64,000 nucleotides of DNA from Apostichopus japonicus (lineage: Eukaryota > Echinodermata > Holothuroidea > Aspidochirotida > Stichopodidae): the NCBI RefSeq assembly GCF_037975245.1, contig NC_092568.1, positions 17,317,001 through 17,381,000 of the forward strand. The letters are read 5' to 3'. Positions 1 through 64,000 of this stretch are shown here, in pieces. Every line of letters begins with the position of its first letter. Within the stretch, counting starts at the first letter, position 1. The translations under genes were made by a program, and so were the position numbers. The notes beneath the pieces were generated by a model. The model saw only the letters and a list, made by a program, of their open reading frames with translations, did not search any database and was not told the origin of the DNA.

Positions 1-689
1 TCACTTTGAGCCTTGAGTTACTACACACATTCACAACCGGGCTGAAGCTGGCCAACAGACCTCTGACAGATCGCTGAAAATGAACAGCGTCTACCTCGAA
101 TAGGGTATTGAATTCATGCAGGTTGCACAGAAAATGGAGCATTCCAAGGAAGCAAAGGAAGGTATATCGAACAAACGTCGTCGCTAAAGTTCAACACTGT
201 AGTCGCGGAGGTTGGCTGTTTGGGTCAAAGGCTGACCGCAAATTATGTGAAATATGCGGAAAATGTTGTTAACAGCCAAAACGTTACCATGCGAAGTGAG
301 ATGCTTTTGAGAACGAAGGGACAGGGGAAATAGACAAAATTGGCGAAGTTTTTTAGTCTGTTAATTTTAAGGAATTAAAAGAAGGCGCAAACTGTACCTC
401 ATTCTTTACGCTCAATTTCTCAATTGACAAGTGAAGTTTGTATTGATGTTAGATATTCTTCGTCTGTTTGCTCGTAGGAGATTGGAAAATAAACTCCTGG
501 GTTATTGACGTATCACTAAAAAAGTTAGATTAGTGTACGTCGACCTGAGAGGTTAAACTTCGGAAAATAACCCTAAACTAACCTGCTTTATTGATTTTTG
601 GGAGATTTGGTGAGTCATTACATTACTTTTTTATGCTTGGATATTACTGATGGTCTGAAAAATGATGAGGATTGAATATGATTTCAGGT
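1..689. other. Left flank, no gene recognised
   Basis: I see no open frame with a recognisable product here. Similarity to the satellite monomer begins gradually around 690, so this stretch is either host DNA or the outermost part of whatever carries the array. A short stretch near 240-300 weakly recalls a zinc-finger coding remnant, but it is interrupted and I do not call it. Confidence 0.4.
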
Positions 690-3600
690 ATTTTATAAAA
701 TCGCAATGCAAAAATATTACACTACAGAGCGAAAACAGGTAATTTGACAACCCCAATGTTTCGCTTAATATAACCCCGTGATAATTTTTGTGCAATCAAA
801 TGACCACCATCAATATATGCGGAGGACATTATTCTTTTTTTTTCATGACATTTCATGACAATCGAAGGGGGTCTACTATCAGCAGCAGGCGGATTCCGGC
901 CGCGCCCTCATCGGCTCAATGCAAAATACTACTTAAGTGCGAAAAAGGCAAAACTGACAACCCCAATAATTGCTCAATTTAACCCCGTGATAATTTTTGT
1001 GCCATCAAATGATCACCCTCAATATATGCAGGGAACACTATTCTTTCTTTTTCATGACATTTCATGACAATCGAAGTGGGTCTACTATCAGCAGCAGGCG
1101 GATTCCGGCAGCGCCCTCACCGGCTCAATGCAAAATACTACACTAAAGAGCGAAAACAGCCAAAATGACAACCCCAATTAATTGCTCAATTTCACCCCGT
1201 GATAATTTTTGTGCCATCAAATGACCATCATAAATGAATGTAAAGGACATTATTCTTTCGTTTTCATGACTTTTTATGACAATCGAAGGGGGTCTACTAT
1301 CAGCAGCAGGCGGATTCCGGCAGCGCCCTCATCGGCTCAATGCAAAATACTACACTAAAGAGCGAAAACAGCAAAAATGACAACCCCCATTAATTGCTCA
1401 ATTTAACCCCGTGATAATTTTTGTGCCAGCAAATGACCACCCTCAATATATGTAGGGGACACTATTCTTCCATGTTCACGACATTTCATGACAATCGAAG
1501 GGGGTCTACTATCAGCAGCAGGCGGATTCCGGCAGCGCCTTCACCGGCTCAATGCAAAATACTACACTAAAGAGCGAAAACAGCAAAAAATGACAACCCC
1601 CATTAATTGCTCAAATGTAACCCCGTGATAATTTTTGTGCCAGCAAATGACCATCATAAATGGATGTAGGGGACACTATTCTTTCATTTTCATGACTTTT
1701 CATGACAATCGAAGGGGGTCTACTATCAGCAGCAGGCGGATTCCGGCAGCGCCCTCATCGGCTCAATGCAAAATACTACACTAAAGAGCGAAAACAGCAA
1801 AAATGACAACCCCCATTAATTGCTCAATTTAACCCCGTGATAATTTTTGTGCCAGCAAATGACCATCATAAATGGATGTAGGGGACACTATTCTTTCATT
1901 TTCATGACTTTTTATGACAATCGAAGGGGGTCTACTATCAGCAGCAGGCGGATTCCGGCAGCGCCCTCATCGGCTCAATGCAAAATACTACACTAAAGAG
2001 CGAAAACAGCAAAAATGACAACCCCCATTAATTGCTCAATTTAACCCCGTGATAATTTTTGTGCCAGCAAATGACCACCCTCAATATATGTAGGGGACAC
2101 TATTCTTCCATGTTCACGACATTTCATGACAATCGAAGGGGGTCTACTATCAGCAGCAGGCGGATTCCGGCAGCGCCCTCATCGGCTCAATGCAAAATAC
2201 TACACTAAAGAGCGAAAACAGCAAAAATGACAACCACCATTAATTGCTCAATTTAACCCCGTGATAATTTTTGTGCCAGCAAATGACCATCATAAATGGA
2301 TGTAGGGGACACTATTCTTTCATTTTCATGACTTTTCATGACAATCGAAGGGGGTCTACTATCAGCAGCAAGCGGATTCCGGCAGCGCCCTCATCGGCTC
2401 AATGCAAAATACTACACTAAAGAGCGAAAACAGCCATAATGGCAACCCTCATTAATTACTCAATTTAGCCCCGTAATAATTTTTGTGCCATCAAATGACC
2501 ATCATAAATGAACGTAAAGGACATTGTTCTTCCATGTTCACGACATTTCATGACAATCGAAGGGGGTCTACTATCAGCAGCAGGCGGATTCCGGCAGCGC
2601 CCTCACCGGCTCAATGCAAAATACTACACTAAAGAGCGAAAACAGCAAAAATGACAACCCCCATTAATTGCTCAAATTTCACCCCGTGATAATTTTTGTG
2701 CCATCAAATGACCATCATAAATGAATGTAAAGGACATTATTCTTTCGTTTTCATGACTTTTTATGACAATCGAAGGGGGTCTACTATCAGCAGCAGGCGG
2801 ATTCCGGCAGCGCCCTCATCGGCTCAATGCAAAATACTACACTAAAGAGCGAAAACAGCCAAAATGACAACCCCCATTAATTGCTCAATTTAACCCCGTG
2901 ATAATTTTTGTGCCAGCAAATGACCACCCTCAATATATGAAGGGGACACTATTCTTCCATGTTCACGACATTTCATGACAATCGAAGGGGGTCTACTATC
3001 AGCAGCAGGCGGATTCCGGCAGCGCCCTCATCGGCTCAATGCAAAATACTACACTAAAGAGCGAAAACAGCCAAAATGACAACCCCCATTAATTGCTCAA
3101 TTTAACCCCGTGATAATTTTTGTGCCAGCAAATGACCATCATAAATGGATGTAGGGGACACTATTCTTTCATTTTCATGACTTTTCATGACAATCGAAAG
3201 GGGTCTACTATCAGCAGCAGGCGGATTCCGGCAGCGCCCTCATCGGCTCAATGCAAAATACTACACTAAAGAGCGAAAACAGCCAAAATGACAACCCCAA
3301 TTAATTGCTCAAATTTCACCCCGTGATAATTTTTGTGCCATCAAATGACCATCATAAATGAATGTAAAGGACATTATTCTTTCGTTTTCATGACTTTTTA
3401 TGACAATCGAAGGGGGTCTACTATCAGCAGCAGGCGGATTCCGGCAGCGCCCTCATCGGCTCAATGCAAAATACTACACTAAAGAGCGAAAACAGCAAAA
3501 ATGACAACCCCCATTAATTGCTCAATTTAACCCCGTGATAATTTTTGTGCCAGCAAATGACCACCCTCAATATATGTAGGGGACACTATTCTTCCATGTT

Positions 3601-6600
3601 CACGACATTTCATGACAATCGAAGGGGGTCTACTATCAGCAGCAGGCGGATTCCGGCAGCGCCCTCATCGGCTCAATGCAAAATACTACACTAAAGAGCG
3701 AAAACAGCAAAAATGACAACCCCCATTAATTGCTCAATTTAACCCCGTGATAATTTTTGTGCCAGCAAATGACCATCATAAATGGATGTAGGGGACACTA
3801 TTCTTTCATTTTCATGACTTTTTATGACAATCGAAGGGGGTCTACTATCAGCAGCAGGCGGATTCCGGCAGCGCCCTCATCGGCTCAATGCAAAATACTA
3901 CACTAAAGAGCGAAAACAGCCATAATGGCAACCCTCATTTATTGCTCAATTTAGCCCCGTAATAATTTTTGTGCCATCAAATGACCATCATAAATGAACG
4001 TAAAGGACATTGTTCTTCCATGTTCACGACATTTCATGACAATCGAAGGGGGTCTACTATCAGCAGCAGGCGGATTCCGGCAGCGCCCTCACCGGCTCAA
4101 TGCAAAATACTACACTAAAGAGCGAAAACAGCAAAAATGACAACCCCAATTAATTGCTCAAATTTCACCCCGTGATAATTTTTGTGCCATCAAATGACCA
4201 TCATAAATGAATGTAAAGGACATTATTCTTTCGTTTTCATGACTTTTTATGACAATCGAAGGGGGTCTACTATCAGCAGCAGGCGGATTCCGGCAGCGCC
4301 CTCATCGGCTCAATGCAAAATACTACACTAAAGAGCGAAAACAGCAAAAATGACAACCCCCATTAATTGCTCAATTTAACCCCGTGATAATTTTTGTGCC
4401 AGCAAATGACCACCCTCAATATATGTAGGGGACACTATTCTTCCATGTTCACGACATTTCATGACAATCGAAGGGGGTCTACTATCAGCAGCAGGCGGAT
4501 TCCGGCAGCGCCCTCATCGGCTACTTGCAAAATACTACACTAAAGAGCGAAAACAGCAAAAATGACAACCCCCATTAATTGCTCAATTTAACCCCGTGAT
4601 AATTTTTGTGCCAGCAAATGACCATCATAAATGGATGTAGGGGACACTATTCTTTCATTTTCATGACTTTTTATGACAATCGAAGGGGGTCTACTATCAG
4701 CAGCAGGCGGATTCCGGCAGCGCCCTCACCGGCTACTTGCAAAATACTACACTAAACAGCGAAAACAGCCATAATGGCAACCCTCATTAATTGCTCAATT
4801 TAGCCCCGTAATAATTTTTGTGCCATCAAATGACCATCATAAATGAACGTAAAGGACATTGTTCTTCCATGTTCACGACATTTCATGACAATCGAAGGGG
4901 GTCTACTATCAGCAGCAGGCGGATTCCGGCAGCGCCCTCACCGGCTCAATGCAAAATACTACACTAAAGAGCGAAAACAGCAAAAATGACAACCCCCATT
5001 AATTGCTCAAATTTCACCCCGTGATAATTTTTGTGCCATCAAATGACCATCATAAATGAATGTAAAGGACATTATTCTTTCGTTTTCATGACTTTTTATG
5101 ACAATCGAAGGGGGTCTACTATCAGCAGCAGGCGGATTCCGGCAGCGCCCTCATCGGCTCAATGCAAAATACTACACTAAAGAGCGAAAACAGCCAAAAT
5201 GACAACCCCATTAATTGCTCAATTTAACCCCGTGATAATTTTTGTGCCAGCAAATGACCACCCTCAATATATGTAGGGGACACTATTCTTCCATGTTCAC
5301 GACATTTCATGACAATCGAAGGGGGTCTACTATCAGCAGCAGGCGGATTCCGGCAGCGCCCTCATCGGCTCAATGCAAAATACTACACTAAAGAGCGAAA
5401 ACAGCAAAAATGACAACCCCCATTAATTGCTCAATTTAACCCCGTGATAATTTTTGTGCCAGCAAATGACCATCATAAATGGATGTAGGGGACATTATTC
5501 TTTCATTTTCATGACTTTTTATGACAATCGAAGGGGGTCTACTATCAGCAGCAGGCGGATTCCGGCAGCGCCCTCACCGGCTACTTGCAAAATACTACAC
5601 TAAACAGCGAAAACAGCCATAATGGCAACCCTCATTAATTGCTCAATTTAGCCCCGTAATAATTTTTGTGCCATCAAATGACCATCATAAATGAACGTAA
5701 AGGACATTGTTCTTCCATGTTCACGACATTTCATGACAATCGAAGGGGGTCTACTATCAGCAGCAGGCGGATTCCGGCAGCGCCCTCACCGGCTCAATGC
5801 AAAATACTACACTAAAGAGCGAAAACAGCAAAAATGACAACCCCCATTAATTGCTCAAATTTCACCCCGTGATAATTTTTGTGCCATCAAATGACCATCA
5901 TAAATGAATGTAAAGGACATTATTCTTTCGTTTTCATGACTTTTTATGACAATCGAAGGGGGTCTACTATCAGCAGCAGGCGGATTCCGGCAGCGCCCTC
6001 ATCGGCTCAATGCAAAATACTACACTAAAGAGCGAAAACAGCAAAAAATGACAACCCCCATTAATTGCTCAAATTTCACCCCGTGATAATTTTTGTGCCA
6101 TCAAATGACCATCATAAATGAATGTAAAGGACATTATTCTTTCGTTTTCATGACTTTTTATGACAATCGAAGGGGGTCTACTATCAGCAGCAGGCGGATT
6201 CCGGCAGCGCCCTCATCGGCTCAATGCAAAATACTACACTAAAGAGCGAAAACAGCAAAAATGACAACCCCCATTAATTGCTCAATTTAACCCCGTGATA
6301 ATTTTTGTGCCAGCAAATGACCATCATAAATGGATGTAGGGGACACTATTCTTTCATTTTCATGACTTTTTATGACAATCGAAGGGGGTCTACTATCAGC
6401 AGCAGGCGGATTCCGGCAGCGCCCTCATCGGCTCAATGCAAAATACTACACTAAAGAGCGAAAACAGCAAAAATGACAACCCCCATTAATTGCTCAATTT
6501 AACCCCGTGATAATTTTTGTGCCAGCAAATGACCACCCTCAATATATGTAGGGGACACTATTCTTCCATGTTCACGACATTTCATGACAATCGAAGGGGG

Positions 6601-8995
6601 TCTACTATCAGCAGCAGGCGGATTCCGGCAGCGCCCTCATCGGCTCAATGCAAAATACTACACTAAAGAGCGAAAACAGCAAAAATGACAACCACCATTA
6701 ATTGCTCAATTTAACCCCGTGATAATTTTTGTGCCAGCAAATGACCATCATAAATGGATGTAGGGGACACTATTCTTTCATTTTCATGACTTTTCATGAC
6801 AATCGAAGGGGGTCTACTATCAGCAGCAAGCGGATTCCGGCAGCGCCCTCATCGGCTCAATGCAAAATACTACACTAAAGAGCGAAAACAGCCATAATGG
6901 CAACCCTCATTAATTACTCAATTTAGCCCCGTAATAATTTTTGTGCCATCAAATGACCATCATAAATGAACGTAAAGGACATTGTTCTTCCATGTTCACG
7001 ACATTTCATGACAATCGAAGGGGGTCTACTATCAGCAGCAGGCGGATTCCGGCAGCGCCCTCACCGGCTCAATGCAAAATACTACACTAAAGAGCGAAAA
7101 CAGCAAAAATGACAACCCCCATTAATTGCTCAAATTTCACCCCGTGATAATTTTTGTGCCATCAAATGACCATCATAAATGAATGTAAAGGACATTATTC
7201 TTTCGTTTTCATGACTTTTTATGACAATCGAAGGGGGTCTACTATCAGCAGCAGGCGGATTCCGGCAGCGCCCTCATCGGCTCAATGCAAAATACTACAC
7301 TAAAGAGCGAAAACAGCAAAAATGACAACCCCCATTAATTGCTCAATTTAACCCCGTGATAATTTTTGTGCCAGCAAATGACCACCCTCAATATATGTAG
7401 GGGACACTATTCTTCCATGTTCACGACATTTCATGACAATCGAAGGGGGTCTACTATCAGCAGCAGGCGGATTCCGGCAGCGCCCTCATCGGCTACTTGC
7501 AAAATACTACACTAAAGAGCGAAAACAGCAAAAATGACAACCCCCATTAATTGCTCAATTTAACCCCGTGATAATTTTTGTGCCAGCAAATGACCATCAT
7601 AAATGGATGTAGGGGACACTATTCTTTCATTTTCATGACTTTTTATGACAATCGAAGGGGGTCTACTATCAGCAGCAGGCGGATTCCGGCAGCGCCCTCA
7701 CCGGCTACTTGCAAAATACTACACTAAACAGCGAAAACAGCCATAATGGCAACCCTCATTAATTGCTCAATTTAGCCCCGTAATAATTTTTGTGCCATCA
7801 AATGACCATCATAAATGAACGTAAAGGACATTGTTCTTCCATGTTCACGACATTTCATGACAATCGAAGGGGGTCTACTATCAGCAGCAGGCGGATTCCG
7901 GCAGCGCCCTCACCGGCTCAATGCAAAATACTACACTAAAGAGCGAAAACAGCAAAAATGACAACCCCCATTAATTGCTCAAATTTCACCCCGTGATAAT
8001 TTTTGTGCCATCAAATGACCATCATAAATGAATGTAAAGGACATTATTCTTTCGTTTTCATGACTTTTTATGACAATCGAAGGGGGTCTACTATCAGCAG
8101 CAGGCGGATTCCGGCAGCGCCCTCATCGGCTCAATGCAAAATACTACACTAAAGAGCGAAAACAGCCAAAATGACAACCCCATTAATTGCTCAATTTAAC
8201 CCCGTGATAATTTTTGTGCCAGCAAATGACCACCCTCAATATATGTAGGGGACACTATTCTTCCATGTTCACGACATTTCATGACAATCGAAGGGGGTCT
8301 ACTATCAGCAGCAGGCGGATTCCGGCAGCGCCCTCATCGGCTCAATGCAAAATACTACACTAAAGAGCGAAAACAGCAAAAATGACAACCCCCATTAATT
8401 GCTCAATTTAACCCCGTGATAATTTTTGTGCCAGCAAATGACCATCATAAATGGATGTAGGGGACATTATTCTTTCATTTTCATGACTTTTTATGACAAT
8501 CGAAGGGGGTCTACTATCAGCAGCAGGCGGATTCCGGCAGCGCCCTCACCGGCTACTTGGAAAAATACTACACTAAACAGCGAAAACAGCCATAATGGCA
8601 ACCCTCATTAATTGCACAATTTAGCCCCGTGATAATTTTTGTGCCTTCAAATGACCATCATAAATGAATGTAGGGGACATTATTCTTTCGTTTTCATGAC
8701 TTTTCATGACAATCGAAGGGGGTCTACTATCAGCAGCAGCGGATTCCGGCAGCGCCCTCATCGGCTCAATGCAAAATACTACACTAAAGAGCGAAAACAG
8801 CAAAAATTACAACCCCCATTAATTGCTCAATTTAACCCCGTGATAATTTTTGTGCCAGCAAATGACCATCATAAATGAACGTAAAGGACATTGTTCTTCC
8901 ATGTTCACGACATTTCATGACAATCGAAGGGGGTCTACTATCAGCAGCAGCGGATTCCGGCAGCGCCCCCTATGGCTCAATGAACAGATAGTGCA
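690..8995 (+). repeat. 213 bp satellite array, left arm (about 39 monomers)
   Basis: A tandem array of a ~213 bp monomer. Each monomer has a GC-rich core (GGCGGATTCCGGCAGCGCCC), a poly-purine stretch before GGGGGTCTACTATCAGCAGC, and an AT-rich part with CCCCGTGATAATTTTTGTGCC. Outer copies (about 690-1100) are the most diverged, and interior copies are nearly identical within their type. Four monomer types can be told apart just after TTTGTGCC: D (CATCAAATG with ATGAATGTAAAGG), A (CAGCAAATG with CACCCTCAATATATG), B (CAGCAAATG with ATGGATGTAGGGG) and C (CATCAAATG with ATGAACGTAAAGG). They mostly run in the order D-A-B-C, giving a ~850 bp higher-order unit. The last monomer breaks off near 8995. 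The same family occurs inverted at 31405-34655. Confidence 0.97.
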
Positions 8996-9544
8996 ACACT
9001 AAATACTTAAAATAGATGTGGTCAGTAATAGGGAAGCACTTTCCCCTAGCGGAGCAAGCCGTTTCTATTCGATATTTTAGTTGTTAATGAATAAATCCAA
9101 TGTTAACGAAAGTGCGATACCAAACGCCAGATGACGAGGATGTAGAGGTATGATGGGATGACTTATCAAGCAACAGGAAGAAAAAATAACCTCCTACATA
9201 TCCGTAAGTAATCAGAGCAAATCGTGGCTTTCATTTTATGTTATTTCCATCTTCTTACTTTATCATGTCTATATCATTACGTGAAAAATCCCATACGGAA
9301 TGCGCAGAGAAATGCATTTAATAAACCTGATATCAATTGGTAGCTAGTTTTTGCCTTTAATTGGTCTTAGTAAGGAATGTTTAAAGTTAACTGGTTTCAT
9401 AGGAGATACGTGCTTTTCGTAGATTGGGAGCGCCCAATCGCAAAAGTTGTACAAATTATAATTCATCTGAAATGTCGTTGTTCTATATATATATAGGCCC
9501 TATTTTACTTTTAAATGAACGAATATAGTTACTGCTGCTATATC

Positions 9545-9578
9545 TACACACACACACACACACACCCACATATACATG

Positions 9579-9623
<45 letters not shown>
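9545..9623. repeat. CA then TA microsatellite
   Basis: A run of CA dinucleotides (9545-9566) is followed after a short spacer by a run of TA dinucleotides (about 9585-9623). Confidence 0.95.
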
Positions 9624-9625
<2 letters not shown>

Positions 9626-10872
9626 AGATATTAGCTACATGTCTATAGGCCAACCTGAAAGGAGAAAGTACTTTAAAATCATTGCCCAGTTTTAAATGTG
9701 TTAATTGTGTGTAAAATGGACAGGTTTTTATATTTATAATTCTGTGGAACTCTTTAGTTGACAAATATAACGTCAATTTGGCCTATTAAAGATATCCTAC
9801 AATGATACAGAGTGAAGAAGGCTTATAACAAACACAATTAATGATTCTGAAGTTTTGTATTGCACTAACTTGACCATACGCTGTGTGTATGTGTTTGTAA
9901 CTCTCTTACCATATTCCCTTTTAGGGGTTAGAAGTTCATGCCGCATATCTTTGCGTAAGTTGATTTATCTGCTGAATAGGATCATTAACATACTTGTTGT
10001 AATCAGTCATTCAGTTTTTCCTTCATAGTACATAGTTTAGATTAGTTATAGTTTCTGCCAATATTTGTATTCCCTTGTGAATTAATTATTGAAAGTGGTT
10101 ATACCTTGTTGTATTGACTGATGTTAAAATCTTGGTTTTGTATAATTGGTATTCCTTTAAGGCTATGATTGGTTTCTATACAGTATTACTCACTGTTGAG
10201 ATGAAATGGGGTGTATAGGCGGTTTTACACTATCTAACGCAACGTAGTCGCCAAGAACCTGAAGTATTTTGTAATGCTAGAATATGATAGAAATTTTGTA
10301 ATGCTAGAATATGACAGCCATATGGACCTAATATTGTTGTCCCGTATAGTGAAGTTAACGTGATATATATTGATCTTTTCTTAAAGTGGCACATATACCA
10401 TATCTGCTTACTGATGTCTCTGCGACAGCTTGTTATTTTGAATCTTGCCAGTAAAATAAAAGTCATTAGCAAATTGTTCATGAAAACGAAATTCCTGGAC
10501 CTTAGCTGCTTTAACTTCTGGCTCACTATATTTATAGGCATAACATTTGACACAGGCATTATACCTCAAAACAAGTAGCCCATGTTCTAATGTGCATATA
10601 GTGTCCAGCCTAATGGTAAATTTTCCGTTAAAATACACCACCAACTGAACAACATCTCGCACTATTTGTCATGTACTGCGTACAAATTTCAAGAACAAGG
10701 AGAGGCAAAGTATAGTAAAAAAATGACTTAAAGGCATATACCTCGTGCATTCGAAAGAAAAAAAAAAGGTTGATCCTTAACTCCAAGAAATGGTGAGCGA
10801 CATTACCATTTGATTGGCTTATTTCAATAGTCACTCCTTTGCAAAGAGTGAATATCAACTACTTTGAAATGC

Positions 10873-10873
<1 letters not shown>

Positions 10874-10954
<81 letters not shown>

Positions 10955-10958
10955 GTAA
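10874..10958. repeat. Long TA microsatellite
   Basis: About 40 near-perfect TA dinucleotides lie just upstream of the candidate first exon of the transposase-like gene. Open frames crossing it are low-complexity artefacts. Confidence 0.97.
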
Positions 10959-11025
10959 ATGTAATATGTGTGGTTGTTTATGTATCGACCTATACTCAAC
11001 TTTCTCATACCAGGTAACGACGGAA

Positions 11026-11157
11026 ATGGGAGAACGCACTGGTGGAAAGGAAGATTGCTTGGAGGTCCAATGGAACCACGCAATTACGGCAAGTGGGTTT
11101 AATACAACGCCAATTCGCTTCAAACGGCCAACTCAGAATCATGGCGACGAACGTCCG
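11026..11157 (+). CDS. Candidate short first coding exon of the transposase-like gene
   Basis: From the ATG at 11026 a 44-codon frame runs to a consensus-like donor (CCG then GTGAGC). An acceptor with a pyrimidine tract (TTTCTCTCAG) ends at 12168, and the splice keeps the frame into the long exon, adding 25 further codons that include an AT-hook-like KRGRP. An upstream CAG at 11013 could also be an acceptor, so this might be an internal exon. I see no homology that proves the peptide, so the support is the matching splice phase and the extra DNA-binding motif. Confidence 0.45.
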
Positions 11158-14100
11158 GTGAGCATTTTTTTATCAATTGAATGCTAGTGGTTTCCCAACG
11201 AGGTTCTTTTACCAAACTTTGATTATCAACGCGTGGCTAGAGTCAGTTCACTACCATAAAGATAACGCTTCGTTTTGAATGAAATTTTTAGACCTTTCAT
11301 TGGCTTTTGCAATTGGAAATACATTTGGATCAGTGTTTTGGGTGCGGGAGGTGAGTTGTAGTGAAGAAGGGCGCGTCGGTTAGGCTAGCGTGGTTGTCGC
11401 GTGGTTCCCCCTCTCTTCCCTCTGCTGTACTGGCTATTTGATCGCCTGAATTCTGAGCTGTGATTGTGCGCCGCCACGATCATGGCGTTGCTAGTCGGTG
11501 CGCGGCGCAAGGTCATATATAGCGGCGCGAGTCAATGTGAGCCGCTAAGTTTATATCGGCGCTGGTTATAGAGTGCCCCGTCAAGGTCACGGCGCAAATT
11601 TATAGCGGCGCGAGCCATGCTCTCCACCAAGGTCCCGGGTGCACATTCAGTGTTTGTAACATATTTCACGTTGTACGTACTAGTACATAAACAGATGCAA
11701 GCACAGAGAACCGGTTCTGGTATTAAGTGTTTCAGCTTCAATCCATACCCTAACCCTGCATGTTTTCGGCCCAGAGGAATATGCCCTATCCCTTCTTTAT
11801 CTTTCTCCGAAAGTAAAGGTGAATTCACTGCATGTATCAGCATAACATCCGAGGACGAAGGCAGCGTTACAATTAGAAGCTGCTTTCAAATCCCACTGAA
11901 ATATTCTTTTTATTACGTCTATTACGCCCTGAAGCCTGAAGGGGAGAAGAAATGACCGTATACTATCGGCCTGAAAGCAGTATTTACCTGATTTTCAGTT
12001 ATCATTTATTACAATGTGTGCATTTAAGTGAAGCTGCTGTGTAGTCATGCGAATGTGGTACGAAACAAGAACCGAAATGATAAATAACCTGCGATACAAT
12101 TTATCCTTTTATAGAAAGAGACACACGAACATTTCCTGGAACGATCACCGACAAGGGATTTCTCTCAGCTAAAGGGCGGTGCTCACAAGCGAGGACGACC
12201 TGCGTGTACCGAGTATGCCAAGATCTCTGCCGCAATTTCGTCAGTGAGAAAAAAGGTGACGGTTACCTCATCACCATCAAAAGCTTTCTGGGAGAGTGTC
12301 GTTATGGAGCTGGGCTGGTCGACAAAAAATCTCAAGAGGTCAGTGAAGGTCCTCCGGAGCATATGGTGTAATAACAGAGGAAACATACGATTACTGGTAG
12401 AATCGGGAGAAGGAGCAACAAGAACGAAACCAAGGGAAAAGAGGAAACGTAAGCCAGTAAGATTTTCAAGTAATTGGGTCGACATTAATATGAAAAGAAA
12501 GTATTGCACTTGTCAAACGTATTATGATAACAAACGACAGTACATCCATTGCAAGCAATGTGATGAATGGTACCATTACAGCTGTATGCGTATTCCTTCA
12601 ACGGTAAAGTCTGGTTTTAATGTAACATTTTATTGCGGTATTGGTAAGTGTAACAACGGAAAGTATGTATTTCAGCTGCACCATGATAAAGATGGCGTTA
12701 AGTTGAAAGAAAACTTGAACTCGAGTGAAATAGTACATCCGCAACCTACTACCGCCAAATCCAGCCATGAATGTAATGATACAAATACCGATTCATGTAA
12801 GAATGAAAGTACAGAGGTTGCCAGCCGTGTATCAAATAAGACGTTAAGTGTGTTGTCTGGATCACAAGCAAATAATGATGACTACGTTATTAAGCAGTTT
12901 CCCAAGAAGGGAACATTTTCAATCAATGCAGACACTTGTAATACAGTATTAAGTAAAAGACGCGGTAGGTGTCTTCCCACAGGGGAATGGCAAAAGTATT
13001 TCGTAGATGGTATGTCTAAAATAAACCCTTATTGTGTAATCATGTTTAAGTACCATTATCTTATAGACAATAACACTAGTGAAACGATATTCCGGGCCAA
13101 GGGGTATTGCAAATTTGCAGATTGTTCCGTAAGCGTACTCATTTCCATGGATAGAAACTATTCATGCACGGTGAACTTCAATGGAAACATGAAGCACAGC
13201 ATGTACGACATCCATGCTCGGCCAATTAGGGGCTTAGATAGGAGATTAGCGGGAAAGACCCTCTCCATGGGTGTGAAGCCAATGAAAGTTCTTTTACGGA
13301 ATCTGTCTTCTAAATCTTCAGAAGTTATAGCATCGGGTAACAGAAACGACTGTGGCAGGACGCTGTCTGTCATGCAGAAAATTTCAAGTGAGAGTAGGTC
13401 TAAGGAACGTGATGATGAAGACGAAATCAAAAGTCTTCTAAAAAAGCAGCAGAAGTACTGTTTAAAATATAACCATCGTGGTAGGGTTCCCGGCTTCATC
13501 CAACAAATATCTGTTAGTCCGATGTATATAATATGTTTCACGGAAGGAGGACTAAGGGTATGGCACGATATGTGTAAAACAGACGTAGTATTCTGGGATG
13601 CGACCGGTGGGGTGTTGGACAGAGGCCATGGTAAAAAGCAAATTTTGTATTATGAGTTGTCTGTTAGAAATTTAACAAAGGGTAAGTCAACCTTGCCGGT
13701 GTCCATACTATTATCCGAAGATCAAAGTCTACCTGTCATTATGAATTGGTTAAACGTTTTTAGACATAAAGAAAAGCTTTTATTTGGGCATGGTAGCATA
13801 TCAACCCCTGTACAAATCAACAGTGATAGGGCATGGGTATTCTTATTGGCTGCCATGCATGTTTTCAACAACGAAACTTACAAACAGTTCCTAAACCGTG
13901 CATGGAGTATTTTGAATGGCAAATTAACACACGAAGACTGTAACAAAACCTTACCGCATGCATGTATTGGTCACTTTATGAAAAATTGCAAAGATTTAAC
14001 CAAAAAACATTACAAAAAACACTACCGTTTTGGAATGTTTTGCTTGAGCTTACTGGTTAATGCGTGCTCCCTGGAAGCATTCGCATGTATTGTTTATGAT

Positions 14101-16644
14101 ATTTCTGTTGTTCTTTCGTCCCAATGCGCGTCACCCCTAGTATCGTCTTGCTTAAAGAGATTACACCAAAGAATAACAGCTTTATCCATAGAAGGTAATG
14201 GACAGAAAGACGAACTATCTCCCCTCTTTGTAGGTCACACCGACTTTGCCTCTGACAGTAACAGCACTAATTTGTCAGAAGATGCATTCCTTTCCCGTAT
14301 GAATTCCCCTTTCACTGAACATTTTAGTAAAGTTATAGAGAAAGGTCGCCTCGATTGCAGAAACAGTCACTACACCGGAGTACCTACTGGAGACGACCAT
14401 AACTCCTACTTTTGTGTAACTTTCCTAAAAGAGATACAGAGAATCCTGCTTCCATCTGCACCACTTTGGTCAGATATGCTACCAAGTTCTCTTCATAAAT
14501 GGCAGGTTGCAAATGGACAACCAAGCAGCATTTCGTTTCCACGGTCTATAGCTCATTCGGAGCAACGTATGGGGGTTTTAAAACAAATACAGTTAGGGAA
14601 ACGAAAATTTCATCGCATAGACGAACTTGTCGAGGAATTAACAAAAGACTCTCGTGGATTAGAAATTATTTTTTCAGATGCAGTAAAACACTTCTATAAG
14701 TCAGCTGATAAACGCAACACCAACTTAATACGTGAAAAATGGTCGCGAAAAAGATCACATTCACAGGGTTCAGTATATCAAAAATCACCCCATAAGAACG
14801 TTCATGAAGAACGAAATGTGCTTTCTAATGTTAATATTAATGAATATACAGGTGGAGACATGGCAAGCGAATGTCACAACATATATGACAACGTTGTTCT
14901 TATGTTCACCCCGCTTCAAAATCTAGAAAATAACTGCTGGTTCAGTTCAGTTTTGCAGTCATTTATTCGTATTGGCAGCATAGACAGATGTTTCCGGGAA
15001 AGTACCTTATCCGTGAGTGACTCGCGACTTAACACTTTGCTAGATATATCGAGAAGCTTATTTCACGGCAGGGTTGTAAGTGATAGCGAAATGATCCATA
15101 CTCTTAAAGTTATGTGCGCATTGTGCGATTTTGAAAGAGGTACGCAGTGTGATGCCAGCGAATTTTTCCTTAAGGGACCAATACAACTACTCTCGCATTT
15201 GCGTATGACAGACAAAATCCTTTTTACGATGGAAACGAATTCAAAGTGTAGGTCGTGCAGTAGTGTAAAGATCAAAAAGGAAACAGGTTGTATGTTTCAG
15301 GTAGCCATATCTAACACAAGATTCGACACCACAATGAGTGACTTGATTTGTTGCAATTTTAACGCTGATTCTGCTTTTATCAATTGTGATATCTGTAAAA
15401 AAAATAAAACTTTTGATATCAGTAGGTCTTTAACCGTAATACCTCCAGTGCTCATAGTCCACTTGCTACGTTATAACTACGATAGCAAAAGTAAACAAAT
15501 ATTAAAGGACAGTAGCTTTGTAGAGATTGAAGAGTATTTAGTTATCCCTACTAAGATATGCACCGTGTATGCTTTGTCTACTGTGGTTCAACACATTGGT
15601 GAGAGTACTGGTACTGGACATTACCAAACATTGTTTAAAACTTCGACAGGATGGGCAGTGGCAGACGACAATACAAGCCTGGGGTCGACATTGCATACAG
15701 TAACAGCTAATAACGCATACATATGTGTATACGAAAAGGTTGACAATGTTGACACACAAAATTCACCGACGACTCCAACATTGTCTAAATCAAGTTTCGT
15801 CACACAAACGCGCAAAACCCAGACCAAGGACGACATGTACCACGAGAAAGTATCCAACCCTACTAGCACATCTGACCATACCACTGGACATTCACAGATA
15901 ACTAAAGAAGGTAAACATGACAATCGCTCACCTGTTATTGAGCAGGATCGATCAACGGAAAACATTGAGAAAAATATAGATCGTGCCGATGATATTATCG
16001 ATTTGACGACGGAGGACGAGGAAGCCGAAGACCTATTTGACCCACAACGACGACCCGTGACCAGGGGATTTGGCATTAACGTTATGGTGAACGACTTGAA
16101 GTTGCTGATGGAGCCGGACGGGTGGTTAAACGACAATATCATTAACTTTTATCATAATCTTTTATCAGAGGCAGCGCAGAAATCTTTAAACACAAAGGTA
16201 TTCCCCTTCTCAACATTCTTTTTTTCTAGCCTGTTGAACGATGGGTACGACAAAGCTTATAGGTGGTGTAGCAATTCCGATATATTTCAGCAAGATTTCT
16301 TATTAATTCCCATAAATTCTGTTTCTCATTGGACTTTAGTGGTGGTGGATAACATTCAGCGCGAGGTTGTCTACTACGATTCTCTTAATGATACGAACAA
16401 CAAAACACACCTCGACCATATCAAACAATTTTTATTGATCGCAAATACTGAGAGATCTCTTAATCTAGGTGAATGGTGTTTTCGAATGAAAACTGACGCA
16501 GCCAAACAAGGAAACATGAGTGACTGCGGCGTATTTACTTGCCTCTTTGCCGAAAGCGCAACGGGTTTGAATAAAGACGTCAAATGGAATGATATACCTT
16601 ACGAGAGACGACGCATAGCGACAACAATACTTTCCCGTAGTTAG
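11026..16644 (+). CDS. Transposase-like protein with PHD finger, MULE-like DDE core, USP deubiquitinase and Ulp1 SUMO-protease domains
   Basis: Two-exon model: 11026-11157 (44 codons) spliced to 12169-16644, about 1,535 residues. The long exon is open throughout. If the short exon is not used, the first ATG in frame is at 12304. Domains in order (model residues): an AT-hook-like KRGRP near 51; basic KPREKRKRKP near 130; a PHD finger at about 157-205 with eight C4HC3 ligands (CTC, CKQC, H, C, then C and C); an RNase-H/MULE-like core with WDATG (Asp codon 13597), NSDRA (Asp 13825) and a CxxH (13963/13972), third acidic residue not certain; a C19 USP domain at about 958-1241 with Cys-box NNCWFSSVLQ (Cys 14935), a CDASEF box, two CxxC pairs and GHYQTLF (His 15619); the acidic SUMO-binding-like DIIDLTTEDEE near 1319; and a C48 Ulp1 domain with His 16327, Asp 16378, Gln 16507 and Cys 16525. 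Family knowledge: some plant MULEs (Kaonashi) carry Ulp1-like proteases. I infer a nuclear protein of a DNA transposon, apparently intact. A domesticated host gene is the alternative. Confidence 0.88.
11345..11650 (+). promoter_or_regulatory. CpG-rich block with repeated TATA/GC motif, candidate promoter or enhancer
   Basis: This ~300 bp block is sharply richer in GC and CpG than its AT-rich surroundings. The 14-mer TATAGCGGCGCGAG occurs exactly twice (11518-11531 and 11601-11614), with a variant TATATCGGCGCTGG between them. CAAGGTCA occurs at 11508-11515 and TCAAGGTCA at 11581-11589, a sequence matching the extended nuclear-receptor half-site bound by SF-1/ERR proteins. It lies between the candidate first exon and the long exon of the transposase-like gene, so it could be an internal promoter or an intronic enhancer. 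Function is inferred only. Confidence 0.4.
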
Positions 16645-18230
16645 GAGCTTCCATGATCAATACATAAGAGGTCAAAATATAAACTAAGCATCTGCGCTAT
16701 GTATACGGGAGCAACCCCTTGTAGTGTGTTGTATGTGTGGCCAGCGTATGTAACTGAAAGAAAAACATCCGATTTGATTATCCCAAATGTAACTAAAACA
16801 AAACAATAATATCCCTTACATTCGATTATGACGGTAATTTAATGGCAAAATTGTTTAACCTTATTTGGTCTATATAGTACCTTGTTTACTCTGATGTCAA
16901 CTTTGCAACAAGCATCGTACATGTAAACACGCTGAATTAATCATTTAAGTCCTGTGTATTTCTACTGTAAAATTAACTTTATTTTTAAGATCGAAAATTA
17001 CACTAAGAGAAACCGTATTAAAAGCTACAATTGAGGTCTGCAAATATCAGCTGTCTTATAGGCAGGACTTCAGTTAAGACCGGTTTACTGGTCTAACCTG
17101 CAGGGTGGGTAGGAAAACATGTTTAAGAAGGTTTTCTTCATGCTAGTATAATGTTTATGGTAATTTGCTTTTCTCTTTTCACAAAGTATCTATCTTAGCT
17201 ATCTTCAAAGACTATAGTTCTTTGCGAGGAATAATAACGATGGAAAAAAGAAGATCGTAGAATTTATGGAGGTGGTTTACATTCTGCATTTATTTCATTT
17301 TTGGACTGCTTTGGGCCCTCCATCCTCATTCATCTTTCTGCACGGTTATTACATGGTATAATATCACAAAAAATACGACCAAAATGTTTGCTGTTTCTTA
17401 AATGTTATGCATTATTTGACATCGGAATTTTACAACACCCCGTGTCAGGTTAGATTTAGTAAACTTAAAAAAAAAAAACAGACACCCAAGTGTTTACACG
17501 TGCCATTTACGTGTGTGTCTAGAAAATACAGAAAAACAAAAGCTTTGATCAACAAATTTAATGTGAAACGAATATTTCCCATCATGCAATGCACTGCCGT
17601 GAAATGAATATGTTGAATATTTGTTATCTTCCTCATCCAGCATGCTCTCGAGATGTGGTTTTAATAAGTATACCTGGATAGTTTGTGCCTGATTTTATGA
17701 TGTGAGTATCCTCACAAGGTATGCTACTTTAAATAATGCAGAAAAAACAGCACCTAGAGGTTGAAACGAGTTTCATTTTGTGTAATGTACATAAAGCCAG
17801 AAACGTGCATGGCGTATGTGGCAAGAATTAATTAAAGTATAGTTGTACATAAATGCAACTGTAGCAAGCTTATTATTTCGTCGACTGTATCTTTCTTGAG
17901 TGTATTTGAGTATGTCTTTTTCATTTCATTTTCTGTCTATTACAAAATTACTACAGAATCTTTTTCTTTTGGGAGGTATTGAAAATTCACCTTTATGGAT
18001 GTATTGTGCAACCCACCCCCCCCCCCTCCCACATCGTTTTAAATTTACAGAAGAAAAATGACAAATGTAATCAACTACGACACTCATGCACTTCTAGACA
18101 CCTACTTTAAAATGGAATGGGCTCAACATCCCCCACCTCCGAAAGCATGTTTGTAAACTAATTTTCACAGTGTTGTCTTCTTTTCCCCGACGGCTGCCCA
18201 TAGGATGGTGTATGCAGATTATGTAGAAGA
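16645..18230. other. Downstream region of the transposase-like gene, no gene
   Basis: AT-rich non-coding sequence between the stop codon and the first Ginger insertion. It should contain the 3' untranslated region of the transposase-like gene. I found no clear terminal inverted repeat that would end an element here. Confidence 0.6.
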
Positions 18231-18234
18231 CCGG
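18231..18234. other. CCGG target-site duplication, left of Ginger copy 1
   Basis: CCGG stands immediately before the TGT that opens copy 1. The same four bases follow copy 1 (24523-24526) and copy 2 (30908-30911). Confidence 0.8.
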
Positions 18235-18269
18235 TGTAGCAGTACAAACTGTCGCAAATATTCCATATT

Positions 18270-18310
18270 CAGTATAAACTGTCCCAGTCCCACTGGGACA
18301 GTTTATACTG
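18270..18310. repeat. Perfect hairpin near the left end of Ginger copy 1
   Basis: The 19-base arm CAGTATAAACTGTCCCAGT (18270-18288) and its exact reverse complement (18292-18310) are separated by three C residues. The arm echoes the terminal repeat (GTACAAACTGTC). The matching hairpin in copy 2 (about 24560-24600) is less perfect. Confidence 0.9.
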
Positions 18311-21300
18311 AATTTACCAGTACATTTAGTCTCCCGGACCTTTTGTACAAGGCCAGTTGGTACAGACTGTCTCCCAGGACAGTTTATGCTATGATGAAAC
18401 GAGGGGGGACATTATTTGTTGGTCGCATATTTGGTTGTAAATTGTGTCCCCCTGAACACTACGTCCGCATTAGCATGTACGTTCGAGTAGCAAAAATTTA
18501 ATTAGTAATGGACTCTGGCAGTATCCGTATTATTAGCAAACTGTCGTATTTCGGCTTCCGTATATTTAGCAGTAAACTCGTGCGACAACTAAAAATGGAA
18601 AAGCTAACAGAAAACGTGAGACAAATTGCAGATATTCTAAGAGATGAGAGCTATCCAAGTGGGTTTACAAGAATAAAACAGAGAAGGATCTTACGGAGAC
18701 AAAGTCAGTCTTTCAGACTGGCTGAAAATGGAACTCTTGCATACCGAAAAAAAAGGAAAGTTTTGCTATCTAGGGCTTCTCAACTCGCCCAAATCGAGGC
18801 AGCTCATACTGACTAGTGACATCTATAAGGTAATGTCTGTAACTTACAGTATAGGATACACAATATGGTATTGGTTGTTAAATGGCGAACGGCCATTCCA
18901 CAGTTAAACATTAACCAGGCCTCTAGGACCGATTGGTGCACAAATCATGATATTCTTTTACCACGTTTGGTTATAGTTGTAAAAACTCATTCGCAAAAGT
19001 CAAGCAATTGCTTATGCAACATTATAATCAGTTGTATGCTTGAGCAAAGTTGTAAGTGCATGAACAAAGTTGTTAGGGCCTATTTCTTTTCGTTTTGTTT
19101 ACCCAATTGTCTTAACAAATTTTTGTGAAAATTATTATAAATTTCTACCCTTTATCGCCCTGCCTATCATAAAAGATAACAACAGATCACTAACGCTTAC
19201 AGAGCTAGTCTGGTTTGCATGCATGGGACACTATAAAATGCTATTATTGGACTATAGCATATAGCCTAGCCTACTTCTAGAGGAAAGTGGCACTAATACT
19301 GTACATAACAAATTCACGTTCATTAATTTTGGTTGGTAAGAACAGATATTGAAGGCCTGATAGTACTTTTTTAGGTGTGGCATATTCTCTACATGCCAAA
19401 CCTCACTGCAGAAGAAAACTCCTTAAATATCTATAGACCCAAATAGTGGCCATGCAATATGTACAATAATGGGAATATTCCATTTCAACCACCGATATAG
19501 AGTTGTAATTCAATTTTAAGGCACTTCAGCTAGAACTACCAATCCTGCAGCCCATATATTTGTGTGTGTTTGTTTTTTTTTTTTTTTGGGGGGGGGGGGG
19601 ATGGGCAAAAAAACATGATATCTCCTTGATCATGAATTTTCTTATCTCTTTGAAGGTGTTCATCTTTGCATAGATAAACCAGACAACAGACTATGTCTAG
19701 ATTCTATTGGAAAACTATCAACGTTGATGTAACAAGTTATGTTCAACAGGATGTCAAAGCGTCATTGTCCTGTAGACCTACGAACAAGTCTCCATAGCAT
19801 TCCTGTAACTGGATTATGGAAACAGGTAAATTCTCAATCTGTTTTAATTGGACAAGATGTCCACAGTATGCAGTGAAGGTTTAGTATAGTTAATGTCACT
19901 CTTTCTGGACAAATTCAACATTTACAAGTTTAAAGGTAGTCTGTATTGGCCCTAAATTTTGGCCACTTTAATTGCTAAAAGTTTTCAAAAAGTACTTTCC
20001 AAGGGGTAATAACCCTTTAAATTGTGCTCAGACATTCTAAATGATGACACGAGATATTGAATGTCCCAGTGAGGTAAATTTCCTCGAGGGAAATAAACAT
20101 ACTTAAAGAATTTTGTCCATAGTGAAAATTTGGCATATTTAAGGCCTATACAGCATACCTTTAAGCCACACTCTGGCCTAACTGCAGAGCAACCATCAAT
20201 ATAGGAATATAATTGCAAGTTGCAAAAAGTGGCGTATCATTTTTCTGGTTTAGTGGTTGAAGAGATTGTAAATATATGGTACAGTATGGTGTAAGTTACA
20301 TTTTCATGTTTGCAAGGTAAAAATAATTGGCCTAAATCCACCAACACCCTGTTTCGATCAGATATCCCACTGTTTTTATCTAGATCTCTGTATAGAATGA
20401 AGCAATGGAATAGAACAACAGTCAAGGCAAAGCATGCAACTTGTAATTGTTTTTGAAATTAGCACCTAAATGCTGTCTTCTTTCTTAACAGGTTGGTGTA
20501 GATCTTATTGGTCCTCTACCAGTGACAGCTGCCAAGCGACTGTACATCATAACACTGTCTGACTTCTATTCAAAGTGGCCTGAGACTAAGGCAGTGCCTG
20601 AAAAGACTGCAGCATCAACTTCTTATTGCATTACTGATGTGATGATGAGGTAAGCATGTCTTAAAAAGTGAATAATTTTCTGTAGTTAGTTCCATTATGA
20701 ATGGCATCATATCTGTTATTTGTACCATGCAAATAACTTGTAGTGCATGGCAGAATGCTGCGTTTGAGTATAAATTATTTCCAAATAGGTATTAAGCATA
20801 CAGAAAGATCACGAAGGTAGGTGAGAACAGAGAAAGTGTACTGTAAATCTTTGCAGGTTAAGTCCCCATTAACAAGTTTATATGTACATAGTTTTTGTTC
20901 CTATATTTACTTGCAAAGTTTCCACCTCTGGTTCTTAAGTAGCATATAGCCTGACAATTGTCGTCATTTGATTTACATCCCCAAAAAGTGATTTTGGCTG
21001 GACATGTTTCACTGCAGCAGACACAGTTTATTTGTTCAAACAAATGATGAGTAAATAATTAAGACCACATTCCACAGCTAGACACCACCTATTGTGTGTT
21101 GTTTTTCAAAAAGGTGTTGGACAGTTTGATATTGTAACCACAGGGAACTTTTCTGTTTAGAAAGTGTGAACTTATTACCACTTGGCTGTTTTGACAGGAA
21201 TTTCGACAAGATAAGAGAGATAATGTATCAACTGAGTTTTGGTACCATTTCTCTGTTAGGTCCGTTGTGGAAAATTGCTAAATGTGTTTGTGTGTGGTGG

Positions 21301-24300
21301 GGGATATTTCCTGAAACCTGGGAGAGGGACCCCATTTTCTTTGGCAAAATAAGGCAATGTTTAGGTCTCTTGATGCAAAATGATGTATAATAGTACATTT
21401 TACTATAATAATGGTAAGCTAGCATTATTTGTTTTTGCATCTGCCATTTGGGTCATACAGAGGGTGTTTTGAACCCCCCATGGATCCTGATTCAGGACAA
21501 TTAATGTTTGATCGGCATTAAACAGTCATACCATGCACACATACATCAATAGAGCACCAAAAGGCATCAAATTTCTGTTGTATCCTAGCTTACTCTAATT
21601 TGATAAATTTCTGATATTAAATTTAATTAATATGCCCCAAAGTTGTATTGGCTCATGTGGTTAAAACTTTTCAGGTTTGGTAGTGAACTATACAATATAG
21701 CGCCAAAATTATGACATGCAATCTCCAATTAATAAAATGGAGCCAGTAATCCCATAAACATGTAGGTGTCACAATAAAAGATCATCAAATTAACTCAATG
21801 TCTAAGCATAGTTCAGTTGTACACTATACAGTCTACACTTAACCAATATGGTGAATGTTAATTATCTTTGTAGTGGAGCTTACACATAACTTTTCAAGAT
21901 GATAATTTATTTTATATATGACTTACAGTGTGGTATTCACTACTCATAATATTGCTTTCAACTTTTATTTTGCACAGATTTGGTTGTACTGATATCTCAT
22001 CCCAGACCACCAATGGAGGGAGTATGTATGAGGTTAACAGAAGACATGTCTAGACGATTTTCTTAGCAGTTAACTTGTTACCGACAATAATCTTGTCTTT
22101 CACTCTAACATATCATGAGAGAAAATTGCGTCAGCTGCTATACGTTTAAGCAAAGACAGGCCATTGACTTTTCACTGCCAGTCGTAGTCGAAGGGATGTG
22201 ACGCTCGAAATTCTTTATCACCTCATTACTTCATTAAATAACAAATAAGAAGGCGTGTTTCTTGGTTCTGGAAGTTGTGTTCAAGATAAGTTCTCATAGT
22301 AAAACATATAACCGACCATATTCTTCTTCCTGTTGTAACTTTTGCTGTTATGGATTTCTGTGTAAGTCTTAACGAAAAACCCATTGGATATATGAGATTC
22401 AGCTATTTTATTTGTAATTAACAATCAAGATTAAATTTTTGACGGTATCAAGTTGCACATTAAAGCATTATATAGGTAATCCTACTGTTTGTGGAAAGCA
22501 GTTAAAGGGGGGGAATTCTAATAGGGAAACTTCTGCATGGTTTTATTGAGGTCTTTACCAAACTCTAAAGAGGATGTTCTTCATGTGGATTATGAGAGTT
22601 TCAAGTACATATTGTTTGAAGAAGAGTGACAGTAGTATATCATTCTAATCAAGCAATACCTCCCTGCTTGAAGGATGCTCTAGAAAGCATGGATTATCTT
22701 TAGTTGCATCAGAGCTACAAAGGGAGAGTCATCATTCCAGTTAAATTTCCCCATGCAGGGGGTAGGAAGTGAGGGTGGGCACACAACATCAGAGGGACAT
22801 TTTCTCATTCCACAACCACCACTCGTTATGCTATAAACCGACACACCGGCCATATCACTTAAATATGATGTATGATGTGTTAGTATGTTATCAATACTAT
22901 TTATTGAGATTGTTAATTGTTAAACGTGCTATAAAAAGATATGGGATGCCATTTAAAAATAGCATGTACAGACAGTGCCCCCCCCCCCCAGGCTCCTACC
23001 TCCCAGATCCCATGTATAATCATTTTTCACTCTTTGTCCAGTCTGATATAGATTCAGAATATTGTGTTTGTGCATGACTATCATCCAATTTCATGTTTTG
23101 ATTTTTACTATATTAACTTTCTTTTAACAAACTTTTCTCTACAAGAATGACATATTTAAAGTGTGAGAAACATGATGAGACAAAAAATCTAGCATATTGC
23201 ATCCTGCTCTGTCCTATTTGCTTTATTCTTTCCCTTGTTTGGCTTTGTTTTGTTTCCTGTATGTTTGCAGCTCTTTTGAAGAGGGTATCGTTCTAATATA
23301 TCTTTTCTAATTTGAACCACTTTTGTCCAATAAGAAACATTCATAATAAGAAACAACGAACCTTTATCACTGGAATTGCCTGGAATGCCATTTGTCTATA
23401 CAAATGAAAATTTGCTTCACGCATGGCCATCACAACGGGGCAGGGGGTGGGGGAATGGCCCTCCACCTTGTTGAGTGGGAGAAAACCTTGACGATTGAGT
23501 GACAAAAATAAGGAAGGGTAAAAAAGTAAACAATAAAGTAGTAATGAAAGTCAATAAATAGGTGTCAAGCCCATACGGAGAGGGTTGGGGCAGTGTTGAC
23601 ATGTTCAAGGTCAGAGAAGTATCTAGTCCAGCTACTTCATGGTTGTTATTAGCAAACAAAAATATTTTGGAACTCATCACAGATAGGTCACAGACTTAAG
23701 AAGACCCCTCCCCAGGACACAAATTCGATAACTTACCATCCCAACTCCCCCCCCCCCTTATCCGTAACTTGAAAACACCCTCGGTTCCCGTCCTATAATG
23801 AGCTTTACGCACGGATGAAATTTCATATTGCCATGGCAACTCTCGTAGACCCATGAAGTACAGTTACCATACTTGCCAAAACTTACCCACTGTGTGTTAG
23901 GGAAATACGGCAACAATGAAGTTTGGACTCCTAAAGTTCGTAATATTTTACCTCTGCAATTATCATTTTTTGTTGTAGCTGTTGCATTCCCTATCCCGTA
24001 CCCGCCCTCCGTTGGGAGGGGGGGGGGAGTTAGGTTTATACTATCCCTCCCTCTGTAAAGATGACTATGAACGCAATGTAGTTGCCGAATACAACATGCA
24101 ACATATACGGAGGATGAAATAGCAGCAATCACAACAAAAACATGATTAACATCTTCTACAGATGGAAGACTTGTTTCTTTTTCTTCTTTTTTTTTTTCCC
24201 TTCTATTTTTTGTTTTGCAGCAACGCACAACGTCTCATTTATTGCCTGTAACATTTAACTCTGATGTATGCATCTGCTCTAATTATTGATATAATGAACT

Positions 24301-24468
24301 CAATTGCCATTTGAATGTCGAAATGCTTAAATTTTATGCGGGACAAAAGATGCTATGAAGTATTTGCGGACATTCTGTACCAGGACATTTCGTCCGGTGG
24401 GACTATATTTGCTGTGAGGGTGGGACACAATTTTCAGCAGATAATGTCCGACCGGACTAAATATGCTG

Positions 24469-24498
24469 GTACAAAGTGTCCGCGGAGACACTTTGTAC
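24469..24498. repeat. Hairpin near the right end of Ginger copy 1
   Basis: The 12-base arm GTACAAAGTGTC and its reverse complement enclose a 6-base loop (CGCGGA), 24 bases inside the element end. The same hairpin occurs at 30854-30883 in copy 2. It resembles a binding site arranged as an inverted pair, probably for the element's own integrase. Confidence 0.9.
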
Positions 24499-24522
24499 AG
24501 GGGGACACTCTGTACTGTCACA

Positions 24523-24526
24523 CCGG
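24523..24526. other. Single CCGG shared by the two Ginger copies
   Basis: Copy 1 ends ACA at 24522 and copy 2 starts TGT at 24527, with only CCGG between them. One target sequence serves as the right duplication of copy 1 and the left duplication of copy 2. Confidence 0.85.
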
Positions 24527-27500
24527 TGTAGCAGTACAAACTGTCGCAAATATTCCATATTCAGTATAAACTGTCCCGGTCCCACAGGACAGTTTATACT
24601 GGATTTACCAGTACGTTTGGTCTCCCCGGACCTATTGTACAAGGCCAGTTGGTACAGACTGTCTCCCCAGACAGAATATGCTATGGTTACACGGAGGGGG
24701 ACATTATTCGACGGTCATATATTTTGTTGTAAATTGTGTCCCCCTGAACACAATGTCCGCCGTAGCATGTACGTTCGAGTAGCAAAAATTTAATTAGTAA
24801 TGGACTCTGGCAGTATCCGTATTATTAGCAAATTGTCGCATTTCGGCTTCCGTATATTTAGCAGTAAAGTCGTGCGACAACTAAAAACGGAAAAGCTAGC
24901 AGAAAACGTGAGACAAATTGCGGATATTCTAAGAGATGAGAGCTATCCAAGTGGGTTTACAAGAATAAAACAGAGAAGAATCTTACGGAGACAAAGTCAG
25001 TCTTTCAGACTGGCTGAAAATGGAACTCTTGCGTACCGAAATTGAAGGAAAGTGTTGCTATCTAGGGCTACTCAACTCGCCCAAATCGAAGCAGCTCACA
25101 CTGACTAGTGAACATCTATAAGGTAATGTCTGTAACTTACAGTATAGGATACACAATATGCCTTTGCTTGTTAAATGGCGAACGGCCATTCCACAGTTAA
25201 ACTATAACCAGGCCTCTAGGACCTTTTTGGTGAACAAATCATGATATTCTTTTACCACGTTTGGTTAGTTGTAAAAACTCATTCGCAAAAGTCAAGCAAT
25301 TGCTTGTGCAACATTATAATCAGTTGTATGCTTGAGCAAAGTTATTAGGGCCTATTTCTTTTCGTTTTGTTTACCCAATTGTTTACCCAAACAAATTTAC
25401 CCAAACAAATTTTTGTGACAATTATTATAAATTTCCACCTTTAATCGCCCTGCCTATCATAAAAGATAACAACAGATTACTAAAGCTTAGAGAGCTAGTC
25501 TGGTTTGCATGCATGGGACACTATAAATGCAATTATTGGACTATAGCATATAGCCGAGCCTACTTCTAGAGGAAAGTGGCACTAATACTGTACATAATAA
25601 ATTCCCGTTCATTAATATTGGTTGGTAAGAACAGATATTAAAGGCCTGATAGTACTTTTTTAGGTGTGGCATATTCTCTACATGCCAAACCTCACTGCAG
25701 AAGAAAACTTCTTAAATATCTATAGACCCCAATTGTGGCCAAGCAATGTGTACAATAATGGGAATATTCCATTTCAAACACTGATATAGAGTTGTAATTC
25801 AATTTTAAGGCACTTCAGCTAGAACTACCAATTCTGCAGCCCATATATTTGTGTGTGTTTGTTTGTGGGTTTTTTTGGGGGGGGGGCAAAAAAACATGAT
25901 CTCCTTTGATCATGAATTTTCTTATTTCTTTGAAGGTGTTCATCTTTGCATAGATAAACCAGACAACAGACTATGTCTATTGTCTAGATTCTATTGGAAA
26001 ACTATCAACGTTGATGTAACAAGTTATGCTCAACAGGATGTCAAAGCGTCATTGTCATGTAGACCTACGAACAAGTCGCCATAGCATTCCTGTAACTGGA
26101 TTATGGAAACAGGTAAATATTCAATCTGTTTTAATTGCACAAGATGTCCGCAGTATGCAGTGAAGGTTTAGTTTAGTTAATGTCATTCTTTCTGGACAAA
26201 TTAAACATTTACAAGTTTAACGGTAGTCTGTATTGGCCCTAAATTTTGGCCACTTTAGTTGCTAGAAGTTTTCAAAAAGTACTTTTCTGGGGGTAATAAC
26301 CCTTTAAATTGTGCTCAGACATTCTAAATGATGACACGAGATGATTGAATGTCCCAGTGAGGTAAATTTCCTTCAGGGATATAAACATACTTACAGAATT
26401 TTGTCCAAAGTGAAAATTTGGCATATTTAGGGCCTATACAGCAAACTTTTAAGCCACACTCTGGCCTAACTGCAGAGCAACCATCAATATAGGCATGTAA
26501 TTGTAAGTTGCAAAAAGTGGCGTATCATTTTACTGGTTTAGTGGTTGAAGCGATTGTAAATATATGGTACAGTATGGTGTAAGTTACATTTTCATATTTG
26601 CAAGGTAAAAATAATTGGCCTAAATCCACCAACACCCTGTTTCGATCAGATATCCCACTGTTTTTATCTAGATCTGTGTACAGCATGAAGCAATGGAATA
26701 GAACAACAGTCAAGGCAAAGCCTGCAACTTGTAAAAAAAAATTAAATTAGCACCTAAATGCTGTCTTCTTTCTTAACAGGTTGGTGTTGATCTTATTGGT
26801 CCTCTACCAGTGACAGCTGCCAATCGACTGTACATGATAACACTGTCTGACTTCTATTCAAAGTGGCCTGAGACTAAGGCAGTGCCTGACAAGACTGCAG
26901 CATCAACTTCTTATTTCATTACTGATGTGATGATGAGGTAAGCATGTCTTAAAAAGTGAACAATTTTCTGTAGTTAGTAACTAGTTCCAATATGAATGGC
27001 ATCATATCTGTTATTTGTACCATGCAAATAACTTGTAGTGCATGGCAGAATGCTGTGTTTGAGTATAACTCATTTCCAAATAGGTATTAAGCATACGGAA
27101 AGGTCACAAAGGTAGGTGAGAACCGAGAAAGTGTACTGTAAATCTTTGCAGGTTAAGTCCCCATTAACAAGTTTATATGTAAGTAGTTTTTGTCCTATAT
27201 TTACTTGCAGAGGTTCCACCTCTGGTTTTTAAGTAGCATATAGCCTGACAATTGTCGTCATTTAATTTACATCCCCAAAAAGTGATTTTGGCTGGACATG
27301 TTTCACTGCAGCAGACACAGTTTATTTGTTCAAACAAATGATGAGTAAATAATTAAGACCACATTCCACAGCTAGACACCACCTTTTGTGTGTTGTTTTT
27401 CAAAAAGGTGTTGGACAGTTTGATATTGTAACCACAGGGAACTTTTCTGTTTAGAAAGTGTGAACTTATTACTAATTGGCTGTTTTGACAGGAACTTCGA

Positions 27501-30500
27501 CAAGATAAGAGAGATAATGTATCAACTGAGTTTTGGTACCATTTCTCTGTTAGATCTGTTGTGGAAAATTGCTAAATGTGTTTGTGTGTGTGGTGGGGGG
27601 ATATTTCCTGAAACCTGGGAGAGGGACCCTCTTTTTTGGCAAAATAGGGCAATGTTTAGGTCTCTTGACGCAAAATGATGTATAATAGTACATTTTACCA
27701 TAATAATGGTTAGCTAGCATTATTTGGTTTTGCATTTGGGTCATAGAGAGGGTGTTTTGAACCCCCATGGATCCTGATTCAGGACAATTAATGTTTGATC
27801 GGCATTAAACAGTCATACCATGCACACATACATCAATAGAGCACCAAAAGGCATCAAACTTCTGTTGTATCCTAGCTTAAGCTAATTTGATAAATTTCTG
27901 ATATTAAATTTCATTAATATGTCACAAATGTTGTATTGGCTCATGTGGTTAAAACTTTTCAGGTTTGGTAGTGAACTGTACAATATAGCGCCAAAATTAT
28001 GACATGCAATCTCCAATTAAAAAAATGGACCCAGTATTCCCATAAACATGTAAGTGTCACAATAAAAGATCATCCAATTAACTCAATGCCTAAGCATAGT
28101 TCAGTTGTACACTATACAGTCTACACTTAACCAATATGGTGAATGTTAATTATCTTTGTAGTGGAGCTTACACATAACCTTTCAAGATGATAATTTATTT
28201 TATATATGACTTACAGTGTGGCATTCACTACTCATAATATTTCTTTCAACTTTTATTTTGCACAGATCTGGTTGTACTGATATCTCATCTCTGACCACCA
28301 ATGGAGGGAGTATGTATGAAGTTAACGGAAGACATGTCTAGACGATTTTCTTAGCAGTTAACTTGTTACCGACAATAATCTTGTCTTTCACTCTAACATA
28401 TCATGAGAGAAAACTTCGTCGGCTGCTATATGTTTAAGCAAAGAGAGGCCATTGACTTTTCACTGCCAGTCGTTCGGTGGAAATCCATATATTTGCAGTT
28501 CAAGTTGAAGGGTTGTTACGCTCGAAATTCTCTATCACCTCATTACTTCATTAAATAACAAATACGAAGGCGTGTTTCTTGGTTCTGGAAATTGTGTTCA
28601 AGATAAGTTCTCATAGTAAAACATATAACCGACCATATTCTGCTTCCTGTTGTAACTTTTGCTGTTATGGATTTCTGTAAAGTCTTAACGAAAAACCCGT
28701 TGGATACATGAGAATCAGCTATTTTATTTTGTAATTTACAATCAAGATTTAACTTTTGACGGTATCAAGTTGCACATTAAAGCATTTTATAGGTAATCCT
28801 ACTGTTTGTGGAAAGCAGTTCAAGGGGGGAATTCTAATAGGGAAACTTCTGCATGGTTTTATTGAGGTCTTTACCAAACTCTAACGAGGATGTTCTTCAT
28901 GTGGATTATGAGAGTTTCAAGTACATATTGTTTGAAGAAGAGTGACAGTAGTATATCATTCTAATCAAGCAATACCTCCCTGCTTGAAGGATGCTCTAGA
29001 AAGCATGGATTATCTTTAGTTGCATCAGAGCTACAAAGGGAGAGTCATCATTCCAGTTAAATTTCCCCATGCAGGGGGTAGGAAGTGAGGGTGGGCACAC
29101 AACATCAGAGGGACATTTTCTCATTCCACAACCACCACTCGTTATGCTATAAACCGATACACACCGGCCATATCACTTAAATATGATGTATGATGTGTTA
29201 GTATGTTATCAATACTATTTATTGAGATTGTTTATTGTTAACCTTGCTATAAAAAGATATGGGATGCCATTTTAAAAATAGTATGTACAGACAGTGCCCC
29301 CCCCCCGGCTCCTGGCCCCCTGATCCCATGTATAATCATTTTTTCACTCTTTGCCCAGTCTGATATAGATTCAGAATATTGTGTTTGTGCATGACTATCA
29401 TCCAATTTCATGTTTTGATTTTTACTATATTAACTTTCTTTAAACAAACTTTTCTCTACAAGAATGACATATTTAAAGTGTGAGAAACATGATGAGACAA
29501 CAAATCTAGCATATTGCATCCTGCTCTGTCCTATTTGCTTTATTCTTTCCCTTGTTTGGCTTTGTTTTGTTTCCTGTATGTTTTGCAGCTCTTTTGAAGA
29601 GAATATTGTCTAATACATCTTTTCTAATTTGAACAACTTTTGTCCAATAAGAACCTTCATAATAAGAAACAACGAACCATTATCACTGGAATTGCCTGGA
29701 ATGCCATTTGTCTATACAAATGAAGATTTGCTTCGCGCATGGCCATCACAACGGGCTTAGGGGGCAGGGGTGGGGGAATGGCCTTCCACCCTGTTGAGAG
29801 GGAGAAAACCTTGACTCGACGATTGAGTGACAAAAATAAGGAACGGTTAAAAAGTAAACAATAAAGTAGTAATGAAAGTCAATAAATAGGTGTCAAGCCC
29901 ATATGGAGGGTTGGGGCAGTGTTGACATTTTCAAGGTCAGAGAAGTATCTTCCAGCTAATTCACGGTTTTTATTAGCAAACAAAAATATTTTGGAACTCA
30001 TCACAGATAGGTCACAGACTTAAGACCCCTCCCCAGGACACAAATTCGATAACTTACCATCCCAACTCCCCCCCTCCCTTATCCTTGCACTCAAAATTAT
30101 GTGTATGGGCCTGAGCTTTGTATACAGCGTTGTCGATTTCATTTAGGATGTAACTTGAAAACACTCTCAGTAACTTCCCGTCCTATAATGAGCTTTACGC
30201 ACGGATGAAATTTCATATTGGCTAGGCAACTCTCGTAGACCCATGAAGTACAGTTACCATACTTGCCAAAACTTACCCACTGTGTGTTAGGGAAATACGG
30301 AAAAAATGAAGTTTGGACTCCTAAAGTTCGTAATATTTTACCTCTGCAATTATCATATTTTGTTGTAGCTGTTGCATTCCCTATCCCGTACCCGCCCTCC
30401 GTTGGGAGGGGGGGAGTTAGGTTTATACTATCTCTCCCTCTGTAAAGATGACTATGAACGCAATGTAGTTGCCGAATACAAAATGCAACATATACGGAGG

Positions 30501-30907
30501 ATTAAATAGCAGCAATCACAACAAAAACATGATTAACATCTTCTACAGATGGAAGACTTGTTTCTTTTTCTTCTTTTTTTTCCCGTTCTATTTTTTGTTT
30601 TGCAGCAACGCACAACGTCTCATTTATTTCCTGTAACATTTAACTCTGACGTATGCATCTGCTCTAATTATTGATATAATGAACTCAATTGCCTTTTGAA
30701 TATCGAAATGCTTAAATTTTATGCGGGACAAAATATGCTATGAAGTATTTGCGGACATTCTGTACCAGGACATTTCGTCCGGTGGGACTATATTTGCTGT
30801 GAGGGTGGGACACAATTTTCAGCAGATAATGTCCGACCGGACTAAATATGCTGGTACAAAGTGTCCGCGGAGACACTTTGTACAGGGGGACACTCTGTAC
30901 TGTCACA
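24527..30907 (+). mobile_element. Ginger-type DNA transposon, copy 2 (decayed)
   Basis: 6,381 bp, collinear with copy 1 along its whole length, with the same TGT start, the same terminal repeat (ending TGTACTGTCACA) and CCGG on both sides. Integrase-derived segments lie near 24800-25045, 25935-26115, 26780-26937 and 28266-28330. In the 158 bp integrase-core segment it differs from copy 1 at five positions (about 3%), so the two copies shared an ancestor fairly recently. Its coding parts are broken as in copy 1, so amplification from an already defective source, or duplication after decay, is likely. Confidence 0.85.
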
Positions 30908-30911
30908 CCGG
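30908..30911. other. CCGG target-site duplication, right of Ginger copy 2
   Basis: CCGG follows the terminal ACA of copy 2 and precedes unrelated sequence (AGTAGTTCATTATG). Deleting both copies and two CCGGs gives a plausible empty site. Confidence 0.8.
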
Positions 30912-31404
30912 AGTAGTTCATTATGAAAGTTTTCACAACATTTTCACCGCATACATTTTGTATTAATGGTGTCATGAATTAATTTGTGCCAAGGCATCTC
31001 TAAAGAAAGTATGTTAAATTAGTAGTTACTTTACTTTAATATAAAGTGCACTTAATAACAAAGTATTCTGAGTCTTAATTTACTTTAAAATACACTCATC
31101 AGATACGGAAAAACATTTTACATATCCTGCGTAAATTTCTAATGATTTCATTAAATAGGAAATTGCTGTATGAAATAGCGCCCTCACTTAGAGGAAAAGT
31201 TTTAAAATATAAATTCGTAGATCAATAAACGACAAAGACGATTGGGGCAATTTTTACATCCACAGCTCTAGTTTTCAGGCAACTTCAAAGTTAAAGTGAA
31301 CGGTTCCAATTATCCAATTTCGGTTAAACGCTGATAACTCCACAACGGTTGGTGATAGTAATTTGTTAACCCGTTTCGAATAACTTATCTTTCAAACAAC
31401 ATAG
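30912..31404. other. Spacer between Ginger pair and right satellite array
   Basis: AT-rich, no gene. Near 31170-31180 AGCGCCCTCAC matches the core word of the satellite monomer (GCGCCCTC), which may be chance or a decayed copy. Confidence 0.6.
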
Positions 31405-34400
31405 TTAAGTCTCACAGCAATTATGGGGGCTGTCATTGTTAATGTTTTTGTTCTTTATTGTAGTATTTTTGCAATTAGCCGATGAGGGCGCTGCCGGAAT
31501 CCGCCTGCTGCTGATAGTAGACCCCCTTCGATTGTCATGAAATGTCATGAAAACGAGAGAAAAATGTTCTTTAAATGCATTGAGAATGGTCATTTGATGG
31601 CACAAAAATTATCACGGGGTTAAATTGAGCAATTAATGGGGGTTGTCATTTTGGCTGTTTTCGCTGTTTAGTGTATAAATTTTGCAACTAGCCGATGAGG
31701 TCGCTGCCGGAATCCGCCTGCTGCTGATAGTAGACCCCCTTCAATTGTCATGAAAAGTCATGAAAACGAAAGAACAATGTCCTTTACGTTCATTTATGAT
31801 GGTCATTTGATGGCACAAAAATTATCACGGGGTTAAATTGAGCAATTAATGGGGGTTGTCATTTTGGCTTTTTTCGCTCTTTAGTGTAGTATTTTTGCAA
31901 GTAGCCGATGAGGGCGCTGCCGGAATCCGCCTGCTGCTGCTGAGAGTAGACCCCCTTCGATTGTCATGAAAAGTCATGAACATGAAAGAATAATGTCCCC
32001 TACATTCATTTATGATGGTCATTTGATGGCACAAAACTTATCACGGGGTTAAACTGAGCGATTAATGGGGGTTGTCATTTTTGCTGTTTTCGCTCTTTAG
32101 TGTATTATTTTGCATTGAGCCGATGAGGGCGCTGCCGGAATCCGCCTGCTGCTGATAGTAGACCCCCTTCGATTGTTATGAAAAGTCATGAAAACGAGAG
32201 AATAATGTCCCTTAAATGCATTGAGAATGGTCATTTGATGGCACAAAAATTATCACGGGGTTAAATTGAGCAATTAATGGGGGTTGTCATTTTGGCTGTT
32301 TTCGCTGTTTAGTGTATAAATTTTGCAACTAGCCGATGAGGGCGCTGCCGGAATCCGCCTGCTGCTGATAGTAGACCCCCTTCGATATACATGAAAAGTC
32401 ATGAAAACGAAAGAATAGTGTTCCCTACATCCATTTATGATGGTCATTTGCTGGCACAAAAATTATCACGGGGTTAAATTGAGCAATTAATGGGGGTTGT
32501 CATTTTTGCTGTTTTCGCTCTTTAGTGTATTATTTTGCATTGAGCCGATGAGGGCGCTGCCGGAATCCGCCTGCTGCTGATAGTAGACCCCCTTCGATTG
32601 TTATGAAAAGTCATGAAAACGAGAGAATAATGTCCCTTAAATGCATTGAGAATGGTCATTTGATGGCACAAAAATTATCACGGGGTTAAATTGAGCAATT
32701 AATGGGGGTTGTCATTTTGGCTGTTTTTGCTCTTTAGTGTAGTATTTTTGCAAGTAGCCGATGAGGGCGCTGCCGGAATCCGCCTGCTGCTGAGAGTAGA
32801 CCCCCTTCGATTGTCATGAAAAGTCATGAACATGAAAGAATAATGTCCCCTACATTCATTTATGATGGTCATTTGATGGCACAAAAATTATCACGGGGTT
32901 AAATTGAGCAATTAATGGGGGTTGTCATTTTGGCTTTTTTCGCTCTTTAGTGTAGTAATTTTGCAACTAGCCGATGAGGGCGCTGCCGGAATCCGCCTGC
33001 TGCTGATAGTAGACCCCCTTCGATTGTTATGAAAAGTCATGAAAACGAGAGAATAATGTCCCTTAAATGCATTGAGAATGGTCATTTGATGGCACAAAAA
33101 TTATCACGGGGTTAAATTGAGCAATTAATGGGGTTGTCATTTTTGCTGTTTTCGCTCTTTAGTGTATTATTTTGCATTGAGCCGATGAGGGCGCTGCCGG
33201 AATCCGCCTGCTGCTGATAGTAGACCCCCTTCGATTGTTATGAAAAGTCATGAAAACGAGAGAATAATGTCCCTTAAATGCATTGAGAATGGTCATTTGA
33301 TGGCACAAAAATTATCACGGGGTTAAATTGAGCAATTAATTGGGGTTGTCATTTTGGCTGTTTTTGCTCTTTAGTGTAGTATTTTTGCAAGTAGCCGATG
33401 AGGGCGCTGCCGGAATCCGCCTGCTGCTGATAGTAGACCCCCTTCGATTGTCATGAAAAGTCAAGAAAACGAAAGAATAATGTCCTTTACGTTCATTTAT
33501 GATGGTCATTTGATGGCACAAAAATTATCACGGGGTTAAATTGAGCAATTAATGGGGGTTGTCATTTTGGCTGTTTTCGCTGTTTAGTGTAGTATTTTTG
33601 CAAGTAGCCGATGAGGGCGCTGCCGGAATCCGCCTGCTGCTGATAGTAGACCCCCTTCGATTGTTATGAAAAGTCATGAAAACGAGAGAACAATGTCCCT
33701 TAAATGTATTGAGAATGGTCATTTGATGGCACAAAAATTATCACGGGGTTAAATTGAGCAATTAATGGGGGTTGTCATTTTGGCTTTTTTCGCTCTTTAG
33801 TGTAGTAATTTTGCAACTAGCCGATGAGGGCGCTGCCGGAATCCGCCTGCTGCTGCTGAGAGTAGACCCCCTTCGATTGTCATGAAAAGTCATGAACATG
33901 AAAGAATAATGTCCCCTACATTCATTTATGATGGTCATTTGATGGCACAAAAATTATCACGGGGTTAAATTGAGCAATTAATGGGGGTTGTCATTTTGGC
34001 TGTTTTTGCTCTTTAGTGTAGTATTTTTGCATTGAGCCGATGAGGGCGCTGCCGGAATCCGCCTGCTGCTGCTGAGAGTAGACCCCCTTCGATTGTCATG
34101 AAAAGTCATGAACATGAAAGAATAATGTCCCCTACATTCATTTATGATGGTCATTTGATGGCACAAAAATTATCACGGGGTTAAATTGAGCAATTAATGG
34201 GGTTGTCATTTTTGCTGTTTTTGCTCTTTAGTGTAGTATTTGTTAATTGATGATGAGGGCGCTGCCGGAATCCTCCTGATGCTGATAGTAGACCCACTTC
34301 GATATACATGAAGAGTCATGGACACGAAAGAATAATATCCCTTACAGTCATTTAAGATTGTTATTTGATGGCACAAAAATTATGAAATTGAGCAATTTTT

Positions 34401-34655
34401 AGTTGTTGTTGTCATTTTTGCTATTGTTAAATATAGTCCTACTTTTGTATTGAGCGGATCGGAACTTTTGCCTGCCGCTGGTAGTAGACCCACTTCGATT
34501 GTCATGAAATGTCAACAAAACTAAAGAAAAATGTGCCTTGCATACATATATGATGGTCATTTAATTAGACAAAATTGTGATATTGTTTAATTTACTTAGC
34601 AATTATTGTAAGTCCACAGTTTTTGCTCTTCTGCTTGATTCGTGTAGTATTAAGG
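31405..34655 (-). repeat. 213 bp satellite array, right arm, inverted (about 15 monomers)
   Basis: The same satellite as the left array, on the opposite strand (here the core reads GCCGGAATCCGCCTGCTGCT). Interior copies are well conserved. The outer copies from about 34230 decay step by step, the last recognisable one ending near 34655. Monomer types alternate irregularly and no clean four-monomer period is visible, unlike the left array. Some copies have an extra CTG in the CTGCTG run. Both versions of one polymorphic word (CGGCTCAATGC and CGGCTACTTGC, read in monomer orientation) occur in both arrays. Confidence 0.96.
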
Positions 34656-35116
34656 TTTGTATTGAATCATTCGTGAAAAAAGTCCCCTCCCCACCCCTTC
34701 TCCACCTTGTCAATCATGTGTACGCCAGTATTGAGAATTGTAATTTGAATTGTTTGGACAATCAACGCACTTGCATAAATAGAAAACACGTTAACGTGGA
34801 CTCTTCCAAGTGTTACTGTGTGCTATCCTATATTACCCACTTTGCCTTCATCATTCACATGGTTTGTCACGTTACTGCCAGGTGACCACATTATACCTAC
34901 TTTAGAGTATAATTTGCTGTTTGCTAGCTCTGTCGGCCAGGTTCAGTCCGGTACATTCACACACATGTCTAATTTTGTCCTTGTGGCACGTGATGTAAAT
35001 AAAGAAGTTCACGGTTTACTTTTCAATGACCCGGAAGGATTCTTCTTAGTGCTTTTGTACTGTGGAGGGAAATTCATATTACAAGCGAACTGTCAAGCAG
35101 ACAACTGAAATTAGTA
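34656..35116 (+). promoter_or_regulatory. GINS1 upstream region
   Basis: The 460 bp between the last satellite remnant and the GINS1 start codon must hold the 5' untranslated region and probably the core promoter. I see no convincing TATA box or named factor site. The open frame across this region gives a peptide I do not recognise. Confidence 0.4.
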
Positions 35117-38100
35117 ATGTATGGAGATAAAGCTTTAGAACTGATTATGGAGTTGAAGAGGGCTGCCGAAGGATCTTTGCCTGCCTACAACGTAAGGACT
35201 GACTTTTTTAGTTATATAGGCATCATATCAAGTATTATAATGTTACTGGTTGTCATAACTCGACAATAGTCCTAGCCTATACATACATTGCTGTCATTAC
35301 TATACCCGTACGATACACTTTGCCAATGTCGTATTTTCTCAATCTATACAAGCAATACTCCCGGTCTAGTTTCACGAATTTGGATATAATTAATGGTTTG
35401 CTTCTGTGGCTTAGGCGTAATCTAGGATTGAAAATTTCCTCACCTTTTTACTCTGTAGTAAAATTGTACAAGCAGGCAGGTAGATATGCTTCACTACCGA
35501 AAAAAATAAAACACTGCAAACTGCTGTATGATTTTGGATCAAGTTGTATTTTGTGATTTACAAAGCAAATGTTGCTGTGAGCAGACATCAGAACTAGTAT
35601 AAGTCAAAAGAATGTTGAGAAAAGACAGTTCTGCTGTACAAGACAATTAAAATTAAAAGAATCGTTCAATAAAGCAAACTAATTTTGCTGTATATGAGAA
35701 ATTATAAGTGAAAGAAAGTTTGAGTGGTTGCCTGCCTTATTTATAAATGATGAAATGTCCTAGTTATCCCATTTCCCCAAACAGAACACTTTTTCACATC
35801 AAAGCTCTGTTTATGCTTCCAATTTGATGTTTTGAAAATGTAAAAATGGCTTCTTGACACTCTTAAACCTTGAAACTCATTCAATTTACCTTAAGTGAAT
35901 ATTTGTACTTGGTATGTAGATGCAAACACAGCAATGTTGGTGCAAAATGTTCTGACTATTTTCTGCACTGGCGTGCTACAACGACACCGACAATCAAGCA
36001 AGCTTTAAATTGTAGCTTATCTAGATACCTGATTAATATGTTCTTAACCATTTTTGTTTTGGTTTTCATTTTTGGATCAGGAAGATGGTGTCCGACAAGT
36101 TTTGGAAGAAATGTCAGTTTTGTATGATCAGAATCAAGCAGATGTGTAAGTTCAGTAAAATGACAATTTAATTGACCTGTATAATTATTGAAAAGGGGTA
36201 TTAGAAGAAGGGTGAATGAATTTGTGTGTGGGTCGGTGGGATGTGGATGGGTGATGCTTCTGATCTCTTAAGCAAATGCCTCAAGACAGATTTCTGTTTG
36301 TGAGATGATAGGATATAGATTCATGTTAAAAGACTATCCGTAAGTACACGGAAATGGGAGCACTTAGAGGTTTTCCTGTATTCTTTTCTGTTTCAGTGTA
36401 AACTTTTACAATTGATGGTAATTGTGTTTAGAAGTCAATGAAGAAGTCAATGTAGATCTAAAAGTCATGCAGAAATCATGTAGAAGTCAATGTGGAAGAC
36501 AATGATTTAATATTGAAACATTCCTCAACTTAATTTTGTTGGAATTTGCATCTTACAACCTGTCCACTATAGCCCCCCACCCCCCCCCCCCACAAAAAAA
36601 AAAACCAAAATAATATTAACCAAACATGTAAAATTAGTTCATACTGTAGGAGAAAACAAAGAAATGAAAATTGTTCATATTTTTTATAACACTTATTATC
36701 CTTGTTTTCTCTGATATGGATTCCTCTTTAAACTGTTAATTTATCTATGTTATGATTAATACACCAGCAATACAAAGTTTTGAATAGGGTTAATACTTCA
36801 GTCAAACTGACCAGTAAGTTCTGTAATTTAAAACTTGGTCTGTATAAATTTCATGTAGGGCTTCTCTCCTTTTTTTTTTATTTATAGATTACAAGAGCCG
36901 TCCATGACTGGCGGAGAGTCATTAATATCAGCCGTACAGTTCAGACATACCTGCCTAGAGCGAAACCAGAGGTGTCTCTTGGCCTACCTGTGAGTCATTT
37001 TCTATACTAGATTATATTTAACACGGACGGCTGAAACGGGAAGTGGATTATGATTTGAAAATCACAGGCAATCTTCAAACTTTGACCTACAAAGTTTTCT
37101 GTCTGATCAATATTTTGCATTTGTGTGTATGTCACTTTGTTCGAAAGAACTTCAGATCTGAATTACGTACAGTATGATAAGCTGTTGATGGACAATTGAA
37201 ATATATTTGTAAATTTATAGTCACCACACACAATGTTTCTTATAAACATATGGCCCTGCGTCTGTACTTTATACATCTCATAAACAAAACCTATATTTCA
37301 TGTCTGTCACAATTTTGTAAAGAAAAAATAAACCTCATATTAATAACGGAAATGGAGGAGACCAGCAGAATTTAATATGCCTGAATAAATAAATAAGAAA
37401 ACAAGATTGTCTGTGTTTAACATGGTTGCTCACTGCTCCGATACTTAAGAATTATTTATACTTTGTAATTCATGCAAAGAAGCAGTCAAACAAACCTCTA
37501 AAACAATTTCCTGCAAATTGCCCTTGGTCTAGTGAAGTCTCAAATAGCCCCAAAATAACAAACCTCCTAGGATCAAAACTTCAGGCCCCTTAATACTTTT
37601 CATACATGTACAGGTTGCATCATCTGAGAAATAGTTTGACATTGAAATGGATGTAACTTCTATATTAATTTAAATATTTATAAATTTCACCGGTTCATAC
37701 TGTTTTTACTAAACTTTTTTTTATATCTCATATAAAGTCACAACAGAATGGAGATTATCAAAACAATGAGGTGGGAGTTTGGGAGTGTGCTACCTCCAGA
37801 TATCAAAAACAACATGTCAGAGCAAGAAGTAAGTTCTAATAATTTCCACCTAATTTAGCAATTGGAAACAAATGCAAAAGTTTGACATTAACCTTCCAAT
37901 TTTTCAGTGTTGGACAAAAGCAAGTGGTTGTTCCTGGCCTAATCAGGGTTTTCATGTTTCAATTTCACTATCCAACTGGTCTGTTCTACTCCCTGGAATG
38001 CGATCATCTTTTTAAATATTATTTTTGAGTTTTAGAGATTGTGCCAAACTTATGAAAAGCCTTTCAATATACATTCTAAAATACTTTCAATAGCACAAAC

Positions 38101-40894
38101 AGTAATGCTGAGAAGTATGGCACATTTTAGTATATCTAGCAACGTTTATTCAACAATTTACTACACAAATAAATGTGAAGACTTATATTGGTCTTATGTC
38201 TACAGTTGTATAACTTACAAACATTCTTCTTAGTTTCATTCAAACCTGACATACTTTAAAAAGGAATCTTGCATGCAAAGCAAATGTCATTAGTTTTGTC
38301 ATGGTTGAAGTGTAACAACATTGAATTTCAACTAATATTTCTGAATTCTTTTTCAGTCTCAGTGGTTCAATCGTTACAGCAAATCACTGGCCTCCTACAT
38401 GAGGTCGTTGGGAGAAGAAGGCTTAGATCTAACACAGGTAAACTTAAAATGTAGCTTTTGTAAGCATTTGCTTTTACTAATATGTCAAACTCTAATGGAA
38501 TTATTTCTGACTGTGGATTTCAACACTGTCTGCTCTCCTTTAGTAACGTGAAGAAAGAGTACAACTAATGCTCGCTTCTTCACATTGTAGTAAATTACTG
38601 GTTAAGCAATGGACAGGCTGTTTGTCAACTAAATGCAAAGATCTTCAAACTCATCAAATTCAGAAAGTGGACACCTGAAATGTATAAATTTAAGAGCAGT
38701 ACTCTTCTTGAAAGACAATATATGTTTATCAAGCTCATTATTTTGTGGTAGGTTTTATAGACCTAGAGAACTGATATTTAATACAGGGGACATAAAAAAT
38801 GGAAAAAGAAAGTAGAAAAAAGAAAAGAATGGTGTCTCCATGGTTCATACCCCATTATTATTCCATTACATACCCATTATGTACCACAAACATTGTAGTT
38901 GGCATTTGACCAAGTTTTCTGGGGTGGGGTTGGGGGGGTTGGGAAGGGAAAAGATGGCACACTGTAGGATTACAGGGGGATGGGTGGAGGCGTCGTTTAG
39001 TATCAGAGTGAAAGGTCTTATAGTGAACAAACTGGCCGATCATGTTCAGAAGACATACCATTTTGTAATAAAGACACATTTACACAAAGAAAGTGACTTT
39101 GGCATGCAGTGGCAAGTAAGTAATAAGCAAATTTGCATCTTGGTTCATCGTAGTGTTGTTATTAAAAGAACCTATTAAAAATTGGGATAGCCTTTTAATA
39201 TTTCTAGATAAGAGATGGTTTCTTGTGATTGAAATTTATCTTAAAATGTCTCAGAGCATGATGAAAAACTACTTGCTTAAGGGGACCATTTATTTTGTCA
39301 TACATTTTTTTTATTGCTTGACAGAATTTACAGAATTTCTTATAACTTAGTAATTTGAATATAACCAGATAAGTTATTTCTCACATATTCAAAGTCTCAG
39401 CATGCATGCCTTGCCTTCATTCCTTTTGTGTAAGTTAAAAACCAAGTGTCAATATTTTACACTTTTTTTTTCTCACTTCTGGTTATCTACAGGATAGGAA
39501 ACCACCTAAAAATCTCTTCATTCAGGTAATTTGAAAAATTTAAACTTATCTTAACTCCTTATATCTGTTGGTTTGCATAGTTACTGATAGTATAAAGTAT
39601 GACTATACAGAGGATTAGAGAGAAATTCACGCTTTGTTCAATATCCTATAGTTCTTTTTGTTTCTGTATGCTCTCCTGGAACACAAGATTCATACAAATT
39701 TTTGATCTTAGTTAAAACAAGCAATTTAGCAGATAATAGTGCCATTTCATGCTAAGAGTGAAATCCAAGATTAGATAATCAAGGAAATTTTTATAAACCT
39801 CCAGTGTTCAGAGCTTTGTTGCATGAACATCCATAATGGATGCTTAAAACATTTTCAGAGGGTCTGTATCTGTTATTTTGGATGGTATTTTGGAAGTAAG
39901 CATCAACACTTTAAGTCTTATCATACCACACTTCCATAATAATAGAGTCTTGCCTTGCCTAATATTCGCATAGACGGGTCCGGATTAAAAAATTGACAAT
40001 GTTTTCAATATTTTTGAATGGAATGATCTTTTAAAGCAATGATATACGACATCTATACACTCGCCTCGAAAAACACCCTGCTTTTTACAAATATTTTAAC
40101 AGGTTCGTTGTTTGATGGATTATGGAGAGTTTGAGACAGAAGATGGAACTCTTGTTGTGTTAAAGAAGAACAGTCAGGTGAGATTTGTGATCATGACGAT
40201 AAAATGACCAATCAAGATAGCATGTGTCTGTATGTGTGTACGTTTGTATGTGTGTAAGTCACGAGGATATAAGAAGTCAAAACTTAAGCATCTCCCATAC
40301 ATGTTGTTAAGGTACCTCCTGTGCAATATGCAATTTGCCTCTGATGGAGATCAAAGGTCACTTGATGTCAACAGAGGTCAAACTCGATACTTTGCAATGT
40401 AACAGTATTGTGCTAATTTCTCAAGTGACATGGGAACAACATACATCAATAAAATGTGTTAATTTTTTACAATTTTGAAGTCTTCCAATTTGCTTCTGAT
40501 GTGTGATTCATTGATAAGAAAATGAAAAAAAAAATATCATAGCAACAAATTGTTGATAAACAAAATCAGCTTCATTAACAACTTGCTTACTAACCATCGT
40601 CTGAAGGAAAGAAATCAACCAGGAGGTTGATTTAGCTTGAACAATTGTACTTTCACTTTGAGGGAGTATTGAGAAGGTTTTTGTAAAACTGCTGACCGAG
40701 TACACGATGTGCTTAATATGTTCAGTTGTCCTTTTAAAATTGTACAATTAGGAACCATTGATTTTGAAGCAATAGTGTAACTTAAGAAACTCATTTCTTG
40801 TTGTAACCTTGTTTTCTCTTCCCAGCATTTCCTCCTTCGGTCACAGTGTGAACCTCTGGTTAGGCAAGGTATCCTGGAACATATCTTATCATGA
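35117..40894 (+). CDS. GINS1: GINS1 / PSF1, DNA replication complex GINS subunit (complete, 8 exons)
   Basis: Exons: 35117-35191, 36081-36145, 36888-36989, 37738-37828, 38357-38437, 39493-39525, 40103-40177 and 40826-40894 (stop TGA). Spliced length is 591 bp, or 196 residues, the same as human PSF1. All junctions follow GT/AG and keep frame. The product starts [19 protein letters not shown], carries [13 protein letters not shown]-like [28 protein letters not shown] and YMRSLG, and ends [11 protein letters not shown], which I recognise as the PSF1 signature. Role: GINS (PSF1, PSF2, PSF3, SLD5) joins CDC45 and MCM2-7 to form the CMG replicative helicase in the nucleus. The helical A domain is N-terminal and the small B domain (from about [18 protein letters not shown]) contacts CDC45 in known structures. 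The gene is tail to tail with RALGAPA. Its start codon is only about 460 bp from satellite DNA. Confidence 0.96.
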
Positions 40895-43800
40895 TGATAG
40901 ATAGGCAAAAATCCATGTGTTGCTATGGCAACTGCTATGTGAGGCACCAGTGAATTTACAAAAGGGGTTAAACTGTAAAGAGATTTCACCTCATCAAGCA
41001 GCACAGCATAAAAGGAAGTTAAATGTATTCCAAGGAAACTGGCTGGAGGAAACGCAACATAGTTGAAGAGATTCATCGCAACTAAATATATGTTGAAGCT
41101 ATCCAGGCCTAAAATAATTGGTGTCCAACAAGTGATATACACTGATATGACTGTAAACATTCATATAGTGGCCAGCTAGTCAAATGAATCCTTCAGAATC
41201 CTTCATGATGTTATGATGGTTAGGAGAAGCACCTCTGATTGATAATCCTCAACTTTCAATTTTCTAGTATAGCAGGAATAGTTCTCTCAAATGAATGTAA
41301 GAATTTTGTAGAATGCTACTCAAGTATAAAAGGAAAAGGGAAAGCTGATTTTATCTTTATTTTCTAATCTCTTGAAGGCCATTTAAACCTTGTTATCATG
41401 GTTATCGGGATGGTATGCTACATTCTTGCAATATTTCACAGGCTACTGAACCTGGTGGCATTTGGAATATGGGAATTGTTCATAATGAATTAACAACTAG
41501 CAAGCCTGCTCAAGTATATTGTAACTTATTTGTTGCCTAAACTAAAAGATAAAAAGTTTGAAATTAAATGCATATAGTGGATGGAGTCTCATTAGTTATC
41601 AAAAAGAGGTTGGTTGGGAAGCATTCCCTTGGTGTACCAGTGGTATTCACCATTTTTTTTGTCAGGGATAGATAAAACAAAAATACTGACAAAATTCTGA
41701 ATTGAAACATTTCTTATTCTCACTGTGTATGAGTAATATCATGTGATGATATTACCCTTACTGGATTTGATGCCTTGGGATTATCCCCTCACTTTCAAAT
41801 GAAATCTGTTTGTAAATATTAAAACAAGTCATAGTTTGTATTCTAATTGAATTTTAATTGAATCTGTTTCATAATTTTGTTCATAAAAATGAAGAACCAG
41901 ACAGAAAAAGAGAAAAGAAAGAGTACTCTTTTTTTTTCACTGTTTTATTTTGATAGATTCAAACCAACCCTATAAACGGGTCGACCAATGATTCCATTAA
42001 GTTATCAATCAGCTTTGTTATGCCTGTCATGAACACATGACATGACGTAACTTACAAATATATATAGATATTTATATATATTTATATAAATTTTCCAATT
42101 AAGTCTTTTTTCTTTTCATCATTTACAGATTTCACAGAGATTCTTTTTTTTAAATTATTTAAGTTTCCTTATTTTTAAACAACCAATCCGAAAGAATGGT
42201 GTGGAAACCAAACAGAATACATTATTATTAAGATACACACAAAGTCCACCTAAGCAGTGTCGTAGTTGCTGCCTGCTGTATATTAATACCTAATATGTGA
42301 CTGATAATGCCACAATTTTTTTATGATGAATGCATCCATTCCATATGTAAAGGACCACAAAGTATGCATAGCTACTAAGCTAAAGCACCATTTGTATAAC
42401 AACAAATTTCATAAACACACATATATTTCGTACAAAAATGAATTCACCAGGACCCAAAATATTTGAGGTCGCATATTTCTGGCTCTCTTGAAAAATATCA
42501 TGAAATCAGAAAATGAAAACACTTTTTTTTATTTTTTTTATGTAGGATTCATAACGTACTATTTGCTGCCACCAACGATGTTGAATATTCTTCAAGCTCA
42601 ATGTTTTTTAATTAAGATATATATTATTTCCAAAAAAGAATAAAAATAAAATAAATAGATAGATAAAAATTATGTGCCTTGTGGAAAATGAACAGCATAG
42701 GCTATTAACAAAACCATGTACAATTTGGTTGATTCTTATTTGTGGTCGAGATGAATATTTAAAGAACATTTGAAATATTGGACACAGGGACAAAAATGGA
42801 AATTAGTTAATATTGAAGTGGGTAATACCTTGCTCATGAAACCAAAGTGGACTTTCAACTGTCCATTTCATTTGAATCCATCCTATTCAAACAAGAAACC
42901 ATCAAGGTTAAAAACTCAAACTGCACATGATAACATCATCTATGAAATCACTGGTATTCACATGGGAACAGTAATGCTTCTGTTCTTTGATTATGGACTA
43001 AAAACCAGATCAATTTCTTGTGTTTGTTTAATAAAAGAAAACTGTTCAAAGATAATGTGCCTTTCAAGCTACAACAAACATGGCTTGATGCTTATTTTGT
43101 TCAATGATGGGACACAATTATGAAAAGGGATTTCATAACGAACAATAACATTAGAGTGTCCCATTTACATGACTGTGTGAATCACTGAGACAAATCCAGT
43201 TGTGCATATTATAACAGTTTAATAGAAAAGTTAGGCGGCCTGAACTTTCCATCCTTGCAGAATGCTCTGCAAAGGCTCTCATCTAAAAAATATCTTGCTA
43301 GGAAACTGGACCTCCCCCATTCGGGAATTGCTATTTGATCTGTACATTAATACCCTGCTTGGGTTTCCTATTTAAACAGTCCGTCATTTGATGAGGCTAT
43401 TATAAAGTGTTCAGTGCCACCTCTGGCAAACACAGCTCTTGTATTAAAACAACTTTGTGTAAAACAATGGCAGAAAGGAAATGCTTGAGATAGAAGATTG
43501 TGCCTTGATACTCTGTCATCACAGTAGCCATTTTGAATAGAGAGAAAATGCAAGTTCTGAGTAGCTACACTGGAAAGAATGCCACCAGGTGTTTTGTGCT
43601 ATACTAAGAAGTAAAATGAGAATATACAAAACAAAAACAACAAACCAGAGAAAAACAACTAATAAATGGACAAAATTATCAAAGGTTATGAAGTAGCTAC
43701 CCTGTAAGAGTAGATGGTACAAGACTATTGAAAAAGCATTTTAAATAAACAGACTTGATGCTTGCATGTCATATTTTAGAATCATCTTCATGAGAAGTAG

Positions 43801-44717
43801 GGTCACGGATAGGAAGGGAGGGAGGGAGGGATGGGGGTGGGTTGCGGTTGAGGGATGGGGTTAAATTTCATGAAGACAGCCATGGGAAAAGTATTAAACT
43901 GGGTGGGTATAACTATATTGGTAGAAACTTAAAAGCATGCTTTAAGCTGTCGAGAAACCGATACATTTATGGAAGTGGTGTCAAATTCTTTTCCGAATGT
44001 TTCGTCGATGCCAAGAACAATACGAGACTCAGAAATAACCAGAAAATAGTTATAACGTTGTGCAGAATGGTGGATTCCTGTCGTAGTAGTGCAAAAATAA
44101 GTTGAATATCGGAGGAAAAGAAAAAAAAGTTGGACAATTTGGAAGTCTTGTTTTGTCTTACACTCTTCAGAGTAGTCCCTAGATTAATATTTAGCTGGTC
44201 AAAATACTACAATGGTCAAACTACGGCATCAAAAATGGCATGACGTCATAATCTCTAGATCGATTCATCGGCTTCTTAACCTCCATCGCTCCACTTCCGT
44301 TGCTAGCTTCTAGAATGTTTCTTCTTCCCCCTCGAGAGGCATTCCATAATATCAATAACTTCTGGGGATGAGAAAGGACGGAAAATTCCAGCATCAATCC
44401 AAGACTAGAGAGAGATTTAGTGACTAAAACAGCTTGATGAATGCATCATACATGTTATACTTTACCAATGCTGTTATGAAATGTGTAGAATCACACCATG
44501 AAAGTCAACTGCTCATACAAAGCTCTATTCTCTTTTAAGGGCACTGATGGTTGAAATAGGAAGGACTTCTGAAACTTTAGGGTACGTAGATATATATATT
44601 ATAATTAGGTAACACCAATATTCAGTTCTTGGTTTTTTTAATCTTGTTTTTTGTTCTCTTTTTAAAATATCACACCCAAGATGACACCTACCTCAATAAT
44701 GGAATGGGCCACCGATG
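40895..44717. other. Convergent 3' intergenic region between GINS1 and RALGAPA
   Basis: It should contain the 3' untranslated regions of both genes. No conserved coding sequence is recognised. It includes T-rich runs, AT-rich stretches near 42060 and a G-rich tract near 43805-43860. An antisense frame around 40900-41160 is hydrophobic and faintly receptor-like but too weak to call. Confidence 0.6.
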
Positions 44718-47700
44718 TCATGACGATGATGAGAGGTCAGGGGTCACTGATCCTGATGACGGTGTCTTTCTTTCCTTTGTTTTTGAACTGCTTGATGCTT
44801 GTTTCCCTGAGATTGATTCTTGTGATTGTCTATCACCTAAAAAGAAACAGACCAAAATAAATATCAATTAATATGAACAATAGTAGGAAAAATGTTTTTA
44901 GCAGAGATCATGGTTTGAAATGAATGCTGTGGTCGATTGGGCATATATGCAGTAGCATTTGTAGCAATGATACATAGCATCTGAGAGGTGATGGTTTGAT
45001 CCCTGGCCAGCCAAAGTAAGCTTAATCATCCCCCCATGCTTCCACTGATCCCCTTTGATCCCCCCTCCAAGGAAAATAGATTCATTCACTAAGCAATCCA
45101 CCACAAAACTTTGGACAGAAACATCTGTTGCATTCCTTTTATTTATGCTTTCAACTGCCAATTTAACCAAGCACAAAAGGCTAAATGAATTTTTTTTTTT
45201 ATGGAGTTCTAATGCTATTAAAGCCTTATTGAATTAATGACCTAACCCCTAAATTTTAAAAACCATGGTTGCTCTTTAATTTAACAAGAATATAGTACAT
45301 ACTTTCTTAGTTACATTTCATTCAATATGAAACTAATACATCATTTCTTAGTTACATTACATTCAACATGAAACTGATACATCATTTCTTAGTTACATTA
45401 CATTTAACATGAAACTGATACATCATTTCTTAGTTACATTTTATGTAACATGAAACTAATACATCATTTCTAATTTACATTTCATTTCACATGAAAGTAT
45501 TACCTATTATCTTAGTTACATTTCATTCAACATGAAACTAATACATTCATTTCTTCAATACATTTCATTCAACATGGAACTAATACATCATTTCTTTTTT
45601 ACATTTCATTCAATATGAAAGTATTACATAATATCTTAGTTACATTTCCTTGACAAATCATGTATTTTCATGTGACTACATACCATCTTTGCCAAGTGAT
45701 TTTAGGGTAGCCTGTCTCTCCAATGTCCCTGTTCCAGTTGATTTATTCGATGGATGGGTGTTCCCAGCGGTCTGGTAATGAGACGCCTTCTCCGAGGCGA
45801 TCAGCTTACCCATTGCTGGGTGCACAGGTGCCATTGGCTGGACTGCTTTATCCACCGAACCTGTCACAACAAGAGGTTCAATACTAGATGCGTTTCTAGA
45901 AAGCATATTGGTACTAATTCCACCATTTCTGAAACAACCTATAAGGACTATAGTTAAACAATTTGCATTTTTTAATTTTTTATTTCCATCACACTTTAAA
46001 CAGGCAAGCCTCTTTTGTAAGAATTTCTTGAAATAGGCCAAGATGATCAGCCTTTGGGGGGTGGGGTGGGGGAGAGGATGGTGGGGAGAGGGAGAAGCAG
46101 ATTTATGTGTATTAAAAAATGAACACTCTAAACATTAAAAAATGTCTTTAGTGATCCTGCAAGTGGACACAATGTCTTTACATCTTTGGTATAACTATAT
46201 TTGATCTAACGCCCAGGCTCCTACATCTGTCTTACTCGAGGAGAAATGAAAATCATGAGTGATGGATCACATTATCTCTGCCATCGCAGCATTGACTAGC
46301 AACTTCTTTTGTGAACAAGCAATGAGATGCAACATTATTCTTTACGACTGAGCCAAGAGCACAATGATTATAATGTGTCTTACCTGAAGGGCTATGGCTT
46401 TGTGAACCCCTGAGGCTGACAGAAACACCCTGGGATTTAATATCCAGCTTCAAGGTTGGCAGATTCTGGGTCGCTGCTATGGCCTGACCTGTTATAGGAA
46501 CAAATCAAATGACAGGAAGACAATATGTAGTCTTCTATCGTCCACTATCGGCTATTGCTATTCATGTACTATTTGAAATTCACTTTAAAATTCTGGCCTT
46601 TTTTTCTTTCCTGCATTTTATTGCATTCACTGCCAGGTCATATCATGTTATGTTCTATGTGTCAGAATCATAACGCTCGCTTAAAAAAGTCTATTTCCAT
46701 AGACAATATTATTGTAACTTCCCTAAGTTTGCTACTTGTAACAATGTAGGCCTAGCCCATGTTACACAGCCTTTTGCCACCAAGCTGGCGGGGCTAACAT
46801 GTGTCCATCAGCCATGTTTGTGTGTTGAAAACGATTATGTCATACTTCCTAAATAGTCAGATATAATACTGCGTACTGAATGTGTAAGTCTCTGAGTCTG
46901 TAGTGTCATCAAAAGTGATATTTTTGAACTTCACAAAGACCTTAAGAAAAATAAAATTGCAGGGCAATGCATTTTTGTTTAAAAGTTGGAACAAATCCCG
47001 ACTAATTGGGAGGCATGGTGACCTTATCCCATTATTTTCCAGGGTACCATGTTGGTATGATACAAAATGAATCGAGAAACAGGCAGCATATTAAAGTCAC
47101 TGACCTTCTTTGCCTCACCTTGGACTGATTAAAAAGTAAAAAAAAAAAAAAAAGTAAATGTTACCTTGAGTGGATAATCTTCCATGCAGGTTGAGATGAG
47201 AGGGCAGGCCTGGTTTAGTCCTGGCTAACGGTTTATTGGCCACAGACGGCTCAAAGACATTGGCAGCAAACTGTTCAAACGAGGAGGGTTTCTTGTGGTT
47301 TTTGATGATTGTCTCTACATAGCGAGCTCTCTCCTCATAACTGATGGGAGCGGACGGTCAAGGAAGAGGCATCATTCAAAAAATATGTACGTTGCTACTT
47401 AGACCGGGGGTATCGTTCAACAGGATAGGTATCAATAATAACAGAACAAATCAACTTGACTTTTCTGCAATAAAAGTATTACTTTGTAAATGTTCAGAAA
47501 TTATGGAGGATATTCAGAAACTGTTTTAACTTTTTTTTTCTTTTAAACTTTTTTTTAAACTTTTAAACTTTTTTTTGTGGAATGGAAATGTTGATTGTGA
47601 TCTGACAAGGAATTTCTGTGGAATCAGATTCACAATTGCAGCGAGGTTCATAATGGAAATATAAGCTGAAAAAGTCTATCAAAGCTTAGACACAGGGGTT

Positions 47701-50700
47701 TAATAAGGGCAACAGCTAACATACCACAACATCATTGGTGTACACAGCTAAAAACACTGCCAAACCACAAAAGAAAAAACACAATGGGAATTCGAACATG
47801 CATGGCATCGTATGTAGAAAGTATGTGATACACAGAATGAGATTTCTGACAAGGATACAATCTTTGGTAATACGGAATCTGTAAACGTTTCCCTCGACTG
47901 GCGTTGATAGCGGTGGCACGGACCAGACCAGGAAGAACAATGTGGTCCACGATAGCACCATCAAAGAGGGGACCAAAGAAAGGCACCTGGCAAAAATTTG
48001 AAATAAATAAATTAAAAAATTACATTTCTCAGAGAATAAGTGGAGCCAGTAAACGAGGAAAACCCCACAAAATGGTTTACTGAATATATAGGAAATTTAT
48101 TTTTAAAATACAGATAAATGGAAAATGTTGGTCATATTTTTCCTTTCTATCAGATCACATCGTCTGTTGCCGATGCAACAAATTTCAACTTATTATCCAC
48201 TTGAAAGATGATGGTATGTCAGTTAATGAATTATCAGTATTAACAGTATAGAATATACCTCATATATGTAAACAAGATAACATGGACTTACAATCTACCC
48301 GCACAGAATAAACTGTTCACCAGTTACCGATGTCAAACACACACAGTTGCAAACTTTTCATTCAATTTTGGCGGCACTTTGCGTATCTTATCAATTTCCG
48401 TTTGTGAATTACTCCCAAGAAATCTACTCACGCCAGGTTTCATCTGAATCTGAATTCTGAACAGTTTGTTCTTCAGAGGATAAATTACGATGATGACATC
48501 ACCAAACTCTGTGGCTATGATTCCTCGTCGGTAGTCCCTGTTATGCTCCGACCAGACTATGTGGACCTCATCGTTACCCAGATGTCTCATCTGGAAGAGA
48601 AAAGGGGACAACAGACTTTTGAAGAAAACCATGGCAACCTACATAATGGAATCTATCCACTATATTTTCACAGAACATTCACATTGCAAATAAACATCAT
48701 TCATGCTTCACCCATGTCAACTGATCATGTGAAAACTGACCGATGGGTTGATACGAGACCAACTGGCCCTTTGAACACACATATGTTACAAATACCTTGT
48801 CGATTAATATTACGAAAAATTCATAAAGATGAGACTACTACGGGTCGGTACATATATAGTTTCGATGAAGAGTGTTTGACATCACCTAACAAGGAAAGGC
48901 ACTTGATGCAAACAGACCTCATGGCTCCCCATCTCCCCCTCTGACTCCTCAAAATAGTCCTCATATCTGGAACAAGAAACTTGAAAAGTGGGAGGTGGAC
49001 GGACATGTTGTCCAAAAGACAGTTTGACCATCAGCTCTAATGACATTTATATTCTAATTCAGAAGCTTGAAGCCACAACTTCAACCCAAGAGTTTTTTTT
49101 GTTTTTTTGTTTAATAGGCTCACTGATATGCTTCAGACTATAAATCATAGCTTTCTGCAATAGCTGTGAAGTACAGCAACTATATGATGTTTAAACATTG
49201 AAATGTTTGGAAAAAAGGAGAATAATTGCTACGAATTTTCTTTAGATGAATCTAAATAGCTGAATCCAACCTACCCCCCCCCCCTTAACATCCACTTATT
49301 CAAACTTGAAAGAAGACATTGATACCTTTTTGTTATTATGGTCTTCAGATCCTGATGGCATCCTGGTCGACACATGAAAGATGACTTCCACTGATGATGT
49401 CGCCCAGTATGGAGTCGTCTCTCCTGTACTGTGGTTCTTCTGTAAACCGCCCATAAACCCTGTGTGTGTTGCCAGATCAATCTGAGCAACGACAAAAAAT
49501 AATAATAATCATAATAATATTTTAAAAACAAAAGGAAAAAAAATTGTGAAAATTCCATAAAGAGATGCCCAATGGAGCAAACCATAATTGCAAATAAAAC
49601 AATCCTTTGTAAATGTATGCTAGCCTTTGAAAGAACATTCAAAATTTGGTCACTTGGAAAATATGCTGTCGTATGCTGGTTTTCTTACTTAAGGTGACGG
49701 GCCATCTCCAAACATGAAACAAGACTATAACCTAACTCAGTGTTACTACTGATTCAATCACTCTTTACCAAATCCAATTCTGCCAGCAATTGACCTATTG
49801 GTTTACTTTTAAGGATATGTTGAAACACTTCATTAATGTTTTTTTTTTGGCAATACACTACAATGGAAGTCTCTAAGTCTGTAGTGACATCACTGATCAT
49901 ATTTTAAATTCATTTATTATGATACAAGATGAATCCGCATTTAAAAACAACAAGTAAGCAGCTCACCATACAAAGATATCTGTGTTAGTACTACAAGTAG
50001 CATTGTATCAACTCTTCCAGACTTATGCTTGTCTTCAATCTACATCTGATGTAACTACTTTAATACGAACACAGAAACTTCCCAAACAGATAGAATTTGA
50101 CATTTGTAGCAATGTCAACTTGAGTCTATAATATTCTACAGAGTTTGAGATAATGTTGACAGAAGATATGCAGATTGGGGTATCCTATCAGCTAGGCTTC
50201 ATGGAAACAGCACTAATAACCTAATAGGTATCATGCAATTGCAATTGCAATTGCATATGTTTTAAAGGTTACAAACCTCCCAGCCAATCCCAGACACAAA
50301 GTTCTCATAAGCTTTACTGCCAGCGCTGTTAGACAGGACAGACATCTTGTCTTCTTGACCCTCCGCCACGTACATGACTGCAATCTTGTGAGTTTCTCGA
50401 CTACGGTCGAAATTTGAAAAAAAAAAAGAAAAAAGAAAAAAAAAGAGATACAAAAACAGGTTTTATCCATTCAATTGCAAGTTCTGCAATGAAGATTATA
50501 AAGACGTGGTTTCCTGCATTTAAAAATTGTAAAGAAAACAAAAAAAATGCTGACACAGCTAAAAAATGTTATACTTAGGTTACAACATGCAATCTCTGTC
50601 AGTCAAAAATCTAAAAAACTCACCACTGTCTAGAATCCAGATTTTTAAGTTCTCTTGCTAACTGGTCATTCTTTTTTAGGATATCCACTTGTGATCTGTG

Positions 50701-53700
50701 CAGTAAATAAAGACATGTTATATTACGAATGAAGCCTCAAAACTATTAAATGATTTGTGAATGAATCATAGAACTTATCAAAATCATGAGGAAGTTTTTT
50801 AGTTCCTGAAGAAAATGACTACACAAAGTGTTTGTTTTTATCGTATCCATTACAACTGTAGTCTGCCACGTTTAGACCCATTACCTTTCATGAGGACTAC
50901 ACAATGACCCACCATGACCCACCAGTCCCCCACCCCTCAGAATCAATGCTCAGAATACATGAAAAGCTAACTTGGACTACGGCTGTCGGCGAGCTTTGAA
51001 AACTGTAGATCAATTTTTCAACCTCCAGCAAAATCCCAGGACCCGCCAAAAATAATTTTTAGTGTTGTGCCCCATAGTTTTGCAGATCGTCGCATTAGAA
51101 CATGGAAGAAATAGTTTGCTCTTATGTTAGGATAGCAGATTACATTGTAGGATGTATTAAGGGATCTTAGTTTCAAATCCACATGTTGCTTGCAGCATTA
51201 GTAGTGCAGGGATGTAAGTGCAGCCAAAAAAAAAAACCGGAAAAATATTCGGAGACCCCAGGTGAATGCCGTCCTAACACATCCTACTCCTAGCTCTGAC
51301 TACTTACACACTATCGTTACTGTATGTTAGGCTAGCTTAGAAGTATTAGCGCTAACACATCCTACCCCTAGTTCTTACTACTTACACACTATCGTTATGT
51401 TAGGCTAGCTCAAAGTTACGAATACGTCGCAGCGAACTACGGAATAAAAAACAGTCTCACATTCGAATGCGATCACAAATATCGACTTTCATATGCGTAT
51501 CCCGTAGATTTCCGCCGCTCACAAATATCACAAGCGTTAATTCCAAAACTTATGTCGAGCACCAGCAGTTACGAAGATATTAATTAGCAGTCCAATCAAC
51601 ATTAATTAGGCAAGGTTTTTCAACGACAGAAATGAGCTATAACGATTTGAAGTTCGCACGTACGCAACGATATTCACATGGCACAATGTTGTACAGTGCA
51701 ATGCGATGATGCGAAACTGGAAATGGTATTTTGAGAAAATTGAAGTTAGCTTGCTGCAACGGGCCAGGCATTTTTGCCGCGTTGTGTCTTTGATATTCGA
51801 ACAATTTTGTGGAACTTTATTGGAATTTAAAAAAAAAACGGATTTCCGTAAAAATACGGAAGACTTACATCCCTGCAAAAAAAAACCGGATTTCCGTAAA
51901 AATCCTCAAGACTTACATCCCTGGTAGTGAACTAACTTGTGCAATAGTAATTTTATGTCTTGGGAAGTTAAATACTGCAGAAATATTTCACCTGTTCAGT
52001 GGATAACGAACATGCTCCTCTCTGCGCAGCAAATTTAAAATGGTTTTGGAGACGTCGAGCTACAATACTACTCATTTCGGGTTTATTCATTTAATTTGAG
52101 ATACTGTCTTCTCCTTAATGCGACTAAATGTAAACCTGTGCTAAGAAAAGTTGTTGAGAAACCAGGGTGTACTCTTGTCTATAAGATGGTGCAATGTATT
52201 GGAGGAGAAGGGACGAGGCTATAAAACCTATTAACCTTCCTCTCTCTTGCCCTATCATCTCCTTTACCATCCATCAAAATTGAAACTCATCATAAGAAAG
52301 TTTCGCCCTACGTAAGGAGGCATAAGTCCAAATGGCTACATAGTGGGTCCCAGGGTGGTACTGTAAGCTCATGAGGTGTTTAATGAAGATGGGGATATTT
52401 TTCACAGTGTGGTTACGAATGGCAAACAATAAACGTAGAACATTAATATCTACGAATACACCATTTACATCAAAATCCTAGATACTGATCTTATCTACAA
52501 ACTCACCGTTTATTCCAATTAAGGAGTCCCAGTTGGCTGAGAAGACTTCGACAGAGGAAGAAACTAGAATCTGGATCGATGGGCGGAGTCTCCTGCATCG
52601 GTTGTGAGATCATGCTGGGAAACACAATAGGACAAAACAATGAACTCAGAAGAACTCATGCATATGCATCACTTTATGCAATAATCTGTGGTCCATCAAA
52701 CCTAAATATTCAATGTATATGAATGCATTCAAATCCCTCAAAAAAATTGTATCGTAAATGGTTTTCAACAAGTGAAGGGAAACTGCTACAGGTGATGGTT
52801 TTATTTAATCTTCTCATATAAGTAAATTTGCTTTCCAATATCAACACTTTGTCATGTTACAACTAGCTCATTTCAAATATGTCTAAATTATCCGCACCTT
52901 TTCCGCTCCGCATTTTCGGAGCAGAATTTTGTTTCCAATTCAAACTGGTGTAAGATACCAGCGAGTGCTTCCTTCTCCAGAGGAGTTGAAATCTCGGCTG
53001 GGGCTGGGGTTGGTATGTTCAGAGGGACACCTGGTCGTAGCAGACACTCTGGGCTGGTGTATCCGAGGAACTGTTGCAGCTGTAATTCAAATTAAATGTG
53101 ACAATATTTTGAGGCTCACAGAGGCTAATCCATCAATTTTTCACAGATTACTCGAGATTATTATTCTGTATCGAATGACGTTATCTCCAAAAGGTTGAAA
53201 CAATTTCGAGAAGACTTCCTTCATGAAAGCCGTCCACGAAATGTACTGCTTCGACTATTTGCTACAGTCATGGCACGAGGCAAAATGTTTACATTCAACG
53301 TAAAAGTATATTTTCTGCATGATCAGCTTTCCAAACATAAATGAAAACCAGATCAGAAACTCTATGGAGAGTGTGGCCACAGACAGGACATCAAATTAGA
53401 GGACACATTAATGTAATGGAATAGATGACATGATGACAGGGGACTGCTAGTCATGAATTATGTTTCAAAGCTGGTGGGGGAACCCTGCATGTTCCACATA
53501 TCACAATGAAATTACAGACTAAATTAGAACAATTTCAATACACTTCATACAAGATCATACTAACTGTAAAACCAGATGAGAAGCTCTATGGATAGTTTGG
53601 CCCTTGACAGGAATATCAAATTAGAGGACACATTAATGTAATGGAATAGATGACATGATGACAGGGGACTGCTAGTCATGAATTATGTTTCAAAGCTGGT

Positions 53701-56700
53701 GGGGGAACCCTGCATGTTCCACATATCACAATGAAATTACAGACTAAATTAGAACAATTTTAATACACTTCATACAAGATAATACTAACTGTAAGGAAAT
53801 TGCACTTGCTTTGCACAGTAGAAAATGCATATATGTGCATACATGTTAGCCTTACATTCATAAAAGCCAATAAAGTACAAGTTTAAGAGTTTTAAGAATG
53901 AGTAGCTGTTGGATTCTGTAACTATCAAACATCGATTGTTTACTGTTTGTTTTTTAAAACCATTTATTAACAACTGCCGGATATACACAAATCCGGCGAG
54001 AGGTCATGCTGGAGGACAGTGACTGTCTGGCCTATAAATGCCGGATATCTGGCCACACTATCCATGGATGATTCCTATTACTGTATATATCCAGTTTGAA
54101 TCAAAGCAGTTACATGGAGAATATTTGCTTAATCCTTTTTAAGGCAAACAGTTAAATAACAACCAATAGATCATCTGATATTTTCACTATTTGGTGAAGA
54201 TCTGAAACAGGTAATTTTTCAATTAATCTGAAGCATCGTGAGATTAAAGACCATTCAAAAGATCTCTATACTGCAAACCAAGAGCATGATCAATAAGTCA
54301 CTGAGGCTGAGGTTGCCTCATCTCAATTCTCTTCCTCCCTTTACCTCATCCAGCAGGTCTGCCTCTCTGTCAGCATCCCACGATGGTAGGGTACTGCGAG
54401 GTCTGCTGAGGCCCCGCAAATCTGTCGCAGAATCTGCGAGGGACGACGCCATCCTGGACGAGAATTCATCTTCGTCTTCGTCGACGTCTGCAGACTCCTC
54501 CAGACTGGCATCGTACGACTCCACCTCCTGGTCCTCTGAAGAGAGAGAGGGTGAAATAAGAACACATGGTCATATTACCATATATGAATATTCAAACATA
54601 TCTGACAGTGCTGACTCCTCCAAGACATCATAACAATACATATTCTGGTCCCTCTACACCTTATTATCTCAGAACACATACCCCCCTTAGCAAGACATTC
54701 TTCACAAAGAAGAACATTTCCTATAGATCTTTTTCATGCAGCCATGGACAACTGGGTGTTCTCTGTAGAGAGGAAATGAATATTCATGACATTCATGTAC
54801 CACCTATAGCACATCTGTGAATTCCTGTAAACGGTTAAAATAAAAATGTTTTTTCTGTAGAGAATGTTACACTATGAAACTGCACTTAATTATCCCCATC
54901 TTCACTCGCCCAAAAAAATCCTTTGGAAAATGTTCATGTTTGTCACTGATAAATGCAACCGCTTTCTTCTTCATGGAATTTAATTTTCCCTGAGATATAC
55001 CCTTACATCAATGCCTAACTGTGATAACAAAGTGACGTCTAAAACATCTGAAGTATGTTAAAAAAACTATAATTGTGACATGTCCTCATGAATATTCAAC
55101 AGGTAAAAATGCAGGATTAGCAATTAAGCAGGTGCTTGATGCATCCAAAGCAGCAGTTAATAGTGATAGAACAGGAGATACTGTGATATGCTTACCAGGC
55201 TTCTGTGGTCCAATACTTCTCTCCGATGGTCCGTAGAGGATGCCGCCATCCCAGCTGAATTTGCCTCCGACATTTCTGATAATGATCCTAAGCTCTGACT
55301 GAGCACTGGCAAGTAGCCGAGCATCATCACTTAAAGTATCCTGAAATAACATAACCAGAAAACCCAAAGACTTTGTGGTGCACTGCATTAAAATGTTTTA
55401 CACAAATTGATTGATTGAAAATTACAGACTTGTCCAAAGTCAGAACAACGTCAGAGAGTTCCAGCTATGTTGAACATTGCAGTGGTATTTACAACACTCA
55501 CTTGTGGACATCAACCAATGAAATATTAAACTGATATGGATTGCAAAATTTTATGTCTCACACCAAACAGATAACTTTTTGACATTTTTGTGCACAAACA
55601 TGACAAGAGCCAGATGTGTTTAAGAGTATAAACTCTCAGAATCGAACATGACAGCTACACTCAATCTTAATTATAATATTTTTATTTCATCTACTATGTC
55701 TATGGTATGTGGTGCTAAAGCTCAGACCCTATTGTCACAGTACCATATTTGTGTGCCTTCACAAACTGAACATGACCACAATCTATCCACTGAACACAAT
55801 TATCAACTGAGTACTAAACGTGCATGCACACAAAAAAAAACAAGTATGAAGTTCAAGTAAACTATGTATAGTATTAACTATCTTGTAATACAAGCCAAGG
55901 TGTTGCATACACACACTTCACCATTGTAAAGATTCCTTTGCCTTCGGCACGAAATCGCACACATCACTCCTGATATAAATTTCTTGAGGTGAAAGAATCA
56001 CAACCCTTCCAAGGTCACTACGTTAATTTTAAGGTCAACAATTGCTACATAAATGAATAAATTTGTTAATCAAATGCAAAACATTTTCAAGCAATGAACA
56101 CGATCTTAAAAAATTCCAGAGGTCAAATTTTGTCAATATTATTAACAGCTTCTACTGCCAATCAACCTGGTTTAATAACCCATAATGCCCCCCCCTGCCC
56201 CTTCTCCCCACCATACATTTCGTTAAAATGCTCTCCCAGATTCACAACTATTCAAACTAAAGATTCAGGCTATCTGCAGATAAGAGCGACCCATTAATCC
56301 TTCCTCACCTGAGATGATAATTGCACTAAAGAAACGATAGATGAGTCGTTGTAAATGAAAAATTGCACGTTGGGAGCTTCAAAAATAGCTGGAGACAGCT
56401 CGTCCATATTTAAATGGTCGTCAAACTCATTCAATGTGGAGGTGACGCAAGCGGGTCCACCCTCTAAAGGGAAATGGTTCAGTCTATTCATCAAGTGACA
56501 TAGAACCTGCAAAAGAGAAGGTAATGAAGAGGGGAATTTAAATTTTATTTTGTGTGTGTGTCTTGTTAAGATTAACTATGGCAAAAATGATGTAACATAC
56601 AAAGTTATACAGCATTCTTTCCAATAATCTTTTTGTGAGATTCTCTGTAAAGTTAATATGAGACATACCAAATTAATACACAGCTTAGAAACAAACAAAC

Positions 56701-59700
56701 AAACACACACACACTGTACAAAACTAGGCAGGTTTAGCAAGATATTTAGTGGGGTGGGGTGGGGTGGGGAGGGGAAGAAGGTGGTCAAACAATGATTTCC
56801 CTCAGGCACTCAGACAAACAGGAATGCTAAAAGTAAATTTCCATGGTGGGAATCCTTACATACACAGACCCTCAACAAATTTGGCGAATTTCTTACTGTG
56901 TTGGCAGTTAATGCGACAACATTGGTTGAGAGCCCAGCTCTGCTCTGGATTGGTGTCCCTGGCATGAAACCTGAACAGGTTAAAAAAAACAGGAGAAAAT
57001 TATCACATGGATGTGGCAATGGAAAGGTATTACATTTAGACAAGCAGTTCCTAACATCAACCCTAATGGGGTTTTAGAATGTCAATGATACTGTGTCTTA
57101 CCTGCATTCATAGAGAAAAGACACCTTTGGAATATGTAACACATATATTGCACACTTATCATGGAAACTTGTTCATATTTAAAGTGAATTCACAGCTAAC
57201 TTATAAACACCATCCCTGGCAGTATGGGGATTGTAAGCTGTGAGTGTTATATGTGGTATAGGACGGGTAAGCTATGTATATTACATGCATTTCCCATCAC
57301 TAGCAGTATGTGGAGTGTAAACTGTGTTTCATATGTGATTCCCATCACTGCCAGTATAGGGAGTGGAAGCTATGTGGTATAGGAAAGGAAGCCATATGTG
57401 TTTTATGTGATTCCCTATCAGTATAGGGAATGTAAACTGTGTGTGATATATATGATTGCCATCACTGGCAGTAGGGGGAGTGTGAACTGTGTATGTCATG
57501 TGATACCCCATCATTGCAGTATGGGGAGTGTAAGCTATGTGGTATAAGAAGGGTAAGCTATGTGTTTTATATGTGATTCCCATCACTGACAGTATGGGGA
57601 GGGAGTGTAACCTGTGTACTATATGTGGTATAGTAAGCTGTAAGCTGTGTGTCAATGCAATGAGGATACTCACTCTCTGGACCACTGGTAGTCCCTTCTA
57701 TAAACAAGCTCCTCCTACTCTCCTTAATGGCATCTAAATTAAGATGAGGATCGTAGTCCGGAGAAGCCAACTCAGCCAGATTTGTGCTCCATCTTGGCTG
57801 AGATGTTCTCTCTTCAGATGCTGACTGAAGGACCTTTAAAAAGTTTACAAAACATTTTATCTTGATATTTTCCTGTGAGCTCATATTTCTTTTCTCGTGT
57901 TGTTTATTGCCAATAAATTGGTAACAAATGCAATATTTCAAGATGACTTCCATGATAAGTTAACATTGGACAAGAAAAGGAAGGAAAAGGCTGTGATTCT
58001 GTTTATTCATAGGATATCAAATTTGCATATCGCATTGCCTTTAGCAGTGAAACCGATTCCTGTTGTTAACTTTCTATAACTTGTTTGCAGGCGGAGCCAT
58101 ACTCTAATGTATTCAGTAGGCCTACAGAATATGAAATGATTTAATTTTTTTAAATATAAATTAATTAAATTTTTAGCTTTTTCTAACAAACCAGTCTGAT
58201 CTGGCAAAAATGCCAAACGCCAGAGAACATAGATAAATGACAACATGTCACACTCAGCGATCATGGAATATCACTAATTTTGAGACCCTCCGTTTCAACC
58301 CACTGCAAACATTACAACATCAGTTCCCCATCCCCCTCCCCCATTGAGTTACCCCATCTTCTATAAAACATAACATAAGATGTGAAACTTGAATCATGGA
58401 GTCATTTACCCTAAAGACAGTATGTATCAGAATGTCTCCCTCTTGTTTACTGTTACTCTGTGTTTTCTCAAGGAGGGAGTTAACTGGAACAGCCATGCAC
58501 CACTCCAAGAGACAGAAAAGTAATGACACCAGCAGCTGAAATGAAAAAAAAAAAAAGTTAGGACCAGATGAAATGAAAACTTGAAAAAGAAAAATGGACG
58601 AATACACGATAGAAAAATTAGTTGAGATGCAAAAAACTGAAACAAGAAAAAGACCAAACCAAAAGAAAAATGGTATTTTCTTAACTATATAACTAATATC
58701 ACAGCTTCGAAGAAGTCTTTTAAAAGGTGATCCAGCTTGTGATCATATGAGAGTATTTTCTAATACTAACACAAGAATTCACTAATACTAACACAAGAAT
58801 TCACTAATACTAACACAAGAATTCACTAATACTAACACAAGAATTCACTAGTACTAACACAAGAATTCATTAATACTAACACAAAAATTCACTAGTACTA
58901 ACACAAGAATTCACAGTACTAACACAAGAATTCACTAATACTAACACAAGAATCCACTAATACCAACACAAGAATTAGCTAGTATTCATACCACTGTGGT
59001 CTATAGCACCCAACTTGCTTCATGCAAGGATAACAATTTTCTCATTCAAACTTTTACTTATGCAGGAAGGGCAAATCCAATGGATCGGATGGACGGATGT
59101 TACAGATGCTACTTATCACCTCTTATAAAATGGAGGCAACATTTTTATCGCTCAAGAAGTAATTGTGCGAATGGTCACCGAACATGGGAGTCATTTGTTT
59201 TACAAGTTGAAAGACCAAAAGAAGCCTAGATAAATCTTAAATTATGAAGCAGGAATATTTTCTAACCTTCTTATCTCCAGTAGCATGAGCCTGGGGCAGC
59301 AGAGTAGACGCTGTGATGGCAATAACCTGCACACAAAAAAGGAGAAAAGGTCAGCAGTGTTAATTACAAGTTTGTGAGAGTAACCAGTAACCAGTGAGAG
59401 TAACCAGACATTGCCAGATATGTGTAGGTTATAACTGACAGCATACATAGATACAGACGAGAATACAGAGGGTTCGCAAGGAGGACTGAAAGAAAAACAT
59501 ATTACATCGATTCCGAAGCAGTCGCGCAACTCCACGACATGAACTCATAGAAAGACAAATCAACAAATCAAAACGATGCAAGGTTCTAAGAGTTACGATT
59601 TCTACCTGTCTGGGTTTGATCTTCAAACAACCCTCGAGATGAAGAAATCAGACTTAATACTCTTAACAAAGTCAAATATGTGACAATGTATCCACTTCAG

Positions 59701-62700
59701 CATTAATTCTTTTACTTCTTATGACATCTGGTTGCAATCATTACACAGTAAAAAAACAAACATCCCACTTATAAACAATTTCCCTCATGTGACTACCGCA
59801 ACAGTTTCTCTCTATAAGGAATTTTCTTTAACTGCTGCGTACCTCGATAATTTTCTTGGGCGTCTCTGGTAGGTGTGTCCTAAGCCTGCCTGCCTGGTCA
59901 CTCAACATGAGCAACATATCACAGGCCATCTGTGCCACCTGTTTGCTGGAAAACTGAAACAAAGAAAGACATCTATTATCAAGAGGATCAATGGCTACTG
60001 AAAAAATCTTCTTCATCTTAGAGTGACAAACTCACTCCCACACACCCCTCCCCCACCCCTTTGTTTCCTATCACTCTTCCAGCTCCACAAAATCCCATTG
60101 TTCTGTCATGCAGATCTTTGGTAATTTTTAGCTTCCAACACACCACACCTCACTTCTGGAACCCCCTTCTGGTTAAGTTACGATCATTTGGACTCTCTCG
60201 ATCAGTTTAAGCTTTGCATTAAAACAACAATTTGGTTTTTTTTTTTAGTGTTGTGGTCAAGTGGTAAAGGCAGTGGACTTGTGATCTAAGGATTACAGGT
60301 TCGAGTCCTGGCCAGATCATAGCCTTGTGTCCTTGGGAAAGGCACTTTATCTCCATTGGCTCTCTTCACCCAGGTATATAAATGGGGACTTGCGAGGTAA
60401 CTTGTAAATATAGTTGCGTGCGCCGGTTTGTGGCTGCACCCTATGGGAAGTCCCTCGGGGGACACGTTGCAATGTGGTGCCCCAGGAGAGATTGTTTGAA
60501 TTGTTCACACTTTGGTGTGTAGGCGTGATAAGTTACCAATGACCAGGGTTAAGTTGTAAAGTCGTGTGAGAGGGCCTTGGCACTGAACAAGACTGTAAAC
60601 CTAAAATAATAATAATAATAAGTTTTTAATTGCTCATTTTAACTTTGGCACCAGTAAAGTACATTGAGCAACCTGATCAGATTGGATTTGACACTATATA
60701 GGAATAGTTGTTAACATTACTTTTATTATTATTACTATTGTTATTATTACTATTGTATGATTATCATCATGATAAGTTGACACCAACCTTGAGACTGACA
60801 AGAAGTACATTGAGGGCGTCCTTCATCCTGCTGTGGAATGTAGCATGGACTAGCTCTTCGTAGAGGAATATCGACAGACTGCAGAGCGCGATACATCTGG
60901 CCTCTGAGTTTGGTTCCTTCTTGCCACACTTGAGCAAAATCCCTAGCAACAGGTCCTAGCATACCAGATAAAATGAAACCACAAGTAAGACACTTAAAAA
61001 ATTAATATCCTCATATGAAAAAAGAAAAATAACTTTAAACCCTCATAAGAAAAAGAGTAAAACAACTTAACATCGTCATATGAAAAAGAATATTTTTCTA
61101 CTGAAACAGAATCATATCAGATGTTTTCGAGAGTTGTGAAACATCGGCACAAATGATTGACATTCATGAAGTGCAGGACCAATGACGTTCAAAGAGAGAA
61201 AAACAACAACAACAACGAAGAGTATAATCCATGATAATCGTGTCACTGCAGACTATTTCTACGTGTGATATTAAAAACCTATCCCAAGATTTGTTAAAAT
61301 TAATAAACCTGATTCCCTCTAAATGATGGCCGGAAAAAGAAAGAAATAAGACTCCTTACCTTAACAGGGCTCATATCAGGACCCTTGATACAGACAATAT
61401 CTGGAGAGTTTGGTTCTAGCAGATTGAGGTTGCAGAACATGTTAGGAAAGCAAACTAGGGACCCCAGCAGAGACAGCGCGGAGATCCGAGGAGCCTGTAA
61501 ATGCAAAGTCAAAAAAGCTTATGACTGGGTTAACATCTACCCTCAGCTGTATTAGAACAACTAAAGAAACACATCTGGCTTAATAAATCTCCTTTGCAAG
61601 CAAATAAAGCAGTAATTGCACATACACAGAGACACAATTCCTCAAGAGTTGACTGCTGGAGTTGGAAACCAATTCCACCTGGCTGGATCGTACTCCAAAT
61701 TAAAATACGACCGCTATGTCGTGGTCGATAGATGTAAACCGACCCCTATACGGTGAATAATTTATCCAGTGTCGCATTGCAAAAAGCTTTGCAAACTGGT
61801 CAAATTACTATGCAAGTCCAAACATGTGTATTAGTTTTGTACACAGGAACCATAGTATTTTACAAAGGACAAAATTCAGTGACTTCAAAACTGCTACACA
61901 AAATTTTGAACTCTAAATTTATTCACTGATATATGGTAAAACCATCTTCATTGCACACAGTCGTTTTATTAATACTTTTTGGGTTTTACCCTTGAGTTCA
62001 TATTTTTTCACTACATAGTGTGCTTAGAAAAATCTCTGATTGGTTGATAAAAGGTCAACAAAATTTATCGACTGACAGCTTTGAGCTTTGACCTTAACTA
62101 TGGCAGGCCGATTTAAGGTAGCGGCGATTACAGAGCGTTGGATTTTCCTGTACTTTGCAGTCACTAACGACCTGGCAATAAAAAAACATATTCGTGAAGA
62201 ACTTAATCAGTTTCACAGCAGGACAGCAGCGCAAGACTGCTACAGCATGCTGTACTGGAGTATGAGCAGGCCTTTACATTCCTAATGAACTGTTTATTTG
62301 TCACATGTCCACGGTTAATTGGTGGACGATATCAATCCCTAACGTCTTCAAGTAGTATGAAAAGCAAGCAACATATGCCAACAAGCCCCTGTTTGTTAAA
62401 GCCAATGGCCGGCAGATAAAAAAACCTTGGCCAAAAAACCACTTTGAAACTATTCCATGATTCACATTTCAGACCTCCCACCGGCTGGCACTTCAACAAA
62501 ATAAAGTTTTTTTTTTAAAGATTGTAAATGAAGAAATAAAGGTTTCTTTAGGCTTAAAACATGAAAATTAAGGTTTTTTTAAGGTCAAAGATGAAGTTAA
62601 TTTGTAACATACTCACCATCTATGCCCCATTTTTACATCATCTGTGGCCCTTATTTAAAATACCTGACTTACATTAACTGTTGTTTGTGAGTCTGTTTTG

Positions 62701-63768
62701 TATCACTGCAAGAATCATGCCTAGCTGTCCACAAAAACTTAATGGCCAATGGTTAGCATGACTGAATACAATATTTCTACTCTAAACTAAATCTTTAAAA
62801 AAAAAAAAATAACTTAAAATAAAAGTATTAGGTTTTAAATAGTATTTTTGAAAAATAAAGAGCTGTTATTAAATAAAGGTTTTCAAAGGTTTTAATATAT
62901 TTTTGAAAAATAAAGAGCTGTTTTTTAAATGAAGGTTTTTCAAAGGTTTTAATGATTTTGCTGGGAGGTCTGACATTTTGCCAGGATGCCATGAAAATAT
63001 TTTCAACTTATTTTTAAGTTAAACATTATAATAAATGACTTAATAAACTACAAATACAGTCTAGAAATCAACCAGTAATATGAGGGAGCAGCCTTCCTAC
63101 CTCCATATCCGTGCTGTTGGTGATGATGTTAGCAGCATGTATGAAGTCTAGAATGAGCATCGTCGATCCGGGCAGGTCGCAAGAAAAGAACTCGGGAGCA
63201 GAGTATTGCACTATGGTGTTAACGACATCCTAAACAATGAAAACAGTGACAAAAGAACCTTTTGTTATCTCATAACTAAATTACATCTGTTAAAAGAAAC
63301 CTGGAAAAAAAAATTCTTGAAAGACTAAACAAATTTAAAAACAATGCCAACACTTTATGCAAACATTTATATATAAGAATTGTGCTAGAAAAGAACAATG
63401 AAAAACAGTGACAAAGAAACCTTTGTTATCTCACAACGCTTTACATAGTCTGTTAAAGAAAACCTGGAAAAAATGAGTTCTTCAAAGACTAAACAAATTT
63501 AAAGAAATGCCAACACTTTAAGCAAACATTTGTATATATGCATTGTGCTAGAAAGGAAAAGGTTTCCTGGTACAGAGTTTTTATGACGTTAAATATGATA
63601 TTTTTCACTGACCTGCTCGGAGTTGTTGAGGCCGACATGAAGTAACCGGTAGAAGTGAGTCAGGTAGTCCTTAGAGAGGGGCTGGTCCTGTCTCCGTATG
63701 GTTAAGAAACAGAGCAGCCTGTACGCCCACAGACGTCCGCTCTGGTGAACGTTTGGCAGCTGGGTGGC
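44718..63768 (-). CDS. RALGAPA1: Ral GTPase-activating protein alpha subunit, C-terminal 23 exons (partial, 5' end beyond window)
   Basis: Minus-strand exons: 63613-63768, 63101-63229, 61360-61494, 60788-60955, 59843-59953, 59267-59326, 58410-58535, 57674-57833, 56897-56970, 56309-56506, 55196-55340, 54345-54535, 52898-53079, 52507-52614, 50624-50695, 50277-50400, 49326-49481, 48432-48590, 47859-47986, 47165-47340, 46384-46488, 45684-45860, 44718-44836. Phases match throughout, giving about 1,052 residues and stop TGA. It aligns with vertebrate RALGAPA1/2 through [67 protein letters not shown] and [11 protein letters not shown]. The RapGAP domain spans about 52507-47165, with [13 protein letters not shown] holding the Asn expected to act as the catalytic thumb. 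Role: pairs with the beta subunit to switch off RalA/RalB, and in vertebrates it is controlled by Akt. The last three exons code a Ser/Thr-rich tail I cannot match. The vertebrate A1/A2 pair probably corresponds to this single gene. Confidence 0.95.
45297..45655. repeat. 41 bp minisatellite in RALGAPA intron
   Basis: About eight to nine imperfect copies of a ~41 bp unit containing TTAGTTACATTTCATTCAAC and ATGAAACTAATACATC, in the last intron of RALGAPA. Confidence 0.9.
46055..46100 (+). repeat. G-rich tract in RALGAPA intron
   Basis: Several runs of three to six G (GGGGGGTGGGGTGGGGGAG and following) could fold as a G-quadruplex on the non-transcribed-template side. No function is implied. 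Confidence 0.6.
51207..51923. mobile_element. Non-autonomous hAT-like element (717 bp, CAG...CTG)
   Basis: The left end CAGGGATGTAAGT is the inverse of the right end ACTTACATCCCTG (13 of 13). GTAGTG flanks both sides (51201-51206 and 51924-51929) as a 6-bp target duplication. Near the right end the terminal module is present twice (around 51830-51873 and 51880-51923), each with GGATTTCCGTAAAAAT and ending ACTTACATCCCTG. Near the left end a ~75 bp segment with ACTTACACACTATCGTTA is doubled. No transposase is encoded. CAG termini suggest the hAT superfamily, although the common hAT duplication is 8 bp. It lies in an intron of RALGAPA. Confidence 0.75.
53344..53793. repeat. Two-copy tandem duplication (~225 bp) in RALGAPA intron
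   Basis: A segment containing GAGGACACATTAATGTAATG and AAGCTGGTGGGGGAACCCTG is present twice head to tail with few differences, so this is a recent local duplication. Confidence 0.92.
56751..56774 (+). repeat. Five GGGG runs, strong G-quadruplex candidate
   Basis: Five runs of four G separated by single bases (four GGGGT/A units then GGGG) in an intron of RALGAPA. Four or more G-runs with short loops is the standard quadruplex pattern. Confidence 0.85.
57215..57655. repeat. Degenerate minisatellite in RALGAPA intron
   Basis: Repeated variants of CCCATCACTGGCAGTATGGG followed by GAGTGTAAGCTGTG and ATGTGGTATAG, with uneven unit lengths of about 55-90 bp. The block ends just short of an exon whose donor is at 57673. 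Confidence 0.85.
58758..58982. repeat. 22 bp minisatellite in RALGAPA intron
   Basis: About ten copies of a 22-mer, TTCACTAATACTAACACAAG followed by AA, with few substitutions. Confidence 0.95.
60246..60612 (+). mobile_element. tRNA-derived SINE
   Basis: The head has a box-A-like GTGGTCAAGTGGT and a perfect box-B GGTTCGAGTCC (60299-60309), placing an RNA polymerase III promoter at the left end. The body includes CCTTGGGAAAGGCACTTTAT and CTCTTCACCCAGGTATATAA, a pattern I associate with invertebrate tRNA-derived SINEs. The tail is an (ATA)n run at about 60604-60620. It is inserted antisense to RALGAPA within an intron. The head is too degenerate to be a working tRNA gene. I could not define a clean target duplication. 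Confidence 0.85.
60720..60760. repeat. TTA microsatellite
   Basis: Imperfect TTA/TTG trinucleotides directly before a RALGAPA exon donor at 60787. Confidence 0.8.
62470..62972. mobile_element. Second small CAG...CTG element (503 bp), hAT-like
   Basis: The left end CAGACCTCCCA is the inverse of the right end TGGGAGGTCTG, and ACATTT flanks both sides (62464-62469 and 62973-62978). The interior is AT-rich with a doubled ~65 bp block containing TTTTTGAAAAATAAAGAGCT. No coding capacity. Terminus and duplication length resemble the element at 51207-51923, but the terminal sequence differs. Confidence 0.65.
63236..63560. repeat. Two-copy tandem duplication (~162 bp) in RALGAPA intron
   Basis: Segments starting AAAACAGTGACAAA and ending near TTGTGCTAGAAA are repeated once head to tail, with several small differences. 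They lie between two exons of RALGAPA. Confidence 0.9.
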
Positions 63769-64000
63769 CTGTCACACGATCAGAGTTAAAGTTAAATTGT
63801 TTGGATATCAGCAAAGGGAAATTAATAAATTTATTTAATGAGCTGGCTGAAGATAAGACTTAATTGAACAGGAGGAAAATCCAGCGTCTCCAGTTTCAAA
63901 CCAAAATGAAATAGTTGTATGGAATTTGTAAATATGAATCTGGTATGTGGCACACAGTTGCATTGCATAAATATTGCTGTGTAAATTATATTGGTGGTCC

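Follow-up and report, generated by a model that had tools for sequence, protein, structure and literature searches.

A PHD finger, a predicted USP deubiquitinase and a predicted Ulp1 protease in one open frame of Apostichopus japonicus, a gene of likely transposon origin

A single protein with PHD, USP and Ulp1 domains is encoded in a 64-kb stretch of the Apostichopus japonicus genome (referred to below, at its full length, as the window), and a transposon origin of its gene is likely. Each of the ingredients has a precedent in transposons, and within the literature covered here the pairing of USP with Ulp1 is a new combination. The frame is uninterrupted from 12115 to 16644 on the forward strand and comprises 1509 codons plus a stop, that is 4530 nt as measured rather than the 4.4 kb given in the original prediction, which had correctly called the exon open. 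In a simulation of 100 sequences of 64 kb each, matched in dinucleotide composition to the window from base 9001 onward, the longest open frame had 216 codons (mean 148). Coding exons of 4.5 kb lacking introns are usual in transposons. A candidate first exon upstream could plausibly be joined in phase to the long exon to give a protein of 1553 residues, judging by its start codon and splice signals; Pfam returned no match for this exon (11026-11157). Within the candidate intron, the stretch 11340-11640 is GC-rich by eye and contains tatagcggcgcgag two times. Residue numbering throughout starts at base 12115, and the features of the locus are as follows.

11026-11157, forward strand: candidate first coding exon read from the sequence, with an ATG, 44 codons and the donor gtgagc immediately following
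11158-12114, forward strand: candidate intron read from the sequence, gt..ag, phase 0, with the acceptor tatag ending at 12114
12115-16644, forward strand: long exon, 1509 codons plus stop
12505-12651, forward strand: PHD finger, Pfam PF00628, E 1e-5, aa 131-174
13105-13215, forward strand: possible zinc-binding stretch, C332, C337, H361 and H367 as counted in the translation, upstream of the central region
13576-14124, forward strand: central region, possible RNase H-like (DDE) core with the layout D495, D571, C617xxH620, E654
14914-15732, forward strand: predicted USP (peptidase C19) deubiquitinase domain, Pfam PF00443, E 5.6e-21, aa 934-1206
15994-16008, forward strand: SUMO-interacting-like motif IIDLT, followed by TEDEE, aa 1294-1298, in the linker between USP and Ulp1
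16045-16638, forward strand: predicted Ulp1/SENP (peptidase C48) domain, Pfam PF02902, E 1.1e-25, and alignment to SENP1

Searching the whole frame against Pfam with matches allowed up to E 10 yielded four families: Peptidase_C48, UCH, PHD and a PHD variant model. The PHD, UCH/USP and Peptidase_C48 matches each exceed the curated Pfam cut-offs, and the variant model (E 0.98) falls under its own. The original prediction had placed four domains in this one exon and had proposed profile searches as the check; these bear out PHD, USP and Ulp1 at curated cut-offs and leave the fourth, a MULE-like DDE core, with no profile match. Since PHD, USP and Ulp1 share a single frame, USP and Ulp1 are not separate genes here, and their description as parts of one gene stands for this locus.

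The UCH/USP profile is covered from position 3 to 254 of 254, and the USP stretch taken by itself also matches a second Pfam family, UCH_1 (E 1.7e-8). Catalytic-type residues N936, C941, H1169 and D1184 are present, as are the zinc cysteine pairs C1045/C1048 and C1091/C1094; the roles of these residues, N936 and D1184 among them, are presumed from the corresponding boxes of other USPs. The closest PDB sequences are USP8 and USP15, both of which align with the His/Asp region. The Cys box reads QNLENNCW versus the usual NLGNTC, seen in USP8 and USP15, and this stretch has a low phmmer score by itself; the Pfam match spans it. We predict a complete USP deubiquitinase that has both its catalytic and its zinc-binding residues. 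For the Ulp1 part, the Peptidase_C48 match (aa 1337-1502) extends over profile positions 2-206 of 217, and SENP1 is the nearest PDB sequence (E 1.9e-31, aa 1311-1508), followed by SENP2. Residues H1405, D1422, Q1465 and C1471 align with those of SENP1, giving the predicted Ulp1/SENP protease a complete His-Asp-Gln-Cys set. Both protease domains had been described beforehand as complete and as retaining all of their catalytic residues, and profile coverage and residues read in the sequence agree with this, the Ulp1 set also by its alignment to SENP1.

Two features go beyond the original prediction. Upstream of the Ulp1 domain lies a SUMO-interacting-like motif, IIDLT, which we take to belong to the SUMO-interacting motif class; in 5000 shuffles of the protein the bare motif type arose 161 times and the motif with an acidic tail five times (5/5000), for a pattern that was defined after the motif had been noticed. 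The PHD finger, in turn, resembles readers of H3K4me3 at the level of its residues. All eight of its zinc ligands were found (C131, C133, C146, C149, H154, C157, C174 and C179); the C4HC3 ligand set, its last pair being C-x4-C, and an aromatic cage can both be recognized in the sequence. At E<=0.01 its PDB matches comprise 25 distinct sequences, headed by BPTF (E 6.9e-6), Spp1 and PHF2 and including PHF8, DIDO1, CXXC1 and TAF3. In the BPTF alignment, the cage positions are occupied by Y130, Y137, Y143 and W152; we take the three tyrosines to match the three cage tyrosines of BPTF, and we assume that the matches besides BPTF and TAF3 also bind methylated H3K4. PMC7613515 regards BPTF and TAF3 as readers of H3K4me3, and W32 of BPTF is given as a cage residue in PMC2705796.

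Between the PHD finger and the USP domain, the central region is a candidate transposase core. Its D495, D571, C617xxH620, E654 layout presumably corresponds to the residue order of MULE and hAT transposases; a layout of this type occurred in 46/2000 shuffles of the same 251 residues, under a pattern composed after viewing the sequence. No transposase profile from Pfam, NCBIfam or PHROGs matches the frame or its pieces. The sole NCBIfam match lies in the Ulp1 part (24.1 bits vs a cut-off of 700), and the one PHROGs match (aa 798-898, E 0.036) is to a family of unknown function. Pfam likewise returned zero families for the stretch holding C332, C337, H361 and H367, and phmmer with aa 396-729 against the PDB gave zero matches up to E 10. 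Predicted by AlphaFold without an alignment, aa 280-890 and aa 440-690 reached a mean pLDDT of 37.2 and 40.3, respectively. The low-confidence model of aa 440-690 places D495 in a strand followed by two strands and a helix, an RNase H-like arrangement; the strand expected ahead of D571 is absent from it, three extra strands come first, and its strand order is not reproduced in the model of aa 280-890. Because of the low pLDDT, the missing strand and the unrepeated order, these models are given little weight. With the aa 440-690 model, Foldseek returned nothing at E<=0.001, and the best 50 of 750 matches were to unrelated folds, no transposase among them; this search carries no weight. A distant MULE member could slip past a profile search made with a single sequence. 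As the layout is what remains, occurs at that frequency in shuffles and was defined post hoc, we regard a DDE transposase core as a reasonable guess rather than a finding; the original assignment had itself named missing profile support as counting against it, and this is what the three profile collections returned.

Searches of both flanks found no terminal inverted repeats adjoining the gene, the kind of end that, along with a target-site duplication of 8-11 bp, serves to recognize a Mutator-like element. Comparison of 8801-12300 with 16501-26000 gave no inverted match scoring >12 (low-complexity seeds skipped), a gapped inverted search of 8991-12114 against 16645-31400 had its best match at E 0.039 (21 bases at 90%), and inverted matches between 1-12000 and 16601-64000 at E<=1e-3 were confined to satellite arrays. 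To the left of the gene a 212-bp satellite array fills 704-8982 on the forward strand, and the same satellite forms a second, reversed array at 31416-34383, whose degraded margin extends to about 34650. Between the gene and this second array, a stretch of about 6.3 kb is directly duplicated in tandem (~18230-24521 repeated as 24522-30916); when the alignment is divided into 200-column steps, 30/33 are at least 94% identical and the lowest is 87%, gaps excluded. The duplicated unit holds a 104-codon frame (18502-18816) which, as we see it, looks like the beginning of an integrase of Gypsy or Ginger type, and whose second copy (24794-25108) is identical at 300/315 bases and has an in-frame stop. 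We considered whether a Ginger-like integrase might have its first exon here; Pfam gave no match either in this frame or in the six frames of 18799-23702, and the likeness is noted as an observation. By tblastn the window contains one copy of the PHD-USP-Ulp1 gene, two other matches having E 7.6 and 7.8, and neither Rfam (gathering scores) nor ARAGORN found anything over the window. Relatives were sought in viral, prokaryotic and phage collections, which are not animal genomes. Viral contigs gave two pattern matches each for the whole protein, the central region and the USP domain, none of them confirmed; prokaryotic genome contigs gave one for the whole protein, also not confirmed; and tblastn against phage sequences gave no match.

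Deconjugating proteases have been reported in transposons of several kinds. Bao et al. 2010 (PMC2836005) report Ulp1 in Mutator elements from plants, hydra and lancelet, and OTU is listed for MuDR-6_HM (PMC6446971); Mutator-like elements thus share a deconjugating protease with the present protein, which differs in that no MULE profile matches it and no inverted repeats were found at its gene. The MULE table of PMC6446971 contains no USP. According to the same paper, several MULE groups lack terminal inverted repeats; it also questions the MULE transposases reported from lancelet and vertebrates, and could not confirm those of lancelet in the sequences it examined. Ginger1 proteins carry OTU or Ulp1, never both according to the account in PMC2836005, and one family, Ginger1-9_HM, has Ulp1 together with a PHD finger. 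They resemble the present case in being transposase-type proteins with a C-terminal Ulp1, in Ginger1-9_HM with PHD as well, but they have a Gypsy-type integrase core and either OTU or Ulp1 alone, whereas here USP and Ulp1 occur together; Pfam detects no integrase or H2C2 profile in our protein, so the Gypsy-type core and zinc finger that characterize Ginger1 were not found here. Rehavkus has a PHD finger, as does the putative transposase described here, plus a minisatellite near one end (PMC6446971); the Rehavkus minisatellite precedes the 3' inverted repeat, and the 212-bp arrays here lie at a distance on both sides of the gene. Two protease domains in one transposon protein have a parallel in Helitrons, 121 of which carry OTU in addition to VTD (PMC9741609). 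That pair belongs to deubiquitinase families and resides in a rolling-circle RepHel protein; the protease families differ from ours, no SUMO protease is named in the parts of that account drawn on here, and transposon OTU domains are stated there not to have been assayed for activity. Lastly, the Trichomonas protein XP_001314237 joins Transposase_11 to Peptidase C19 (PMC2836005), sharing a USP-type protease that is there fused to a transposase domain; the transposase family is another one, and Ulp1 or PHD is not mentioned in the passage concerned. The original statement that no described element was known to carry USP as well accordingly needs softening in view of the Trichomonas protein and of the Helitrons with two deubiquitinase-family domains, and what survives of it concerns the pairing: USP with Ulp1 in one transposon protein was not found among the literature matches listed, a scope from which most subscription papers and the Repbase reports were excluded.

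We consider it most likely, at about an even chance, that the gene is of transposase type, still intact, and belongs to a family of DNA transposons with a Mutator-like centre and no set superfamily, one that is present in this species or was so in its recent ancestry. This transposon reading is favoured by the three domains in one frame, the catalytic residues of both proteases, the reader likeness of the PHD finger, the intronless 4.5 kb exon, the transposon precedents for the parts and the D-D-CxxH-E layout. It is weakened by the lack of a transposase profile match and of terminal inverted repeats, by the single copy in the window, by the frequency of the layout in shuffles (46/2000), by the inconsistent AlphaFold models, by a Foldseek result without a transposase in the best 50 of 750, and by the unconfirmed status of lancelet MULE transposases (PMC6446971). 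Several of these same observations (no inverted repeats in the flanks, one copy within 64 kb, an intact frame with intact protease residues, no transposase profile) are what would be expected of a domesticated transposase, a host gene present once, derived from such an element but no longer with its ends, whose product binds chromatin at H3K4me3 sites and takes ubiquitin and SUMO off there. The missing repeats are not decisive for such domestication since some MULE groups lack them (PMC6446971), and we consider it unlikely, if well worth keeping in view.

That the protein was never a transposase appears to us distinctly improbable. On this account it would be a host multidomain enzyme in which PHD, central region, USP and Ulp1 were brought together by gene fusion, consistent with a centre that no transposase profile matches and a layout that is not rare in shuffles (46/2000); however, the layout is present, and we know of no host protein that has USP and Ulp1 in one chain. 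Far less credible still is that the gene sits inside a single, very large fold-back-like element whose ends are the opposed 212-bp arrays (704 to ~9000 and 31416 to ~34650). One satellite does flank the gene on both sides in inverted orientation, and the outer edges share one exact 9-mer vs 0.23 expected from 30 shuffles, from which all expected counts at these edges derive. Yet this 9-mer lies inside the left array (739) and outside the right one (34740), and hence is not placed as a target-site duplication would be; exact 8-mers number 3 vs 1.97 expected, the 6.3 kb tandem duplication sits between the arrays, and satellites often occur in both orientations. With one mismatch allowed, 9-mers number 16 vs 9.2 expected and 10-mers 5 vs 3.6. 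We rejected the arrays as element ends for want of a properly placed target-site duplication at their outer edges, despite the example of Rehavkus, where a minisatellite close to one end accompanies a PHD finger (PMC6446971).

Under the transposon reading, the protein would work like other transposon proteins that carry deconjugating proteases. Its PHD finger, to judge from the residues, would bind H3K4me3 and keep the protein at active promoters, the central region might cut and join DNA, for which the support is weak, and the SUMO-interacting-like motif could anchor the protein at SUMO-rich complexes. Ulp1 would strip SUMO and USP would strip ubiquitin, acting on the transposase itself or on nearby chromatin and repair proteins, with the possible outcome that the element escapes silencing and the protein escapes degradation; we hypothesize that escape from one or the other is the benefit. 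In its specific form, in which the element's transposase reads both H3K4me3 and SUMO, aims insertion at active promoters and strips both tags on the spot, we hold this proposal tentatively and think it somewhat doubtful. For deconjugating proteases in transposons, Bao et al. proposed a repair role during transposition (PMC2836005), and the authors of the VTD study proposed shielding of transposition proteins from degradation (PMC9741609).

Deubiquitinase-type or SUMO-protease domains occur in transposons of several kinds, and the domain combination described here suggests that there are mobile elements which counteract two tagging systems of the host simultaneously. We know of no element that counters the ubiquitin and SUMO pathways with one protein, and if the transposon reading is true this would be the first known to us to do so. 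As the chain is predicted to combine both activities with a reader of histone marks and with a motif of SUMO-binding-like type, each could be removed by a single point mutation and the effects on transposition separated, and insertion-site choice via an H3K4me3 reader would become testable in an animal cut-and-paste element.
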